DNA of 64,000 nucleotides from Ottowia flava (GTDB lineage Bacteria; Pseudomonadota; Gammaproteobacteria; Burkholderiales; Burkholderiaceae_C): positions 62,001 through 126,000 of the forward strand of contig NZ_VRUA01000003.1 in assembly GCF_008017535.1 (NCBI RefSeq). Reading direction: 5' to 3'. The notes under the pieces are model-generated. The model was not told where the DNA came from and searched no databases. It saw nothing but the letters and a program-made list of their open reading frames with translations. Made by a program: the position numbers and the translations under genes. Positions 1 to 64,000 of this stretch are shown here, one piece after another; position 1 is the first letter of the stretch; every line of letters begins with the position of its first letter.

Positions 1-624
1 GAGTTGCTGGAAGTGCGCGAGCAGGTGCGCGCGTGGCGCTTCTACGACCATTTCCGCACCGATGCCGACAGCCCGGTGCGCCAGCCGCAATTGGGCACGC
101 GCACGCCCGTGCTGGCGGCCGACGGCAGCGATCTGGCGGCCGCCGTTCAGACCATTCTGGAGATCGGCGATGCGGCCGCACTGCAGGCGGCGGTGGAAGA
201 CGCCTTTCCCGGCGCGCGACTCGCGGTGCAGGGCGACGCCGGGGCACGTCTGGCGCTGCACATGCACCAGCCGGGCCTGTTGCGGGCGCTGTCGGTGGCC
301 GAGCTGTCCGACGGCACCTTGCGCTACCTGCTCTGGATCGCGGCACTGCTGTCGCCGCGCCCGCCGCCGTTGCTGGTGCTGAACGAGCCCGAAGCCAGCC
401 TCCACCCCGACCTGCTGCCCGCCTTGGGGCGCTTGATCGCAGGCGTGGCCGAACGCGCGCAGGTGATCGTCGTCACGCATTCGACCCGGCTGGTGGCCGC
501 CCTCGAAGCGGCGGCCGAGCCGGGTGCGCTGGTGCGCATCGAACTGGAAAAAAACCTGGGCGAGACCCTGGTGCGCGGCCTCGCCATGGACGAAATACCG
601 CCCTGGTCGTGGCCGGGCGACTGA
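1..624 (+). CDS. AAA-family ATPase, C-terminal part (5' end outside window)
   Basis: The reading frame is open from base 1, so the start lies upstream and only about 207 C-terminal residues are seen. They contain an ABC/SMC-type ATPase half-site: a signature-like LSDGTLR, a Walker B/D-loop stretch (LLVLNEPEASLHP) and a switch-histidine stretch (VIVVTHS). The usual Glu after the Walker B Asp is present, but the Asp itself is Asn (LNEPEAS). This layout fits RecF/OLD-like AAA ATPases that act alone on DNA or in unknown roles. The Walker A motif is not in the window. The gene ends 57 bases before hisF and need not be part of the his operon. Family call is fairly safe; function is unknown. Confidence 0.75.
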   Translation, partial: ELLEVREQVRAWRFYDHFRTDADSPVRQPQLGTRTPVLAADGSDLAAAVQTILEIGDAAALQAAVEDAFPGARLAVQGDAGARLALHMHQPGLLRALSVAELSDGTLRYLLWIAALLSPRPPPLLVLNEPEASLHPDLLPALGRLIAGVAERAQVIVVTHSTRLVAALEAAAEPGALVRIELEKNLGETLVRGLAMDEIPPWSWPGD

Positions 625-681
625 AGCGGCGAGAATCGCGGGCGCCGCGCCGCACACCCTGATGAATCGGAGAACCCTGCC

Positions 682-1461
682 ATGCTGGCCAAACGCATCA
701 TTCCCTGCCTCGACGTGACCGGTGGCCGCGTCGTCAAAGGCGTCAACTTCGTCGAACTGCGCGACGCCGGCGACCCGGTGGAGATCGCCGCGCGCTACAA
801 CGAGCAGGGCGCGGACGAACTCACTTTCCTGGACATCACCGCGACCAGCGACGGGCGCGACGTGATCCTGCACATCATCGAAGCGGTGGCCTCGCAGGTG
901 TTCATCCCGCTCACCGTGGGGGGCGGCGTGCGCACGGTGGACGACGTGCGCCGGCTGCTGAACGCGGGGGCGGACAAGACCAGCTTCAACTCGGCCGCCA
1001 TCGCCAACCCCCAGGTGATCCGCGACGCGTCGGGCAAGTACGGCTCGCAGTGCATCGTGGTGGCCATCGACGCCAAGCGGCGCGTGGGCGACGAAGTGGC
1101 GGCGCGCGGCGAGGGCTGGGACGTCTACAGCCACGGCGGGCGCAAGAACACCGGGCTGGACGCCGTCGCCTGGGCGCGCCAGATGGCCGAGCATGGCGCG
1201 GGCGAGATCCTGCTGACCAGCATGGACAAGGACGGTACCAAGAGCGGGTTCGACCTGGCGCTCACGCGCGCCGTGGCCGATGCCGTGCCGGTGCCGGTGA
1301 TCGCCTCGGGTGGCGTCGGCAATCTGGACCATCTGGCGGATGGCGTGCAGCAGGGCGGCGCCGATGCGGTGCTGGCTGCCAGCATCTTCCACTACGGAGA
1401 ATTCACCGTGGCGCAGGCCAAGGCGCACATGGCAGCGCGAGGCATCACGGTGCGACAGTGA
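682..1461 (+). CDS. hisF: Imidazole glycerol phosphate synthase, cyclase subunit
   Basis: HisF (259 aa) is the (beta/alpha)8 cyclase half of IGP synthase. With HisH it converts PRFAR and ammonia to imidazole glycerol phosphate and AICAR in the cytoplasm. The N-terminus ([12 protein letters not shown]) carries the first catalytic Asp, and VVAIDAKR carries the second. Phosphate-binding loops TVGGGVRT and IASGGVGN are intact. Length matches the family. A purine-rich stretch (ATCGGAGAA) precedes the ATG. In related genomes hisF is followed directly by hisI and hisE; here gdhA and a 400-base spacer intervene. Confidence 0.97.
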
Positions 1462-1865
1462 TCTGGCACGAGCTGGGCCGCCCCTCGGACTTGACTCGCG
1501 CTCCTTAGGGTTGACGCGGTTGTGCGCTCGATTGGGGCTGACCGCTGGCGTGGCCGGGGGTGTATCTGGCGGGGAAAGTTCGCCGATTCAGAATGTTGTC
1601 TGCTGACGGACAGTTTGACGTCAACTCACCCCGTAAAATAAACAGGTTTGGCGTGACCAGTGGCGCGCCGTCCGCGCCGTGGTCTGCAGGGCGCTGGTGG
1701 CCGATCGGTGCGCGCGCCATGCTTGTCGATGAGGTGTTGGGTGGCGGACAGGGCGCGGGCGCGCCGCCGCCCGGACGGTAAGGCGGATTGCGCCGGCGCT
1801 CGGGCCCCACATCGCGCGCGCATCTGCCATGGCCCCCGGGCCAACCACGAAAGAGGAACAATATC
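1462..1865. other. Intergenic region between hisF and gdhA
   Basis: I see no convincing gene in these 404 bases. A TTGACG at 1615-1620 followed by AT-rich GTAAAATAAA at 1633-1642 is the most promoter-like stretch. Its spacing is shorter than the sigma70 optimum, so it is only a weak candidate for the gdhA promoter. The rest is GC-rich without clear inverted repeats. Confidence 0.4.
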
Positions 1866-3215
<1,350 letters not shown>

Positions 3216-3249
3216 GGCGTCTCTGACCATTCTTCAAGTCAAATGTGCC

Positions 3250-3300
3250 TCTGGCCCTAGAGCCATCTGCGCAGCCAGCTACTGAATAAGTAGCAAATCA
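3250..3300 (-). repeat. Dispersed AGCTGC/GCGCAG repeat, copy 1
   Basis: Read on the minus strand this has a short AT-rich hairpin (GCTACTTATTCAGTAGC), then TGGCTGCGCAG, and ends in CTCTAGGGCCAG. The same layout recurs near 7.9, 11.85, 13.0, 22.5, 23.9 and 39.3 kb. It lies between gdhA and hisI. Confidence 0.6.
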
Positions 3301-3301
3301 G

Positions 3302-3341
3302 CGCCCCGGACCTGTGGTGATCGCGCCGCGGGTCCGGGGCG
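3302..3341. repeat. Long inverted repeat upstream of hisI
   Basis: The arms CGCCCCGGACC (3302-3312) and GGTCCGGGGCG (3331-3341) pair perfectly over 11 bp around an 18-base loop. No U-tract follows, so it is not a typical intrinsic terminator. It could end gdhA transcription poorly, protect the 3' end, or affect hisI expression. Confidence 0.7.
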
Positions 3342-3421
3342 TTGCGCTGTCGGGGCGCATGCTGCCGGTGTGCGCCGCGTGGCCGAATGTGCTGTCACAC
3401 GCAATCACGGACAATGAGCGC

Positions 3422-3811
3422 ATGGACTGGCTGGAACAAGTGAAATGGGACGCGCAGGGCCTGGTGCCCGTGATCGCGCAGGAGCAAGGCACGGGCGACG
3501 TGCTGATGTTCGCCTGGATGAACCGCGAGGCGCTGGCCAAGACGGCCGAACTGGGCCGCGCGGTGTACTTCAGCCGCTCGCGCGCCAAGCTCTGGTTCAA
3601 GGGTGAAGAATCGGGCCACGTGCAGACCGTGCACGAAATCCGCATCGACTGCGACAACGACGTGGTGTTGCTCAAGGTCACGCAGTTGGGCCACGACCCC
3701 GGCATCGCCTGCCACACCGGGCGCCACAGCTGTTTCTACAGCGTGCTGAAGGACGGGCAGTGGCAGAGCGTCGAGCCTGTATTGAAAAACCCGGAATCGA
3801 TCTACAAATAA
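3422..3811 (+). CDS. hisI: Phosphoribosyl-AMP cyclohydrolase
   Basis: HisI (129 aa) opens the adenine ring of PR-AMP, the third step of histidine synthesis. Metal-binding motifs are visible: IDCDND near the middle, then [12 protein letters not shown] with the zinc cysteines and histidines. The start at 3422 ([10 protein letters not shown]) matches the family N-terminus; an open frame extends upstream through low-quality sequence and is not used. Seven bases separate it from hisE. In many bacteria HisI and HisE are fused; here, as in most Burkholderiales, they are separate proteins. Confidence 0.96.
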
Positions 3812-3818
3812 GCACCGT

Positions 3819-4187
3819 ATGTCCTCTGACGACACCCTGGCACGCCTGACGGCCGTGATCGAAAGCCGCCGGCCTGAAGCGGGCGGCGACCCCGAGAAAA
3901 GCTACGTCGCCCGCCTGCTGCACAAGGGGCCGGACGCCTTTCTGAAGAAGATCGGCGAAGAAGCCACCGAGGTGGTGATGGCCGCCAAGGACGCTGACCA
4001 CGGCGGCCCGCGCGACAAGGTGGTGGCCGAGATGGCCGACCTGTGGTTCCACGGCATGGTGGCGCTGGCGCACTACGGCTGCAGCGCCGCCGACGTGGTG
4101 GCGGAACTTGCGCGCCGCGAGGGACTCAGTGGCATCGAAGAGAAAGCGCTGCGCAAGGTGCGCGAGCGTGAAGCCAATGGCGGTTGA
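3819..4187 (+). CDS. hisE: Phosphoribosyl-ATP pyrophosphatase
   Basis: HisE (122 aa) removes pyrophosphate from PR-ATP, the second step of histidine synthesis. It is an all-alpha MazG-like NTP pyrophosphohydrolase; metal-binding acids are seen in KIGEEATEV and in AEMADLW. The gene directly follows hisI and is probably co-transcribed with it. Confidence 0.95.
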
Positions 4188-4214
4188 TCCCGCACCCGAA
4201 GAAGGAGTGCCTGC

Positions 4215-4619
4215 ATGACCAACAAAGACATCATCGACGTGGAGCCCGTGCGCAGCGTGAGCGACGCGAAGGCCGATTCCCTTAAAACCTGGGGCTGGGT
4301 CAGCTACATCCTGCACTTGATCGTGGCCGTGGCCGCCGTGGTGCCTGGCGCGCAGGTCAGCATCGCGCTGCTGATCATTGCCCTGGTGATGGACCTGGTG
4401 AAGAAGGACGACGCTGCCGGCACCTGGCAGGAAAGCCACTTCAAGTGGCGCATCAGCACCGTCATCTGGGCTGGCGTGTTGTACGTGCTGACCTTCCCGC
4501 TGTTCCTGCTGTTGTATCTGCCGGGCGCGATCGCCTGGGCCATCATCTCGATCTGGTTCCTCTACCGCATCGTCAAAGGCATGGTGCGCATGAACGCCAA
4601 CCGCCCGGTCGATGCCTGA
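4215..4619 (+). CDS. Small integral membrane protein (DUF4870-like)
   Basis: A 134-aa protein with a polar N-terminus (about 25 residues) and about three hydrophobic segments (roughly 28-60, 82-105 and 105-120). It resembles the DUF4870 group of small membrane proteins in size and layout. AAGGAG lies 7 bases before the ATG. Its stop overlaps the start of the patatin-like gene by 8 bases, so the two are translationally coupled. The function is not known. Confidence 0.75.
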   Translation: MTNKDIIDVEPVRSVSDAKADSLKTWGWVSYILHLIVAVAAVVPGAQVSIALLIIALVMDLVKKDDAAGTWQESHFKWRISTVIWAGVLYVLTFPLFLLLYLPGAIAWAIISIWFLYRIVKGMVRMNANRPVDA

Positions 4620-5673
4620 AGCGAGCGAGGCGGCGACGCCGGACGCCGCGCGCGTCGTCAACCTGGCGCTGCAGGGCGGGGGCTCCCACGGCGCCTTCAC
4701 CTGGGGCGTGCTGGACGCGCTGCTGGAGGACGGGCGCATCGACTTTGAAGGCGCCAGCGGCGCCAGCGCCGGCGCGATGAACGCCGCCGTGCTGGCCCAC
4801 GGCTTGGCGCGCGCACAAGCCGACGGCCTGCGCGGGCACGACAAGAAAGAGGCGGCACGGCTCGCGTTGTCGCGCTTCTGGGGCGGTGTGGGCCTGATGG
4901 GCGGTTTCATGGCGGGCGTGCCTTTGCCGGCGGCGCAGGCCATTGGCAACTGGTTCAGCCAATGGCTGTCGCCCTACCAGACCAACCCGCTTGGCCTGAA
5001 TCCTCTGCGCAACCTGCTGGAGCGCGAGATCGATTTCGAGTTGCTGGCGCGCCAGCGTCAGCTCAAGGTGTTTGTCGCCGCTACCAACGTGCGCACCGGG
5101 CGCGGCGAAGTGTTCAGCGGCAAGCGCCTGTCCTGCTCCGCGCTGATGGCGTCGGCCTGCCTGCCCACGCTGTTCCAGGCGGTCGAGATCGATGGCGAGT
5201 ACTACTGGGACGGCGGCTATTCCGGCAACCCGGCGATCTACCCGCTGATCTACGAGACCGCCAGCGCCGACGTGATCCTGGTGCAGATCAACCCGATCGA
5301 GACACCTTTCAAGCCAGGCGTCAGCGCCGGCGAGATCATGGAGCGCGTCAACGAAATCACGTTCAACGCGCCTTTGCTCGCCGAGATGCGCGCCATCGAA
5401 TTCGTGTCGCGCCTGCTGGCTGAAGGCAAGCTCGACGACGATCGCTACAAGGACGTGCGCTTGCACCGCGTCGACGGCGGCGCGGCCTTGGCTGAGTTTG
5501 GCGCGACCAGCAAGGCGCGCGCCGACACTTCGTTTTTGCGACGCCTGTTCGACCTGGGTCGTACCGCAGGTCAGGACTGGCTGGCGCAGCACTTCAAGGA
5601 CCTGGGCGTGCGCGCCAGCGTCGAAAAAGTTGGTCATACTCAGGGCAAGCCCAAACCCGTTGCCGAACCATGA
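4612..5673 (+). CDS. Patatin-like phospholipase (RssA type)
   Basis: This 353-aa protein has the full patatin fold signature: an oxyanion loop GGGSHGAF near residues 22-29, the nucleophile elbow GASAG with Ser52, and the catalytic dyad Asp in DGG (Asp200). Such proteins hydrolyse acyl esters of membrane lipids. No signal peptide is seen, so it is probably cytoplasmic or peripheral. It overlaps the upstream membrane-protein gene by 8 bases and the downstream HIT gene by 4, so the three form an operon. The physiological substrate is unknown. Confidence 0.88.
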   Translation: MPEASEAATPDAARVVNLALQGGGSHGAFTWGVLDALLEDGRIDFEGASGASAGAMNAAVLAHGLARAQADGLRGHDKKEAARLALSRFWGGVGLMGGFMAGVPLPAAQAIGNWFSQWLSPYQTNPLGLNPLRNLLEREIDFELLARQRQLKVFVAATNVRTGRGEVFSGKRLSCSALMASACLPTLFQAVEIDGEYYWDGGYSGNPAIYPLIYETASADVILVQINPIETPFKPGVSAGEIMERVNEITFNAPLLAEMRAIEFVSRLLAEGKLDDDRYKDVRLHRVDGGAALAEFGATSKARADTSFLRRLFDLGRTAGQDWLAQHFKDLGVRASVEKVGHTQGKPKPVAEP

Positions 5674-6062
5674 ACACCGCAGTTGCCCCGGCGCACGACG
5701 CGCAGCACAACGACCCGAATTGCATCTTCTGCAAGATCATTGCGGGCCAAATCCCGTCCAAGAAGGTGTACGAAGACGACGAACTGTTCGCGTTCCACGA
5801 CATCGCGCCCTGGGCGCCGGTGCATTTTCTGATCGTGCCCAAGCGGCACATCCCATCGATGGCGCAGGTTGGCCCGGAGCAGGAGCGCCTTTTGGGGCGC
5901 ATCATGACGCTGGCGCCCAGACTTGCCGTCGAACAGGGTTGCAACCCGTATCCCGATGGCGGCTTCCGGATCGTGGTCAACACGGGCGCCGAAGGCGGGC
6001 AGGAAGTGCACCACCTGCATGTTCACGTCATGGGCGGCCCCCGCCCTTGGCTCAAGGGCTGA
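5670..6062 (+). CDS. HIT family purine nucleoside phosphoramidase (HinT-like)
   Basis: A 130-aa histidine-triad protein. The HIT motif HHLHVHVMGG is near the C-terminus, and CIFCKI near the N-terminus is typical of HinT. Relatives hydrolyse AMP-lysine and related nucleoside phosphoramidates. Start overlaps the patatin stop (ATGA). HinT genes lie next to hisE and tat genes in many betaproteobacteria, which agrees with the position here. Confidence 0.9.
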   Translation: MNTAVAPAHDAQHNDPNCIFCKIIAGQIPSKKVYEDDELFAFHDIAPWAPVHFLIVPKRHIPSMAQVGPEQERLLGRIMTLAPRLAVEQGCNPYPDGGFRIVVNTGAEGGQEVHHLHVHVMGGPRPWLKG

Positions 6063-6158
6063 TCCGGCGCGCGGTGAGGGGCGGCGAGGGAACCGCTGCG
6101 GCGCCCGGCCGTCTAAAATCAAGGTTATCGCGCCGAGCGTGGCGCAAGGAGAAGCATC

Positions 6159-6389
6159 ATGGGTTCGTTTTCCATCTGGCATTGGCTGATCGTTCTGCTC
6201 ATCGTGGTCATGATTTTTGGCACGAAGAAGCTCAAGAACATGGGCACCGACCTGGGCGGCGCCGTCAAGGGTTTCAAGGACGGCATGAAGGATGGCGCTT
6301 CTGACGCCGAGACGCCTGCTGGTCAGGTGGCCAACAACCCTTCGGCCAGCAAGGAAACCATCGACGTCCAGGCCAAGGAAAAGAGCTGA
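6159..6389 (+). CDS. tatA: Twin-arginine translocase subunit TatA
   Basis: TatA (76 aa) forms the protein-conducting assembly of the Tat system in the inner membrane. One N-terminal membrane helix (residues 5-21), then the hinge FGTKKL and an amphipathic helix with GGAVKGFK, are typical. AAGGAGAAG lies before the ATG. A TAAAAT at 6114-6119 could be a -10 element, although no good -35 is seen. tatB and tatC follow in the same direction. Confidence 0.96.
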
Positions 6390-6465
6390 AAGACCTGCTC
6401 TTTCGACAGCGTGATCGGCGTGCTCCTGGGCGCGCCGTTGCACTTTCGTTCTGCGGCTGCGCCAA

Positions 6466-6963
6466 ATGATTGACCTGGGTATTTCCAAGATGGCCTTGAT
6501 CGGCGCCGTGGCGCTGATCGTCATCGGCCCCGAAAAGCTGCCGCGCGTGGCCCGCACAGTGGGCACCTTGCTGGGCAAGGCGCAGCGCTACGTGTCCGAC
6601 GTCAAGGCCGAGGTCAACCGGGCGATGGACCTGGACGAGCTCAAGAAGATGAAGGAATCGGTGGAAGAGGCTGGCCGCGAGGTCGAAAAAGGCATCTACA
6701 CCACCAAGGCCGACTTCGAGAAAGACTGGAGCGACGCCACGGCCGGGTTGGACGGGAGCGGGAGTTCTTCCGCCGACAGCGCCAACAGCATCGGCAATGG
6801 CTGGACGCCGCCCCCGCCCGAATACCGCCACCCGGCCAAGAACTGGCGCCTCAAGCGTGGCGCCACGCCCCAGTGGTACAAGGCGCGCCAGGGCGTGCGC
6901 CGGCAAGTGCAGTCGGGCGCGGCGCGTGTCGCCCGCTACCGCCCGCGCAAGCCGGGCGCGTGA
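6466..6963 (+). CDS. tatB: Twin-arginine translocase subunit TatB
   Basis: TatB (165 aa) pairs with TatC to bind twin-arginine signal peptides. It begins with a short membrane helix (MIDLGISK onward), the conserved hinge GPEKLP, and a long amphipathic and coiled segment (about residues 35-80). The C-terminal third is Pro- and Arg-rich and variable. It lies 76 bases after tatA and 91 before tatC. Confidence 0.95.
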
Positions 6964-7054
6964 CGCCCTCGCGACCAGCCGCCAGTCCCCCGGACACCGG
7001 GCGGCCTGCAACTGAGGATCCGGCGCGCCCCCGTCGGCGACAATCGCACTTCCC

Positions 7055-7864
7055 ATGACCGATCCGAATTCCAAGCCCGCCCCCGAAGACGAACTGGCCG
7101 GCACCGAGCAGCCCTTCGTCGCGCACCTCATGGAGCTGCGCGACCGCCTGATCAAGGCGCTGGTCGCCGTCGGCGTGGTGGCGGGCGTGCTGGCGCTGTA
7201 CCCCGGACCGGGCCAGCTGTACGACCTGCTGGCCGCCCCGTTGGTGGCGCACCTGCCGGCAGGCGCCACGATGATCGCCACCTCGGTCATCTCGCCTTTC
7301 ATGGTTCCGCTGAAGATCCTGCTGATGGCGGCGTTTCTGATCGCGCTGCCCGTCGTGCTGTACCAGGTGTGGGCCTTCGTCGCGCCGGGCCTGTATTCGC
7401 ACGAAAAGAAGATGGTGCTGCCGCTGGTCGTGTCCAGCACGCTGCTGTTCTTCGCAGGGGTCGCGTTCTGCTATTTCCTGGTGTTCGGCAAGGTGTTTGC
7501 CTTCATCCAGAGCTTTGCGCCCAAGAGCATCACGGCGGCACCTGACATCGAGGCCTACCTGGGCTTCGTGATGACCATGTTCCTGGCTTTCGGCTTGGCG
7601 TTTGAGGTGCCGATCGCGGTGGTCGTGCTGGCGCGCATCGGCGTGGTCACCATCGACCAGCTCAAGCAGTTCCGCGGCTACTTCATCGTCCTGGCCTTTG
7701 TCATCGCCGCCATCGTCACCCCGCCCGACGTGGTGTCGCAACTGGCCCTGGCCATCCCGATGTGCCTGCTGTACGAGGTGGGCATCTGGGCGGCCAAACT
7801 CTTCATCAAGCACACCAAGGCGCCGGATGAAGAGGGCGAGTCCACCGAAGTGGCCAAGTCCTGA
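7055..7864 (+). CDS. tatC: Twin-arginine translocase subunit TatC
   Basis: TatC (269 aa) is the six-helix core of the Tat translocon and the primary twin-arginine receptor. The family features are present: HLMELRDRL near the N-terminus, the conserved Pro-rich FVAPGLYSHEK segment, and FGLAFEVPI with the conserved Glu in a membrane helix. It ends the tatABC operon. Folded exported cofactor proteins such as the Rieske protein encoded at 13578 are typical Tat clients. Confidence 0.97.
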   Translation: MTDPNSKPAPEDELAGTEQPFVAHLMELRDRLIKALVAVGVVAGVLALYPGPGQLYDLLAAPLVAHLPAGATMIATSVISPFMVPLKILLMAAFLIALPVVLYQVWAFVAPGLYSHEKKMVLPLVVSSTLLFFAGVAFCYFLVFGKVFAFIQSFAPKSITAAPDIEAYLGFVMTMFLAFGLAFEVPIAVVVLARIGVVTIDQLKQFRGYFIVLAFVIAAIVTPPDVVSQLALAIPMCLLYEVGIWAAKLFIKHTKAPDEEGESTEVAKS

Positions 7865-7903
7865 GCGGACGCGACGCGGCGCGACCGCATTGAGGGTGGT
7901 TTC

Positions 7904-7950
7904 TGGCGTGGGCCATACAACCACCTGCGCGATCAGCTATTAAAAATAGA
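7904..7950 (-). repeat. Dispersed AGCTGC/GCGCAG repeat, copy 2
   Basis: On the minus strand it reads CTATTTTTAATAGCTGATCGCGCAGGTGG in outline (hairpin, then the GCGCAG core). It lies in the 270-base gap between the convergent tatC and the DegS-like gene; the rest of that gap has no gene. An inverted repeat near 8062-8093 is noted elsewhere as a rejected terminator. Confidence 0.55.
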
Positions 7951-8134
7951 GCGTTCAGGCGTCTTGGCGCGCCACACGTTTCGCGGCCGACCGTTCGAAC
8001 CTGCGCGGCTTCTGCCATCCAACGCGGTTCAAGACCCACCCATCCCTCAAGAAGAATCGGCTGCCAGCCGTTAGCTCATGGGCGCTGGCTGCTCCTGAAA
8101 GCGCAGCGCGCGTGTGCCCAGCGCGCGGGTCGGG

Positions 8135-9286
<1,152 letters not shown>

Positions 9287-9307
9287 GGAGCGAATTGTGC
9301 GGTATCC

Positions 9308-9337
9308 ACAAAAAAGCCAGCCGCAGGGGCTGGCTTT
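9308..9337 (-). terminator. Intrinsic terminator of the lipoprotein gene
   Basis: On the minus strand AAAGCCAGCC pairs with GGCTGGCTTT around a 5-base loop (arms 9328-9337 and 9313-9322), followed by a run of T. It lies 44 bases past the lipoprotein stop and just before the protease start, so it insulates the two genes. Confidence 0.85.
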
Positions 9338-9380
9338 CAGGCAGCGCCGCACGCAGCAGCGCTGGCTGGGCGATCGCGGT

Positions 9381-10157
9381 TTAGCGGAAGCCAGTCGTGT
9401 TGATCAACTGCTGGTCGAGCTGCACAACGCCCTTGGCGTCCACGTTCAAGCGGCGCAGGAGCATGCCTGTGCCGTGCTGCACCCAGTCGTGCTGCACCGT
9501 GCCGTCGCCGGGATAGCGCGAGAATTTGCAGGCCAGCAGGTTGCCGGCCGGCACCGCGATCGTCTCCTGGCCGACGTAGGTGTGGCGCGTACTGCCGTTC
9601 AGGATGATCGGCTTGGTCACTTCGTTCTCGGTCACCAGAGCCTTGCCGTTGATCGGCGAGTCGTACTGCTGGCCGGGCACCAGCGGCGTGTAGTCCTTGT
9701 CGACCATGGCAGGCGAGAAGTCCGCGACGAAGCGGTACTGAGGCGGCTGGTCGGCGTCTGTGCCGTATTTCTCGGAGCTGGCGGTGCCGTGGTAGCTGCG
9801 GCTGTTGTCGCTGTTCCAGTCGTAATACTCTTCCATCGCGTCGTACGAGATGTCGCCCTGCACGTTGACCGGCGCGCTGTAGGTGCTGCGGCCGGCGGCG
9901 CGCGAGCGCACCACGGTCTTGCCTTCGTACTGCGTCACTTCGTTGATCGTCAGCACCTCGTGGCGCACCGCGGCCGTGCCATTCGCCCAGTTCACCTGGT
10001 AATTGCTCGTGGCTGTGGCCAGCGTAGTCGGCGGCACGCATTCAGACGACAGCGGGACATGCGGCTTTTCATCGTCGCCGCCGCCACAGGCGACAAGGGT
10101 GGCGGCGCACAGCGCGGTCAGGGTCAGCTTGGCAAGGCTGCTGAAGTGAAGGCTCAT
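9381..10157 (-). CDS. Putative secreted lipoprotein of unknown function
   Basis: A 258-aa protein with a lipoprotein signal peptide: charged start, hydrophobic stretch and lipobox LVAC near residue 24, then GGGDD. The Asp-rich region after the Cys does not have Asp directly at +2 (CGGG), so outer-membrane sorting is possible. The mature part is beta-rich looking, with many Tyr, Thr and Asn and few charged helices. I recognise no domain. Start at 10157 is set by the signal peptide. It is single-gene, with its own terminator. Confidence 0.72.
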   Translation of the reverse strand: MSLHFSSLAKLTLTALCAATLVACGGGDDEKPHVPLSSECVPPTTLATATSNYQVNWANGTAAVRHEVLTINEVTQYEGKTVVRSRAAGRSTYSAPVNVQGDISYDAMEEYYDWNSDNSRSYHGTASSEKYGTDADQPPQYRFVADFSPAMVDKDYTPLVPGQQYDSPINGKALVTENEVTKPIILNGSTRHTYVGQETIAVPAGNLLACKFSRYPGDGTVQHDWVQHGTGMLLRRLNVDAKGVVQLDQQLINTTGFR

Positions 10158-10429
10158 GGAATTTTTCTCTCGAAAGTGTGTGAAAAGCTGAGAACGTCTT
10201 CGTGGCGGGCGGGTGCATTCACCCATCAGCCCGGGCCGGGCCCTCCCCGTGGCCGACCGCAGCGAAGCTGCTCGCGCTAAGCACCATAGCGCCGCTGGCA
10301 ACGTTTGTCACGGCTGTTCACAGTTTGGTTGTATGGACCGGACACTTCTCACACAGTTCGCTTCGGTCAGAATCGGACGCTGGTCGGCAAGCGCCGGCGC
10401 GGTTATGGATATACAGGTAAACGTTTTTT
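10158..10429. other. Divergent intergenic region, lipoprotein / nif3-like
   Basis: These 272 bases lie between two divergent starts and must hold both promoters. Apart from GAGAGAAAAATTCC before the lipoprotein ATG (minus strand) and an AT-richer stretch before 10430, I see no strong consensus or operator. Confidence 0.4.
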
Positions 10430-11191
10430 ATGACGACGCAACGCGAGGCCCTGCTGGCCGCCTTCACTACCGAAATGCAGCCCGAGCGGTTCAAGGACTA
10501 CGGGCCCAACGGGCTGCAGGTGGAGGGTAAGGATGACATCGCCAAACTGGTGAGCGGCGTGACGGCCAGCCGCGCGCTGATCGATGCGGCCATTGAGACA
10601 AAAGCCGACGCCATCTTCGTGCACCACGGCTTGTTCTGGCGCGGCCAGGATGGCACGGTTACGGGCTGGATGAAGGAACGCATCAAGCGCCTGCTGGCGC
10701 ACGATATCAACCTTTTCGCCTACCACCTGCCGCTGGACGCGCACCCCACGCTGGGCAACAACGCGCAATTGGGCCAACGCCTGGGCCTGACGGCGGTGCG
10801 TCGCTTCGGCGACCAGGACCTGGGCTTTCTCGGCCAGCGCATCGACGGCGAGGTGTTTGCCGACGCCGATGTGCTGCAGTGGCAGCTGGAGCACGTGCTG
10901 AACAAGCCCGTGGTGAAGGTGGGGCAAGCGCGAGCAGCTATCGAAAAGGTAGCTTGGTGCACCGGCGGTGCACAGGGCTTCTTTGAGGGCGCCATCGCGG
11001 CCGGGGCGCAGGCTTTCATCACCGGGGAGATTTCCGAGCCGCAGGCGCACCTGGCGCGCGAGTGCGGCGTGGTGTTCTACGCCTGCGGCCACCACGCGAC
11101 CGAGCGCTACGGCGCGCCGGCCATGGCGGCGCATGTTGCGGACAAGCTGGGCATCGCGCACGAATTCATCGAGATTGACAACCCGGCCTAA
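10430..11191 (+). CDS. Nif3-like dinuclear metal-centre hexameric protein
   Basis: A 253-aa NIF3/YbgI-family protein. Metal ligands are visible in FVHHGLFW near residue 65, in YHLPLDAH near residue 100, and in the C-terminal GHHATER. The AWCTGGAQ segment is a family hallmark. These toroidal hexamers bind two metal ions; the substrate is not established, although GTP cyclohydrolase-like activity has been suggested. A stretch near 10924-10960 resembles the dispersed repeat but keeps the family reading frame. Confidence 0.9.
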   Translation: MTTQREALLAAFTTEMQPERFKDYGPNGLQVEGKDDIAKLVSGVTASRALIDAAIETKADAIFVHHGLFWRGQDGTVTGWMKERIKRLLAHDINLFAYHLPLDAHPTLGNNAQLGQRLGLTAVRRFGDQDLGFLGQRIDGEVFADADVLQWQLEHVLNKPVVKVGQARAAIEKVAWCTGGAQGFFEGAIAAGAQAFITGEISEPQAHLARECGVVFYACGHHATERYGAPAMAAHVADKLGIAHEFIEIDNPA

Positions 11192-11230
11192 GGTGGTCGC
11201 CGTTCACATCCCCACCCCCCAACCCACGCC

Positions 11231-11839
11231 ATGGGCACCCAAATCCACCTGAGCGATACCGGCGCGCCGCTGCGCTGGCCCCGTGAATGCGCGCAATGCG
11301 GCGCCAAGGATGAGCGGCTGGTCGGCGTGCCGGTTGGCATTGCGCGTGAGAAGACGCACCTGAAAGACCTGGCGCTGCAACGGCTGGTCTTCGAGTCGGC
11401 GACGCTGACCTACCCCGTGTGCGAGCGCCACGCAGGCGGCGTGCGCCTGGCGAGTTGGCTGACGCGCAAGTCGCCGCTGCCAGCCTTGCTGCGTGGTGTG
11501 GCGTGGGTATTTGGGCCGCTGGCGCTGCTGACGGGCGCCATGGCGGTAGGCTTGGGCGTGCTGCGGCTGCTGGGGCGGGTGCCCGCGCCGGCTGGGGTGT
11601 CGCCCGACTTGCCGCTGTTCTTTGTTGCCTGGTCGGTTTTGGCGGCAGCGCTGCTGATTGGGGTACTGTGGGCCCGGCGCCATGTGCCGTTGCGGCTGGT
11701 GCGCTTCAAGGACGACGGGCTGACGCTGCGCTTTTCCAGCGCTGCCTACGCGCGGCGCTTTGTTCGGGCCAACCCTGACGTCGCACGCAGCGCTGAATCA
11801 GATTGCCTGGACCGGACGCGTAACGTCAGTAGGTGTTGA
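11231..11839 (+). CDS. Hypothetical membrane protein with N-terminal CxxC
   Basis: A 202-aa protein. The N-terminus has a CAQCG motif near residue 21, like a small metal-binding knuckle. Two hydrophobic segments follow (about 95-118 and 128-148), then a soluble C-terminal tail. I do not recognise a family with certainty. The last 15 or so residues (Cys- and Ser-rich) run into the dispersed repeat region and look like 3' extension. It sits between nif3-like and pdxA on the same strand. Confidence 0.6.
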   Translation: MGTQIHLSDTGAPLRWPRECAQCGAKDERLVGVPVGIAREKTHLKDLALQRLVFESATLTYPVCERHAGGVRLASWLTRKSPLPALLRGVAWVFGPLALLTGAMAVGLGVLRLLGRVPAPAGVSPDLPLFFVAWSVLAAALLIGVLWARRHVPLRLVRFKDDGLTLRFSSAAYARRFVRANPDVARSAESDCLDRTRNVSRC

Positions 11840-11841
11840 TT

Positions 11842-11893
11842 GCAATGATATTGATAGCTGCTCGCGCAGATACTTATAGGGCTGGAGCCTGAT
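11842..11893 (+). repeat. Dispersed AGCTGC/GCGCAG repeat, copy 3 (carries the pdxA ribosome site)
   Basis: The element reads GATAGCTGCTCGCGCAG, then about 7 bases, then AGGGCTGGAGCCTGATT, directly abutting the pdxA TTG. Its GGAG serves as the only visible ribosome-binding site for pdxA. Confidence 0.6.
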
Positions 11894-12940
11894 TTGCCTT
11901 CAAATCCCCCTATCGCCATCACCCTGGGCGACCCGGCAGGCATCGGGCCGGAAATCATCGCCAAGGCCTTTCGCGACGCGCCGGACGTGCTGCGCGGCTG
12001 CTTCGTCGCGGGCGATGTGGCCAGCGTGCGGCGCGGCGCCCAGGCGCTGCAGGTAGACGGCCGCCCGGCGCTGCCGGTGGCCGAACTGAAAGCGCCCAAT
12101 GAGGCGTGGACGGCACCCCCGCGCTGCGTGCCCGTGCTGCAGGTCGTGCCGGCGCAGGCGCTGGTGCCGGTGGGCCGGGTCAGCGCGCAGGCCGGGCGCA
12201 TCGCGGGTGACTGCGTGTTGTGGGCGGCGCGCGCGGCCTTGCGCGGCGAGGTGGGCGCCCTCGTCACCGCGCCCCTGCACAAGGAAGCGCTGACGGCGGC
12301 CGGCGCGCCCTACGGCGCCTTTCCCGGTCACACCGAACTGCTGCAGGCCGAGGCGGCGGGGCAGCGCGGTGTGCCGGTGGCCGAAATGCCGGTGCGCATG
12401 ATGCTGGCCAACGATGAGTTGCGCACGGTGCTGGTGAGCATCCATGTGTCGCTGCGCGGGGCGCTTGAAAGCGTGACCGCGCGCAACATCCTGCAAACCC
12501 TGCGGATCACCCACGAAAGTGTTGGTGCAGCGCTACGGAAACCGCCGCGCATCGCGGTCGCAGGGCTGAATCCGCATGCTGGCGAAGGGGGCCTGTTCGG
12601 GCGCGAGGAGATCGAGCAGATCGCTCCCGCCATTGCCGCAGCGCGCGCCGAAGGCATCGACGCGCACGGCCCGTTCGCGCCCGACACGGTCTTCATGCGC
12701 GCACGCAGTACGCCTGAGCGCCCTGGTGAATTCGACGTGGTCGTCGCGATGTACCACGACCAGGGCTTGATCCCGGTCAAGTATTTGGGGGTGGAGCAGG
12801 GCGTGAACGTGACGCTGGGCTTGCCCTTCGTGCGCACCAGCCCCGACCACGGCACCGCATTCGATATCGCGGGCTCTGGCCGCGCCAGCGCGGAAAGCCT
12901 GCTTGCAGCGGTGCGCATGGCCCGCACGCTTTCGGAATGA
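11894..12940 (+). CDS. pdxA: 4-hydroxythreonine-4-phosphate dehydrogenase
   Basis: PdxA (348 aa) oxidises 4-phosphohydroxy-L-threonine in pyridoxal phosphate synthesis. The N-terminal GDPAGIGPEI is diagnostic; metal-binding His residues are seen in TAPLHKEAL, in the central NPHAGE, and in MYHDQGLIP. The start is a TTG at 11894; no ATG in this frame fits, and GGAG lies 6-7 bases upstream inside the dispersed repeat. PdxA relatives also include TphB, the terephthalate diol dehydrogenase, but this copy sits in core genome and has the biosynthetic pattern. Confidence 0.93.
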   Translation: MPSNPPIAITLGDPAGIGPEIIAKAFRDAPDVLRGCFVAGDVASVRRGAQALQVDGRPALPVAELKAPNEAWTAPPRCVPVLQVVPAQALVPVGRVSAQAGRIAGDCVLWAARAALRGEVGALVTAPLHKEALTAAGAPYGAFPGHTELLQAEAAGQRGVPVAEMPVRMMLANDELRTVLVSIHVSLRGALESVTARNILQTLRITHESVGAALRKPPRIAVAGLNPHAGEGGLFGREEIEQIAPAIAAARAEGIDAHGPFAPDTVFMRARSTPERPGEFDVVVAMYHDQGLIPVKYLGVEQGVNVTLGLPFVRTSPDHGTAFDIAGSGRASAESLLAAVRMARTLSE

Positions 12941-12970
12941 AAAACGCCCGCGGCGCGAACCCGGCGGGCG
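12940..12970 (-). terminator. Intrinsic terminator of mscL
   Basis: On the minus strand CGCCCGC (12970-12964) pairs with GCGGGCG (12951-12945) and is followed by TTTTTC. It lies about 40 bases downstream of the mscL stop and immediately after the pdxA stop on the other strand. Confidence 0.75.
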
Positions 12971-12971
12971 C

Positions 12972-12998
12972 AAGAAGCTACCAAATCGGTAGCTAATA
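12972..12998 (-). repeat. Dispersed repeat, partial copy 4
   Basis: On the minus strand TAGCTACCGATTTGGTAGCTTCTTGCGC: the AT-centred hairpin and the TTGCGC core are present, but the distal half is missing. It lies between the mscL stop and its terminator. Confidence 0.45.
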
Positions 12999-13010
12999 CG
13001 ATAGGCGGTA

Positions 13011-13424
13011 TCAGCGCTTCAGGCTATCGCGGATCTCGCGCAGCAGTTGAACTTCTTCCGGTGGCGCTTCGGGTGCGGGCGCCGGCTCTTCCTTCTTCAG
13101 GCGGTTGATCTGCTTGACCATCATGAAGATGATGAAGGCGAGCAGGATGAAGTTCACCAGGATGGTGATGAAGTTGCCGTAAGCGAAGACCGCACCTGCC
13201 TTCTTCGCCTCTTCCAGGCTCAGGCCAGCCGCCTGACCGGCCAGAGGAATGTAGTAGCTGGAGAAGTCCAAGCCACCGATCAGTTTGCCGACGATTGGCA
13301 TGACCAGATCGCCGACGATCGAGTCGACGATCTTGCCGAACGCGCCGCCGATGATCACGCCGATCGCCAAGTCCATGGCATTGCCCTTGACGGCGAACTC
13401 TCGAAACTCTTGCATCATGCCCAT
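13011..13424 (-). CDS. mscL: Large-conductance mechanosensitive channel
   Basis: MscL (137 aa) forms a pentameric inner-membrane valve that opens under osmotic downshock. The N-terminus ([11 protein letters not shown]) and the first pore helix with [16 protein letters not shown] are highly conserved; a periplasmic loop, a second helix (about 75-97) and a charged C-terminal helix follow. Start at 13424 has GGAGGGG 7 bases upstream. It is a single gene, divergent from petA. Confidence 0.96.
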
Positions 13425-13461
13425 GTGTATACCCCTCCGTGGGTGGTTGTTGACGGTCGCC

Positions 13462-13489
13462 AGTATTGCCATGCGTTGATCCCTGTCAA
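13462..13489 (-). promoter_or_regulatory. Candidate sigma70 promoter of mscL
   Basis: On the minus strand TTGACA (13489-13484) and AATACT (13467-13462) are 16 bp apart, upstream of the mscL ribosome site. The -35 is perfect; the -10 is moderate. A TACAAT at 13529-13534 on the plus strand may be the -10 of the divergent petABC promoter, though its -35 is poor. Confidence 0.5.
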
Positions 13490-13577
13490 CCGGCGAGCAT
13501 GCCCGTCGGTACCCCTGTTTCGCTCCGCTACAATCCTTGGTTGATTCGAGCACAAGAAACACCCGCAGAGGACCGCC

Positions 13578-14204
13578 ATGAGCGACGCAACGTCCAGCAC
13601 CTTCACTCCCGCGCCCCTAGACAGCAGTAAGCGTACTTGGTTGATCGCCTCGAGTTGCGCCGGCGCTGCCGGCGCCGTGGCATTGGCCACGCCCTTCGTG
13701 AGCAGCTTCAGCCCTTCCGAGAAAGCCAAGGCCGCCGGTGCGGCCGTTGAGGTCGACATTGCCGCGCTCAAGCCCGGCGAGAAGATGACCGTCGAATGGC
13801 GGGGCAAGCCGGTGTGGATCCTGCGCCGCACGCCCGAGCAGATGGCCACGCTGAAGAAGACCGACTCCGAAGTCGCCGACCCGAATTCGGACCGCACGGC
13901 CTTCCCGACGCCGGAATACGCCAAGAACGAAGCCCGCTCGCGCACCGACCATCCCGAATTGCTGGTGGTGGTGGGGATCTGCACGCACCTGGGTTGCTCG
14001 CCGGTGGACAAGTTCCAGACCGGTGCGCAGCCCTCGCTGCCCGACAACTGGGAAGGCGGCTTCTTCTGCCCCTGCCACGGCTCCACCTTTGACCTGGCGG
14101 GCCGCGTGTTCAAGAACAAGCCGGCGCCGGACAATCTGGAAGTGCCGCCTTACATGTATCTCGCAGACACCAAGCTGCTGATCGGCGAAGACAAGAAGGC
14201 ATAA
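13578..14204 (+). CDS. petA: Ubiquinol-cytochrome c reductase, Rieske iron-sulfur subunit
   Basis: The 208-aa Rieske subunit of the bc1 complex. An N-terminal Tat-type anchor region (SSKRTWL then a hydrophobic helix, 20-45) is followed by the periplasmic 2Fe-2S domain: Cys135 and His137 in CTHLGC, Cys164 and His167 in CPCHGS. It takes the first electron from ubiquinol at the Qo site and passes it to cytochrome c1. First gene of petABC. The encoded TatABC at 6159-7864 is the likely exporter. Confidence 0.96.
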
Positions 14205-14213
14205 GAGGCGGTC

Positions 14214-15659
14214 ATGGCTGAATTCAAGGAAATCTCCCCGAACGCGCCGCTCGGCGCGAAGCTGCACAACTGGTTCGACAACCGGTTCCCGACGGCGTTT
14301 GCGGAATACCGCAAGCATATGTCGGAGTACTACGCACCGAAGAACTTCAACTTCTGGTACTTCTTTGGCTCGCTGGCGCTGCTCGTGCTGGTGATCCAGA
14401 TCGTGACCGGCATCTTCCTGGTGATGCACTACAAGCCGGACGCCGCCAAGGCCTTCGAGTCGGTCGAGTACATCATGCGCGACGTGCCGGGCGGCTGGTT
14501 CATCCGCTACATGCACTCGACGGGCGCATCGGCGTTCTTCATCGTCGTGTACCTGCACATGTTCCGCGGGCTGTTGTACGGCAGCTACCGCAAGCCGCGC
14601 GAGCTGGTCTGGGTCTTTGGCTGCGCCATCTTCCTGTGCCTGATGGCCGAAGCCTTCATGGGCTACCTGCTGCCCTGGGGCCAGATGTCGTACTGGGGCG
14701 CCCAGGTGATCGTGAACCTGTTCTCTGCCATCCCGTTCGTGGGGCCCGATTTGGCGCTGCTGATCCGCGGCGACTACGTGGTGGGCGACGCGACGTTGAA
14801 CCGCTTCTTTAGCTTCCACGTGATCGCCGTGCCGCTGGTGCTGATCGGCTTGGTGGTGGCGCACTTGCTGGCGCTGCACGATGTGGGTTCGAACAACCCC
14901 GATGGCATCGAGATCAAGAAAGGCCCGAAGGGCAACCGCTGGTCGCCCGATGCGCCGGCCGATGGCATTCCGTTCCACCCCTACTACTCGGTGCACGACA
15001 TCGTGGGCGTCAGCGTCTTCCTGATGCTGTTCTTCGCAGTGGTGTTCTTCGGCCCCGAGATGGGCGGCTACTTCCTTGAGTACAACAACTTCATTCCAGC
15101 CGACCCGCTGGTGACGCCGCCGCACATCGCGCCGGTCTGGTACTTCACGCCGTTCTACTCGATGCTGCGCGCGACGACCGACACCATGGTCAACGTGCTG
15201 TGCGTGATCATCGCTGCCGCCGTGATCTTCGGCTTCCTGAAGTGCAAGTGCTCGATGGCGCTGAAGGTCGCCGCCGCCGTGGCCGGTCTGGTTGCGATTT
15301 TCCTGCTTAAGACCTTCGACGCCAAGTTCTGGGGCGTGGTCGTGATGGGTGGCGCCGTGATCATCCTGTTCTTCCTGCCCTGGCTGGACCGCAGCCCCGC
15401 GCGCTCGATCCGCTACCGTCCGGATTGGCACAAGACGCTGTACGGCATCTTCGTGGTGTGGTTCATCGTGCTGATGGTGTTGGGCATCATGGTGCCCGGC
15501 CCGATCTTCAGCCACGCCTCGCTGGCCTGGTTGACCAACGAACTGGTGGCGATGATCGGCACGCTGTTCTACTTCGGGTTCTTCCTGCTCATGCCGTGGT
15601 GGAGCCAGTTGGGTGAGCCCAAGCCGGTGCCGGACCGTGTGACGTTCAAGCCGCACTGA
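14214..15659 (+). CDS. petB: Ubiquinol-cytochrome c reductase, cytochrome b subunit
   Basis: A 481-aa membrane protein with the b-type core (eight or more helices) that holds hemes bL and bH. The Qo-site motif, PEWY in many species, is seen here as PVWYFTPFYS (with Ile-Ala-Pro before it). Heme-ligating His residues occur in helices B and D (MHSTGASAF, FFSFHVIAVP). The C-terminus is longer than mitochondrial cytochrome b, as usual in betaproteobacteria. It starts 9 bases after petA. Confidence 0.96.
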   Translation: MAEFKEISPNAPLGAKLHNWFDNRFPTAFAEYRKHMSEYYAPKNFNFWYFFGSLALLVLVIQIVTGIFLVMHYKPDAAKAFESVEYIMRDVPGGWFIRYMHSTGASAFFIVVYLHMFRGLLYGSYRKPRELVWVFGCAIFLCLMAEAFMGYLLPWGQMSYWGAQVIVNLFSAIPFVGPDLALLIRGDYVVGDATLNRFFSFHVIAVPLVLIGLVVAHLLALHDVGSNNPDGIEIKKGPKGNRWSPDAPADGIPFHPYYSVHDIVGVSVFLMLFFAVVFFGPEMGGYFLEYNNFIPADPLVTPPHIAPVWYFTPFYSMLRATTDTMVNVLCVIIAAAVIFGFLKCKCSMALKVAAAVAGLVAIFLLKTFDAKFWGVVVMGGAVIILFFLPWLDRSPARSIRYRPDWHKTLYGIFVVWFIVLMVLGIMVPGPIFSHASLAWLTNELVAMIGTLFYFGFFLLMPWWSQLGEPKPVPDRVTFKPH

Positions 15660-15679
15660 AGAGCCACGAGAGAACCACT

Positions 15680-16447
15680 ATGACAATCTGGAAAAAACTG
15701 GTCCTGGGCGTTGCGCTCGGCATGGGTGTGCTGGTTGGCTCGCACGCGGCGACCGGCGGTATCGCGTGGGACAAGGCGCCCGTCAAGACCAACGACCTGA
15801 GCTCGCTGCAAAACGGTGCCAAGCTGTTCGTCAACTACTGTCTGAACTGCCATTCGGCCGCGTTCATGCGCTTCAATCGGCTGCAGGACATCGGGCTGAC
15901 CGAGCAGCAGATCAAGGACAACCTGCTGTTCACCACCGAGAAGGTGGGTGACACCATGCGCTCGGCCATCGACCCGCACCAAGCCAAGGCGTGGTTTGGA
16001 GCCAATCCGCCGGACCTGACGCTGATCGCCCGTTCACGCGCGGGGGCGGGTGGCAGCGGCGCGGACTACATCTACACGCTGCTGCGCAGCTACTACCGCG
16101 ATCCGTCCAAACCGACCGGCTGGAACAACCTTGCATTCCCCAACATTGGCATGCCCAACCCGTTGTGGCAGTTGCAGGGTGATCGCAAGCCGATCTTCGA
16201 GACGCGCGAGGAGCATGGCCATGAGGTGCATGCCTTTACCGGTCGTTGGGAGCAGGTGACGCCGGGCACCATGACGCCGCTGCAGTTCGACCAGAACGTC
16301 GGCGACTTGGTGAACTATCTGCAGTGGATGGGCGAGCCGGCGCAGAACAAGCGTGTCAAGATCGGCGTGTGGGTCATGCTGTTCCTGCTGGTCTTCACGT
16401 TCATCGCCTGGCGCCTGAACGCCGCCTACTGGAAAGACGTCAAGTAA
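15680..16447 (+). CDS. petC: Ubiquinol-cytochrome c reductase, cytochrome c1 subunit
   Basis: Cytochrome c1 (255 aa). A cleavable N-terminal signal (residues 1-24) precedes the heme c site CLNCH (Cys54, Cys57, His58). A C-terminal membrane anchor (about 228-245) holds it to the inner membrane facing the periplasm. It accepts electrons from the Rieske cluster and reduces soluble cytochrome c. Last gene of the pet operon. Confidence 0.96.
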   Translation: MTIWKKLVLGVALGMGVLVGSHAATGGIAWDKAPVKTNDLSSLQNGAKLFVNYCLNCHSAAFMRFNRLQDIGLTEQQIKDNLLFTTEKVGDTMRSAIDPHQAKAWFGANPPDLTLIARSRAGAGGSGADYIYTLLRSYYRDPSKPTGWNNLAFPNIGMPNPLWQLQGDRKPIFETREEHGHEVHAFTGRWEQVTPGTMTPLQFDQNVGDLVNYLQWMGEPAQNKRVKIGVWVMLFLLVFTFIAWRLNAAYWKDVK

Positions 16448-16487
16448 GCTGACGCAAAGACGACCGGCGTTTTTTGGCCGGGTGCAT

Positions 16488-16536
16488 ACGGAGTGGGGGT
16501 TTGCCGTCGATGGCGACCTGCCCACTCCGTTGGTTT
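16488..16536 (+). terminator. Probable terminator after petABC
   Basis: ACGGAGTGGG (16488-16497) pairs with CCCACTCCGT (16521-16530) and is followed by TGGTTTT. The 23-base loop is long for an intrinsic terminator, but it can fold a smaller stem inside. It separates petC from sspA. Confidence 0.55.
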
Positions 16537-16551
16537 TAAGGAGTCTCCAAC

Positions 16552-17163
16552 ATGATGGTGCTGTATTCAGGAACGACTTGCCCGTTTTCGCATCGTTGCC
16601 GCTTCGTGCTGTTCGAAAAAGGCATGGATTTCGAGATCCGTGATGTCGACCTCTACAACAAGCCCGAAGACATCGCGGTGATGAACCCCTATGGTCAGGT
16701 GCCTATCCTGGTCGAGCGAGACCTCATTCTGTACGAGTCGAACATCATCAATGAATACATTGACGAGCGCTTCCCGCATCCGCAACTGATGCCTGGGGAT
16801 CCAGTCGACCGCGCGCGCGTGCGCCTGTTTCTGCTCAACTTCGAAAAAGAGCTGTTCACGCACGTCAGCACGCTGGAAAACCGCGCGACCAAGTCGAACG
16901 AGAAAGCGCTGGAAAAAGCCCGCAGCAACATCCGCGATCGCCTGACCCAGATGGCTCCGGTGTTCCTGAAGAACAAGTTCATCCTGGGTGACAATTTCTC
17001 GATGCTGGACGTCGCGCTCGCTCCGTTGCTGTGGCGCCTGGACTATTACGGCATCGACCTGTCGCGCAATGCGGCGCCGCTGTTGAAGTACGCTGAGCGC
17101 ATCTTCTCGCGCCCTGCCTACATCGAAGCGCTGACACCCTCTGAAAAGGTGATGCGCAAGTAA
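16552..17163 (+). CDS. sspA: Stringent starvation protein A
   Basis: SspA (203 aa) has a GST-like fold: a thioredoxin-like N-terminal domain (1-80, with TTCPFSHRCR) and an all-alpha C-terminal domain. It binds RNA polymerase and affects starvation and acid-stress transcription and does not act as a true glutathione transferase. AAGGAG precedes the ATG. sspB follows, the standard betaproteobacterial order after petABC. Confidence 0.93.
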   Translation: MMVLYSGTTCPFSHRCRFVLFEKGMDFEIRDVDLYNKPEDIAVMNPYGQVPILVERDLILYESNIINEYIDERFPHPQLMPGDPVDRARVRLFLLNFEKELFTHVSTLENRATKSNEKALEKARSNIRDRLTQMAPVFLKNKFILGDNFSMLDVALAPLLWRLDYYGIDLSRNAAPLLKYAERIFSRPAYIEALTPSEKVMRK

Positions 17164-17181
17164 GTCTTGCCTGTTTCGCCC

Positions 17182-17685
17182 ATGATGAATGCGTTGGAAT
17201 CGACCTCGACCCGCCCCTATCTGATTCGGGCGCTGTACGAATGGTGCTCGGACAACGGTCTGACGCCCTACATTGCGGTGCGCGCCGACGATGGTGTTCA
17301 GGTGCCACGAGAGTATGTGCAGAACGGCGAGATCGTGCTGAACATCAGTCCCGATGCCACCAGCGGGTTGACGATTGGCAATGAGTTCATCGATTTCAAG
17401 GCGCGCTTTGGCGGTGTCCCGCGTGAGATCATGGTCCCGATTGACCGTGTGCTGGCCATCTACGCGCGCGAGAACGGCCAGGGCATGGCTTTTCCCGTCA
17501 CCGCTGCTGGACTTTCCGAGGCGGAGGGCGACGATGTGCCGCAGGACCAGGCGGAGACCGCGGGCGCCAGCGCACCTGCTGCTCGCTCGGGTATTCAGTT
17601 GGTCAGCGAAACAACGACGGATTCGGATGACAACGATCCGCCCCCACCGAAGCGCAAGAAGCCAGCGCTCAAGCGGATCAAATAG
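17182..17685 (+). CDS. sspB: ClpXP protease specificity-enhancing factor SspB
   Basis: SspB (167 aa from 17182) delivers ssrA-tagged proteins to ClpXP. The N-terminal domain (about 5-110) carries RPYLIRALYEWC and IVLNISP and FKARFGGVPRE, all family marks. A disordered acidic linker leads to the C-terminal ClpX-docking tail KKPALKRIK. An upstream TTG at 17167 is possible but the ATG fits homologs better. Confidence 0.93.
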   Translation: MMNALESTSTRPYLIRALYEWCSDNGLTPYIAVRADDGVQVPREYVQNGEIVLNISPDATSGLTIGNEFIDFKARFGGVPREIMVPIDRVLAIYARENGQGMAFPVTAAGLSEAEGDDVPQDQAETAGASAPAARSGIQLVSETTTDSDDNDPPPPKRKKPALKRIK

Positions 17686-17694
17686 CGTGCCGTA

Positions 17695-17725
17695 TTGCAG
17701 GCGGCGCGCATCCGCCGTTTAGAAT
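17695..17725 (+). promoter_or_regulatory. Candidate promoter of tRNA-Thr
   Basis: TTGCAG (17695-17700) with TTTAGA (17718-17723) at 17 bp, or TAGAAT (17720-17725) at 19 bp, ends about 10 bases before the tRNA 5' end. The spacer has an imperfect GCGG/CCGC palindrome. Confidence 0.45.
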
Positions 17726-17735
17726 CTCAATCCAT

Positions 17736-17811
17736 GCCGGTTTAGCTCAGTTGGTAGAGCACCCGCCTTGTAAGCGGTAGGTCGTCAGTTCGAATCCGAC
17801 AACCGGCACCA
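17736..17811 (+). tRNA. tRNA-Thr (anticodon TGT)
   Basis: A full cloverleaf of 76 bases including encoded CCA: acceptor GCCGGTT paired with AACCGGC, D-loop AGCTCAGTTGGTAGAGCA, anticodon loop CTTGTAA with anticodon TGT, and T-loop GTTCGAATC. It closely matches the E. coli tRNA-Thr(TGT) pattern. Confidence 0.97.
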
Positions 17812-17831
17812 ATTCCTCATTCCGCTGTGGC

Positions 17832-18143
17832 TCATGGCCCGGGCTGCATCACTTTGATGCGGATGCTCTGAACAGGCTCTCCTCCATCTTCCAGCGCGCG
17901 CACCATGCGGGGAACGAGTTGGCGCAGCTTAGTCGCAGCGGCAGCATGAGGTACCAGGAGGCACCAGGCGTCTGGCTCGGGGACGCCCGGGCGAACCAGG
18001 GCTCGAAGCGTCGCTGGAAGCACGGGACGAATCAGTGCAAGCCGCTCGGACGACTGACGCGCCAGACGGCTCAGCTGCGCCAGGGTCGGTGATTCTTCCA
18101 AGGCCTGCAGCACGGGGACGGAGGTGTTTCGGGTCTTGTTCAC
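17832..18143 (-). CDS. DciA-like protein (DUF721 family)
   Basis: About 103 aa from a GTG at 18143. The residues after position 30 (PATLRALVRPG, then WCLLVPHAAAATKLRQLVP) fit the DUF721/DciA fold that loads the replicative helicase in bacteria lacking DnaC. A frame upstream to 18224 is open, but it overlaps likely promoter sequence. Betaproteobacterial genomes often place such a gene divergent to secA, as here. Family call is moderate; the start is uncertain. Confidence 0.65.
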   Translation of the reverse strand: MNKTRNTSVPVLQALEESPTLAQLSRLARQSSERLALIRPVLPATLRALVRPGVPEPDAWCLLVPHAAAATKLRQLVPRMVRALEDGGEPVQSIRIKVMQPGP

Positions 18144-18346
18144 GACATGTTGGCTGGTAGCCGCGGTGATCGGCTGAGGGCATGGCCGCGGAAGGTAAAA
18201 TGCTACGTTGTCTTGAGAGTGCACGATCGGTCGATGGCGCTTGCAGTTCTGCGTGTCGGCCTCATCTGGACCCTCAGTCCATTATCAACTTCATATCGAC
18301 GTCATTGCCGTCGCACTGCAAGGTGCTCGCGGGTTGACGTGCCCTC

Positions 18347-21136
18347 ATGGCCACCAATTTCCTCACCAAGCTCTTTGGCAGTCGCAATGACCGCCTGCTC
18401 AAGCAATACCGGAAGTCCGCAGCGCGCATCAACGCGATGGAGCCGGACTTCGAGAAGCTCAGTGATGAGGCGCTGACGGCCAAGACACAGGAATTCAGGG
18501 ACCGGCTGGAAAAGGGCGAGGCACTCGACCAACTGCTGCCAGAAGCGTTTGCCACCGTGCGCGAAGCCTCCAAGCGCGTGATGAAGATGCGCCATTTCGA
18601 TGTGCAGTTGATGGGCGGCATGGCGCTGCATGAAGGCAAAATTGCCGAGATGCGCACGGGTGAAGGCAAGACGTTGACAGCGACTTTGCCGGTGTACCTG
18701 AATGCGCTGGCTGGGAAGGGCGTACACGTGGTCACCGTGAACGACTATCTGGCCAATCGCGACGCACAATGGATGGCGCGTCTCTACAACTTCCTTGGTT
18801 TGTCGGTAGGTGTCAACCTGCCGCAGATGGCGCGCGAGGAAAAGCAGGCGGCCTATCAGTCCGACATCACGTACGGTACCAACAACGAATTCGGCTTCGA
18901 CTACCTGCGCGACAACATGGTCTACGAAACGCAGGACCGCGTACAGCGCAAGCTGAACTACGCGATCGTGGACGAGGTGGACTCGATCCTGATCGATGAG
19001 GCACGCACGCCGCTGATCATCAGCGGCCAGGCCGAGGACCACACTGCGCTGTATGTGGCGATGAACCAGGTCGTGCCACTGCTGACCCGTCAGGAAGGCG
19101 AAGCCGATCCGCGCACCGGTCTGGGTATCACCAAGCCGGGCGACTTCACCGTCGACGAAAAGGCTCACCAGATCTACCTGACCGAGCAAGGCCACGAGAA
19201 CGCTGAGCGTATTCTGGCCGAGCGCGGCATGATTGCCCAAGGCGCCAGTCTCTACGACCCGGCCAACATCTCGCTGATGCACCACCTGTACGCAGCGCTG
19301 CGGGCGAATCACCTCTACCACCGCGACCAGCACTACGTGGTCCAGCAAGGCGAGCAGGGCGCCGAGATCGTCATCGTCGACGAGTTTACCGGCCGACTGA
19401 TGAGCGGGCGCCGCTGGAGCGACGGTCTGCATCAGGCCGTCGAAGCCAAGGAAGGTGTGGGCATCCAAGCCGAGAACCAGACCCTCGCGTCGATCACCTT
19501 CCAGAACTATTTCCGCCTCTACAACAAGCTGGCCGGCATGACCGGAACGGCGGACACTGAGGCGTACGAATTCCAGGAGATCTATGGCCTGGAAACCGTG
19601 GTGATTCCTCCGAACAAGCCGAGCAAGCGCGACGACCAGCTGGACCGGGTCTACAAGACAACCCAGGAAAAATACGACGCAGCCATCGCGGACATTCGGG
19701 AGTGCTACACGCGCGGTCAACCCGTTCTGGTAGGTACGACATCGATTGAGAACTCCGAAATCATCGCGGAATTGCTGCAGAAGGAAAAACTGCCGCACCA
19801 AGTGCTGAACGCCAAGCAGCATGCGCGCGAAGCCGACATCGTCGCCCAGGCGGGCAGTGCCAAGATGATCACCATCGCTACCAACATGGCCGGTCGAGGC
19901 ACCGACATCGTGCTCGGCGGCAACGTGGAAAAGGCGGTCCAGGCGATTGACGCGGACCCGTCGCTGGACGACGCCAGCAAACAGGCGCGCATCGCCGACC
20001 TGCGGGCCAAATGGCAGCAGGATCACGATGCCATCAAGGCGCTGGGGGGCTTGCGCATCATCGCGACCGAGCGACATGAGAGCCGTCGCATCGACAACCA
20101 GTTGCGCGGCCGCTCGGGCCGGCAGGGTGACCCGGGTTCTTCGCGTTTCTACCTGAGCCTGGACGACACGCTGATGCGCATCTTCGCGGGCGATCGCGTG
20201 CGCGCCATCATGGACCGCCTGAAGATGCCCGAAGGCGAGGCGATTGAAGCCGGCATCGTCACCCGCAGCATCGAAAGCGCGCAGCGCAAGGTCGAGGCGC
20301 GTAACTTCGACATCCGCAAGCAGTTGCTGGAGTACGACGACGTATCGAACGATCAGCGCAAGGTAATCTACCAGCAGCGCAACGACATTCTTGACGCAGA
20401 AGACCTGTCGGCCCAGATCGCCGGGCTGCGCCAAAGCAGCTTTACCGATCTGGTCCACCAGTACGTTCCGCCCGAATCGGTGGAAGAGCAGTGGGATATT
20501 CCAGGGCTGGAAAAGGTGCTTGAGGAGGAATGGCAGATTTCCTTACCACTCCAGAAGGAGGTGGAATCTTCCTCTGCCATCACGGACGAGGACATCGTCG
20601 AGAAAGTGCAGGAGCTCGCCAACCGCACCTATAACGAACGTGTGAACATGGTGGGGGCCGAGAATTTCCGTGGCTTCGAACGCGCGGTGCTGTTGCAGAA
20701 CATCGACACGCATTGGCGAGAGCACCTGTCAGCGTTGGATTACCTGCGCCAGGGCATTCACCTGCGCGGCTACGCCCAGAAGCAGCCGAAGCAGGAGTAC
20801 AAGCGCGAAGCCTTTGAGTTGTTTGGGCAACTGCTCGACGTGATCAAGAACGACGTCACCCGCACGTTGATGACCGTGCGCATCCAGTCGCCCGAGCAAT
20901 TGGATGAAGCGGCAGAGCTGATCGAGCAACGCGGTGAGCAACTGACCAATGTGACCTACACGCAACCCAGCGAGACCGGTGAAGCAGAGACTGTGCCGGA
21001 AGCCGCGGCGCGCGCGATCACGGTCGGCGGTGCGGCAGCAGCTGCGGGTGCCGCTATCCCACGCGTAGGCCGCAACGACCCCTGCCCGTGCGGTAGTGGC
21101 AAGAAGTACAAGCAGTGTCATGGCGCATTGAGCTGA
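18347..21136 (+). CDS. secA: Preprotein translocase ATPase SecA
   Basis: SecA (929 aa) drives protein export through SecYEG. Walker [10 protein letters not shown] (near residue 103), the [12 protein letters not shown] box, the helicase motif [10 protein letters not shown] and [11 protein letters not shown] are all intact. The C-terminus ends in the zinc-binding [14 protein letters not shown], which binds SecB and lipids. Start at 18347 ([12 protein letters not shown]) is the canonical N-terminus. It ends with a UUCG-loop terminator. Confidence 0.98.
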
Positions 21137-21169
21137 TCGCCCCCGTGCTGCACGGCGTGGTTTCTGGCG

Positions 21170-21194
21170 ACGGGCTTCGGCCCGTTTGCCTTTT
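21170..21194 (+). terminator. Intrinsic terminator of secA
   Basis: ACGGGC (21170-21175), loop TTCG, GCCCGT (21180-21185), then TTGCCTTTT. The stable UUCG tetraloop and T-rich tail are typical. Confidence 0.75.
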
Positions 21195-21256
21195 GGGGCG
21201 ACCAACGGCGCTTGCCGATAATCAACGTTTTTCCCCTTTGCCTGAGGACCTTTCGC

Positions 21257-22486
21257 ATGCCGGTGAATCTGTCTGCCCCTGATCCGTCCCGCTTGTTTCC
21301 CGTGCCCGGTGTGCGCATTGGCGTCGCTGAGGCAGGTGTGCGCAAGGTCGGCCGCAAGGATCTGACCGTTTTTCTGCTGGACGAGGGGGCGAGCGTGGGC
21401 GGCGTATTCACCCGCAACCGTTTTTGCGCCGCACCGGTGCAGATCTGCCGCGATCGCCTGCAGGCGGGCGAGCCGATCCGCGCCATGGTCATCAACACCG
21501 GCAACGCCAACGCCGGGACGGGCGAAGACGGCCTGGCGCGCGCGCGTCAGGTCAGCGACGCGCTGGCCGACTTGCTGAAGCTGCAGCCGGGCCAGGTCCT
21601 CCCGTTTTCCACCGGCGTGATCATGGAGCCGCTGCCGGTTGACCGCATCGTGGCCGGCCTGCCGGCCGCGGTGGCCGACGCCCAGCCCAACCATTGGGCG
21701 CGCGCGGCCGAAGGCATCATGACCACCGACACCGTGCCCAAGGCCTTCAGCGCCAAGGCGCGTGTGGGCGGTGTGGAAGTCACCATCACCGGCATCAGCA
21801 AAGGCGCGGGCATGATCCGCCCCAACATGGCGACGATGCTCGGTTTTCTGGCCACCGACGCCTGCGTGGCGCCGGCGCTGATGAAGCCTTTGGCGCAGGC
21901 GCTGGCCGATGCGTCGTTCAACCGCGTCACCATCGACGGCGATACCTCTACCAACGATTCCTTCGTCGTCGTGGCCACCAACAAGGCAGCCAACAAGCCT
22001 GTCTCATCGCTGGACAGCGACGACGGCCGCGCGCTGCTGTCGGCCATGCAGGACGTGGCGCGCCAGCTGGCGCAGGCCATCGTTCGGGACGGAGAGGGCG
22101 CCACCAAGTTCATCGCCATCCAGGTCGATGGCGGCAAGACCGCCGACGAATGCCGTCAGGTGGCCTACGCCATCGCGCATTCGCCGCTGGTCAAGACCGC
22201 GTTCTTTGCCAGCGACCCCAACCTGGGGCGCATCCTGGCGGCGGTGGGTTACGCGGGCATCGACGACCTGGACCAGGCCAAGATCGACCTGCACCTCGAC
22301 GACGTGTGCGTGGCCGTCAACGGCGGCCGCAACCCCGCCTACCGCGAGGAAGATGGCCAGCGCGTGATGAAACAGGCCGAGATCACGGTGCGTGTGAACC
22401 TGGGCCGCGGCAAGGCCAGCGAAACGGTCTGGACCTGCGATCTGAGCCACGACTACGTCAGCATCAACGCCGACTACCGTTCCTGA
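21257..22486 (+). CDS. argJ: Bifunctional ornithine acetyltransferase / N-acetylglutamate synthase
   Basis: ArgJ (409 aa) recycles the acetyl group in arginine synthesis. The self-cleavage site Ala-Thr lies in NMATMLGF; the new N-terminal Thr is the catalytic residue. Other marks are TGNANAGTG and the C-terminal [11 protein letters not shown]. The ATG at 21257 gives the family start; an upstream in-frame ATG would add 15 residues. Confidence 0.96.
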
Positions 22487-22492
22487 ATATTC

Positions 22493-22540
22493 CTGTTTTG
22501 ATAGCTGCCTGCGCAGTCTGGGCGCGGGCTAGAGGCTGAA
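22493..22540 (+). repeat. Dispersed AGCTGC/GCGCAG repeat, copy 5 (carries a ribosome site)
   Basis: TTTTGATAGCTGCCTGCGCAG, about 10 bases, then GGGCTAGAGGCTGAA, ending at the ATG of the DUF815 gene. Its AGAGG is the likely ribosome-binding site. Confidence 0.6.
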
Positions 22541-23422
22541 ATGACTGAAGAATTGGTGCGATTGATCGCACGGGCCGAACAGCTGATGGCCCGCATCGAA
22601 TCCGCGCTGCCGCAACCGCTGGGCGCGCCCGACTGGGGCCAGGCGGTGGCGTGGCGCTACCGCAAGCGCGCGTCCGGTCACGGCGTGCTGGAACCGGTGC
22701 GCCACATCGGCGGCATCTCGCTAACCGATCTGAAAGAGATCGATGCGCAAAAGGAGAAGATCGAGCGCAACACGCGCCAGTTTGTCGAAGGGCGCCCGGC
22801 CAACAACGTGCTGCTGACCGGCGCGCGCGGCACGGGCAAGTCCTCACTGATTAAGGCCTGCCTGAACGCCTACGCGCCCCAAGGCCTGCGCCTGATCGAG
22901 GTCGACAAGGCCGACCTGACGGACCTGCCCGACATTGTGGAAGTGGTGGCCAGCCAGCCCGAGAAGTTCATCGTCTACTGCGACGACCTGAGCTTTGAAG
23001 AAGGCGAGCCGGGCTACAAGGCGCTCAAGAGCATCCTCGATGGCTCGGTCGCGGCCAGCACGCCCAACGTGCTGGTCTACGCCACCAGCAACCGGCGCCA
23101 CCTGCTGCCCGAGTACATGAAGGAAAACCTCAGCTACACCCACACCGACGATGGCGAGGTGCACCCGGGCGAAGTGGTTGAGGAGAAGATCTCGCTGTCG
23201 GAGCGCTTCGGCCTGTGGGTCAGCTTCTACCCGTTCACGCAAGAGGAATACCTGACCATCACCGCGCAATGGCTGAGCGCACTGGGCGCGACGCCCGCGC
23301 AGATCGAGGCGTCACTTCCCGAAGCGCTGGTGTGGGCCCTGGAGCGCGGCTCGCGCTCGGGCCGCGTGGCCTACCAGTTCGCCCGCGATTTCATGGGGCG
23401 CGACGGCGGTGGTGAGGGCTGA
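22541..23422 (+). CDS. AAA ATP-binding protein (DUF815 family)
   Basis: A 293-aa P-loop ATPase. Walker A is LLTGARGTGKSSL near residue 90, Walker B is FIVYCDDLSFE near 145, and the sensor-like YATSNRRH follows near 185. This matches the DUF815 group, often found beside mutT in betaproteobacteria. Its physiological role is not established. It starts at the end of a dispersed repeat and stops 6 bases before mutT, so the two are probably co-transcribed. Confidence 0.85.
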   Translation: MTEELVRLIARAEQLMARIESALPQPLGAPDWGQAVAWRYRKRASGHGVLEPVRHIGGISLTDLKEIDAQKEKIERNTRQFVEGRPANNVLLTGARGTGKSSLIKACLNAYAPQGLRLIEVDKADLTDLPDIVEVVASQPEKFIVYCDDLSFEEGEPGYKALKSILDGSVAASTPNVLVYATSNRRHLLPEYMKENLSYTHTDDGEVHPGEVVEEKISLSERFGLWVSFYPFTQEEYLTITAQWLSALGATPAQIEASLPEALVWALERGSRSGRVAYQFARDFMGRDGGGEG

Positions 23423-23428
23423 GCCTCG

Positions 23429-23899
23429 ATGACCGAGCCGCTGCTGACCGCCGACGCGCACCTGCGCCGCGAAGGCGTCACCGAGGGCGCACCTCGGCCG
23501 GTTGTGGACGTCGCGGTCGGTGTGTTGATCGGCGCGGACGGGCGCTTTCTGTTGGCGTCCCGGCCTGAAGGCAAGGTCTACGCAGGCTATTGGGAGTTTC
23601 CAGGCGGCAAGCTGGAAGCAGGCGAGAGCGTCGAAACGGCGTTGGCGCGTGAGCTGCACGAGGAGCTGGGCATCCGTGTTGACCCGGCGCAGGTCCTGCG
23701 CTGGCGCGAGCAACTGGTGGACTACCCGCACGCGCTGGTGCGGCTGCATTTCTGCAAGCTGACCCAATGGCAGGGTGAGCTGCAGACACGAGAGGGCCAG
23801 GCGCTGGCATGGGCCTCACTGCCCGTCACGGTATCGCCGGTGTTGCCGGGGGCGGTGCCGGTGCTGCGTTGGCTCGAAGAAGAGGCCGCTTTAGGCTGA
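23429..23899 (+). CDS. mutT: NUDIX hydrolase, probable 8-oxo-dGTP diphosphatase
   Basis: A 156-aa protein with a complete Nudix box from about residue 53 (GGKLEAGES, then RELHEELGI), giving the GX5EX7REUXEEXGU pattern. MutT cleans oxidised dGTP from the nucleotide pool. The secA-argJ-mutT-yacG-zapD-coaE-pilD neighbourhood is also conserved in gammaproteobacteria (secA-mutT-yacG-zapD-coaE), which supports the MutT name. Confidence 0.88.
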   Translation: MTEPLLTADAHLRREGVTEGAPRPVVDVAVGVLIGADGRFLLASRPEGKVYAGYWEFPGGKLEAGESVETALARELHEELGIRVDPAQVLRWREQLVDYPHALVRLHFCKLTQWQGELQTREGQALAWASLPVTVSPVLPGAVPVLRWLEEEAALG

Positions 23900-23921
23900 G
23901 GCTGGCGATAATCGCATCCCG

Positions 23922-23980
23922 CTTGCTATTTAATGCATAGCTGCTTGCGCAGGTGACTGTAGGGCTAGGGGCGGATATTT
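23922..23980 (+). repeat. Dispersed AGCTGC/GCGCAG repeat, copy 6
   Basis: TTGCTATTTAATGCATAGCTGCTTGCGCAG, about 8 bases, then AGGGCTAGGGGCGG. It lies in the gap between the convergent mutT and yacG. Confidence 0.65.
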
Positions 23981-23991
23981 CTTGATTTTGC

Positions 23992-24210
23992 CTACGGGTG
24001 CGGCGGCTCGGACAGTGAGCCATCGTCCTCATCGTGCGACGCTTCCACACGAAAGCTTTCGTTCGCCCATGCGCCCAAGTCGAACATCTTGCAGCGCTCG
24101 CTGCAGAACGGGCGGTAGGCGTTGTCCGGGGCGTAGCGGCTGGGACCGCCGCAGGCCGGACACCGCACGGTGCGGGCCTTGGCAAGCGGCGGCTTGGTGG
24201 AATCGCTCAT
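23992..24210 (-). CDS. yacG: DNA gyrase inhibitor YacG (zinc-binding)
   Basis: YacG (72 aa) binds one zinc through CPACG near residue 17 and FCSERCKM near 35 and inhibits gyrase. The following DLGAWANE is typical. Start ATG at 24210 overlaps the zapD stop (ATGA); a GTG at 24216 would add two residues. Confidence 0.93.
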   Translation of the reverse strand: MSDSTKPPLAKARTVRCPACGGPSRYAPDNAYRPFCSERCKMFDLGAWANESFRVEASHDEDDGSLSEPPHP

Positions 24211-24962
24211 GCGCACAGGGCAAGTTCAAACGGCACGTCTTCCCGCGCCGGATGCAGCTTGCCATCGGCTTCGTGCCGCACCAGACGCACCGACACCATC
24301 AGGCGGTTGCCGCTGATCTCGGGAATCAGGTGCATGGACGGATCGATGCGCAGACGCAGCAACTGGAAGGTGCGGCCCTGAGGCAGCGTCTGCTGGAAGT
24401 GACCGTTGCGCGTCATCACCTTTTGCGGCTGGCCCGAGTCGCGCAGCAGTTGCAGCAGCAAGGTCACCGCGTTCGCCATGGGCGCCAGCGAACTGGCCCA
24501 CTGGTTCAGGTCGGCGCGGCGGCTGGCGGCCTGGCCTTGCTGCCAGGCGTGGTAGGCCGGGAGATCAAATTCGCAGGTGCCGCCCGGAATGACCGCACGG
24601 CTGCGGATGCTCATCAGCCACTCGTTGTCTTGAAGATCGTGACCGGGTTTGCCCATCTGCCCGCTCAGCTGGGCGAAGGCGTATTCCAGGCGCGACAGAA
24701 CCGCTTCCAGCGAGGCTTCGGAGATCGCGGGGTTGCCGCGAAAGGCCGCGAAATGGGCCTTTTGTCGCTCCAAGTCTTTGAGCACGTCCGATTTCAGGTC
24801 GGCGCGGCTGGTGACATCCATCACCTCGAAGATGGCGATCAGCGCGTAGTGGTGATCAAGGGCACTGTCGCGCGGCAAGAGCTGACCGAGTCGGCCAATC
24901 AGGTGCTCGAGGCGCAGGTAGGTGCGAATGCGTTCGTTGAAAGGGTATTCGTACAGGATCAC
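24207..24962 (-). CDS. zapD: Cell division protein ZapD
   Basis: ZapD (251 aa, formerly YacF) bundles FtsZ filaments at the division ring. The N-terminus (MILYEYPFNERIRTYLRLE) is the family signature. The start codon is GTG. It lies between coaE and yacG with a 4-base overlap to yacG. Confidence 0.93.
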   Translation of the reverse strand: MILYEYPFNERIRTYLRLEHLIGRLGQLLPRDSALDHHYALIAIFEVMDVTSRADLKSDVLKDLERQKAHFAAFRGNPAISEASLEAVLSRLEYAFAQLSGQMGKPGHDLQDNEWLMSIRSRAVIPGGTCEFDLPAYHAWQQGQAASRRADLNQWASSLAPMANAVTLLLQLLRDSGQPQKVMTRNGHFQQTLPQGRTFQLLRLRIDPSMHLIPEISGNRLMVSVRLVRHEADGKLHPAREDVPFELALCA

Positions 24963-24992
24963 GCGGAAGAGACCTTCCCTGAGACGCCCGCA

Positions 24993-25610
24993 TCATAGCC
25001 CGAAGCGGCTCGCCCAGATCTCCACTTGCGCGCCAAGCTGTGCCAGATCGGTGCCGGCACCGTTGTAGATGACCACGTCCGCGCAGGCCAGACGCTGGGC
25101 GCGGCTGGCTTGCGCGGCCAGGATGCCCTCGACCTGATCGCGTGGCAGTTGGTTGCGGGCGATGACGCGCTCAATCTGCGTTTCGACATCGCAGTCCACC
25201 ACCATGACGCGGTCGACGCGCGCACGCCAGCGCGGGCCACTTTCCACCAGCAGAGGCACATCGAATACTATCAGCGGCGCACCCGCAGCGTGGGCTGCAG
25301 CGGCCTGACGATCTGTTTCGTCGCTGACCAGGGGGTGGATGATGGCTTCAAGGCGCTGACGTGCGCTGGGGTCGGTAAAGACCAGATCGCGCATGGCCGC
25401 GCGGTCCAGCGCACCGTCGGTGTTGATCAAATGCGCACCGAACGCCTCGGCTATGGCAGATAGAGCGCTGCCGCGGGCGGCCGTGGTGCTGCGGGATATG
25501 GCGTCCGCATCGACGATGGCGGCGCCATGCGCCTTGGCAAGAAGGCCGGCGACGGTGCTCTTGCCGCTGCCAATGCCGCCCGTCAGACCCAGCAGAAGAG
25601 GCGCGGCCAC
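24993..25610 (-). CDS. coaE: Dephospho-CoA kinase
   Basis: CoaE (205 aa) phosphorylates dephospho-CoA in the last step of CoA synthesis. The P-loop GLTGGIGSGKST opens the protein, and the substrate motif VDADAISR follows near residue 34. It follows pilD by 8 bases, a common arrangement (pilB-pilC-pilD-coaE). Confidence 0.96.
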   Translation of the reverse strand: MAAPLLLGLTGGIGSGKSTVAGLLAKAHGAAIVDADAISRSTTAARGSALSAIAEAFGAHLINTDGALDRAAMRDLVFTDPSARQRLEAIIHPLVSDETDRQAAAAHAAGAPLIVFDVPLLVESGPRWRARVDRVMVVDCDVETQIERVIARNQLPRDQVEGILAAQASRAQRLACADVVIYNGAGTDLAQLGAQVEIWASRFGL

Positions 25611-25618
25611 GCGCAGAC

Positions 25619-26461
25619 CTAGAGGCCAACGGCGCGCAGAATGGCCTGCGGACCGAGGACCATGGCGGTGATACCGCCCAGGGCGAGGAACGGACCGAAG
25701 GGGACGACGCCGCCTTCACGCAAGGAGCTCATCAGCTTCATGCCAATGCCGACGATCGCGCCGATTACCGACGCCATCAGGATGATGGGTACCAGCGCTT
25801 GCCAGCCAAACCAAGCGCCCAGTGCGGCGAACAGCTTGAAGTCACCAAAGCCCATGCCCTCCTTGCCGGTCGCCAGCTTGAAACCCCAGTACACCAGCCA
25901 GAGCGACATGTAGCCGCCCACCGCGCCCCAAACCGCATCCGCCAGCGGAGCCTGGGTCCAGTGCAGCGCTGAGGCGATCAGCCCGGCCCACAGCAAGGGC
26001 AGCGTCAGGACGTCAGGCAAAAGGGTGGTGTCCCAGTCAATCAATGTCATGGCTACCAACAGGGCGGTAAAAAGGCACCAGGTAGCGGCGGTCGGCGTCA
26101 AACCCCAGCGCCAGCCACACCACGCGAAGAGCAGACCGGTGGCCAGTTCAACCATCGGGTAGCGCAGGCTGATCGGCGTACCGCAGGCTGAGCACTTGCC
26201 GCGCAGGAACACGTAGCTCAGCACCGGGATGTTTTCGTACCAGCGGATCTGGTGGCCGCATTTCTGGCAGCGGGAGCGGGGAACGAGGATGTTGAACGGT
26301 TCGGAGTCGGGGGCTTCTTGACCCATCGCCTCAGCGCATTCCGCTGCCCACTGCCGTTCCAGCATCTTGGGAAGCCGGTAAATCACGACGTTGAGGAAGC
26401 TCCCGATCAGCAAGCCCAACACGCCGGTGACCAGCACCGGCATCCACGCTTCAAGCCACAT
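25619..26461 (-). CDS. pilD: Prepilin leader peptidase / N-methyltransferase
   Basis: PilD (280 aa) cleaves prepilin leaders and methylates the new N-terminus in the inner membrane. The cytoplasmic zinc-ribbon-like CQKCG and CSACG pairs, and the two catalytic aspartates in DWDTTLLPD and GFGDFK, are present. About eight membrane helices are seen. The ATG shares one base with the pilC stop (TGATG), so translation is coupled. Confidence 0.95.
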   Translation of the reverse strand: MWLEAWMPVLVTGVLGLLIGSFLNVVIYRLPKMLERQWAAECAEAMGQEAPDSEPFNILVPRSRCQKCGHQIRWYENIPVLSYVFLRGKCSACGTPISLRYPMVELATGLLFAWCGWRWGLTPTAATWCLFTALLVAMTLIDWDTTLLPDVLTLPLLWAGLIASALHWTQAPLADAVWGAVGGYMSLWLVYWGFKLATGKEGMGFGDFKLFAALGAWFGWQALVPIILMASVIGAIVGIGMKLMSSLREGGVVPFGPFLALGGITAMVLGPQAILRAVGL

Positions 26462-27684
26462 CAAACTACTTGGCCCAGCTTGAAGATAGGCAGGTACATC
26501 GAAACAACAATGCCGCCGATGACCGTCCCTAGTACCACGATGATGATGGGTTCCATCAGGCTGGAGAGGCCAGCAACCATTTCATCCACTTCGGCTTCGT
26601 AGAAGTCGGCCGCCTTGCCAAGCATATGGTCCAGTGCGCCGGACTCCTCTCCAATGGCAGTCATCTGCAGCACCATGCTCGGGAAGATGTTGGCGTTGGT
26701 CATGGCCATCGTCAGACTGGTGCCGGTCGCGACCTCCTGCTGAATCTTGTCGGTTGCCAACTTGTACATGGAATTGCCAGATGCGCCACCTACCGAATCA
26801 AGCGACTCGACCAAAGGCACGCCCGCTGCAAACATCGTCGAGAGCGTCCGGGTCCAGCGCGCAATCACGGATTTTTCAATGAGTTCACCAAAGATTGGCA
26901 GTTTGAGCAGCAGCCGATCCATGAACATCTGCATCTTCTCGTTGCGGCGCCATGCCTGCATGAAGAAGTAGACGCCTCCGAAAAGACCGCCGAAGATAAG
27001 CCACCACCATTTGACGAAGAATTCGCTCATGGCAATCACGAACAGAGTCGGTGCTGGCAAATCGGCTCCAAAGTTGGAGAACACCTCTTTAAACGCAGGA
27101 ATCACGAAGATCATGATGATCGAGACCACGACAAAGGCCACGACCAAGACCGCAATCGGATACATCAAAGCGGATTTGATCTTGGACTTGATCGCCTCCG
27201 TTTTTTCCATGTACGTGGCCAAACGGTCCAGCAGGCTTTCCAGAATGCCTGCTGCCTCACCGGCCTCCACAAGGTTGCAATACAGCGAGTCGAAGTAAAT
27301 CGGGTACTTTCGGAAGGCGGCTGACAGTGAGGTGCCGGTTTCGATATCGGCACGGATATCGTTGAGCAACTTGGTTACGCTGGGATTGGGGTTGCCCCGC
27401 CCCACGATGTCGAACGATTGAAGCAGGGGCACCCCAGCTTTCATCATCGTGGCCAACTGCCGCGTGAAGATCGCGATGTCCTTCGGTTTGATTTTCTTGC
27501 CTGCACGCATCCGGCGTTTTTTGACCTTCGTGGTCAGAATGCCTTGGCGGCGCAGTGTGGCCTGAACTTGGTTTTCGCCAGCAGCGCGGGTCTCACCGCG
27601 AACCGGCTTGCCATTGCGATCCTTGCCTTCCCATTCGAAGACAAACTCTTTGACCGTTCTAGTGCCTGCGACTCGGGTTGCCAT
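26461..27684 (-). CDS. pilC: Type IV pilus inner-membrane platform protein
   Basis: PilC (407 aa) is a type II secretion F-domain protein. Two T2SSF domains (about 70-195 and 275-400) with three membrane helices form the platform on which PilB acts. IFTRQLATMMKAGVPL marks the first domain, and ARWTRTLSTMFAAGVPLVES the second. Part of pilB-pilC-pilD. Confidence 0.95.
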   Translation of the reverse strand: MATRVAGTRTVKEFVFEWEGKDRNGKPVRGETRAAGENQVQATLRRQGILTTKVKKRRMRAGKKIKPKDIAIFTRQLATMMKAGVPLLQSFDIVGRGNPNPSVTKLLNDIRADIETGTSLSAAFRKYPIYFDSLYCNLVEAGEAAGILESLLDRLATYMEKTEAIKSKIKSALMYPIAVLVVAFVVVSIIMIFVIPAFKEVFSNFGADLPAPTLFVIAMSEFFVKWWWLIFGGLFGGVYFFMQAWRRNEKMQMFMDRLLLKLPIFGELIEKSVIARWTRTLSTMFAAGVPLVESLDSVGGASGNSMYKLATDKIQQEVATGTSLTMAMTNANIFPSMVLQMTAIGEESGALDHMLGKAADFYEAEVDEMVAGLSSLMEPIIIVVLGTVIGGIVVSMYLPIFKLGQVV

Positions 27685-27722
27685 TCGGGATACTCTCGTA
27701 AGGGCTCGTGTCTCCGAGCGGG

Positions 27723-29465
27723 TTACTGATTGGTGACGGCTAGGACTTCTTCGAGTGAAGTTACCCCAATCCTAACCTTATGCAGTGCAGATTCGCGCAG
27801 CGAACGGACGCCCTCCTCGCGCGCCTGCTCAGCAATTTCCAAAGCGCTGCCATCGGCGAGAATGATGCGTTGCATTTCTTCGCTGATCGGCATGACCTCG
27901 TAAATGCCGACACGTCCCTTGTAGCCGTTGTTACAAGCGGTGCAACCCACCGGCTTATACGGTGTCCAGCTGCCGTCCAAATCTTCTTCGCCAAATCCTG
28001 CTTCAATGAGCGTCTCGCGAGGTACGTCCATCGGGGCCTTGCATTGTGGGCACAAGCGACGTGCCAACCGTTGGGCCGTGATCAGAATCACGCTGGATGC
28101 AATATTGAACGGGGCAATGCCCATGTTGCGCATGCGTGTCAGGGTCGTCGGCGCGTCGTTGGTGTGCAGCGTTGACAGCACAAGGTGCCCGGTTTGAGCC
28201 GCCTTGATGGCGATGTCAGCCGTTTCAAGGTCGCGGATCTCGCCGACCATGATGATGTCGGGATCCTGGCGCAGAAAGGCCTTGAGTGCGACGGCGAAAG
28301 TCAGGCCAGCCTTCTCATTCACGTTGACCTGGTTGACGCCCGGCAGGTTGATTTCGGATGGGTCCTCGGCCGTCGCGATGTTCACCCCGGGTCGGTTCAA
28401 CAGGTTCAGGCAGGTGTATAGCGAAACCGTTTTACCGGACCCGGTTGGACCGGTCACCAAAATCATGCCGTACGGACGCTCAATGGCAGTAAGAAGTCTG
28501 ACTTTTTCCTCGGGCTCATAACCGAGGGCATCAATGCCCAATTTGGCGCTGCTCGGGTCAAGGATACGAATGACGATCTTTTCGCCAAACAATGTTGGCA
28601 ACGTGCTGACACGGAAGTCGATCACACGATCAGCACCAATCTTCAGCTTCATGCGACCGTCTTGCGGGACTCGCTTTTCAGAGATGTCGAGGCGTGACAG
28701 CACCTTGATCCGTGAGGCCAACTTTTCCTTGATCAACACGGGAGGGGAAACTATCTCGCGTAACTCCCCGTCGATCCTGAAGCGGACCCGGTATTGATGT
28801 TCGTACGGCTCGAAATGCAAATCCGAAGCACGCATATTGAACGCGTCGACAAGCATCTTGTGCAAGAACTTGACGACTGGAGCATCCTCGACGTCGGTCT
28901 GAGTTTCTGCCTCTTCAGCTGGCGCCGACACGCCCAATGCAGCCTCATCAAACTCGAAGTCACCGGTAACGATGTTGTCCATCGTCTCGGTTGCCGATTT
29001 CGTGAAAATCTCCACCAGACGAGTGAGTTTGTCGAACTCGGCGATCACCCATTCAACGCCCATCTGCGTTGAGAACTTCACTCGCTCGGCAGCCTCGTGA
29101 TCGGAGGGGTCGGCGGTAGCAATGATCAATCGACCATTGCGTTTGCTGAGCGCCAGGATTCGGTAGTTCAGTGAAAGTTTTGGGTCGATCAGATCCTTGG
29201 GGAGACGCAGCGGATCCAGCGCGCCAACATCCAGCAGGGGGGCTGAGAACGCTTGAGACAGCGTTTGAGCCAAATCCGCGGCAGCAATCGCGCCTGACTC
29301 AATTAGCTCTGAAACGAAATTCTTCTGACCGGACTGGGCCTTTCGGAACGTGTCTTCCGCGACCTTCTGGCTCAACTTTCCGGCGAGCACCAGCGCGCGT
29401 CCTACGCCAGGCAAGGCGGCGGAAGGGGCATCTCGGGAAGCAGACTCGGCAACAGCCATGGACAT
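27723..29465 (-). CDS. pilB: Type IV pilus extension ATPase
   Basis: PilB (580 aa) powers pilus extension. N-terminal T2SSE domain (about 30-160), Walker A GPTGSGKTVSLYT, Walker B region IIMVGEIRDLETA, and the zinc-binding CPQC with CTAC near the C-terminus. Start is placed at the ATG at 29465; an ATG two codons later is equally possible, and a frame open further upstream adds residues not typical of PilB. It is the first gene of the pil operon, and the last core gene before the integrated element. Confidence 0.95.
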   Translation of the reverse strand: MSMAVAESASRDAPSAALPGVGRALVLAGKLSQKVAEDTFRKAQSGQKNFVSELIESGAIAAADLAQTLSQAFSAPLLDVGALDPLRLPKDLIDPKLSLNYRILALSKRNGRLIIATADPSDHEAAERVKFSTQMGVEWVIAEFDKLTRLVEIFTKSATETMDNIVTGDFEFDEAALGVSAPAEEAETQTDVEDAPVVKFLHKMLVDAFNMRASDLHFEPYEHQYRVRFRIDGELREIVSPPVLIKEKLASRIKVLSRLDISEKRVPQDGRMKLKIGADRVIDFRVSTLPTLFGEKIVIRILDPSSAKLGIDALGYEPEEKVRLLTAIERPYGMILVTGPTGSGKTVSLYTCLNLLNRPGVNIATAEDPSEINLPGVNQVNVNEKAGLTFAVALKAFLRQDPDIIMVGEIRDLETADIAIKAAQTGHLVLSTLHTNDAPTTLTRMRNMGIAPFNIASSVILITAQRLARRLCPQCKAPMDVPRETLIEAGFGEEDLDGSWTPYKPVGCTACNNGYKGRVGIYEVMPISEEMQRIILADGSALEIAEQAREEGVRSLRESALHKVRIGVTSLEEVLAVTNQ

Positions 29466-29620
29466 ACACTCGGAAGGGCAAAATACAGCCTTCCGATCAT
29501 CGCCGATCGGTGAATAGATGTAAATCTTGCACACCATGCTGTGTGTGCATCAGTTGACACATCACGCATTCAGATGGCTTGCGGGCCGCGACCTGTTGTG
29601 TGTGGACAGGCCGATTTCGT

Positions 29621-29671
<51 letters not shown>

Positions 29672-29719
29672 TCGATTTTTTACATTTTTCACTGGCATAT
29701 GTGTCCATGATAGCATTTG

Positions 29720-29740
29720 TTGGGCCATTCTTGGGCCATT
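29720..29740 (+). repeat. Two tandem TTGGGCCATT boxes upstream of the integrase
   Basis: TTGGGCCATT at 29720-29729 and again at 29731-29740, period 11 bp, about one helical turn. The position between att site and int suggests integrase arm-type or excisionase binding, or an int operator. Confidence 0.5.
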
Positions 29741-29765
29741 GGCGACGATGTGAGGCAAATGCGAC

Positions 29766-30872
29766 ATGGGGCAAATTACAAAGCGTGGGGAGTATCAGTG
29801 GCGGGCCAAGGTGAGGCGCAAGGGCTTCCCGGAACAGTCCCGCACCTTCACGTACAAGGAAGATGCCGAGAAGTGGGTTCGCACGGTTGAGAGCGAACTG
29901 GAAACCAAGGGGTTCATTGATCGGCGGGAGGCTGAGAAGAACACGCTTGCTGCGATTCTCAAACGCTATCAGCAGGAGATAACGCCGGGGAAGAAGTCTG
30001 CTGCCATCGAGTCCGTGAAGATCGATGTGCTCTTGCGCGATGCGGCGCTGGTGGGTCTGAAGATGACGGCCATCACTAGTACGGAGGTCGCCAGGTGGCG
30101 TGACCGTCGGCTCAAGGAGGTGACTGGAGGCACCGTCAATCGGGAAATCGACGTGCTTTCCACAGTGTTCAACCATGCGCGACGAGAGTGGGGCATCCAT
30201 GTCGAGAACCCGATTCCGTTGGTGAAGCGGCCGGAAAAGGCGCGAGCGCGGGATCGGCGGCTTTCGCATGAAGAGGAAAGCTACTTGTTGGCAGCGCTGA
30301 CGGGCGGAGTGCGCCAACAGGATGGAACCTTCACCAAGGGGGCGCGTAATCCGTGGTTGCTGCCGCTGGTGCGGCTGGCGTTGGAAACTGCAATGCGCAG
30401 GGGCGAGTTGCTGGCCCTTCAGTGGGAGAACGTCGATCTCAAACGACGCACCGCGCACCTGCCGGACACGAAGAATGGTGATGCGCGCTCCGTGCCGCTG
30501 TCCACGACGGCGGTCAGTATTCTGAAGGGGCTGCCTTCGCGCCCGAAGACAGAACGCGGAAAGCCTGTTGAACGGGTGGCTGGGGCGGTATTTCCGACGA
30601 CTGCGATGGCGTTGCGCAAGGGGTTTGCGCGGGCGATTGAGCGAGCGCAGCAGGACTACCTGGCTGACTGCAAAGCTGCCCGTAGAAAGCCGCAATCAGG
30701 CTTTCTGAGCGACGTTCATTTTCACGATACCCGCCATGAAGCGGCTTCGAGGCTGGCAGAAAAGTTGTCCAACGTGCTGGAATTGTCTGCGGTGACTGGA
30801 CACCGGGATTTACGCATGCTCAAGCGTTACTACCACCCACGAGCGGAAGATTTGGCCAAGAAGCTGGGTTGA
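29766..30872 (+). CDS. Tyrosine-recombinase integrase
   Basis: A 368-aa integrase. N-terminal arm-binding part (about 1-60, KRGEYQWRAKVRRKGFPEQ), core-binding SAM-like domain (70-160), and catalytic domain with Arg in ETAMRRGELLAL, the HxxR box HDTRHEA, the second His region TGHRDLRML and the Tyr in RYYHPR. It reads away from the tRNA-Pro fragment 95 bases upstream and so belongs to the element integrated there. Confidence 0.93.
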   Translation: MGQITKRGEYQWRAKVRRKGFPEQSRTFTYKEDAEKWVRTVESELETKGFIDRREAEKNTLAAILKRYQQEITPGKKSAAIESVKIDVLLRDAALVGLKMTAITSTEVARWRDRRLKEVTGGTVNREIDVLSTVFNHARREWGIHVENPIPLVKRPEKARARDRRLSHEEESYLLAALTGGVRQQDGTFTKGARNPWLLPLVRLALETAMRRGELLALQWENVDLKRRTAHLPDTKNGDARSVPLSTTAVSILKGLPSRPKTERGKPVERVAGAVFPTTAMALRKGFARAIERAQQDYLADCKAARRKPQSGFLSDVHFHDTRHEAASRLAEKLSNVLELSAVTGHRDLRMLKRYYHPRAEDLAKKLG

Positions 30873-31115
30873 CCAAATCCGGATTTCACAACTGGTGGCT
30901 GCAGGTGTTTATCTCGTTTTTGGTTTCGCAGAAACGAGTAGGGCACTGTGCAAAGCACAGTGCTATCCACCAAAAATCCTTGCGCTTGCGAGGACTTGTT
31001 CGTGCACAAGGCGACTTTCGCAAAAATTCACACGCCTGCAAGGATTGATGATGAATGCTATGAGTGGCTGGGGTGGGCTCGACACTAACACCGCAGATGT
31101 GCACCTTCACCATCG
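30873..31115. other. Gap after the integrase with two perfect hairpins
   Basis: No gene is seen. CTCGTTT (30913-30919) pairs with AAACGAG (30932-30938), and directly after it GCACTGTGC (30943-30951) pairs with GCACAGTGC (30955-30963) around AAA. Neither has a U-tract. The second is a perfect 9-bp stem. Possible roles are transcription end of int, recombination directionality sites, or a transfer-origin-like structure. Confidence 0.5.
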
Positions 31116-31778
31116 CTACAAACTGTCCAAAAACTCATCCGCCACCGCCACGCAGTGGTCGAAACTCGGCGTGTATTCCAGCGTGGCGATGGCGTCGAAC
31201 GCGGCCCGCAGGCTGGGATGCGGCTGCCGAATCTGAGCCAGAAAAGCACTGCGGTGGCGCAGCAAAAACGGCTTCGCTGTCAGCAACTGCACAGGCTCGC
31301 GCTCGCTCACAAGCGCCAAGTCAAACAAATCACGCGCCGTGACACGGTCGCCACGGTGATACATCTTCTTGGCAATGATCTCGGCAGCCGTCTCCACTTT
31401 GACAGCACGGCCTTGGATATCCCAAACTTCCCAGGCGCTCTCCAGCAGGTTGGGGGCAGATACAAAGTCCACCTCGCCCTCATCAAACTGAAGCTTGACG
31501 AACATGCCCGGCTGTTCCGTGTAGTCCTCGGTCAAGTCTGCAGCCGTATCGCTCAGCCGTGGCGTGACAAAGCCCAGGTACTGTGGATCGGGCACAAAAA
31601 TATCGATGTCCTTGCTCAGCCTGTGGCGGTAGCGGAACATCAACACGGTTCCACCGCCAAAAGTCCAAAACGGGTCGACTATGCCTCCGTACTTGCTGAT
31701 GTCGTCGATCAACATTAACGCACGCGGGAACAAACTCTCCCAGGCTCCGCTGGGCAGCGCATCGGCCTTCATGCCCAC
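31116..31778 (-). CDS. Nucleotidyltransferase toxin-like protein (AbiEii/AbiGii group)
   Basis: A 220-aa protein with the minimal nucleotidyltransferase signature GGGTVLMFRYRHRLSKDIDIF near residues 41-61; the paired Asp residues would bind metal. KMYHRGDRVTARDLFDL near residue 140 is also typical of this group. AbiEii-type toxins transfer nucleotides to tRNA or other targets. Its start overlaps the stop of the upstream HTH gene by 10 bases, so the two are coupled as antitoxin then toxin. Confidence 0.78.
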   Translation of the reverse strand: MGMKADALPSGAWESLFPRALMLIDDISKYGGIVDPFWTFGGGTVLMFRYRHRLSKDIDIFVPDPQYLGFVTPRLSDTAADLTEDYTEQPGMFVKLQFDEGEVDFVSAPNLLESAWEVWDIQGRAVKVETAAEIIAKKMYHRGDRVTARDLFDLALVSEREPVQLLTAKPFLLRHRSAFLAQIRQPHPSLRAAFDAIATLEYTPSFDHCVAVADEFLDSL

Positions 31779-32260
31779 AGCGCCCGGCGATGCACAGACA
31801 GCGCCTCTGCGAGTTTTGCGACGTTGCGCCAGACTTTCCGAGGTGGCAGCTGCGCTTGCGCAGCAGCCTCTTCCACGGCCATCACGACGGTGGGCACGGG
31901 GGCCTCGTCCAGTAAATGGGTGAGATGCGGAGCAAACGAAGGCGGCACCTCGCCGCTGGCCAGGGCCTGCTCCAACATCTCCGGCGCCAGTTCACGCGAG
32001 TAACTGACACTGGCCGTCTTGGCCGCCATCCACAAGCCGCGCTTCTTGCGCCGCGCCTGGGTATCTGGCGCGGTGCTGTCCAAGCCCAGCACCGCCAGCA
32101 CCTGTCCAACGCGGTTGACACCCAGATCACTCAGGGTGCCGTTTTCCAGGCCGACCAAGGTCTGGCGCGACAGGCCACTCAGGTGCGCCAGCTGCGCCTG
32201 GGTCAGGCCCAGCTCGGCACGCCGGGCGCCAACGATGTGGCCAATATCAATCAAGTTCAT
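31769..32260 (-). CDS. XRE-family HTH protein, probable antitoxin
   Basis: A 163-aa protein. The N-terminal 60 residues are a Cro/CI-type HTH (RAELGLTQAQLAHLSGLSR, then LENGTLSDL). The C-terminal 100 residues are a separate domain rich in Ala and Leu. Gene order, overlap and position beside an integrase suggest an antitoxin and autorepressor for the downstream nucleotidyltransferase. It differs from AbiEi, whose HTH and C-terminal domains I do not recognise here. Confidence 0.75.
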   Translation of the reverse strand: MNLIDIGHIVGARRAELGLTQAQLAHLSGLSRQTLVGLENGTLSDLGVNRVGQVLAVLGLDSTAPDTQARRKKRGLWMAAKTASVSYSRELAPEMLEQALASGEVPPSFAPHLTHLLDEAPVPTVVMAVEEAAAQAQLPPRKVWRNVAKLAEALSVHRRALWA

Positions 32261-32297
32261 GGTCGGGGTAGGGTCAAAAATGTCTTAAATATTTGAC

Positions 32298-32326
32298 ATA
32301 TTAAACCTTGCCGTGCAGTCAGGCAA
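32298..32326 (-). promoter_or_regulatory. Promoter of the HTH/toxin operon
   Basis: On the minus strand TTGCCT (32326-32321), 17 bp, TAATAT (32303-32298). The -10 region lies in an AT-rich patch with near-symmetrical TTAA ends (32285-32304), a possible operator for the XRE protein. Confidence 0.6.
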
Positions 32327-32432
32327 TCGAGATTTCGAGTCGAGTCGGTCAAAAGAAATGTTCACAGCGTAAACACGCGGTGGTTCCGTGCTGATCTTTG
32401 AGTAGCGGACTCGTCGCTGACTGATACCAGGA

Positions 32433-32484
32433 TTGTGAAAGAAGATATTCATCTATATTATAGTATGTTGTATAGCTCTACTAT
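32433..32484 (+). promoter_or_regulatory. Promoter and inverted-repeat operator of the KfrA-like gene
   Basis: TTGTGA (32433-32438), 17 bp, TATTAT (32456-32461). Overlapping the -10 and running downstream is the inverted repeat ATAGTA (32460-32465) / TACTAT (32479-32484) with a 13-base centre. KfrA-type proteins are known autoregulators, so this is the likely binding site. Confidence 0.6.
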
Positions 32485-32501
32485 CTACATGCGAGAATTC
32501 T

Positions 32502-33107
32502 ATGGCCATCAGCATCGATGATGTTTTTTCCGCTGCCGATCGGCTCTCGGAGTCCGGGCAGCAGCCAACACTGGCCGCCGTGCGCTCGGCGCTGGGAGGA
32601 GGAAGCTTCACCACCATCAGCGAGGCAATGAAGTCGTGGCGGGCAATGCAGCAGGCAGCGGCCACGCCGGTTCGTGAGGCGGCGCCCGCCGCCGTCATGG
32701 AGCGATTCCATCAGCTGGGCACCGATGTATGGGCCGTAGCGATCAGCATGGCCAATGATCGCCTAGCCAAAGAACGGGAGGTCTTCGAGAGCGCGAAGGC
32801 CGAGGCGGAGCAGGCGCAGAAGGAAGCCACCGAATGGGCTGATCAATTGGCGGCTGAGTTGGAGTCCACACGCAAGCGGCTTGAACAACAGGAGGTGTTG
32901 CTGCACACAGCACGGGCCGCCACCGATACGGCGCAGGCGGCATTGGCTGAGGCGCAAAAACGCGCCGATAGCCTGACCGAGCTTTTGGAGCGCGAGCGGG
33001 TGTTAAGCGCCGAGATGCAGTCCAAGGCCGAGAAAGCCATTGCCGACGCAGCCAGACTGTCTGGAAAGCTGGAGGTCTTGCAGGCTCAGGAGCGTCAGAG
33101 TCGATGA
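32502..33107 (+). CDS. KfrA-like DNA-binding coiled-coil protein
   Basis: A 201-aa protein. The N-terminal 60 residues fit the KfrA_N DNA-binding domain (VFSAADRLSESGQQPTLAAVR, then GSFTTISEAMKSW). From about residue 75 onward it is one long Ala/Glu/Gln-rich coiled coil. KfrA proteins are found on IncP plasmids and integrative elements, where they act in partition-like or regulatory roles. Its presence supports a conjugative or plasmid-like origin for this part of the element. Confidence 0.85.
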   Translation: MAISIDDVFSAADRLSESGQQPTLAAVRSALGGGSFTTISEAMKSWRAMQQAAATPVREAAPAAVMERFHQLGTDVWAVAISMANDRLAKEREVFESAKAEAEQAQKEATEWADQLAAELESTRKRLEQQEVLLHTARAATDTAQAALAEAQKRADSLTELLERERVLSAEMQSKAEKAIADAARLSGKLEVLQAQERQSR

Positions 33108-33130
33108 TGTCTCCCGCCCGCGCACCAAGG

Positions 33131-33766
33131 CTAAGGTCTGGACGCTGCCTCCGATAGCCAGCTTTCCTTGGTGTAGCGGTAGTTTGCAAACTCCCGCTCC
33201 AGCGTGGTCTGTCCCAGCAGCAGGCGGCGAGCCAGGTCGGCCACGACCGTAAGCTCTTGTTCGTTGCGCACCTTCAGTGGCGCCACCAAATCCAGCCCGG
33301 TTGCCCAGGACAAACGCTTGCGTTTGCTGCTGGGGCGCACATCGCAGTCAATGCCTTGAGCGGAAAGCTCTTCCTCCAGAGTTTGTAGGCGCTGAAAATA
33401 TTCGCGCGACGCCTGCGATGGTGGGCGGCAAGTGTAGCTGACGATTTTTTTGCGCGATCGACCTACCTTGCGGTAGTTCGGAATCGCGCCTTTCGTCAGC
33501 CAGTCATCGAACGGGAACTCGCCAGCCTGCTCGCTTGCCAGCTCTTCAAGGGCGTCGTGGTACACGCAACGTGGGTGACGCCACCAGACGATGACGCGCC
33601 TGCCGTTAAGGATGAAGCCTACGTCATCCCACCAGGACAGCGCATCCGGCTTGACCTCCGCATAGCTGTGGGGCACAAACAAACCGCCAGGCCCGAGCCG
33701 CCATGGGTGGTGACGGTGGTATTCACGCTGCAGGCGGCCAAGGCGCTCTTGACGGGGGTCTTTCAT
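33131..33766 (-). CDS. Hypothetical protein
   Basis: A 211-aa soluble protein of basic character with many Trp, Tyr and Arg residues (for example WWDDVGFILNGRRVIVWWRHP near 45-64). I recognise no family. The C-terminal half is helical looking and charged. It is 9 bases downstream of the metallophosphoesterase gene on the same strand, so the three minus-strand genes 34980 to 33131 form an operon. Confidence 0.65.
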   Translation of the reverse strand: MKDPRQERLGRLQREYHRHHPWRLGPGGLFVPHSYAEVKPDALSWWDDVGFILNGRRVIVWWRHPRCVYHDALEELASEQAGEFPFDDWLTKGAIPNYRKVGRSRKKIVSYTCRPPSQASREYFQRLQTLEEELSAQGIDCDVRPSSKRKRLSWATGLDLVAPLKVRNEQELTVVADLARRLLLGQTTLEREFANYRYTKESWLSEAASRP

Positions 33767-33775
33767 ACATTCCTT

Positions 33776-34486
33776 TTACCGCAGGCGTCCTGCCCGCGCA
33801 TAGTCAAACTTTCCGGGCCGAATGCAGCCGCCGTTCATGTCGGTCACCCCGCAAAACCCCACGCCAAAGGCCGCAAACCCCAGCCGCGCGTGATCGCGGC
33901 TGTAGTCCAGGCAGTCATGGTGGTGGCCGTGGAACGCCTTGCCAACCCGCATACTGCGCGCCAGTTCATCAACGGCATCAAAGCCATGCGGATGCGCGCT
34001 GGGTGCCTCGTGTGTCACCAGAATATCGGCACGTTGCGATACCAGGCGAAAGTAATCCTCCGGAAAGATAGAGCTGCGGTGCTTGCGCGGCAGGCCATCT
34101 CGCCAACGATTGCCCTTGCCGCAACGCGCTGTGAATTCCTTGGAGCTCTCGTACAGCCAGTCAGCCGGTGGCGCCCACACCTGCCCACGGAACACACCAC
34201 CCAGCCCGGCAATGCGCACGCCATCGACCACGACCACGCGGCCGTGCAGGTTTCGATCTGCCAGCGCCGAGCCAAATAGATGGTCGTAGTCAGCATCGGA
34301 GTCGGTGTCGTGGTTGCCATGGATGAACCAGATCTCGGTCATCTCCAGGATGAATTCGAGTTCCGCTTCCAGCGGGCGCTGCGCTTGCAAATCACCCAGC
34401 AACACGATGGCGGCCGGGCGATCTCTGGCGACGACCTCCAGCACATGGTCGAAATGGCCGTGGACATCTCCAAAAAAGTAAATCAT
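33776..34486 (-). CDS. Calcineurin-like metallophosphoesterase
   Basis: A 236-aa protein with all five metallophosphoesterase motifs: GDVHGHFDHV at the N-terminus, LLGDLQ, GNHDTDSD, the TH in LVTHEAP and the final HGHHHD. It probably cleaves phosphoesters (protein phosphatase, cyclic nucleotide or nucleic acid substrates cannot be told apart). Start at 34486 is set by the first motif and by a 4-base overlap with the upstream gene; the frame upstream is noise. Confidence 0.88.
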   Translation of the reverse strand: MIYFFGDVHGHFDHVLEVVARDRPAAIVLLGDLQAQRPLEAELEFILEMTEIWFIHGNHDTDSDADYDHLFGSALADRNLHGRVVVVDGVRIAGLGGVFRGQVWAPPADWLYESSKEFTARCGKGNRWRDGLPRKHRSSIFPEDYFRLVSQRADILVTHEAPSAHPHGFDAVDELARSMRVGKAFHGHHHDCLDYSRDHARLGFAAFGVGFCGVTDMNGGCIRPGKFDYARAGRLR

Positions 34487-34980
34487 TGCGCCCCCGCAGC
34501 CTGCAATTTGCGCTCTAACCGATCGCGCAGGCGCGGCAAATTCAAAACCCAGCCGCGTCGGACAACCTCGGCTGTCTCCACTTTCGCGTCTGCATGCACC
34601 TCGAAATATCTCGTCGCAGCGTCCATCAGGCGTTTTTGTGAAACAGGAAAACCGTTGCCGATAACCATCGCCGCGACGCACATCACATTGGCCTCCTTCG
34701 CCGTGCAAGGCATGTTGCGAAGGCTGCGGGCAATCTCCAGGCACGCCATAAGCAAGGCCTCTTCGACCTCGCGTGCGCTGGCCAGAAATTCCTGCTGAGT
34801 CAATGCCCGTGGCAGCGCCTGCCCCGCCTGCAGCAGCAGGGCAGTGATTTCATCCTGGCGCGCCATTTTTTGCGCTGGCGTCCATTGGCTGGCGTAGCCC
34901 AGTTTGAGCAGCAACGCCCACTCCTGACGCAGGGCGTCGGCCTGTTTCTGGCTCATGGGCTGGTCATTGTTGGTTGTCAC
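34483..34980 (-). CDS. Hypothetical protein
   Basis: A 165-aa helical protein (GTG start at 34980 with GGGAG 6 bases upstream; an ATG at 34956 is an alternative). No family recognised. It contains a run MCVAAMVIGNGFPVSQKRLMDAA-like helical core in its middle and a basic Arg/Lys-rich C-terminus. It is first in the minus-strand operon with the metallophosphoesterase. Confidence 0.6.
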   Translation of the reverse strand: MTTNNDQPMSQKQADALRQEWALLLKLGYASQWTPAQKMARQDEITALLLQAGQALPRALTQQEFLASAREVEEALLMACLEIARSLRNMPCTAKEANVMCVAAMVIGNGFPVSQKRLMDAATRYFEVHADAKVETAEVVRRGWVLNLPRLRDRLERKLQAAGAQ

Positions 34981-35051
34981 GCGCGTCTCCCGCAAAAGAT
35001 TGTGGTCACAGGCACGGGCTTGCATGGAACGGCAATTTCATGGATATTTAG

Positions 35052-35070
35052 TTTAACTAGTGTTGTTAAA
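35052..35070 (+). promoter_or_regulatory. Inverted repeat upstream of the 332-aa gene
   Basis: TTTAAC (35052-35057) and GTTAAA (35065-35070) around TAGTGTT, 11 bases before the ATG at 35082 and in the only AT-rich stretch of the divergent gap. A likely repressor site, perhaps for the basic N-terminal domain of the downstream protein. Confidence 0.45.
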
Positions 35071-35081
35071 TAATCAAGCAT

Positions 35082-36080
35082 ATGGCACGACCACGCACCG
35101 GCAGGCAGACCTCCGCCGAATACCAACGCCGCTACCGCGAGCGCAAAAAGGCCCAGGGCGCCATGGCGCAAACCAACTGGATGCTGGACGTGCGCCTGAC
35201 GGACGCCATCCGGCACGAAGCCAAGGCCCGAGGCTTGCGTGAGTCCGAGCTCGCCACCGATATCCTGGGCGACTGGTACGAGGCCCGGTTTGGTGGGCGC
35301 TTGCCACCGGCGCAGCCCGAGGCACCACCGGATACCAGTGTTCCACCTCCACAGCCTGCGTCCATCAACGCTACGGTGGAGATGCTGCTGGCCAAGCTGG
35401 AAGAGCTGGGCTTCATCATTCCCCTGCAAGGCATGGCCGCGCAGTGCCTGCATGGCGACGAGCACAATGGCCTGTGGGCCACGGTCACTCTCAATGGCTT
35501 GGACACCATCGAGTTCGGTCTGGTGGAGCACACCGACGGGTTGGCGCAGAACATCTTGCACTGCGTAGTGGACACGGTGGTGCGTCGTGCCTGGCTGACC
35601 AGCGACGCCTATAGCGAGCTGAATGAGAACAGGGACATTGGCGCCAGGATCAGCTCCCGGGGCCTGCGGGCGCTTGACGACGTGTTTGAGCGGTTGCGCG
35701 AATTCATCATGGCCAAGCGCAAGCCGTTGCACTATGACGAAGCTCTGGCCGCGCTGCCGCACTACCTTGACCAGGAACCGTCACGCTCCCTGCTGGTGCT
35801 GGCGTTTCAGCGCATGGGCCTGGAGCTGGTGCATGTGCCGCCCACCGATCTGGTGATTTCTGCGGCAGAGGTGCCGCAAAACGTTGCCCTGCACGACCTG
35901 GAGGCACTGGCCCAATACGTGCGCCAAGAATTCTTGCGCACGGGCCTGACGGTCTGCACCTTGTCTTTGTGGGATGGCGGGGAGCTCATCGCCTACGCCC
36001 CAGAGGTTCGTGCTTTCGTTTATGCCGGGCTGCGGATACAGCCACTAGATGCGCCCGATACAGAGGAAGGCAAGCCATGA
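35082..36080 (+). CDS. Hypothetical protein with basic, possible ribbon-helix-helix N-terminus
   Basis: A 332-aa protein. Residues 1-30 are very basic (EYQRRYRERKKAQG). Residues 31-62 (WMLDVRLTDAIRHEAKARG and following) could be a ribbon-helix-helix fold. A Pro-rich linker (75-95) leads to a large C-terminal domain with no recognised relative. The next gene overlaps by 4 bases. It may be an element-specific DNA-binding protein. Confidence 0.6.
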   Translation: MARPRTGRQTSAEYQRRYRERKKAQGAMAQTNWMLDVRLTDAIRHEAKARGLRESELATDILGDWYEARFGGRLPPAQPEAPPDTSVPPPQPASINATVEMLLAKLEELGFIIPLQGMAAQCLHGDEHNGLWATVTLNGLDTIEFGLVEHTDGLAQNILHCVVDTVVRRAWLTSDAYSELNENRDIGARISSRGLRALDDVFERLREFIMAKRKPLHYDEALAALPHYLDQEPSRSLLVLAFQRMGLELVHVPPTDLVISAAEVPQNVALHDLEALAQYVRQEFLRTGLTVCTLSLWDGGELIAYAPEVRAFVYAGLRIQPLDAPDTEEGKP

Positions 36081-36367
36081 ACACCATTGAAGCCGATGCG
36101 CTGGCAGCCGATCTGCGCAAGGCCGCGCAAGACCTGCTGCTGTGTGTCAACGCCATCATGGGGCAGGAGCAATCCGTCGCTGCCGACCTGTTGCGGAATT
36201 TTCCGAAGCGGTTGGAGTTGTTGGCCTTGCGCGTGGCGCCGCGCCCTCAGCCCGGTATGCCGCCTGACTGGCCGCCGAGGAGTGCGCCCAGCGAAACCCA
36301 TTTGCAGGCTCTGTTGGAACGCCAGCAGTGGTGGTTGCAACGTCGTTCAGAAAGGAACGCATCATGA
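36077..36367 (+). CDS. Hypothetical protein
   Basis: A 96-aa protein starting inside the previous stop (ATGA). An N-terminal helical half (to about 55) is followed by a Pro-rich linker and a Gln/Trp/Arg-rich tail. No family recognised. Stop overlaps the start of the next, truncated, gene by 4 bases, so three genes were tightly coupled. Confidence 0.55.
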   Translation: MNTIEADALAADLRKAAQDLLLCVNAIMGQEQSVAADLLRNFPKRLELLALRVAPRPQPGMPPDWPPRSAPSETHLQALLERQQWWLQRRSERNAS

Positions 36368-36501
36368 ATCAGAACCTGCGCACTTTGCGTCGCTGGACTG
36401 CGTGCGGCCTGGTCGCATTCGGCATCGGCAAAGTTGGGGCGCAAATGCCAGTACCCCTGCTCGATTCCCCTGACCTGCCCCCCATCCGGGGTGCCACGTG
36501 A
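36364..36501 (+). pseudogene. Exported protein gene cut off by an IS insertion
   Basis: Forty-five residues with a signal-peptide start (basic RTLRRW, hydrophobic CGLVAFGIG, then VGAQ as a cleavage candidate) are followed by a Pro-rich mature start. The frame ends in TGA exactly where the IS3-type element begins, so the stop appears to be supplied by the element. The rest of the gene is not found further right. Confidence 0.6.
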
Positions 36502-36881
36502 AGGTTAGTAGAGTCCGTTTTCCAAGGAAGAACGGACATGAAGAAGAGCAGATTCACCGACGAGCAGATCATCGGATTCCTCAAGCAGGCTGAAGCCGGC
36601 ATGCCGGTCAAGGAGCTGTGCCGCCTGGGCGGCTTCAGCGATGCGACCTTCTACAAGTGGCGCGCCAAGTTTGGCGGCATGCAGGCCAGCGAGGCCACAC
36701 GGCTGCGCGAAGTTGAGTCGGAGAACGCCAAGCTCAAGAAACTGCTGGCCGAGGCTCATCTGCACATCGAAGCGCTGAAGGTGGGCTTCGGGGTAAAGCG
36801 CTGACCCCGCAGGCCAGGCGCGAAGCGGTCGCCAGGATGGTCGAGCAACTGGCCATCAGCGAACGCCGCGCCTGTCGCTAT
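36502..36881 (+). mobile_element. IS3-family remnant
   Basis: It holds a complete orfA and only the first 30 or so codons of orfB (LTPQARREAVARMVEQ and ERRACRYV, the usual orfB opening). orfB is then cut at about 36881 by the left end of an IS66-type remnant. The left border is inferred from the interrupted upstream gene; it may be a few bases off. Confidence 0.7.
36538..36804 (+). CDS. IS3-family transposase OrfA
   Basis: An 88-aa protein with HTH (DEQIIGFLKQAEAG to FYKWRAKFGG) and C-terminal leucine-zipper-like ESENAKLKKLLAEAH. OrfA binds the terminal repeats; without OrfB it cannot transpose. Confidence 0.9.
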   Translation: MKKSRFTDEQIIGFLKQAEAGMPVKELCRLGGFSDATFYKWRAKFGGMQASEATRLREVESENAKLKKLLAEAHLHIEALKVGFGVKR

Positions 36882-36922
36882 GTAATAGTCCGCCGTAGGC
36901 CGTCATTGACAGCCTGCGGTTT

Positions 36923-37438
36923 TCAAGCGTCGACGATATGTCGAAGCAGACTGAATGCCACGCGCCAGCTCTGCCCGTCGCAATCGAGAGTGGCCGTCTG
37001 CTGATTGATGCGCACGATCAGTCCGATGCGATGCTGCAGATCGCGATCGATGAAGCTCACGCGCTGACCTACGCGGAAGTCCTCGCGCCGACCGACCTCG
37101 GGCGGCGGTGCGAGTTCGGAGGCCTCATGCGCCGTGTCGCCCGCGTTTGCCGTGGCGGCAACCTCCACCGAGATCGCCGCGTAGGGCAAGCTCACGTGGC
37201 GCCCGCTCGCTTCATCCTGCACCGTCACGCGATGGTGCTTGACCGACACCACGCGCGCCGCACGCTGCTTGCCGTCGTCCCAGTTGAAGTACTGCACCTG
37301 CTGGCCCAGATGCAAGTGGCTTCGGGCCTGCACGATGCGCCGCGGATCGGCCAGCAACTGCTCGATGACCCAACTGAGCTGGTACAGCTCGGCGCTGGTG
37401 GCCATCGGCAAGTCCTTCAGAGTCAGGTGCAGGCGCAT
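36923..37438 (-). CDS. Accessory ORF of the IS66 remnant
   Basis: A 171-aa protein downstream of the tnpC fragment. It has two beta-rich parts around residues 45-85 (GQQVQYFNWDDGKQRAARV) and 115-165 (VGQRVSFIDRD and following), reminiscent of paired SH3/KOW-like barrels. I do not recognise the family. Location between transposase and the IS end suggests a passenger gene of this IS type. Confidence 0.55.
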   Translation of the reverse strand: MRLHLTLKDLPMATSAELYQLSWVIEQLLADPRRIVQARSHLHLGQQVQYFNWDDGKQRAARVVSVKHHRVTVQDEASGRHVSLPYAAISVEVAATANAGDTAHEASELAPPPEVGRREDFRVGQRVSFIDRDLQHRIGLIVRINQQTATLDCDGQSWRVAFSLLRHIVDA

Positions 37439-37472
37439 GGACACCGATTTTGCCCGCGCGGGCGCTGTGCTG

Positions 37473-38204
37473 TCAGGCGGCCAATGGCAGAGCGCGCTCG
37501 GTGTTCATTCGATCGGCCACGGCCCAAGGCAGCAGTTCATCGACACGATTGATCGGATGCTCGCCGATGCGCTCAAGGACATAGCGCAGATACGCCTGCG
37601 GCTCGATCGCATTGAGCTTGGCGGTGCCGATCAGCGTGTAGAACACCGCCGCGCTCGCACCTCCCGCATCGGAGCCAAGATGCAGATAGTTCTTGCGACC
37701 GATCGCTACCGCGCGCAGCGCCCGCTCGGCGGCATTGTTGTGCGCCTCTATGCGCCCATCGCCCACGAAACGCGTGAGCGCGCGCCAGTTCGTCAGCGTG
37801 TAGCCAATCGCGCCGGCCAAGGCCGATTTGGCCGATAGCTGCGACAGCGCCTGATCGAGCCAGGCTTTGAGCGCATCGAGTTCGATGCGCGTGCGCTCTT
37901 GCCTGACGGCATATCGTTCATCGGGTGGGCGCCCCCGGATGTCGGCCTCGATCGCAAACAGCCGCCCGATGCGCTCGAGCGCCTGGTGCGCCAGTGTTCC
38001 GGGCAGTAGGTGCTGCCGCTCGTGGATGTCCCAGAACTTGCGGCGCGCGTGGCTCCAGCAGGCCGCCTCGATGATGCCGCCATCCTCGTACAGAGCGTTG
38101 TAGCCGGCGAAGGCGTCGGCCTGCAGGATGCCGCGCCAGTGGCGCAGGTGCCGCTGCGGATGCTCGCCTTTGCGGTTGGCCGAGTATTGCAGCCACACGG
38201 CTGC
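37473..38204 (-). pseudogene. IS66 transposase TnpC, C-terminal half only
   Basis: About 243 residues match the catalytic C-terminal part of IS66 transposases (LQADAFAGYNALYE, ACWSHARRKF, NNAAERALRA, RKNYLHLGSDAGG, and the C-terminal domain ending near PWAVADRM). The N-terminal zinc-finger and first catalytic Asp region are missing; the frame runs into unrelated sequence at 38204. Confidence 0.85.
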
Positions 38205-38460
38205 CCTCCTTATGCAAGTAGGCGGCGAGGTGAGCCAAGGCGTCCGCGAGCCGACCAAGCGCCGCCGGATTCCTGAGGTTGTCCTCAAGAAACTCGCCCA
38301 GCGTCGTTCCACTCGCCCAAGCCATCTTGACCACCGGGTAGGCGGCGCCATCGACTCGGATGCCTTGAGGCTGGAACTGGAAGTCTAGGAAGTACGGCGA
38401 GCGCAGGCTCGCGAGCTTCTTGGATATGGCCGCGTAGCGCCGCTCGAGACCCTTTGACTC
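38205..38460 (-). pseudogene. Protein kinase-like fragment
   Basis: Minus-strand frame reads GLERRYAAISKKLASL, then FLDFQFQPQGIRVDG, then YPVVKMAWASGTTLGEF. This matches the N-lobe to hinge part of a bacterial Ser/Thr kinase-like family in which this piece is normally followed by a HADLQHGN catalytic loop. The start and the catalytic loop are both missing; an IS66 remnant replaces the C-terminus. Confidence 0.7.
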
Positions 38461-38813
38461 ACGATGAAAGCAGCGGACACCGTGGACAGCAGCGTCGGCC
38501 GCTCCTTGAACCTGTCAGGGTGGTCCAGCGGCCACGCGCGCACGACTTCCAGGCCCACAAGGAGCACAGCAACCGAGTCGCCGACCCCAAAGAGAACCAG
38601 GCGGTGATTGACGGTGTCGTGTTCGACAGCGAGCAACGTGGCGAAGCAGCCGCGCTCGAACGCGAGCTGTTGCGACCAGCTCATCGCGGCGAAGTCATGC
38701 TCGGCCTGATAAGCCGTCATTGCGCTCTCGACCCACGCCTGGTCGAAGCGCGGATCGTCTGCGAACTTTCTAGCGAGCAACCGCGCCCAGAAGTGAACAG
38801 CCTCGCAAGTTGA
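38461..38813 (-). pseudogene. PP2C-like phosphatase fragment
   Basis: Frame contains FERGCFATLLAVEHD, LFGVGDSVAVLL and HPDRFKERPTLLST, which fit the core of PP2C-type phosphatases that are encoded beside the kinase family above. N- and C-termini are missing: at 38814 it meets an MFS fragment and at 38460 it fuses to the kinase remnant. Confidence 0.65.
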
Positions 38814-39230
38814 ATGGTGGTGGGCGGCTTCCTGGCGTCAGACCCCTCGCGCTGCGAGCGCATCGTGGGCGTCGGCTTCGGCATCGCGGCTGCCTTTGCG
38901 CTGGTGATGGCGCTGGCCGACTTCCCGCCGGTGGTGGTGCCGGTGCTCTTCGGCGCCATGGGCTTCGCCTCCGGCATCGCGGGGCCCTCGCGCGACCTGC
39001 TGGTCAAGCGCTCGACGCCGGCCAATGCCAGCGGGCGCGTGTACGGCGTGGTCTATGCGGGCCTGGACATCGGGCAAGCGGTGGCGCCGCTGATCTTCGG
39101 CCGCCTGATGGACGCGGGCCAGTACACCAGTGTGATCGTCGGCCTGGCGCTGGTGCAGGGCGTGCTGATCGCGAGCGCCTTCAATGTGCGCCGCGCCCGG
39201 CGCGAGGCGCTGCCGGCGGTGCCGGCCTGA
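38814..39230 (+). pseudogene. MFS transporter, C-terminal third only
   Basis: About 138 residues with four hydrophobic helices, including GFASGIAGPSRDLLVKR and GRVYGVVYAGLDIGQA, typical of the C-terminal half of major-facilitator drug/metabolite transporters. The N-terminal two thirds are absent; the break at about 38814 abuts the phosphatase fragment on the other strand. Confidence 0.8.
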
Positions 39231-39271
39231 TGCGCCGCGGCGGTCGCGACGCGCATCGCTTCCAAGCCAAA

Positions 39272-39325
39272 AGTGGGCCCAGCGCCCGCTGCTCCTGCGC
39301 GAGCCGCTATCTTTTTCGTAGCGTT
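39272..39325 (-). repeat. Dispersed AGCTGC/GCGCAG repeat, copy 7
   Basis: On the minus strand CGCTACGAAAAAGATAGCGGCTCGCGCAG: same hairpin-plus-GCGCAG layout as the core-genome copies. Its presence here suggests that this DNA also comes from a Comamonadaceae-like source. Confidence 0.55.
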
Positions 39326-39370
39326 TACGGGCGTGCGCAGCCGGACCGCTGCGCACCGGCGCGTTGACGC

Positions 39371-40132
39371 ATGGCCGACGGCGCGTCGCTCTACCTCCTC
39401 GTGGCGCTCGGTGCCGGCGTGGCCGGCTTCGTGCAGGGACTGTCGGGCTTCGCCTTCGGGCTGGTCGCGATGTCCTTCTGGGGCTGGGGGCCGGAGCCGC
39501 AGCTCGCCGCCGTGCTTTCCACCTTCGGCGCGCTCACCGGGCAGTTGATCGCTGCCGCCACCGTGCGCCGCGGCTTCGACTGGCGGGTGCTGCGGCCCTT
39601 CGTGGCCGGCGGGCTGCTCGGCGTCCCGCTGGGCGTGTGGCTGCTGCCCCGGCTGGACATCGTGATCTTCAAGGCCTGCCTGGGCGGGCTGCTCGTGCCC
39701 TGGTGCCTGGCGATGCTGTTCGCGCGCAACCTGCCGCAGGTGCGCTGGGGCGGGCGGCTGGCCGACGCGGTGTCGGGCCTGCTGGGCGGCATCTGCGGCG
39801 GCGTGGGCGGCTTCACCGGGCCCATCCCCACGCTGTGGTGCACCCTGCGCGGCATGGCGCGCGACGCGCAGCGCTCGGTGATCCAGAACTTCAACCTGGC
39901 CATGCTGGCCGTCGCCTTCACGCTGCAGGTCAGCGCGGGCAACGTCACGGTGCGCATGCTGCCGCTGCTCGCGGTGGTCGCGGTGTGCGTGCTGGTGCCG
40001 GTGCTGCTGGGCGCGCGCCTGTACATCGGGCTGAGCGAGCTGGCCTTCCGCCGCATCGTGCTGGGGCTGCTCACGGTGTCGGGGCTGGCGCTGCTGGTGT
40101 CGTCGGTGCCCGTGCTGCTGCATCGCGGCTGA
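39371..40132 (+). CDS. TauE/SafE-family (TSUP) permease
   Basis: A 253-aa membrane protein with about eight helices in two repeats; GFVQGLSGFAFGLV near residue 18 and GICGGVGGFTGP near 138 are the paired TSUP motifs. Family members export sulfite, sulfoacetate or related organic anions. No neighbour identifies the substrate. Confidence 0.88.
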   Translation: MADGASLYLLVALGAGVAGFVQGLSGFAFGLVAMSFWGWGPEPQLAAVLSTFGALTGQLIAAATVRRGFDWRVLRPFVAGGLLGVPLGVWLLPRLDIVIFKACLGGLLVPWCLAMLFARNLPQVRWGGRLADAVSGLLGGICGGVGGFTGPIPTLWCTLRGMARDAQRSVIQNFNLAMLAVAFTLQVSAGNVTVRMLPLLAVVAVCVLVPVLLGARLYIGLSELAFRRIVLGLLTVSGLALLVSSVPVLLHRG

Positions 40133-40153
40133 ACCGGAACGCACAATCCGCCC

Positions 40154-40624
40154 ATGACCGCGACCCAACAGTACTGGCTGATGAAGTCCGAGCCCGACGA
40201 GTGCTCGATCGACGACGCGCTGGCGGCGCCGCAGCGCACCGTGCCCTGGACCGGCGTGCGCAACTACCAGGCGAGCAACTTCATGCGCGACGCCATGCAC
40301 ATCGGCGACGGCGTGCTGTTCTATCACTCGAGCTGTCCCGAGCCGGGCATCGCCGGCATCGCGCGCGTCGCGTCGGGTGTGAAGCCGGATCCGACCCAGT
40401 TCGAGCCGGACTCGCCTTACTTCGACCCGAAGTCGAAAGCCGACGATCCACGCTGGCTGCTGCTCGACGTGCAGGCCCTGCGCAAGACGCGCCTGCTGGG
40501 CCTGCCCGAATTGCGCACCGTGCCCGCGCTGGCCGGCATGCGGCTGCTGCAGCGGGGCAACCGGCTGTCGATCACGCCGGTGACGGCCGAGGAATGGGCC
40601 GTGATCGAGGGCCTGCTGCGCTGA
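40154..40624 (+). CDS. EVE domain protein
   Basis: A 156-aa protein that is one EVE domain (PUA-like), from YWLMKSEPDE through WTGVRNYQASNFMR and GVLFYHSSC. EVE domains read modified bases; this stand-alone, THYN1-like form is common in proteobacteria. Exact role unknown. Confidence 0.92.
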   Translation: MTATQQYWLMKSEPDECSIDDALAAPQRTVPWTGVRNYQASNFMRDAMHIGDGVLFYHSSCPEPGIAGIARVASGVKPDPTQFEPDSPYFDPKSKADDPRWLLLDVQALRKTRLLGLPELRTVPALAGMRLLQRGNRLSITPVTAEEWAVIEGLLR

Positions 40625-40666
40625 TCTGGATGCGCCGCTGAAGAAGGGCCGCGGCGCACTGGTGTT

Positions 40667-41398
40667 TCAGCGGCCGCGGCCTGCCACCAGTTTCATCCCG
40701 GGCATCAGCTCGGCCGCCAGTTCGGGGCGTTCGAGCGCGTAGTCGAGGTTCATACGGGCGATCTCGACGTGCTCCTCGCCCAGGGCCTGTGCCCGCGAGC
40801 CCTGGCCGCGCTCGATCGCCTGCACCAGCGCGTGGTGGGTGCGGTGGGCCTGCTGCATCCATTGCTGGCCCTCGCGCATCGACGACTGCATGGGCAGCAT
40901 GGCGCTGGGTGCCGCGAAGGGCTGGCTGTCGAGCATCTCCATGATGCGCCGCACCGACGCGTTGCCGCAGCCCTGGATGATGATGGCGTGGAAGCGGTCG
41001 TTCATCTCCACATAGCCGGCGTAATCGTCCAGCTCCATGGTGGGCTTGTTCACGACCTTGTCGCCCGCGTCCAGGCACTCGTGCAACTCGCGCAGCAACT
41101 GTCGGGGCGCGCCGTCCTCGGCGAGCAGGCGGGCCGCGAAGCCCTCGATGACACCCCGAACGCGGATCGCATCCGCGATTTCCTGCGAGGTGAAGCGCCG
41201 CATCTGGTAGCCACCGGCGGGGGAGGGCTCGATCAGGCCCTCGTGTTCCAGGCTGGCGAGCGCGAGGCGCACCGGCGTGCGTGAGGCGCCCAGCTTTTCG
41301 GCCAGGGGGATCTCTGCGAGCCGCTCGCCAGGGCCGAACTCACCCTTGAGGATCAGGTCGCGCAGTTGAACCAGGACACGTGACTGTTGGGAATCCAT
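40667..41398 (-). CDS. GntR-family regulator, FCD subfamily
   Basis: A 243-aa regulator: winged helix (about 1-70, GERLAEIPLAEKLGASRTPVR) and an all-alpha FCD effector domain (80-220). FCD members sense small carboxylic acids and repress catabolic operons. It points away from the Rieske operon at 43231, with an IS110 element in between. The repeated ATGCAT boxes at 43166-43205 are candidate binding sites. Start at 41398 is set by the HTH. Confidence 0.88.
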   Translation of the reverse strand: MDSQQSRVLVQLRDLILKGEFGPGERLAEIPLAEKLGASRTPVRLALASLEHEGLIEPSPAGGYQMRRFTSQEIADAIRVRGVIEGFAARLLAEDGAPRQLLRELHECLDAGDKVVNKPTMELDDYAGYVEMNDRFHAIIIQGCGNASVRRIMEMLDSQPFAAPSAMLPMQSSMREGQQWMQQAHRTHHALVQAIERGQGSRAQALGEEHVEIARMNLDYALERPELAAELMPGMKLVAGRGR

Positions 41399-41599
41399 GG
41401 CTCTTGTATGGATGCCTCCCGGCAATGAGTAGTAACCCGCATCGCTGTGTGAAGAAGTCGGCTGCTGCCTTGTATCCGGCCTGTGGTATGGGTGCTGGGT
41501 TGCCCCTGCGGCCCACTGGCCCCGATGTAATCCGCTGACGAGCGCCTCATCTCCTTGACGGACTGTTGAAGTCCTGCAAGCCATTCAGGTTTGGCTCGT

Positions 41600-42990
41600 C
41601 CCGGTCTGACCTGTTTCACATCACTTCGCGTGTCGCTGCCTCATCGCCTTCAAAGGCTCACATACCCTTTCTTGGGTTGGGTTGATATTCAGCTACCTGC
41701 ATCACGCCGCTTGCCGCCTGATGCTCTGGTAGCCCCGTTGGTAGTCCTGTTGCCGGGCCGTCACGGCCCAGATCGTTCGGGCCATCTTGGCCGCCTGCGC
41801 CACGATCACGACGTTGGCCGGCCTCCTGCCCTTGAGTTGCTCCAGCCACGGCCCAGGCTCCTTGGCATGCGTGAGCACCGAGCGCGCGCCGTGGATGAGC
41901 AAGGTGCGCAAGTAGGTGTCGCCCCGTTTGGAGATGCCCAGCAGATTGACCCGCCCGCCCGTGCCGCGCTGTTTGGGCACCAGGCCCAGCCAGGCGCAGA
42001 ACTCGCGCGCCGACTTGAATGCCTTGGCCTGTCCCATCGTGGCGATCGCCGCGGTGGCCGTCAGCAGACCCACGCCCGGTATTTGCGCCACGCGCCTCAT
42101 GTCCGTGTCAGTGCGCAGGACTGCGGTAAGCCGCACTTCCACGGCCTTGATGTCCGCGCCCAGTTGCTTGATGCGCTGCACCTGCTCGCGCAGGCTGTCG
42201 GCGACGTACTGCGGCATGGAATTGGCCAACGATTCCAAGGTGGCCTCGATCTCGCTGAACAGCGCATTCCTGCCTCGCGCGAACGTCGCACCAAACTCGT
42301 AGAGCAGGCCGCGCAGCGCATTGATCTGCATGACTTTCATCTTCATGAGCATCTCGCGCTGGCGGTGCAAGGTCAGCGTGGCCTGCTGCGCCAGGGTTTT
42401 CATGCCCACGAACTTGGTGCCCGGCTGCTGTACCGCCAGCCAGATGGCCCGTGCGTCGGTGGCGTCGGTCTTGTTGCCACTCACGAAGGGGCGCACGGCC
42501 TTGGCGTGGATCAGCCGCACGGTGTGGCCTTGCGCCGTCAGCTCTCGCGCCCAGTGGTGCGCGCCGCCGCAGGCTTCGATGCCGATGACACACGGCGCAC
42601 GGTTGGCAAAGTGCTCCAGCACCTTGGCCCGCTTGAGCTGCAGGTTGACGATCTCGCCCGTGGCCATGTCCACGCTGTGGAGCTGGAACACGCTCTTGGC
42701 GATGTCCAGGCCGATGACTTGCAGCCCACCCATCTGGCCGATGATTTGTCCTGCGCCTTGTGCTGAATTACGATGCATGACGGAGCCTTGCTGGTGTTTG
42801 TGAAGACCTCGGTCTATCACGCCATGGGCACTTTGATGCCGTATCCAGTCGAGGCTCCACCTTGTCCTGCGGACAAACCAGCTTCCCGCAACGGCTACGC
42901 TGATCATCTCCGAGCTCCTGCTGCGATCGACTTCCCCGTGGGGAGGGAGGCATCCATTACATCTCCTTGTATGCAGTAATCGAAGCAAAT
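41600..42990 (-). mobile_element. IS110-family insertion sequence (borders approximate)
   Basis: The transposase at 41702-42778 and about 100 to 200 bases on each side. IS110 elements lack clear terminal repeats, and neither border can be fixed from one copy. The flanks 41399-41701 and 42779-43039 hold no other gene that I can see. Confidence 0.5.
41702..42778 (-). CDS. IS110-family transposase
   Basis: A 358-aa DEDD transposase. N-terminal RuvC-like domain with Asp in IGLDIAKSVF, Glu in GIEACGGAHHWA, and the Asp pair in GNKTDATDAR. C-terminal Transposase_20 domain with QIPGVGLLTATA and the conserved Ser region. The start ATG at 42778 has the usual N-terminus for this group. It looks intact. 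Confidence 0.92.
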   Translation of the reverse strand: MHRNSAQGAGQIIGQMGGLQVIGLDIAKSVFQLHSVDMATGEIVNLQLKRAKVLEHFANRAPCVIGIEACGGAHHWARELTAQGHTVRLIHAKAVRPFVSGNKTDATDARAIWLAVQQPGTKFVGMKTLAQQATLTLHRQREMLMKMKVMQINALRGLLYEFGATFARGRNALFSEIEATLESLANSMPQYVADSLREQVQRIKQLGADIKAVEVRLTAVLRTDTDMRRVAQIPGVGLLTATAAIATMGQAKAFKSAREFCAWLGLVPKQRGTGGRVNLLGISKRGDTYLRTLLIHGARSVLTHAKEPGPWLEQLKGRRPANVVIVAQAAKMARTIWAVTARQQDYQRGYQSIRRQAA

Positions 42991-43139
42991 TCTAGGCGGG
43001 TCGTCTGGTGTACGCATGAATCGATCTCTGGCGCGGATCATGCATGCATCAGCAAGCGAAAGACGCACCGAGCGGCGACTTTTTCCTCATTTAGTGCAGC
43101 ATGTTCCGAATCAGTGCATTGATTCTCCACAAAAAATTG

Positions 43140-43205
43140 TTGACCCGATGCCATATTTCACGACAATGCATCCCAATGCATCCCAATGCATACAACTGAA
43201 TGCAT
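43140..43205 (+). promoter_or_regulatory. Promoter with an array of ATGCAT operator boxes
   Basis: TTGACC (43140-43145) with GACAAT (43162-43167) at 16 bp is a plausible promoter. ATGCAT boxes lie at 43166, 43176, 43186 and 43200. The first three form direct repeats of ATGCATCCCA with a 10-bp period. An upstream ATGCATGCAT (43040-43049) and a TGCATTGA (43115), the latter repeated at 43201, add to the pattern. The first box overlaps the -10, which suits repression. Confidence 0.6.
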
Positions 43206-43230
43206 TGACTGAAAGGCTTGGAGCTTCACG

Positions 43231-44553
43231 ATGATCAGCGCCGAACAAAACGACCTCATCACCCGCGCTGGACGCGGCACGCCCGCCGGCACCCTGCTGC
43301 GCTGCTACTGGCAGCCCGTGGCCCTGTCCGAGGAGTTGCGCGGCCCGCGCCCGCTGCGGCCGGTGCAGCTCATGGGCCAGCATTTCGTGCTGTTCCGCGA
43401 CGAGTCCGGCCGGGTCGGCCTGCTCGATCGTGACTGCCCCCACCGCGGCGCCGACCTGGCCTACGGCCGGCTCGAAAACGGCGGCCTGCGCTGCGCCTTC
43501 CACGGCTGGCTGTTCGATGCCACCGGCCAATGCCTCGAGACGCCGGCCGAGCCGGCGGGCAGCAAGCTGTGCACGCGCATCCGCCAGGGCGCCTACCCGG
43601 TGGTGGAGAAGAGCGGCATCGTCTTTGCGTACATCGGCGAGGGCGAGCCCCCCGCCTTTCCCGAGTTCGACTGCTTCGTCGCGCCCGACAGCCACACTTT
43701 CGCGTTCAAGGGACTGTGGGAGTGCAATTGGCTGCAGGCGCTCGAGGTGGGCATGGACCCGGCGCATGCCTCCTTCCTGCACCGCTTCTACGAGGACGAG
43801 GACACCTCCGAGAGCTACGGCAAGCAGTTCCGCGGTGCCTCGGCCGACTCCGAACTGGCCATCACGCAGGTGCTGCGCGAATACGACCGGCCCGACATCG
43901 CCGCGGAGCCGGCGCCGTACGGCATGAAGCTGACCACGCTGCGCAAGCTCTCCGAGCAGCAGACGCACGTGCGCGTGACCAACGTCGTCTTTCCGCAGGC
44001 CTTCGTGATCCCGATGAGTTCGGAGATGACGATTTCGCAGTGGCACGTGCCGGTCGACGACACGCATTGCTACTGGTACGCGATCTTCACCAGCTTCTCC
44101 GGCCCGGTGGACAAGGAACAGATGCGCGAGCAGCGCCTGCAGACCATCGAGCTGCCGCTGTACACCTCGCGCAAGAACAAGCGCAACGAGTACGGCTACA
44201 GCGTCGAGGAGCAGCTGACCCAGACCTACACCGGCATGGGCCAGGACATCAACGTGCACGACCAGTGGGCCTGCGAATCGATGGGGCCGATCCAGGACCG
44301 CACCCGCGAGCACCTCGGCACGACCGATAAGGGCATCATGCTGTACCGCCGGATGCTGGTGAAAGCCATCGAGGCGGCGCAGGCGGGCGAAGCCGTGCCG
44401 ATGCAACCCACGGCCGAGGACGCCGGCACCCTGACCGGTCCGCCGTCGATCGACGGCGTGGCGGCCGCCGACAGGGCGGCCAGCTACTGCGAAGAGGCCG
44501 ACCGGGCCCGGCGGCAGGCTTCGGACTGGGCCTCGGCCCGCCTGGCGGCCTGA
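43231..44553 (+). CDS. Rieske-type oxygenase, phthalate-dioxygenase-like alpha subunit
   Basis: A 440-aa oxygenase. Rieske 2Fe-2S domain with Cys69/His71 (CPHRGA) and Cys88/His91 (CAFHGW); mononuclear iron site with Asp176, His179 and His184 (DPAHASFLH). It belongs to the single-subunit group that includes phthalate 4,5-dioxygenase, LigX-type demethylases and other O/N-demethylases. The operon supplies a ferredoxin (46194) and a ferredoxin reductase, now broken (46517). Substrate cannot be read from sequence; the GS-like partner hints at an amine or amide-linked compound. Confidence 0.88.
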   Translation: MISAEQNDLITRAGRGTPAGTLLRCYWQPVALSEELRGPRPLRPVQLMGQHFVLFRDESGRVGLLDRDCPHRGADLAYGRLENGGLRCAFHGWLFDATGQCLETPAEPAGSKLCTRIRQGAYPVVEKSGIVFAYIGEGEPPAFPEFDCFVAPDSHTFAFKGLWECNWLQALEVGMDPAHASFLHRFYEDEDTSESYGKQFRGASADSELAITQVLREYDRPDIAAEPAPYGMKLTTLRKLSEQQTHVRVTNVVFPQAFVIPMSSEMTISQWHVPVDDTHCYWYAIFTSFSGPVDKEQMREQRLQTIELPLYTSRKNKRNEYGYSVEEQLTQTYTGMGQDINVHDQWACESMGPIQDRTREHLGTTDKGIMLYRRMLVKAIEAAQAGEAVPMQPTAEDAGTLTGPPSIDGVAAADRAASYCEEADRARRQASDWASARLAA

Positions 44554-44554
44554 G

Positions 44555-46003
44555 ATGAGCGCCTTTGCCGAACGCTTCGGTCTCTGGAGCGACGAACAAC
44601 AGGCCCAGGCGAGCGAGATCGTCGGGCGCATCGACGCCGGCGAGCTCGACGTCCTTCGCTTCGCCTGGGCCGACCAGCACGGCGTGCTGCGCGGCAAGAC
44701 CCTGGTGGCGGAAGCGGCGCGCGGGGCGCTGGCGCGTGGCGTGAACCTCACGACCACGCTGCTGGCCAAGGACACGTCGCACCGCTCGGTGTTCCCGGTC
44801 TTCTCGGCCGGCGGCGGCTTCGCGCTCGAAGGGCTGCAGGGCGGCGCCGACTTCACGGTCCTGGCCGACCCGTCCACCTTCCGCATGCTGCCCTGGGCGC
44901 CCCGCACGGGCTGGGTCCTGTGCGATGCGTTCATGAAGAACGGCCGGCGCTGCCCCTTCGACACCCGGCAGATCCTGCGGCGCGCGATCGACCGGCTCGC
45001 GTCGCGCGGCCTGGAATTCGTGGCAGGGCTGGAGGTCGAGTTCCACGTGTTCAAGCTCGACGATGCGCAGATGCGCCTGGCCGATGCGGGACAGCCGGGC
45101 ACGCCGCCGGCCGTGTCGCTGCTCACGCACGGCCACCAGTACCTGACCGAGCTGCGCTACGACCGCGTGGATGGGCTCATGGAGCTGCTGCGCACCCAAC
45201 TGCAGGCGCTGGGCCTGCCGCTGCACTCGCTGGAGATCGAGTTCGGCCCCAGCCAGTTCGAGCTGGTGTTCGGCCCCACGGTGGGCATGGCGCCTGCCGA
45301 CACGATGGTGCTGCTGCGCAGCGCGATCAAGCAAATCTGCCAGCGCCACGGCTACCACGCCACCTTCATGTGCCGTCCACGCATTCCCAGCGTCATGTCC
45401 AGCGGCTGGCACCTGCACCAGTCGCTGCGCCATGCGAAGGGCGGCGACAACGCGTTCATGCCCGACGCGAACGGTGACGCTGCACTCCCGCTGAGTCCGC
45501 TCGGCATGCAGTACCTCGCGGGCCTGAAGGCCCATGCTCGCGGTGCCGCGGCGCTGGCGAGCCCGACGTTGAACGGCTATCGCCGCTACCGGCCGTTCTC
45601 GCTCGCGCCCGATCGCGCCATCTGGGCGCAGGACAACCGTGGCGCCATGCTGCGCGTGCTCGGCGCGCCGGGCGACAGCGCTTCGCGCATCGAGAACCGC
45701 ATCGGCGAGCCGACCGCCAATCCCTACCTGTACCTCGCCTCGCAGATCTTCTCGGGGCTGGATGGCGTCGAGCGCGGGCTGGACCCCGGGCCGTCGGCCG
45801 ACGCGCCCTACGAAACCCCGGCGGAGGAGCTTCCACGGACGCTCGACGCCGCGCTGGCGGCCTTGCAGGCGGATGCCGAACTGGTGGAGGGGCTGGGACG
45901 GCACTTCGTCGACTACTACTGCCACATCAAGCAGGCCGAGATCGCGCGCTTCAACCTCGAAGTCACCGAGTGGGAGCACCGCGAGTACTTCGACATGTTC
46001 TGA
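44555..46003 (+). CDS. Glutamine-synthetase-like ligase
   Basis: A 482-aa protein of the glutamine synthetase superfamily. Metal and ATP ligands are present in GLEVEFHVF (near 163), EIEFGPSQFE (near 228), SGWHLHQS (near 287), AQDNRGAMLRV and RIENRIGE (near 391). The N-terminal beta-grasp part is degenerate compared with GlnA. Such relatives gamma-glutamylate amines (aniline, isopropylamine, ethanolamine, putrescine). It starts 1 base after the Rieske stop, so the two are coupled. Confidence 0.85.
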   Translation: MSAFAERFGLWSDEQQAQASEIVGRIDAGELDVLRFAWADQHGVLRGKTLVAEAARGALARGVNLTTTLLAKDTSHRSVFPVFSAGGGFALEGLQGGADFTVLADPSTFRMLPWAPRTGWVLCDAFMKNGRRCPFDTRQILRRAIDRLASRGLEFVAGLEVEFHVFKLDDAQMRLADAGQPGTPPAVSLLTHGHQYLTELRYDRVDGLMELLRTQLQALGLPLHSLEIEFGPSQFELVFGPTVGMAPADTMVLLRSAIKQICQRHGYHATFMCRPRIPSVMSSGWHLHQSLRHAKGGDNAFMPDANGDAALPLSPLGMQYLAGLKAHARGAAALASPTLNGYRRYRPFSLAPDRAIWAQDNRGAMLRVLGAPGDSASRIENRIGEPTANPYLYLASQIFSGLDGVERGLDPGPSADAPYETPAEELPRTLDAALAALQADAELVEGLGRHFVDYYCHIKQAEIARFNLEVTEWEHREYFDMF

Positions 46004-46009
46004 GTGAAT

Positions 46010-46190
46010 GATGAATCCCCCAGTCTCCGCGCTGCGCGCTCCGCCAACCCCCTTCCGCTGCGCGAAGGGGGCGCACCCAGCGGCCTGGCAGAGCCAGTTC
46101 CGCGGGTGCCCTGGCATGGCCTGCTCCGCGGCCTTCGGCACCGCGCCATGCGAGGCGACGCCGAGCCTGCGCAAGCGACATCCCTCAACA
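46010..46190. repeat. Complex palindromic intergenic repeat
   Basis: The 190-base gap is filled by hairpins: CCCCCTTC (46048-46055) with GAAGGGGG (46064-46071), then CTGGC/GCCAG (46085-46097), with further GCGG/CCGC pairs. I associate this kind of sequence with multi-copy intergenic elements of Variovorax- and Acidovorax-like genomes. No gene is seen. Confidence 0.5.
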
Positions 46191-46193
46191 TAA

Positions 46194-46517
46194 ATGCCCA
46201 CGATCCACTACATCCTCAAGGACGGCAGCACGCGCAGCGTCGAGGCCAAGCTCGGCGCCAGCGTGATGGAGACCGCCATCCAGCACAACATCCGCGGCAT
46301 CGACGCCGAGTGCGGCGGCAGTTGCTCGTGCGCGACCTGCCACGTCTATGTCGACGAGGCCTTCGTCGACCGGCTGACGCCGCCGGACGAGATGGAAGAC
46401 GAACTGCTGGACGGCACGGCCAGCGAGCGCGCGCCCAACAGCAGGCTCAGCTGCCAGATCCCGTTGACAGCGGAACTCGACGGCCTCACCGTGCGCGTGC
46501 CGGAGACGCAGGTCTGA
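46194..46517 (+). CDS. 2Fe-2S ferredoxin (adrenodoxin/putidaredoxin type)
   Basis: A 107-aa ferredoxin with ligands Cys40, Cys46, Cys49 and Cys87 (CGGSCSCATC; LSCQI), the pattern of vertebrate-type ferredoxins that serve P450s and single-subunit Rieske oxygenases. It is the probable electron donor for the oxygenase at 43231. Its stop overlaps the next start (TGATG). Confidence 0.93.
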   Translation: MPTIHYILKDGSTRSVEAKLGASVMETAIQHNIRGIDAECGGSCSCATCHVYVDEAFVDRLTPPDEMEDELLDGTASERAPNSRLSCQIPLTAELDGLTVRVPETQV

Positions 46518-47131
46518 TGGCCGATGCGCTGGTCATCGTCGGTGCGTCCTATGCCGGGGTGCAGCTCGCGGCCTCTGCGCGAGAGCTGGGCTTCGAGGCG
46601 CCGATCGTGCTGCTCGGCGACGAGCGCCACGCGCCGTACCAGCGGCCGCCGCTGTCCAAGGGCCTGCTCGCCGGCAAGACCGCCGCCGACCAGCTCGCAC
46701 TGCGCGGCCCGGACTTCTATGCCCAGCAGGCGATCGAGCTGCGCCTGGGCACAAGGGCCACGGGCGTCGATCTCTCGTCGCAGCGTGTGCACCTGGCCGA
46801 CGGCAGCGAACTGGACTACGGCTGGCTCGCCTTCGCCACCGGTGCGCGTTGCCGGCCGCTGGCCGTGCCCGGCGCCGATCTCCAGGGCGTGCACGAGTTG
46901 CGAACGCTGGACGACGCCATCGCCGTGCAGGCTGCGCTGGGCCGCAGCCGGCGGGCCTGCGTGATCGGCGGCGGATTCATCGGGCTGGAAGTTGCGGCGG
47001 CGCTGACGGCGGCGGGCGCGAGCGTCACCGTGGTCGAGGGTCAGCCGCGCCTCCTCGCACGCAGCTTAGAGGCAGCGCCTCAAGCGCAAATCAACGCTGG
47101 GGAGCGGAAGAAGAAACATGGAACTGATTGA
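46517..47131 (+). pseudogene. Ferredoxin reductase, truncated
   Basis: The first 185 or so residues are a good FAD-dependent ferredoxin reductase: FAD-binding VGASYAGVQLA, the [10 protein letters not shown] segment and the NAD-binding [10 protein letters not shown]. At about 47072 homology stops; the frame continues into unrelated sequence and ends at 47131. The NAD domain end and the interface domain are missing, so the product should be inactive. The related intact copy at 53457 may replace it. Confidence 0.85.
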
Positions 47132-47909
47132 CAACATCACCCGTTTGCTGGGTGACGACATCAAAGCGACGCTGAAGCCCAAGTCACGGCTCAAGATCGC
47201 CGCCTCGTGCTTCTCGATGTACGCCTTCGAGGCCTTGAAGGCCGAGCTGGAGAAGATCGACGAACTCAGCTTCATCTTCACCTCGCCCACTTTTACGGTC
47301 AGCGAGGTCACCGACAAGATTCGCAAAGAGCGCAAGGAATTCCACATCCCCAAGCTCGACCGCGAGCGCAGCCTGTACGGCAGCGAATTCGAGATTCAAC
47401 TGCGCAATAAGCTGACCCAACGCGCCATCGCCAAGGAGTGCGCTGACTGGATGCGCCGCAAGGCCCGATTCAAGAGCAACCGCATCAAGGCCCCCATGCA
47501 GCCTTTCGCCGTTGTGCAGGCCAACGGGACAGATACCGCCTACATGCCGCTCCACGGCTTCACGGCAGTGGACTTGGGCTATCAGCAAGGCAACGCGGTG
47601 TCCAACCTCGTCAACAAGATGGACGAGCCCGCCTTTGCCGCCACCTACCTCAGCCTGTTCGACCAGATTTGGAACGACCCCGAGAAGCTAGAGGACGTGA
47701 CTGCGCAGATTTGCGAACACATCGCCTCGGTGTACCAGGAGAACTCGCCCGAGAGCATCTACTTCTTGATGCTCTACAACATCTTCAACGAGTTCCTGGA
47801 CGAGATCGACGAAGACGTACTACCCAACGACTGCACCGGCTACCAAGACACGCTGAGCTGGAACAAGCTCTTCAACTGTAGGCGGCCCCCTTATGGGGAG
47901 GCGACATAA
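47118..47909 (+). pseudogene. N-terminal fragment of a large PLD/helicase protein
   Basis: About 253 residues match the N-terminal region (PLD-like nuclease domain and linker, ending near YQDTLSWNKLFN) of DEAD/DEAH helicases often found on integrative elements. In the full protein a glutamine-rich motif and Walker A (SVGLGKT) follow directly; here the frame leaves homology at about 47876 and stops at 47909. GGAGCGGAAGAAG upstream is its original ribosome site. Confidence 0.7.
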
Positions 47910-47935
47910 AGAGCTTGCATGGCGGATGCAGCTCC

Positions 47936-47995
47936 AGTCTGGGTATCGGCGCGCGGCTCCCGGCGTATTGCTCCGCACTGGGGCGGGTACGGCTA
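47936..47995 (+). pseudogene. Relic of an IclR-family regulator
   Basis: Twenty codons read LGIGARLPAYCSALGRV, the same peptide as in the IclR protein at 50053 but with different codons. It overlaps the 3' end of the nitrilase gene. It shows that another IclR gene once lay here and that the junction was made by recombination. Confidence 0.65.
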
Positions 47996-48973
47996 GTCCG
48001 GTTGGTCCGGCGCCTCTTCGTCCGCAGACTTTCGCAGGGGGGACGCCAACCGTCGCACCGGCGTCTTTGCACGGTCGTCGAACACCACACTGAACGGCTT
48101 TGGCCAGTAGTGCCCCGTCGACTCATGGATGAAGTACTTGGGAATTGCCGCGGCCAGGTCGATGTCCGCGTACACGATGCCTTCCTCGTCCCAGGCCAGC
48201 GGTTCCGTCAACAGTTTTCCGCTACCCGCTTCGATGATCGCCGTCCAGGCGTTCACCGGCTGCTGCTCGCGCGTCAGCCCCAGCCGATCCAGCACGTCCT
48301 GCCCAACCACCAGTTGGCTGCAAAGAACGTAGCTGTTGTGAGCGATGGCGTGATAACGGGAGCAGATCTCGGCGAGCGAGCGGTCCGCCAGCGTGAACCC
48401 CAGCCACGCGGCCACATGGACCTGTTCACCCATGGCGGCCAAGGTGTATGCGGGCAGCGACATCGTATGTTCGCCGCAGATCAGCCCGCCGAGCTTGCCG
48501 ACGGCAGTGTCATACACCTCGTGGGTGCTCCCGTCGCCGTCACCCCAGACCAGTTTTTCGGGCCCGGTCGGTCTGAACTTGCGGTGCTTGCCGAGAAGCT
48601 CCCCGCCGGGACTGAAATACAGCAGCGTGTTGTAGAGCGTCTTGCCTTCACGCTCATTGACACCGATGACCACATAGGCCTCGGCCTCGCGAGCTGCTTG
48701 TCCGAGCATGGCGACCACGGGTCCAGGCACCTCCACCGCGTTGCGGAACAACTCGGCCGAGAAGGCACCGCCCCGGCCCATGGGAAGGTGCCATGCCCAG
48801 TACGGCCCACCGGCAAGGAAGACCTCGGGCAACGCGATCAGCTTCGCGCCCTGCGATGCAGCTTGGCGGATGAGGGCGCAGGCCTTGTCCACGCTGGCGT
48901 CGAGGTCCAGGAACACCGGGGCGGCCTGGACGGCTGCTGCCTTGTACTTGGGGGGAATGTCCAGTTTCAGCAT
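47993..48973 (-). CDS. Nitrilase (carbon-nitrogen hydrolase)
   Basis: A 326-aa branch-1 nitrilase with catalytic Glu50 (LPEVF), Lys132 (HRKFRPT) and Cys166 (LICGEH). Nitrilases convert nitriles to carboxylic acids and ammonia. The residue after the catalytic Cys is Gly; many nitrilases have Trp there (CWE), so the substrate pocket may differ. EQVHVAAW is typical of nitrilases. The last codons overlap an IclR relic, so the C-terminus may have been altered. It lies 11 bases downstream of the binding-protein gene, in one operon. Confidence 0.85.
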   Translation of the reverse strand: MLKLDIPPKYKAAAVQAAPVFLDLDASVDKACALIRQAASQGAKLIALPEVFLAGGPYWAWHLPMGRGGAFSAELFRNAVEVPGPVVAMLGQAAREAEAYVVIGVNEREGKTLYNTLLYFSPGGELLGKHRKFRPTGPEKLVWGDGDGSTHEVYDTAVGKLGGLICGEHTMSLPAYTLAAMGEQVHVAAWLGFTLADRSLAEICSRYHAIAHNSYVLCSQLVVGQDVLDRLGLTREQQPVNAWTAIIEAGSGKLLTEPLAWDEEGIVYADIDLAAAIPKYFIHESTGHYWPKPFSVVFDDRAKTPVRRLASPLRKSADEEAPDQPD

Positions 48974-48984
48974 CTCTTGATTCC

Positions 48985-49953
48985 TTACTTTGCTAGGCCG
49001 AGCTTCTTGCCGATGTCATTCACCACGGCGGTCTCCTCGCGCATCATGGTGATCACACGCGCGGGCGGCTGGTAGTCGTTCAGGATCCCCAGCGGCAGGA
49101 TGCGCGCGTTCACCGCCGGATCCCGGAGTGACCTGGCGAATGCCTCCTCGAGCGTCTTGCGCGTGCTCTCCGGCACGCCCGCCGGCACGACGAAGGCCGT
49201 CCAGACGCCGATCAGGTCCTGTGGGTATCCAAGTTCCTTCAACGTGGGAACCGACTCGTAGCCGGGAAACTTGTCGGACAGCGCGATGGCTTTCGCCGCG
49301 CCTGCCTTCAGCGTGCCGCTGACCGACCCGAGCGAGACGATCACGCCCTCCACATGCCCGCCGCGCATGGCGGTGATGGCGGGCCCCGAGCCCTTGAAGG
49401 GCACCGAGAGGATGCCGGCCTTCGTCAGGCCGTTCAGGATTTCGACGTCGAAGTCGCCGATGGAACCCTGGCCGGCGGTGCCGAGCCGCACCTTGCCCGG
49501 ATTGTTCCTGGCGAATTCGACCAGGCCCTTGAGGTCAGTGAACGGAAGTCCGTTCACGATCACGAGCACACTGGGCGTGCGCTCGGCCAGGCTGACGGGC
49601 TGCAAGTCCTTGAACGGATCGTAGTTCGTGCTGGCTGCCTGCAGCACGGGCCTGAAGGTGAGCGATGCGTTGATGGCCATCAGCACCTTCTGCCCATCCC
49701 TTGGCCCGCGGAGCAATTCGGCCACCGACAGGGCTCCGCCGGCACCGGGCCGGTTGTCGACCAGGACCGGGGTGCGCAGGTGCGTCGCCAGGTTCTCCGC
49801 CAGGATACGGGCGGCGGAGTCGAAGCCGTCACCTGCGGCAACGGGAACGATGATGGTGATCGGGCCGGTTGGAAACTCCGGCGTCCGGGCGGCGGCCGGG
49901 CCGGCGAGCAGCGGAGTGAGGGCAACCATCACGGAGAGCAGAAGATTCTTCAT
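48985..49953 (-). CDS. TctC/Bug-type substrate-binding protein
   Basis: A 322-aa periplasmic binding protein with a signal peptide (1-22, ending AAARTP). IIVPVAAGDGFDSAARI and VDNRPGAGG are the first ligand loops of the Bug family. Such proteins feed tripartite tricarboxylate transporters with organic acids, including aromatic acids. It is co-transcribed with the nitrilase, so it may capture the nitrile or its acid. Confidence 0.9.
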   Translation of the reverse strand: MKNLLLSVMVALTPLLAGPAAARTPEFPTGPITIIVPVAAGDGFDSAARILAENLATHLRTPVLVDNRPGAGGALSVAELLRGPRDGQKVLMAINASLTFRPVLQAASTNYDPFKDLQPVSLAERTPSVLVIVNGLPFTDLKGLVEFARNNPGKVRLGTAGQGSIGDFDVEILNGLTKAGILSVPFKGSGPAITAMRGGHVEGVIVSLGSVSGTLKAGAAKAIALSDKFPGYESVPTLKELGYPQDLIGVWTAFVVPAGVPESTRKTLEEAFARSLRDPAVNARILPLGILNDYQPPARVITMMREETAVVNDIGKKLGLAK

Positions 49954-50052
49954 CGTATTTCCAGGGTGAGAACGCCGGAGTTCACGCGTGCAGCGCGGGA
50001 TGCGGCGAAATTCTGTGGGCGGCGGGTGCGCCGGCAAAGCCAAAATGGCGCT

Positions 50053-50856
50053 ATGCGCCAAATCCCTCCTGCCCCGTTGGCCGCCAGCGTCCATCCGCAC
50101 GACAGGAACATCGTGGTCGCCCTCAAAAAGGGCCTGGAGATCCTCACGTGCTTCGGGCGTGAAGCAAGCAGGCTCACCCCCTCGGAAGTGGCCCGTCGCA
50201 CGGGGAGCACGCCGGCATCGGCACGCCGGGCGCTGCACACCCTGCTCGCATCGGGGTTCCTGGAATCGGACGGGAAGCGCTACTGGATGGCCCCGCGCAC
50301 GCTTCTGATCGCGCATGCCTATTTCACCTCCCGGCCCACGGCGCAGCTTGCCCAGCCTGTCATGGAGGCCCTGGCGGAGCGTACGAAGGAGTCCTCTTCC
50401 CTGGGCAAGCTGCTGGACGACGATGTCATCATCCTCTCGCGCTCGATCACCCGAAGCACCCTCGCGACCGGGCTGGGCATCGGCGCGCGCCTGCCCGCGT
50501 ACTGCTCCGCGCTCGGGCGAGTGCTGCTGGCGGGTATGCCGCGCGACGAAGCAGCACGCAAGCTGCAGAGCATGGAGCGCATCCCGCTGACGGCCCGAAC
50601 GACGTACGACCTGGACGAACTCCTCGTGTTGCTGGAGAAGTGCCGCGAGCAGGGCTGGGCTTCCAGCGACGAAGAGCTGGAGCTGGGCGTGCGTTCCATT
50701 GCCGTGCCCGTCACCGACCGGAGCGGAAAGACCATCGCCGGATTGAGCATTTCCGTTCGAGCGGACCGGATGCGCTTCTCGGAATTCCGGGCCCAGATGC
50801 TGCCGCACCTTCACCGGGCGGGTGCAAGCCTGTCCGCTCGCCTCCCCCCGGAATAG
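50053..50856 (+). CDS. IclR-family regulator
   Basis: A 267-aa IclR protein: winged helix (about 20-85, LTPSEVARRTGSTPASARRAL) and effector domain (100-255) with IGARLPAYCSALGR. Divergent from the nitrilase/binding-protein operon with a 99-base gap, so it probably regulates it. IclR proteins in aromatic pathways are usually activators in the presence of substrate. Confidence 0.9.
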   Translation: MRQIPPAPLAASVHPHDRNIVVALKKGLEILTCFGREASRLTPSEVARRTGSTPASARRALHTLLASGFLESDGKRYWMAPRTLLIAHAYFTSRPTAQLAQPVMEALAERTKESSSLGKLLDDDVIILSRSITRSTLATGLGIGARLPAYCSALGRVLLAGMPRDEAARKLQSMERIPLTARTTYDLDELLVLLEKCREQGWASSDEELELGVRSIAVPVTDRSGKTIAGLSISVRADRMRFSEFRAQMLPHLHRAGASLSARLPPE

Positions 50857-50923
50857 TCTCCTTCCATGCGGACCTGGCACCCGCGCGGAGCGCCGCAATG
50901 GCGGTCGCTTGCGCGGGCCGCGC

Positions 50924-51712
50924 TCAGAGCAGCGAGGCGAAGTTGCGCCGTGCGGTTTCCATCTCCGGGAGCAGTTCCTCGACCACCTGCTCGCGCGTCA
51001 TGCGGCTGGTCGCCACCGAGAGGCTCATCGCCGCGATCAGTTCGCCGCGGCCGTTGCGTATGGGCACGGCGATCGAGCGCAGTCCGATTTCCAGCTCCTG
51101 GTCGCTCAGCGCGTAACCGTTGGCGCGCACCAGGGCCACCTGTTTCATGATCTCGCGCACGTCCGTGCAGGTGTGCGGCGTGAAGGCGGGACGCGCCATC
51201 CGGTTCAACATGAACTCGACATCCGCGGGCGGCAGTTCCGACAGCAGCACGCGTCCTGTCGCACTGCAGTAGGCGGGCAGCCGGGCGCCGACGCCCAGGC
51301 CGCTGGACAGGCTGCGCCTGTGGGTGGAGCGGGCCACGAACACCGCATCCTGCGAGTCCAGCACCGCCATGGATGCCGACTCGCGCGTGAGTTCGCTTGT
51401 CATCTCGAGGATGGGCTGGGCGACCTTCGTCAGGGGGTCGGACGCGACGTACGCATGCCCGAGGCGCAGCGAGCGCGGCGCCAGCCTGAAATGCCGGCCG
51501 TCCTGCTGCGCATATCCCAGCTTGCACAGCGTCAACAGGCTGCGCCGCACTGCGGCCTTCGTGTGTCCGGTGATCTCTGCCGCGTGCGTCAGGGTCAGCG
51601 GACCCTTGCTGATGCCGAAGGCCTCAATGATGGCCAGGCCCTTCTCGAGCCCCATCACGTATTCCTTTTCTTCCTTCTTTTCTTCCAGCGTTGCGCCGAG
51701 AACCGCCGCCAT
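50924..51712 (-). CDS. IclR-family regulator (PobR/PcaR-like)
   Basis: A 262-aa IclR protein, HTH about 20-80 (TLTHAAEITGHTKAAVRRSLLTLC) and effector domain to about 250. The ATG at 51712 has GGAG 6 bases upstream; a TTG four codons earlier is not needed. It is divergent from the P450 operon. A 15-bp palindrome of the PobR/PcaU operator type lies just upstream of its own start, so autoregulation and control of the P450 operon are likely. TphR, the known terephthalate activator, is also IclR-type. Confidence 0.9.
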   Translation of the reverse strand: MAAVLGATLEEKKEEKEYVMGLEKGLAIIEAFGISKGPLTLTHAAEITGHTKAAVRRSLLTLCKLGYAQQDGRHFRLAPRSLRLGHAYVASDPLTKVAQPILEMTSELTRESASMAVLDSQDAVFVARSTHRRSLSSGLGVGARLPAYCSATGRVLLSELPPADVEFMLNRMARPAFTPHTCTDVREIMKQVALVRANGYALSDQELEIGLRSIAVPIRNGRGELIAAMSLSVATSRMTREQVVEELLPEMETARRNFASLL

Positions 51713-51726
51713 TTTCCGCTCCAAAG

Positions 51727-51771
51727 GTTCGATATGCGAACAATATAGCCGAAATCATTGACTCTGATCAA
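51727..51771 (-). promoter_or_regulatory. Promoter and IclR operator in the iclR/P450 divergent region
   Basis: GTTCG-ATATG-CGAAC (51727-51741) is a perfect 5-bp-arm palindrome close to the GTTCGATAATCGAAC-type sites of PcaU/PobR. On the minus strand TTGATC (51771-51766), 18 bp, TATATT (51747-51742) forms a promoter for the IclR gene, with the operator at its start point. A TTGACT at 51758-51763 might be the -35 for the P450 direction, but no good -10 is seen. Confidence 0.65.
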
Positions 51772-51839
51772 AGCTGGAACGAGACTTCACTACGCCTTTC
51801 GCCAACCAGGGTGTTGCTGATGAGACAAGGAATAAACGA

Positions 51840-53066
51840 ATGACCAGCGCTCAGACGCTCGAACGCCGCGAGGTGAATGCCCCCGTCACCGACTTCGATC
51901 CCTACTCGGACGCAGTCCTCGACAACCCCTATCCGCACTACGAGATGCTGCGCGAGCTGGGGCCGGTGTTCTACCTGAGCCGCTACGACGCCTACGGCAT
52001 CGCGCGTCATTCCGAGATCGATGCGGTGCTGCGCGATCCGGTGACGTTCTGCTCGAGCGCAGGCGTCGGCCTGGCCAACTTCCACACCACGGAGCCGTGG
52101 CGCAAGCCGAGCATCATCCTGGAGGTCGATCCTCCCATGCACGCGCGCACCCGCAAGGTCGTGGGCGGCCTGCTGGCGCCGGCCAACATCAACAAGCTGC
52201 GCCCCACCTTCGAGCGCCAGGCCGAACTGCTGGTGGACCAGATCCTGGAGAAGGGGCGCTTCGACGCCGTCGAGGACCTGTGCGAAGCCTATCCTCTCAA
52301 GGTGTTCGCCGACGCGGTCGGCATCCCCACCGAAGGACGCGAGCAGTACCTGCTGCCGTACGGCGACATGGTGTTCAACGCGTTCGGCCCGGTGAACGAG
52401 CGCTTCGAGGCGTGCTTCGCCAGGCTGCAGGGCGGCGCATCGGACTGGATCGCCGAGGTCTGCAAGCGCGAGAACCTCACTCCGGACGGCTTCGGCGCGC
52501 AGCTGTACAAGGCCGCCGACGAAGGCCTGCTGGCGCCGGAAGAAGCACCGATGCTGGTGCGCACCTTGCTCTCCGCCGGCCTCGACACGACGGTGTTCAC
52601 GCTGTGCAACGCCATCCTGTCCTTCTCGCGCCATCCCGATCAATGGGCGCTGGTCCACGCGAACCCCGCCCTGGCGCGGCAGGCGCTCGAGGAAGTGCTG
52701 CGCTACGAAAGTACCTTCCACTCCTTCTACCGCACCACCACCCGGGCCGTCGAAGTGGCCGGCGTGCCCATGGGGAACGAGCAGAAGATCTGCGTCTTCA
52801 TCGGCTCCGCGAACCGCGATCCGCGCCGCTGGGGCGAGACCGCTGACCGGTTCGACGTGAGCCGCCGGGCGGCCGGCAACCTCGCCTTCGGCACCGGCAT
52901 CCATGGCTGCGCCGGCCAGATGATCGCGCGCCTGGAGGGCGAGATCGTCCTGACCGCGCTGGCCAGGCGGGTCAGGCAGATCCACCTCGAGGGCCCGCCG
53001 GTCATCCACTACAACAACTCGGTCCGCGGCTACACCAGCATGCCCGTCAGCGTCACCGCCGCCTGA
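51840..53066 (+). CDS. Cytochrome P450, CYP199-like
   Basis: A 408-aa soluble class I P450. Heme Cys357 lies in FGTGIHGCAGQ; the I-helix AGLDTT (Asp249, Thr250) and the Glu285-Arg288 pair are intact. It resembles CYP199A of Rhodopseudomonas over the whole length. Residues that bind the benzoate carboxylate and ring there appear conserved: WRKPS (Arg88, Ser91), NAF (Phe179, Phe182), Arg241 and Ser245; Ser next to the Arg is Thr242. CYP199A acts on para-substituted benzoates (4-methoxy-, 4-methyl-). It has its own ferredoxin and reductase genes directly downstream. Confidence 0.9.
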   Translation: MTSAQTLERREVNAPVTDFDPYSDAVLDNPYPHYEMLRELGPVFYLSRYDAYGIARHSEIDAVLRDPVTFCSSAGVGLANFHTTEPWRKPSIILEVDPPMHARTRKVVGGLLAPANINKLRPTFERQAELLVDQILEKGRFDAVEDLCEAYPLKVFADAVGIPTEGREQYLLPYGDMVFNAFGPVNERFEACFARLQGGASDWIAEVCKRENLTPDGFGAQLYKAADEGLLAPEEAPMLVRTLLSAGLDTTVFTLCNAILSFSRHPDQWALVHANPALARQALEEVLRYESTFHSFYRTTTRAVEVAGVPMGNEQKICVFIGSANRDPRRWGETADRFDVSRRAAGNLAFGTGIHGCAGQMIARLEGEIVLTALARRVRQIHLEGPPVIHYNNSVRGYTSMPVSVTAA

Positions 53067-53127
53067 GCCGGCGGCAGCGCCAGGCTGTCCGGCCCTTTCC
53101 CCTTCCACCCATCGTCAAGAGGCGTCC

Positions 53128-53451
53128 ATGCCCCAGATCACGTACGTCCAGCCGGACGGCGCCCGCCGCTCCATTGCCGCCGCTCCCGGCGCCACGGTCA
53201 TGCTGACCGCCGTTTCCAACAACATCCCGGGCATCGTCGCCGAGTGCGGCGGCGCCGCGATGTGCGCGACCTGCCACGTGTACCTCGACGAGGCCAGCCA
53301 AGCCGTCGTGGCGCCCGTCAGCGAGGTCGAGAACGAGATGCTGGACAGCGCCGCCAGCGGCCGCCGCGAAAACAGCCGCCTGAGCTGCCAGCTGGTGCTG
53401 GAGCCCGGGGTGGAAGAGATCGTGGTCCACATCCCCTCGCACCAGGTCTGA
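53128..53451 (+). CDS. 2Fe-2S ferredoxin, P450 partner
   Basis: A 107-aa vertebrate-type ferredoxin with ligands Cys40, Cys46, Cys49 and Cys87. Similar to the palustrisredoxin that serves CYP199A2. It lies 61 bases after the P450 gene and 5 bases before the reductase, which makes a complete class I electron chain. It is also alike in length and pattern to the ferredoxin at 46194. Confidence 0.93.
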   Translation: MPQITYVQPDGARRSIAAAPGATVMLTAVSNNIPGIVAECGGAAMCATCHVYLDEASQAVVAPVSEVENEMLDSAASGRRENSRLSCQLVLEPGVEEIVVHIPSHQV

Positions 53452-53456
53452 ACGGC

Positions 53457-54683
53457 ATGGTCCAGGCAGGCGTCATCGTGGTCGGCGGCGGACAGGGCGG
53501 CTTCCAGGTCGCCGCCTCGCTGCGCGAGGAAGGGTACCAGGGCAGCATCACGCTCATTGGCGATGAGCCGGGCCTGCCGTACCAGCGCCCGCCGCTGTCC
53601 AAGGGCTTCCTGGCTGGAAAAGCGCAAGCGCAACAGATCGAACTGCGCCCGCCGGCCTTCTACGCGGAGCAAGGCATTGCCTTGCTGGCGCCGGAGCGCG
53701 TCACCAGCGTCGATCGCGCGGCGCGCCGTGTCGGCCTGGCCTCCGGTGCCTCGCTCGCCTATGAGCACCTGGTGCTGGCCACCGGAGCGCGGGCGCGCAT
53801 TCCCACCGTACCGGGCGCAGATCTTCCCGGCATCCTGCCCCTGCGCAGTCGCGCCGACGCCGAAGCCATGCTGGCCCTGCTGCCGCAGGTGCGTCGCCTG
53901 GTGGTCGTGGGCGGCGGCTTCATCGGGCTGGAAGTGGCCGCCGTGGGCACGGACATGGGCCTGGACGTGCGCGTGATCGAATTCGCTGACCGCGTCCTCA
54001 AGCGCTGCGTATCGGCCGGCGTCTCCGCCTACCTCGCCGACGCCCAGGCCAAGCGCGGGGTGCAATTCAGCTTCGAAACCGGCGTCATCGCGTTCAGCGG
54101 CAGTGAAGGCAGGGTCGCCCGCGTGCAGACCAGCCGCGACGACGACTTCGAGGCCGACCTGGTGGTGGTCGGCGTCGGCGTCGAGCCCAATGTGGAACTG
54201 GCACGCCAGGCCGGCCTGCCGGTCCAGGACGGGATCGTGGTCGACGCGCACCTGCTGACCGCTGACCCCGCCATCTCCGCCATCGGAGACTGTGCCCGCT
54301 ACCCCACTACGTGGCTCGCGGCGCCGGTGCGGCTGGAATCCGTGCAGAACGCGGTCGACCAGGCCCGTTGCGTCGCCGCCCGCCTTGCCGGCCGGGGCAC
54401 GCCCTACTCAAAGGTGCCCTGGTTCTGGAGTGACCAGGGCGACAACCGCCTGCAGATCGCGGGAGTGTCCGAGGCCGGCGACAGCGCGGTGCTGCGGGGT
54501 GACCGCGCCTGCGGCAAGTTCTCCGTCTTCCGTTTCCGCGCCGGGCGGCTCGCCGCCGTGGAATCGATCAACAGCCCCGCGGACCACATGGCCGCTCGCA
54601 AGCTCCTGGCCGCCGGCACCCCTGTCACTCCCGAGCAGGCCGCGGACGCCAGCCTGAAGCTGGCCACCCTGCTCGCCCCCTGA
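53457..54683 (+). CDS. FAD-dependent NAD(P)H-ferredoxin reductase
   Basis: A 408-aa reductase of the putidaredoxin reductase type: FAD site [12 protein letters not shown] (near 8), [15 protein letters not shown] site [12 protein letters not shown] (near 155), and the second FAD site AIGDCARYP (near 280). Start at 53457 follows the ferredoxin stop by 5 bases. It should deliver electrons to the neighbouring ferredoxin, and perhaps to the one at 46194, whose own reductase is broken. Confidence 0.92.
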
Positions 54684-54700
54684 ACCGAACGAGGACTTCC

Positions 54701-55459
54701 ATGATCTCCGAACAGCCCAAGACCATTGTCATCACCGGCGGCGCGAGCGGCATCGGCTATGCCTTCAGCGAGCACCTCGCGCAGCTGGGCCACCGCATCG
54801 TGATCGCCGACCTGCGCGGTGCCGACGAGGCGGCTGGCCGCCTCCGCGAGGCCGGGTACAAGGCCATCGGCACCCAGGCCGACGTGACCAGCGAGCGGGA
54901 CGTCGCCGGGATGGCCGCTGCCGCACACGCCGAATTCGGCGGGATCGACTGCCTCGTCAACAACGCGGGACTGTTCACCACGCTGGCGCTCAAACCCTTC
55001 GACCAGATCAGCAACCAGGAATGGATGCGGGTGATGGAGGTGAACACCCTCGGGCCCTTCAACTGCGCCAAGGCGGTGCTGCCGGCGCTGCGGGCCAGCG
55101 GCCGGGGCCGACTGGTGAACATCGCCTCCACCGTGCCGATCAAGGGGCCGCCCAACATGGCCCACTACGTCGCCAGCAAGGGCGCGGTGATCGCCTTCAC
55201 CCGTTCGCTGGCGCGCGAACTGGCCAAGGACCACATCACGGTGAATGCCATCGCCCCCGGCTTCACGCTGAGCGACGGCGTGCTGCAGTCGGACCTGCAG
55301 AACCGGATCGGGGACAACGCCCGCACCACCGGCCGCTGCATACAGCGCGACCAGATACCGGCGGACCTCGTGGGTGCCCTGGCCTACCTCGTCAGCGACG
55401 GCGCCAGCTTCGTCACCGGCCAGACCCTCGCCGTCGACGGCGGCGGCGTGTTTCTCTGA
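54701..55459 (+). CDS. Short-chain alcohol dehydrogenase (SDR)
   Basis: A 252-aa classical SDR: cofactor loop TGGASGIG (near 13), NNAG (near 86), catalytic Ser in NIASTVP, and YVASK (Tyr152, Lys156 approx.). The Asp after strand 2 (VIADLRG) suggests NAD+ preference. In context it could oxidise the benzyl alcohol made by the P450, as TsaC does in the p-toluate route; a diol dehydrogenase role is the alternative. Confidence 0.88.
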
Positions 55460-55473
55460 TCGCGAGGGTTTCC

Positions 55474-56940
55474 ATGGACGCCCACAGTCCCACCACGCCG
55501 GCCTACGAGCAGCTGGCCCTCTACATCGACGGCGAGTTCATCGAGGCCGCCGGCCGCCGCGGGCAGGACGTCGTCAATCCGGCCACGGGGGTCGCCTTTG
55601 CGCGACTGCCGCATGCCACCACGGAGGACCTGGACCGCGCCCTGGCTGCCGCCAGCAAGGCCTTCCAGGGCTGGCGTTTCAGCTCGCCCCTGGAACGTTC
55701 GAAGATCCTGCGCCGCGTGGCAGAACTGATCCGCGAGCGCGCTCCGGCGATCGCCCGCAACATCACCCTGGACCAGGGCAAGCCGCTGGCGGAGGCGTTG
55801 CAGGAAGTGACCACGTGCGCCGAGCACGCCGAGTGGCACGCCGAGGAATGCCGCCGCATCTACGGCCGCGTGATTCCGCCCCGGGCCGAAGCCGTGCGCC
55901 AGCTCGTGATCCGCGAGCCGGTCGGAGTCTGCGCCGCCTTCACGCCGTGGAACTTCCCGTTCAACCAGGCGCTGCGCAAGGCGGTGGCGGCTCTCGGCGC
56001 GGGATGCACGCTGGTCCTGAAGGGTCCGGAGGATTCGCCCAGCGCGGTGGTGGCGCTGGCCCGCATCTTCCACGACGCCGGCCTGCCCGCCGGCTGCTTC
56101 AACGTGGTCTGGGGCGTCCCGGCGGAAATCTCGCGCCACCTGATCGCCTCGCCCATCGTGCGCAAGATCTCCTTCACCGGCTCCACGGCGGTCGGCAAGA
56201 GCCTGGCCGCGCTGGCCGGCGCCCAGATGAAGCGCATGACCCTGGAGCTGGGCGGCCACTCGCCGGTGCTGGTCTTCGAGGACGCCGAGGTCGAAGCTGC
56301 TGCGCGCTTCCTGGCCCGGACCAAGACCCGCAACGCCGGCCAGGTGTGCATGGCGCCCAGCCGGTTCTTCGTGCACGAGAAGGCCTACGACCGTTTCATC
56401 GATGCCTTCGCCGGCATCTATGCCGGACTAACGGTGGGCGACGGACTGGCGCAGGACACGCAGATGGGCCCGCTGGCGCACCTGCGCCGCGTGGACGCGA
56501 TGGAATCGCTGGTGGCCGATGCGCGCGCGCGCGGCGCCGCGGTCCTGTGCGGCGGCGAACGGCTGGCGAGCGGGGGCTATTTCTTCCCGCCGACCATCGT
56601 CACCGGGATGCCCGACGACGCCCGCCTGATGACGGAAGAGCCCTTCGGCCCCGTGGTGCCGGTCACCCGGTTCAGGAGCACGGAGGAAGCGCTGGCCCGG
56701 GCCAATGCGCTGCCCTATGGCCTGGCTTCCTACGTGTTCACGAACTCGCTGGCCACGGCCCATCACGTGAGCAATCGGCTCGAGGCCGGCATGGTCAGCA
56801 TCAATCACTTCGGCCTGGCGCTGGCTGAAACACCGCTGGGCGGCGTGAAGGAAAGCGGCATGGGCAGCGAAGGCGGCACCGAGACCTTCGACGGCTACCT
56901 CGCCACCAAGTTCGTTTCGCAATCCACGCTCGTTCCCTGA
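55474..56940 (+). CDS. Aldehyde dehydrogenase
   Basis: A 488-aa NAD(P)+-dependent ALDH of the succinate-semialdehyde/benzaldehyde dehydrogenase group. Catalytic Cys lies in [10 protein letters not shown] (near 289), the general base Glu in LELGGHSP (near 255), and the cofactor region is [11 protein letters not shown]. It follows the SDR by 14 bases. The pair fits alcohol to aldehyde to acid; 4-carboxybenzaldehyde to terephthalate is the expected step if the pathway idea is right. Confidence 0.9.
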
Positions 56941-57009
56941 GTCGGCTTTCCCGGGAAGTGCCCCCTTGGCACTGCTTGCTTTTCGCCAATGAAATCAAAG
57001 GAGACATCG

Positions 57010-58179
57010 ATGTCCACACGCTTTTCTTCCACCACCTGGACGCGCGTCGCCGCGGCACTGACGCTGGTCGCCGCGGGCGCGGCTGCTCATGCGGCCGAAC
57101 CCGTCAAGGTCGGCCTGATGCTGCCCAGCTCCGGCACGTTTGCCGACCTGGGCAAGTGGACCGTCGATGGCTTCAAGCTGTACGTGCAGCAACAGGGTGG
57201 AAAGCTGGGCGGACGCCCAGTGCAGTACATCACCCTGGATGACGAGTCCGACCCGTCCAAGGCCAACGAGAACGCCAACAAACTCGTCAAGCGCGACAAG
57301 GTCGACGTGCTGGTCGGCACCATCCACTCGGGCGTGGCCCTGACCATGGCCAAGGTGGCACGCGAAACCAGGACCATCCTGATCGTGCCGAACGCCGGCG
57401 CCGGGGAGATCACCGGCGCCATGTGCTCGCCCTACGTGTTCCGCACCTCGTTCAGCAACTGGCAGCCAGGGTACGCCACGGGGCTGCTCGCGGCCAAGAA
57501 GCACAAGACGGCCGTGACCATCAGCTGGAAGTACGCCGCGGGCGACGAGTCGGTCCAGGGCTTCCGCCAGGGCTTCGAGAAGGGCGGCGGCAAGGTGCTC
57601 AAGGACCTGAGCCTGCCCTTCCCCGGCGTGGAGTTCCAGCCGCTGCTGACCGAGCTTGCGACCATCAAGCCGGAAGCCGCCTACGTCTTCGTCGCCGGCG
57701 CCGGCCAGGTCAAATTCGTCAAGGACTACGCTGCTGCCGGCCTGAAGGACCGCATCCCCCTGTACGGCGCCTTCATCACCGAAGGCACTCTGGCTGCGCA
57801 AGGGGACGCCGCACAGGGCCTCGCGACGGCGCTGCACTACGCGGACGGCCTGAAGATCCCCAGGAACGAAGCCTTCATCGCAGCACACGTCAAGGCCTAC
57901 GGCACGACGCCGAACCTGTTCGCGGTGCAGGGCTACGACTCCGCGCAGCTGTACGACGTCGGCCTGAAGGCCGTGAACGGCGACACGAAGAAGAAGGCCG
58001 AATTGATCAAGGCCATGCAGAACGCGAAGCTGGACAGCCCGCGCGGCCCGCTGACCTTCTCCAAGTCGCACAACCCGGTGCAGAACTTCTACGCGCGCGT
58101 GGCCCGCGGCACCGAGAACGTCGTGACGGACGTGGTCGCGCAGAACCTGGCCGATCCCGCCCCGGATTGCAAGCCGTAA
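57010..58179 (+). CDS. Branched-chain-type ABC importer, substrate-binding protein
   Basis: A 389-aa periplasmic protein with a signal peptide (1-29, ending AHAAEP) and a type I binding fold (VGLMLPSSGTFADLGK). AAGGAG lies 6 bases before the ATG. Liv-type binding proteins near aromatic pathways often bind aromatic acids (benzoate-, 4-hydroxybenzoate- or phthalate-type), not amino acids, and that is likely here. Confidence 0.9.
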   Translation: MSTRFSSTTWTRVAAALTLVAAGAAAHAAEPVKVGLMLPSSGTFADLGKWTVDGFKLYVQQQGGKLGGRPVQYITLDDESDPSKANENANKLVKRDKVDVLVGTIHSGVALTMAKVARETRTILIVPNAGAGEITGAMCSPYVFRTSFSNWQPGYATGLLAAKKHKTAVTISWKYAAGDESVQGFRQGFEKGGGKVLKDLSLPFPGVEFQPLLTELATIKPEAAYVFVAGAGQVKFVKDYAAAGLKDRIPLYGAFITEGTLAAQGDAAQGLATALHYADGLKIPRNEAFIAAHVKAYGTTPNLFAVQGYDSAQLYDVGLKAVNGDTKKKAELIKAMQNAKLDSPRGPLTFSKSHNPVQNFYARVARGTENVVTDVVAQNLADPAPDCKP

Positions 58180-58209
58180 GGCCCCGCCCCGGCAACTCCT
58201 GAACGCACG

Positions 58210-59073
58210 ATGGACCCCGCCCTCATCCTGATCCAGACCCTGAATGCCGCGCAGTACGGCCTCCTGCTGTTCCTGGTGGCCAGCGGACTCACCCTGATCT
58301 TCGGGGTGATGGGCGTGATCAACCTGGCGCACGGCAGTTTCTACATGATGGGCGCCTATCTCGCGTTCAGCCTGTCCGCGCTCACCGGGAACCTGCTCCT
58401 CACCATCCTGATCGGCGTCGCCCTGAGCGTCGTGCTCGGGGCGGTGCTGGAGTGGGCGCTGATCTCGCACCTGTACCGCCGCAATCACCTGCAACAGGTG
58501 CTGCTGACGTACGGCCTCATCCTGGTGTTCGACGACCTGCGCAGCATGCTGGTGGGCGACGAGGTGTACTCCGTGCCGGTCCCGGCCTGGCTCGATTTCC
58601 CCGTGCCCCTGGGCGACGTGATGACCTACCCGGCCTATCGCCTGTTCATGTCCGGAGTCTGCCTGCTGATCGCAGTGGGCCTCTACCTGCTGATCCAGCG
58701 CACGCTGGTCGGCGCCCGCATCCGCGCGGGCGCATCCAATCGAGACATGGTGCAGTTGCTGGGCATCAACATCAACTTGCTGTACCGGCTGGTGTTCGCC
58801 GTGGGAGTCGGCTTGGCGTCCTTCGCCGGAATGATCAACGCGCCGGCGTCCACCGTGTCGCCCGGGATGGGATCCCAGGTGCTGATCGTGAGCTTCGTTG
58901 TCGTCATCGTCGGCGGCATCGGTTCGGTCTGGGGTGCGTTGCTCGCGTCACTGCTGATCGCCTTCGCCGACACGTTCGGCAAGGTCTTCATCCCCGATTA
59001 CGCGGGCATCTCCATCTATGTCGTCATGGCCGCCATCCTGCTGTGGCGCCCCGAAGGGCTGTTCAAGGCATGA
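58210..59073 (+). CDS. Branched-chain-type ABC importer, permease 1 (LivH-like)
   Basis: A 287-aa permease with about eight helices; the hallmark VIGGIGSVWGALLAS is near residue 235. It pairs with the LivM-like protein encoded with a 4-base overlap. Confidence 0.93.
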   Translation: MDPALILIQTLNAAQYGLLLFLVASGLTLIFGVMGVINLAHGSFYMMGAYLAFSLSALTGNLLLTILIGVALSVVLGAVLEWALISHLYRRNHLQQVLLTYGLILVFDDLRSMLVGDEVYSVPVPAWLDFPVPLGDVMTYPAYRLFMSGVCLLIAVGLYLLIQRTLVGARIRAGASNRDMVQLLGININLLYRLVFAVGVGLASFAGMINAPASTVSPGMGSQVLIVSFVVVIVGGIGSVWGALLASLLIAFADTFGKVFIPDYAGISIYVVMAAILLWRPEGLFKA

Positions 59074-60050
59074 GATCGCTGATCACCTCCCCCACGCGCG
59101 CCGTCATCGCCACCTTGTTCCTGCTGGTGCTGGCCGCCTTCCCGTTCTTCGAGGAGGAGTTCTACACGGAGATGGTCACGCGCGTGATGATCCTGTCGAT
59201 CTTCGCCGTCAGCCTCGACCTGCTGCTGGGCTATACGGGCTTGATCAGCTTCGGCCATGCCGCCTGGTTCGGCCTCGGCGGCTACGTCCTCGCCCTGCTG
59301 GGAACCAAATACCGCCTGACCGAAAGCCTCTGGCTCACCATGCCGGCCGCCATGGCCGTCACGGCGGCGGCTTCGTTCCTGGTCGGCCTGCTCGTGCTGC
59401 GCACGCGGGGCATGTTCTTCATCATGGTCACGCTGGCCTTCGCCCAGATCTTCTATTTCTTCTTCCATGACGTCGAGGCGCTGGGCGGCAGCTCCGACGG
59501 CCTCCACCTGCGCGGGAAGCCGTCGGCCAGCATCGGCGAGTGGGTGCCGTTCGACCTGAGCGACACCAACACGCTGTACTACTTCGTGCTGGTGGTGCTG
59601 GTGGCGCTGCTGTTGTTCATGGTGTTGCTGCTGCGCTCCCCGCTGGGCCGGGCGCTCCAGGGCATCCGCGAGAACGAGCACCGCATGGAGGCGATCGGCT
59701 TTCCCGTGTTCCGCTACAAGCTGGCTGCCTTCACCATTTCGGGGGCGTTCGCCGGCCTGGCGGGCTATCTGTTCGCCGTGTTGAACGGCAGCGTCAACCC
59801 CGAGATGCTGTCCTGGCACCAGTCCGCCGACGGGCTGCTGATCCTGATCCTGGGCGGGATGGGCCAGTTGTGGGGCGGCGTGATCGGAGCTTTCACCTTC
59901 GTGCTGCTCCAGCAAGTGCTCTCCGGCGTCGCCGACAAGTGGCACCTGTGGATGGGGATCATCATCATCCTGCTGGTGCTGTTCCTGCCCGGGGGAATGA
60001 TCTCGTTGCTGGACCGGCTCAAGGGCCTGTGGCAAGGGAGGGCCGCATGA
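59070..60050 (+). CDS. Branched-chain-type ABC importer, permease 2 (LivM-like)
   Basis: A 326-aa permease. GYTGLISFGHAAWFGLGGY near residue 55 and LGGMGQLWGGVIGAF near 265 are typical of LivM. It overlaps livH-like by 4 bases and livG-like by 4 bases. Confidence 0.93.
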   Translation: MRSLITSPTRAVIATLFLLVLAAFPFFEEEFYTEMVTRVMILSIFAVSLDLLLGYTGLISFGHAAWFGLGGYVLALLGTKYRLTESLWLTMPAAMAVTAAASFLVGLLVLRTRGMFFIMVTLAFAQIFYFFFHDVEALGGSSDGLHLRGKPSASIGEWVPFDLSDTNTLYYFVLVVLVALLLFMVLLLRSPLGRALQGIRENEHRMEAIGFPVFRYKLAAFTISGAFAGLAGYLFAVLNGSVNPEMLSWHQSADGLLILILGGMGQLWGGVIGAFTFVLLQQVLSGVADKWHLWMGIIIILLVLFLPGGMISLLDRLKGLWQGRAA

Positions 60051-60808
60051 GCGAGGTCCTGCTCAAGACCGCGAACCTGCGCCGTACCTTCGGCGGCCTG
60101 GCTGCCAACGACAACATTTCGCTGGAGCTGCGGCGGGGCGAGGTGCACGCCGTGCTGGGACCCAACGGCGCCGGCAAATCGACGCTGATCAACCTGCTGT
60201 CGGGCGACATCGCGGCCACTTCGGGCGAAATCTTCTACCGGGATCGCGACATCACCCGACTGACGCCGCACGAGCGCTCGTTGATCGGCATCGGCCGCAG
60301 CTACCAGAAGACCAACATCTTCCCGGGATTCACGGTGCGGGAAAACTGCCGGCTCGCCGCGCAGTCGCGCGAACCGCGTGGCGCCCGCATCTTCAGCGAC
60401 GCCGCTGCCTGGGGACCGTACCGCACGGTGGTGGATGCGGCCCTGCGCGACGCCGGCCTGGTCGACGTGGCCGAACGTCGCGCCAGCGACCTGAGCCACG
60501 GCCAGCAGCGCCAGCTGGAACTGGCGATCGTGCTGGCCACCCGGCCGGAGGTGTTGCTGCTGGACGAGCCCCTGGCTGGCATGGGACACGAGGAGTCGCT
60601 GCGCATGATCCAGCTGCTGCGCGGCCTGGTGGCCTCGCACGCGATCCTGCTCGTGGAGCACGACATGGAGGCGGTGTTCTCGATCGCCGACGTGCTCACG
60701 GTGATGGTCAACGGCGTGATCCTGATGACGGGTGCACCCGAACAGATCCGCTCCAGCGCCGAAGTGCAGCAGGCCTACCTGGGTTCCGAGGAGGCAGACC
60801 ATGCCTGA
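60047..60808 (+). CDS. Branched-chain-type ABC importer, ATPase 1 (LivG-like)
   Basis: A 253-aa ABC ATPase: Walker A GPNGAGKST, signature LSHGQQRQ, Walker B VLLLDEPLAG and the switch His in VEHDMEAV. Overlaps neighbours on both sides. Confidence 0.93.
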   Translation: MSEVLLKTANLRRTFGGLAANDNISLELRRGEVHAVLGPNGAGKSTLINLLSGDIAATSGEIFYRDRDITRLTPHERSLIGIGRSYQKTNIFPGFTVRENCRLAAQSREPRGARIFSDAAAWGPYRTVVDAALRDAGLVDVAERRASDLSHGQQRQLELAIVLATRPEVLLLDEPLAGMGHEESLRMIQLLRGLVASHAILLVEHDMEAVFSIADVLTVMVNGVILMTGAPEQIRSSAEVQQAYLGSEEADHA

Positions 60809-61514
60809 GATCGCACTGCAGGCGCGAGGCCTGCATTCCTACTACGGCAGCAGCCACATCCTGCACGGCATCGATTTCACGCTGAACCGCGGCGAGGCGG
60901 TGGGCCTGATGGGCCGCAACGGCATGGGAAAGTCGACGTTGCTGAAGTCCCTGATCGGGCTGGTGAGCCCGCGCGAGGGCGCAGTCGAGGTGTTCGGCCG
61001 CCCCGCCCGCGGCATGCGGATCCACGACATCGCGAGAATGGGCGTTGCCTACGTGCCCGAAGGCCGCGGCATCTTCGGCAACCTGAGCGTGCGGGAGAAC
61101 CTGCTGTTGGCGGCGCGGCCCGGTGTCGACGGCCGCCGCGAGTGGCACTACGACCGCGTGCTGCAGACCTTTCCAAGGGTGGGCGAACGCCTGGCGCACG
61201 GCGGCCAGCAACTCTCCGGCGGAGAGCAGCAGATGCTGACGATAGGCCGGGCGTTGATGACCAACCCCCAGGTGCTGATTCTCGACGAGGCCACCGAAGG
61301 CCTGGCGCCGCTGATCGCCCGCGAGATCTGGCATACCATCCGCGTGATCCGCGAATCCGGCATCGCCACCATCCTGGTCGACAAGAACTGGAAGGCCGTC
61401 ACCGACCTCACCGACCGCAACGTGATCCTGGTGAAGGGGCGCGTGGCCTTCGAGGGGACGGGGGAGGCGCTGCGCGCCCAGCCGGAACTGTTGGCCGAAT
61501 ACCTGGGGGTGTGA
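60801..61514 (+). CDS. Branched-chain-type ABC importer, ATPase 2 (LivF-like)
   Basis: A 237-aa ABC ATPase: Walker A GRNGMGKST, signature LSGGEQQM, Walker B LILDEATEG. Most LivF proteins have LSGGQQQ and DEPS; here DEAT replaces DEPS, a small departure. The switch position reads DKNWKAV, where LivG has EHDMEAV, so the switch His is replaced; hydrolysis may depend mainly on the LivG site. It overlaps livG-like by 8 bases. Confidence 0.92.
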   Translation: MPEIALQARGLHSYYGSSHILHGIDFTLNRGEAVGLMGRNGMGKSTLLKSLIGLVSPREGAVEVFGRPARGMRIHDIARMGVAYVPEGRGIFGNLSVRENLLLAARPGVDGRREWHYDRVLQTFPRVGERLAHGGQQLSGGEQQMLTIGRALMTNPQVLILDEATEGLAPLIAREIWHTIRVIRESGIATILVDKNWKAVTDLTDRNVILVKGRVAFEGTGEALRAQPELLAEYLGV

Positions 61515-61582
61515 GGCAAGCAGGATTGCTCCAGCGGCGCCGCCCATTCATCCACTCCTCCACTTTGCAGAAAACCCATCGC

Positions 61583-62560
61583 ATGTCCCCACCCATCACG
61601 AGGCGCCTCGCCCTGACCCTGGCTGCTGCCACCTTCGCCGGCGCCGGCACCCTTGCGTGCGCGCAGCAACCGTCCAGCACCGTCAAGCTGATCGTGCCGT
61701 TCCCGGCCGGCGGCACCGCAGACGTGCTGCCGCGCATCTTGGTGGAGAAGGTGCGTTCAGCCTACCCGGCCGGCATTGTGGTGGAGAACAAGTCCGGTGC
61801 CGGCGGCAACATCGGCGCGGAGTCCGTCTCCCGTGCCGATCCCGACGGCACGACCTTCCTGGTCTCGCCTCCCGGCCCCATCGCAATCAACCACCACCTG
61901 TACAAGTCGCTGCCCTTCGACGCCACGAAGTGGGTGCCCGTGACCGTCCTGGCCACCGTACCCAACGTGCTGGCCGTCAGCAACAAGCTGCCAGTGAAGA
62001 ACGTCGAGGAGTTTGTGGCCTACCTGAAGGCCAACCCCCGCAAGGTCAGCTACGCCTCGCAGGGCAACGGCTCCACTTCGCACCTGACGGCCGCCATGTT
62101 CATGCAGCTGACCGGCACCGAGATGATCCACATCCCGTACAAGGGCACGGCGCCGGCCCTGGTCGATATCGTCGGCGCCAACGTGGACGTGTTCTTCGAC
62201 AACATCAGCTCCTCGGCCCAGTTTCACACGGGCGGCAAGCTCAAGATCCTGGCCGTGTCCGACGAGAAGCGCTCGCAGTTGTTGCCGCAGGTGCCCACTT
62301 TCGTGGAATCCGGTATCCCCGGCATGGTCGCCGTGACCTTCTTCAGCATGGTCGCGCCGCCCGGCACGCCGAAGGCGGCCGTCGACTACGCGCACAAGCA
62401 GTTTTCCGCCGAGCTGCTGACGCCGGACGTGCAGCAGAAATTCGCTCTCCAGGGGGCCACGCCGGCCGGCTGGACGCCGGCGCGCAGCGGTGAATTCATT
62501 CGTGCCGAGTCCGCGAAGTGGAGCCGCGTGATCAAGTCAGCAAACGTCACATTGGAGTAA
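61583..62560 (+). CDS. tphC: TctC/Bug-type binding protein, TphC-like
   Basis: A 325-aa periplasmic binding protein, signal peptide 1-27 (ending ACAQQ). LIVPFPAGGTADVL and VVENKSGAGGN are Bug-family ligand loops. In Comamonas E6 the tph cluster begins with tphC, the terephthalate-binding protein that works with a TctAB permease, directly before tphA2. Same order here (3 bases before tphA2), so I use the name, but a different aromatic ligand is possible. Confidence 0.8.
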   Translation: MSPPITRRLALTLAAATFAGAGTLACAQQPSSTVKLIVPFPAGGTADVLPRILVEKVRSAYPAGIVVENKSGAGGNIGAESVSRADPDGTTFLVSPPGPIAINHHLYKSLPFDATKWVPVTVLATVPNVLAVSNKLPVKNVEEFVAYLKANPRKVSYASQGNGSTSHLTAAMFMQLTGTEMIHIPYKGTAPALVDIVGANVDVFFDNISSSAQFHTGGKLKILAVSDEKRSQLLPQVPTFVESGIPGMVAVTFFSMVAPPGTPKAAVDYAHKQFSAELLTPDVQQKFALQGATPAGWTPARSGEFIRAESAKWSRVIKSANVTLE

Positions 62561-62563
62561 GCC

Positions 62564-63793
62564 ATGCAGGAACAGACCATTCACTGGCGCGGCCCGAGCT
62601 TGACCCGGGTGCCCTACGACCTCTACACCGACCCCGCCACCTCGCAGCGGGAGCAGGAACGCATCTATCGCGGCGCGACATGGAACTACCTCTGCCTGGA
62701 GGCCGAACTGCCTGAAGCTGGCAGCTACCGGACCACCCACGTGGGCGACACGCCGGTGGTGGTGGTGAAGGACGCGGACGGCGAGATCTACGCCTTCGAA
62801 AACCGCTGCGCACACCGCGGCGCGCTGATCGCGCTGGAGAAAGCCGGCACGGCGCAGAACTTCCAGTGCGTGTACCACGCCTGGAGTTACAACCTGCAGG
62901 GCAGCCTGACGGGCGTGGCTTTCGAGAAGGGCGTCAAGGGCAAGGGCGGCATGCCCGAAGGTTTCTGCAAGGAAGACCACGGGCCGCGCAAGCTGCGCGT
63001 CGCGGTCTACTGCGGCCTGGTGTTCGGCAGCTTCAGCGAGGACGTCCCGTCCATCGAGGAGTACCTGGGCGACGAGATCTGTGCGCGCATCGAGCGCGTG
63101 CTGCACAAGCCGGTGGAGGTGATAGGCCGCTTCACCCAGGCCCTGCCGAACAACTGGAAGCTGTACTTCGAGAACGTCAAGGACAGCTACCACGCCAGCC
63201 TGCTGCACCTGTTCTTCACCACCTTCGAGCTGAACCGCCTGTCGCAGAAGGGCGGCGTGATCGTCGACGAATCGGGCGGCCACCACGTGAGCTATTCAAT
63301 GATCGACCCGGCGGCGGCCGACTCCTCGTACAAGGAACAGGGTCTGCGCTCGGACCATTCCAGGTACCGGCTCAAGGACACCACGGTGCTACAGGGATTC
63401 CATGAGTGGGACGACGGCATCACGCTGCAGATCCTGTCGGTGTTCCCGGGCTTCGTACTGCAGCAGATCCAGAACTGCCTCGCGGTGCGCCAGGTGCTGC
63501 CCAAGGGCCAGCATCACTCCGAACTGAACTGGACGTACATCGGCTTCACCGACGACACGCCGGAGCAGCGCAGGGTGCGCTTGAAGCAGCTGAACCTGGT
63601 GGGACCCGCCGGTTTCATTTCGATGGAAGACGGCGCCGTGGGGGGCTTCGTGCAGCGCGGCATCGCCGGCGCGCAGGGGCTCGAGGCGGTGGTGGAGATG
63701 GGCGGCGAGACCACCGGCTCCAGCGACGGCCGAGCCACCGAAACCTCGGTGCGCGGCTTCTGGAAAGCCTATCGCCAGCACATGGAAGCCTGA
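62564..63793 (+). CDS. tphA2: Terephthalate 1,2-dioxygenase, large oxygenase subunit
   Basis: A 409-aa Rieske oxygenase alpha subunit. Rieske ligands Cys82/His84 (CAHRGA) and Cys102/His105 (CVYHAW); mononuclear iron His210 and His215 in [10 protein letters not shown]. Over long stretches (for example [39 protein letters not shown]) it matches Comamonas TphA2 as I recall it. It converts terephthalate to the 1,2-cis-diol with TphA3 and reductase TphA1. Anthranilate dioxygenase AndAc is the nearest alternative. tphB and tphA1 are expected beyond the window. Confidence 0.9.
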
Positions 63794-63795
63794 CC

Positions 63796-64000
63796 GTGAT
63801 CGACCTTCTCTCCCTGTGCGCGTTCAACGCGGCCTACGCGCAGGCCATCGACTCAGACAAGCTGGAGGAGTGGCCGGCCTTCTTCACGGAAGACTGCCAC
63901 TACCGCATCACCAATGTCGACAACGAGCGCGAGGGCCTGCCCGCCGGCATCGTCTTCGCCGATTCGCGGGCCATGCTGGAAGACCGCATCGCCGCGCTGC
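63796..64000 (+). CDS. tphA3: Terephthalate 1,2-dioxygenase, small subunit (3' end outside window)
   Basis: The first 68 codons from a GTG, 2 bases after tphA2. AFNAAYAQAIDSD and CHYRITNVDN match the start of TphA3 beta subunits. The window ends inside the gene. Confidence 0.88.
   Translation, partial: MIDLLSLCAFNAAYAQAIDSDKLEEWPAFFTEDCHYRITNVDNEREGLPAGIVFADSRAMLEDRIAAL

Follow-up and report, generated by a model that had tools for sequence, protein, structure and literature searches.

Does the P450 module that precedes the tph genes of Ottowia flava serve the same catabolic route as those genes, and which compound would enter that route? The genes concerned fill positions 51840-64000 of the analysed window (the whole stretch of DNA, 64,000 nucleotides long). 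Judged by sequence, these genes are likely to form an operon for the breakdown of a benzoate with a para-methyl substituent, the likeliest compound being p-toluate (4-methylbenzoate).

Gene organization of the locus

All genes within 51840-64000 are on the forward strand and have open frames with no internal stops, in the order P450-ferredoxin-reductase-SDR-ALDH-LivKHMGF-tphC-tphA2-tphA3. The P450 (51840-53066) matches the p450 family, with 2FR7, which we take to be the CYP199A2 structure, and CYP199A4 entries as best solved matches. Its redox partners are a [2Fe-2S] ferredoxin (53128-53451; Fer2; top solved match ferredoxin 4LTU, followed by putidaredoxins) and an FAD ferredoxin reductase (53457-54683; Pyr_redox_2 and Reductase_C; top solved match 3FG2, followed by putidaredoxin reductase); 4LTU and 3FG2 are presumably the Rhodopseudomonas palustris redox partners of CYP199 P450s. 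A short-chain dehydrogenase (SDR; 54701-55459) and an aldehyde dehydrogenase (ALDH; 55474-56940; catalytic motif and LELGGHSP present) match their respective families. The importer comprises a LivK-type periplasmic binding protein (56989-58179; Peripla_BP_6), LivH- and LivM-type permeases (58210-59073 and 59070-60050, the latter with its start read from the frame; both BPD_transp_2), and LivG- and LivF-type ATPases (60047-60808, ABC_tran and BCA_ABC_TP_C; 60801-61514, ABC_tran). TphC, a terephthalate-binding protein of TctC type (61583-62560), has the periplasmic terephthalate binding protein entries 8HKA, 8HK9 and 8HKB as top solved matches (best E 6e-141). It is followed by TphA2, the terephthalate 1,2-dioxygenase alpha subunit (62564-63793; Rieske and Ring_hydroxyl_A; E 3e-228 to 7Q04, a terephthalate dioxygenase alpha subunit), and by the beta subunit TphA3 (63796-64000), which is cut by the window end and whose in-window part matches NF041685 (AndAd) below its cut-off. 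These frames and family matches agree with the earlier note, which had described the P450 set, SDR, ALDH, Liv importer and tphC/A2/A3 as lying head to tail on one strand.

Past the window end, in locus L003 (the window's own contig from position 124001), tphA3 ends at 2260 and is followed by homology matches to tphB (PdxA family; 2215-3204) and tphA1 (3217-4215), so that tphC, A2, A3, B and A1 are found together as a complete set. An IS66 transposase lies some kilobases downstream of tphA1. Upstream of the P450, and divergent from it, is a TphR-like IclR-family regulator of the PcaR/PcaU/PobR group (50924-51724, reverse strand; TIGR02431, 293.9 bits against a cut-off of 284.75). The operon of Comamonas sp. 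E6 has the gene order tphR-tphC-A2-A3-B-A1; the structural genes here all follow that order and an IclR regulator is likewise upstream, but a P450-ferredoxin-reductase-SDR-ALDH-LivKHMGF block separates the regulator from tphC.

By gene coordinates, neighbours are spaced by at most 68 bases, with several overlaps. A promoter scan found one site where 0.6 were expected, and a terminator scan found ten where 5.9 were expected, one of them between the ALDH and LivK genes; the continuity of the operon is judged from spacing and co-orientation.

Terephthalate dioxygenase

In an alignment with terephthalate dioxygenase, the window TphA2 keeps N224, S243, I290, R309 and R390. According to an excerpt of PMC9060491, N224, S243, R390 and R309 surround terephthalate in TPADO, and all four are present here. 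The anthranilate dioxygenase AndAc, although the top NCBIfam model, was rejected as an identity for this protein, since it scored 456.8 bits against a cut-off of 750 and the terephthalate-specific residues favour TphA2. TphA2 is a close relative of the solved terephthalate dioxygenase and carries its diagnostic substrate residues. Among the 29 TphA2 rows linked to related P450s (see below), 23 span all five residues and keep them; in those of L013 and L035 the residues covered are kept, and the rows of L008, L010, L011 and L032 span none of the five.

Family and active-site residues of the P450

Under P450 naming rules, identity above 40% indicates the same family and above 55% the same subfamily. 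The window P450 is 48% identical to CYP199A4 in alignment (E 6e-128 to CYP199A4 entry 4DNZ) and is, on this measure, a CYP199 family member outside subfamily A; the earlier label of a "CYP199-like" P450 thus holds for the family and not for the subfamily. In a phylogenetic tree, a clade of 38 P450 rows is separated from 25 other rows, including CYP199A4, by a branch with 100/100 support. Ten far loci (L049-L052, L054-L056 and L058-L060), all counted among the 20 outgroup loci considered below, are omitted from this tree; L064 was omitted as its contig is identical to that of L014.

Comparison with the CYP199A2 and CYP199A4 systems of R. palustris (with Pux and PuR) reveals a common P450 family, a class I redox chain and a shared carboxylate-binding Arg and Ser. 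Arg88 and Ser91 of the window P450 correspond to Arg92 and Ser95 of CYP199A4, which bears out the previous identification of a kept carboxylate-binding pair; R241 and C357 are also kept. The differences, besides the level of identity, are Thr242 for Ser244 (hydroxyl retained), TFHSF for PVQTF, the joining to tph genes, and Phe293 for Val295, a position that we take to face the substrate in CYP199A4. CYP199A4 binds para-substituted benzoates via Arg92, Ser95 and Ser244, as stated in an extract of PMC11854964.

Linkage of P450 and tph genes in other genomes

Patterns from the window P450 retrieved 33 clade relatives, which represent few genera and are not independent; tphA2 is found in the fetched stretch of 29 of them (once as a mere piece at a contig end) and elsewhere in the genome of two more, giving 31 of 33 genomes with TphA2. 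The last two, L005 and L023, are on contigs of metagenome-assembled genomes (MAGs) that end inside the cluster, and TphA2 was not found in those MAGs. By comparison, tphA2 is absent from all 20 more distant outgroup P450 loci. This contrast, 29 of 33 against 0 of 20, supports the proposal that the P450 module is tied to terephthalate catabolism; a check of whether orthologous P450 clusters regularly occur without tph genes did not refute it. Counting against it are the two MAGs and three L036-type P450s (56%) that fall inside the 38-row clade with no tphA2 beside them.

P450, ferredoxin and SDR genes occur together in 32 of the 33 clade loci. A few of the protein starts read in the fetched loci are approximate. 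Relatives of the SDR (at least 55%) were also present in 32 loci, of the ALDH (at least 60%) in 24, and of the IclR regulator (at least 55%) in 21; the ALDH was not found in nine of the fetched loci, among which L014 has a deletion and L032 is a 5 kb contig. The order of the modules varies among lineages, with about eight arrangements, and in Hydrogenophaga the P450 module sits between tphA1 and tphB; the tph linkage persists nonetheless. Among 399 sampled genomes from the host family, 24 carry TphA2 and three carry the clade P450, each time within 15 kb of TphA2; 21 of the 24 TphA2 genomes are without a clade P450, a point against the explanation given below. Carriers include Ramlibacter albus GTP1, R. 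rhizophilus, Hydrogenophaga palleronii NBRC 102513, Noviherbaspirillum species and Celeribacter baekdonensis B30. The P450-tph combination, for which the earlier note named no described operon, is not restricted to one operon or to Comamonadaceae. As part of the overall explanation, the P450 module may with good probability be regarded as an optional front end kept joined to tph in several proteobacterial lineages.

Proposed pathway and alternatives

In the proposed pathway, the acids would be imported by the Liv transporter and/or TphC. Electrons would pass from NADH to the dedicated reductase and on to the [2Fe-2S] ferredoxin, and the P450, as its family and residues indicate, would grip the carboxylate with Arg88 and Ser91 and act as a para-methyl hydroxylase of 4-methylbenzoate, yielding 4-hydroxymethylbenzoate; p-toluate is most likely its actual substrate. 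The SDR, as a putative 4-hydroxymethylbenzoate dehydrogenase, would produce 4-formylbenzoate, which the ALDH, as a putative 4-formylbenzoate dehydrogenase, would convert to terephthalate, NADH being regained. By close homology, TphA1A2A3 is predicted to dioxygenate terephthalate and TphB to rearomatise the product to protocatechuate. Protocatechuate may then enter a 4,5-cleavage pathway, whose genes are assigned by homology on the same contig; protocatechuate 4,5-dioxygenase parts and LigK score over cut-off in this genome. The divergent IclR regulator probably switches the P450 and tph genes jointly.

The proposed chemistry resembles that of TsaMBCD of Comamonas testosteroni, in which p-toluate is converted to terephthalate by a monooxygenase (methyl to alcohol), an SDR and an ALDH, with NADH regained (PMC10579966, in part). 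There the first step is carried out by the Rieske enzyme TsaM with TsaB, whereas in the present locus a P450 accompanied by a ferredoxin and a reductase precedes the SDR and ALDH, and the module adjoins the tph operon. Nor is the SDR orthologous to TsaC: its solved relatives are led by a 3-oxoacyl-ACP reductase and (S)-1-phenylethanol dehydrogenase, and TsaC (8SY8) ranks 11th among the 14 solved matches with E ≤1e-36 (E 2e-37, versus 1e-51 for (S)-1-phenylethanol dehydrogenase). The suggested equivalence of the SDR and ALDH to the TsaC and TsaD steps is qualified by this lack of orthology and by the nine fetched loci without ALDH.

The kinship of the SDR to (S)-1-phenylethanol dehydrogenase would fit a secondary alcohol too, which counts against p-toluate. 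Terephthalate could then be fed from another para-substituted benzoate, such as 4-hydroxymethylbenzoate, 4-formylbenzoate or a longer 4-alkylbenzoate trimmed to the carboxyl, and an engineered CYP199A4 converts 4-tert-butylbenzoate to a dicarboxylic acid (from an excerpt of PMC12933326). Such a substrate is unlikely, however: an SDR plus an ALDH is exactly what a methyl group needs, the loci read show no side-chain-cutting gene conserved alongside the P450, and Phe293 should shrink the pocket if it faces the substrate.

Alternatively, the P450 might O-demethylate 4-methoxybenzoate, its proximity to tph reflecting merely a shared aromatic-acid island; CYP199A4 demethylates veratrate, and 4-methoxybenzoate is termed a viable substrate in the excerpted text of PMC10825196. 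This was rejected as highly improbable, since the product would be 4-hydroxybenzoate rather than terephthalate, and the rearranged yet persistent tph linkage and the conserved SDR would be unaccounted for. It is barely credible that the SDR and ALDH, which resemble the TsaC and TsaD steps in kind (PMC10579966, in part), belong to a Tsa-type pathway with its Rieske enzyme encoded elsewhere and a different purpose for the P450, given that P450, ferredoxin and SDR adjoin so consistently.

Origin and implications

Across 29 genomes of the genus, a clade P450 or TphA2 is found only in that of the window and is missing from the other 28; the cluster was therefore probably acquired. For the same reason a Ramlibacter provenance of the window, which the P450 alone had suggested, is not supported. 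Among plasmid records, 75 match the P450 at E ≤1e-40, all of them below 60% identity (50.5% for the best among the matches listed), and no plasmid record covers 80% of the 18 kb query.

Among the open-licence PMC papers listed, none was found that describes p-toluate conversion by a P450 coupled to tph genes. If the p-toluate pathway is correct, p-toluate could reach terephthalate through a P450 as well as through the Rieske TsaMB route, terephthalate would have a natural intracellular source, and P450/SDR/ALDH sets would be available for making or degrading this PET monomer. Because the P450-tph pairing recurs in other bacteria, it suggests a second natural route into terephthalate. It is possible, although somewhat doubtful, that the clade is a distinct CYP199 subfamily dedicated to converting natural 4-methylbenzoates into terephthalate, and that the P450-SDR-tph coupling represents a widespread natural route. 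Several carriers are named strains, so the origin of the tph genes is testable. A dedicated subfamily would help to explain tph genes apart from synthetic polyester, and terephthalate would be an intracellular intermediate of 4-alkylbenzoate breakdown in these lineages.

Gene content of the cluster and its surroundings

The 12 kb gene row described in the earlier note was borne out, with all of its genes on the plus strand and without internal stops. It opens with a P450 followed by a [2Fe-2S] ferredoxin and an FAD reductase, continues with an SDR, an ALDH and five parts of a Liv-type transporter, and ends in the window with a TctC-type binding protein and, for a Rieske dioxygenase, the alpha subunit and the first part of the beta subunit. 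The assignment of these last genes as tphC, tphA2 and tphA3 stands, but only the first part of the set had been seen: past the window, on the same contig (C23), the remainder of tphA3 is followed by tphB and tphA1, completing tphC-A2-A3-B-A1. The row would be co-regulated by an IclR protein, and Liv and TphC are predicted to act in transport.

Over its full length, TphA2 matches 7Q04, a terephthalate dioxygenase (TPADO) alpha subunit, with E 3e-228. In a comparison of five characterised homologues, N224, S243 and R390 are described as exclusive to TPADO, and R309 as a general carboxylate anchor (PMC9060491); all four align with identical residues in the window protein. TphC is matched by solved terephthalate-binding proteins (best E 6e-141), and TphB by 8ZJ7 and, more weakly, by 4ATY, a terephthalate dihydrodiol dehydrogenase. 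The genome contains a single TphA2 of this kind (next match 39%). A fused protocatechuate 4,5-dioxygenase and LigK are found on C23 about 217 kb further along, and no PcaH scored above its cut-off in this genome.

Window positions 43231–47909 encode a Rieske oxygenase (LigXa_C/VanA-type), a glutamine-synthetase-like protein, a ferredoxin and a ferredoxin reductase. At only 204 residues, the reductase is missing its C-terminal part, and an ORF with no Pfam match (47118–47909) directly follows it. This appears to be a second oxygenase system whose reductase is truncated. Positions 47993–50856, immediately before the cluster, encode a nitrilase-type hydrolase, a TctC binding protein and a further IclR regulator. 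The same nitrilase is present at 92–95% in two Ramlibacter MAGs (L005 and L023), and a 42% relative adjoins Liv genes in locus L022; the window enzyme might supply p-toluate or terephthalate by hydrolysing a nitrile.

Linkage of the P450 to tph genes

Searching with six peptide patterns taken from the window P450 yielded 56 related-P450 loci from named genomes, a list biased towards close relatives that are not independent of one another. The clade set consists of the 33 whose P450 is identical to that of the window at 57% or more of the aligned positions. In a tree of 63 P450 rows, a 100/100 branch sets apart the 35 clade rows (33 loci, the window and L061) together with three rows of the L036 type; the clade rows alone show two changes on the best tree, and their single origin was not rejected (p-AU 0.153).

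Clade P450 clusters without tph were searched for, as the earlier note had proposed. TphA2 was found within 29 of the 33 clade loci and in the fetched stretch of none of 20 distant-P450 loci, some stretches being short (e.g. L045). The L032 TphA2 is an 87-residue piece at a contig end, with a full TphA2 (59%) elsewhere in that genome. L009 (Ramlibacter rhizophilus) has no TphA2 at the locus and a complete tphC-A2-A3-B-A1 elsewhere (TphA2 86%), and L018 (Noviherbaspirillum pedocola) has none on its 7.9 kb contig and two at 70% elsewhere. For L005 and L023, whose contigs end inside the cluster, TphA2 was not found in the respective MAGs. Twelve of the 20 distant-P450 genomes, searched whole, gave one match at E up to 1e-120 (L039, 45% identity). 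The three L036-type loci (P450 at 56%) have no tphA2 beside the P450; it lies elsewhere in two of the three genomes (65% and 62%). At L036:7314–11967, the P450 has an SDR, a TctC protein and a UbiD-family decarboxylase as neighbours, and tphA2 lies at another place in that genome.

Among the TphA2 rows from the 29 P450-linked loci, 23 cover N224, S243, I290, R309 and R390 and keep all five; L013 and L035 keep every covered diagnostic residue, and L008, L010, L011 and L032 cover none of the five. The 33 clade loci contain ferredoxin in 32, SDR in 32, ALDH (at least 60%) in 24 and reductase (at least 50%) in 22.

The order P450-to-ALDH, Liv, tph is found in the window, several Ramlibacter and Polaromonas, and a DctP-type binding protein replaces Liv in the Comamonadaceae MAGs L012 and L013. 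The tph genes lie ahead of the P450 in Noviherbaspirillum malthae and after it, on the opposite strand, in N. suwonense. Hydrogenophaga has tphA2-A3-A1, P450-to-ALDH, a DctP protein and tphB; Neopusillimonas has P450-Fdx-SDR-ALDH and then tph; Celeribacter and kin have tphA2-A3-B-A1 and then P450-Fdx-SDR-ALDH-FdR; and P450 and tph are divergent in Bradyrhizobium and Afipia. Because the linkage survives reshuffling into about eight orders among the fetched loci, it points to a shared pathway for the P450 module and tph.

In Piscinibacter defluvii (L014:2173–3300), a deletion fuses the P450 frame to the apparent end of livG. The haem cysteine is lost along with every gene as far as livF; the tph genes are retained. 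An FMN_red-family protein is encoded near tphA2 and the P450 at L034:9016–9612, L032:473–1039 and L028:5382–5942 (alpha-type P450 group).

The P450 and the proposed pathway

The solved proteins closest to the window P450 are 2FR7, which we take to be CYP199A2, and CYP199A4 entries (48% identity to CYP199A4). The best solved matches of the ferredoxin and reductase are 4LTU and 3FG2, presumably the R. palustris redox partners of CYP199 enzymes. According to PMC11854964, Arg92 and Ser95 of CYP199A4 bind the benzoate carboxylate; alignment confirmed that this pair is kept, as Arg88 and Ser91. Arg243 is also kept; Ser244 is replaced by Thr and Val295 by Phe. CYP199A4 has P-V-Q-T-F at 294–298, compared to T-F-H-S-F in all 33 clade loci (Y last in L032). 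The L036-type P450s have T-F-H-S/T-F, and Phe at 295 by itself also occurs in L039 and L055.

The conserved core beside tph is P450, ferredoxin and SDR, usually with ALDH, which is not universal among clade loci. These are the enzymes required to convert a para-methyl group into a carboxyl group, which would yield the substrate of TPADO. Judged from sequence, the P450 would hydroxylate the para-methyl group, with p-toluate as the probable substrate. The SDR and ALDH steps would be equivalent to those of the TsaMBCD route, in which TsaC and TsaD act after TsaM and return NADH (PMC10579966). Among solved matches, (S)-1-phenylethanol dehydrogenase is a closer relative of the SDR than TsaC is, so the substrate could, less probably, carry a side chain longer than methyl. 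Searches of an open-licence literature library turned up no account of such a P450 module joined to tph.

Distribution and probable acquisition

In a sample of 399 genomes of the window's family, not chosen by P450, there were 16 P450 matches (E up to 1e-90) in 13 genomes, and TphA2 (E up to 1e-160) in 24. A clade P450 is present in three (the window's own genome, G049 and G654, the last being the assembly that contains the broken L014), always less than 15 kb from TphA2. Only one of the remaining ten P450-match genomes (G506) has TphA2, on a different contig. The P450 module is thus optional for TphA2 carriers, since 21 of the 24 have no clade P450. In an order-level sample of 399 genomes, the clade P450 occurs in two (the own genome and G049), both with TphA2.

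Within the genus (29 genomes searched), clade P450 and TphA2 are found in the own genome only, and one congener has a P450 at 51%. The cluster's absence from the 28 congeners searched, the nearest P450 (96%) being in a MAG named Ramlibacter, and the flanking phage-type integrase (window 29766–30869, upstream) and IS66 transposase (L003:9612–11150, in C23 from 124001, some kilobases past tphA1) suggest that the cluster was acquired by this genome.
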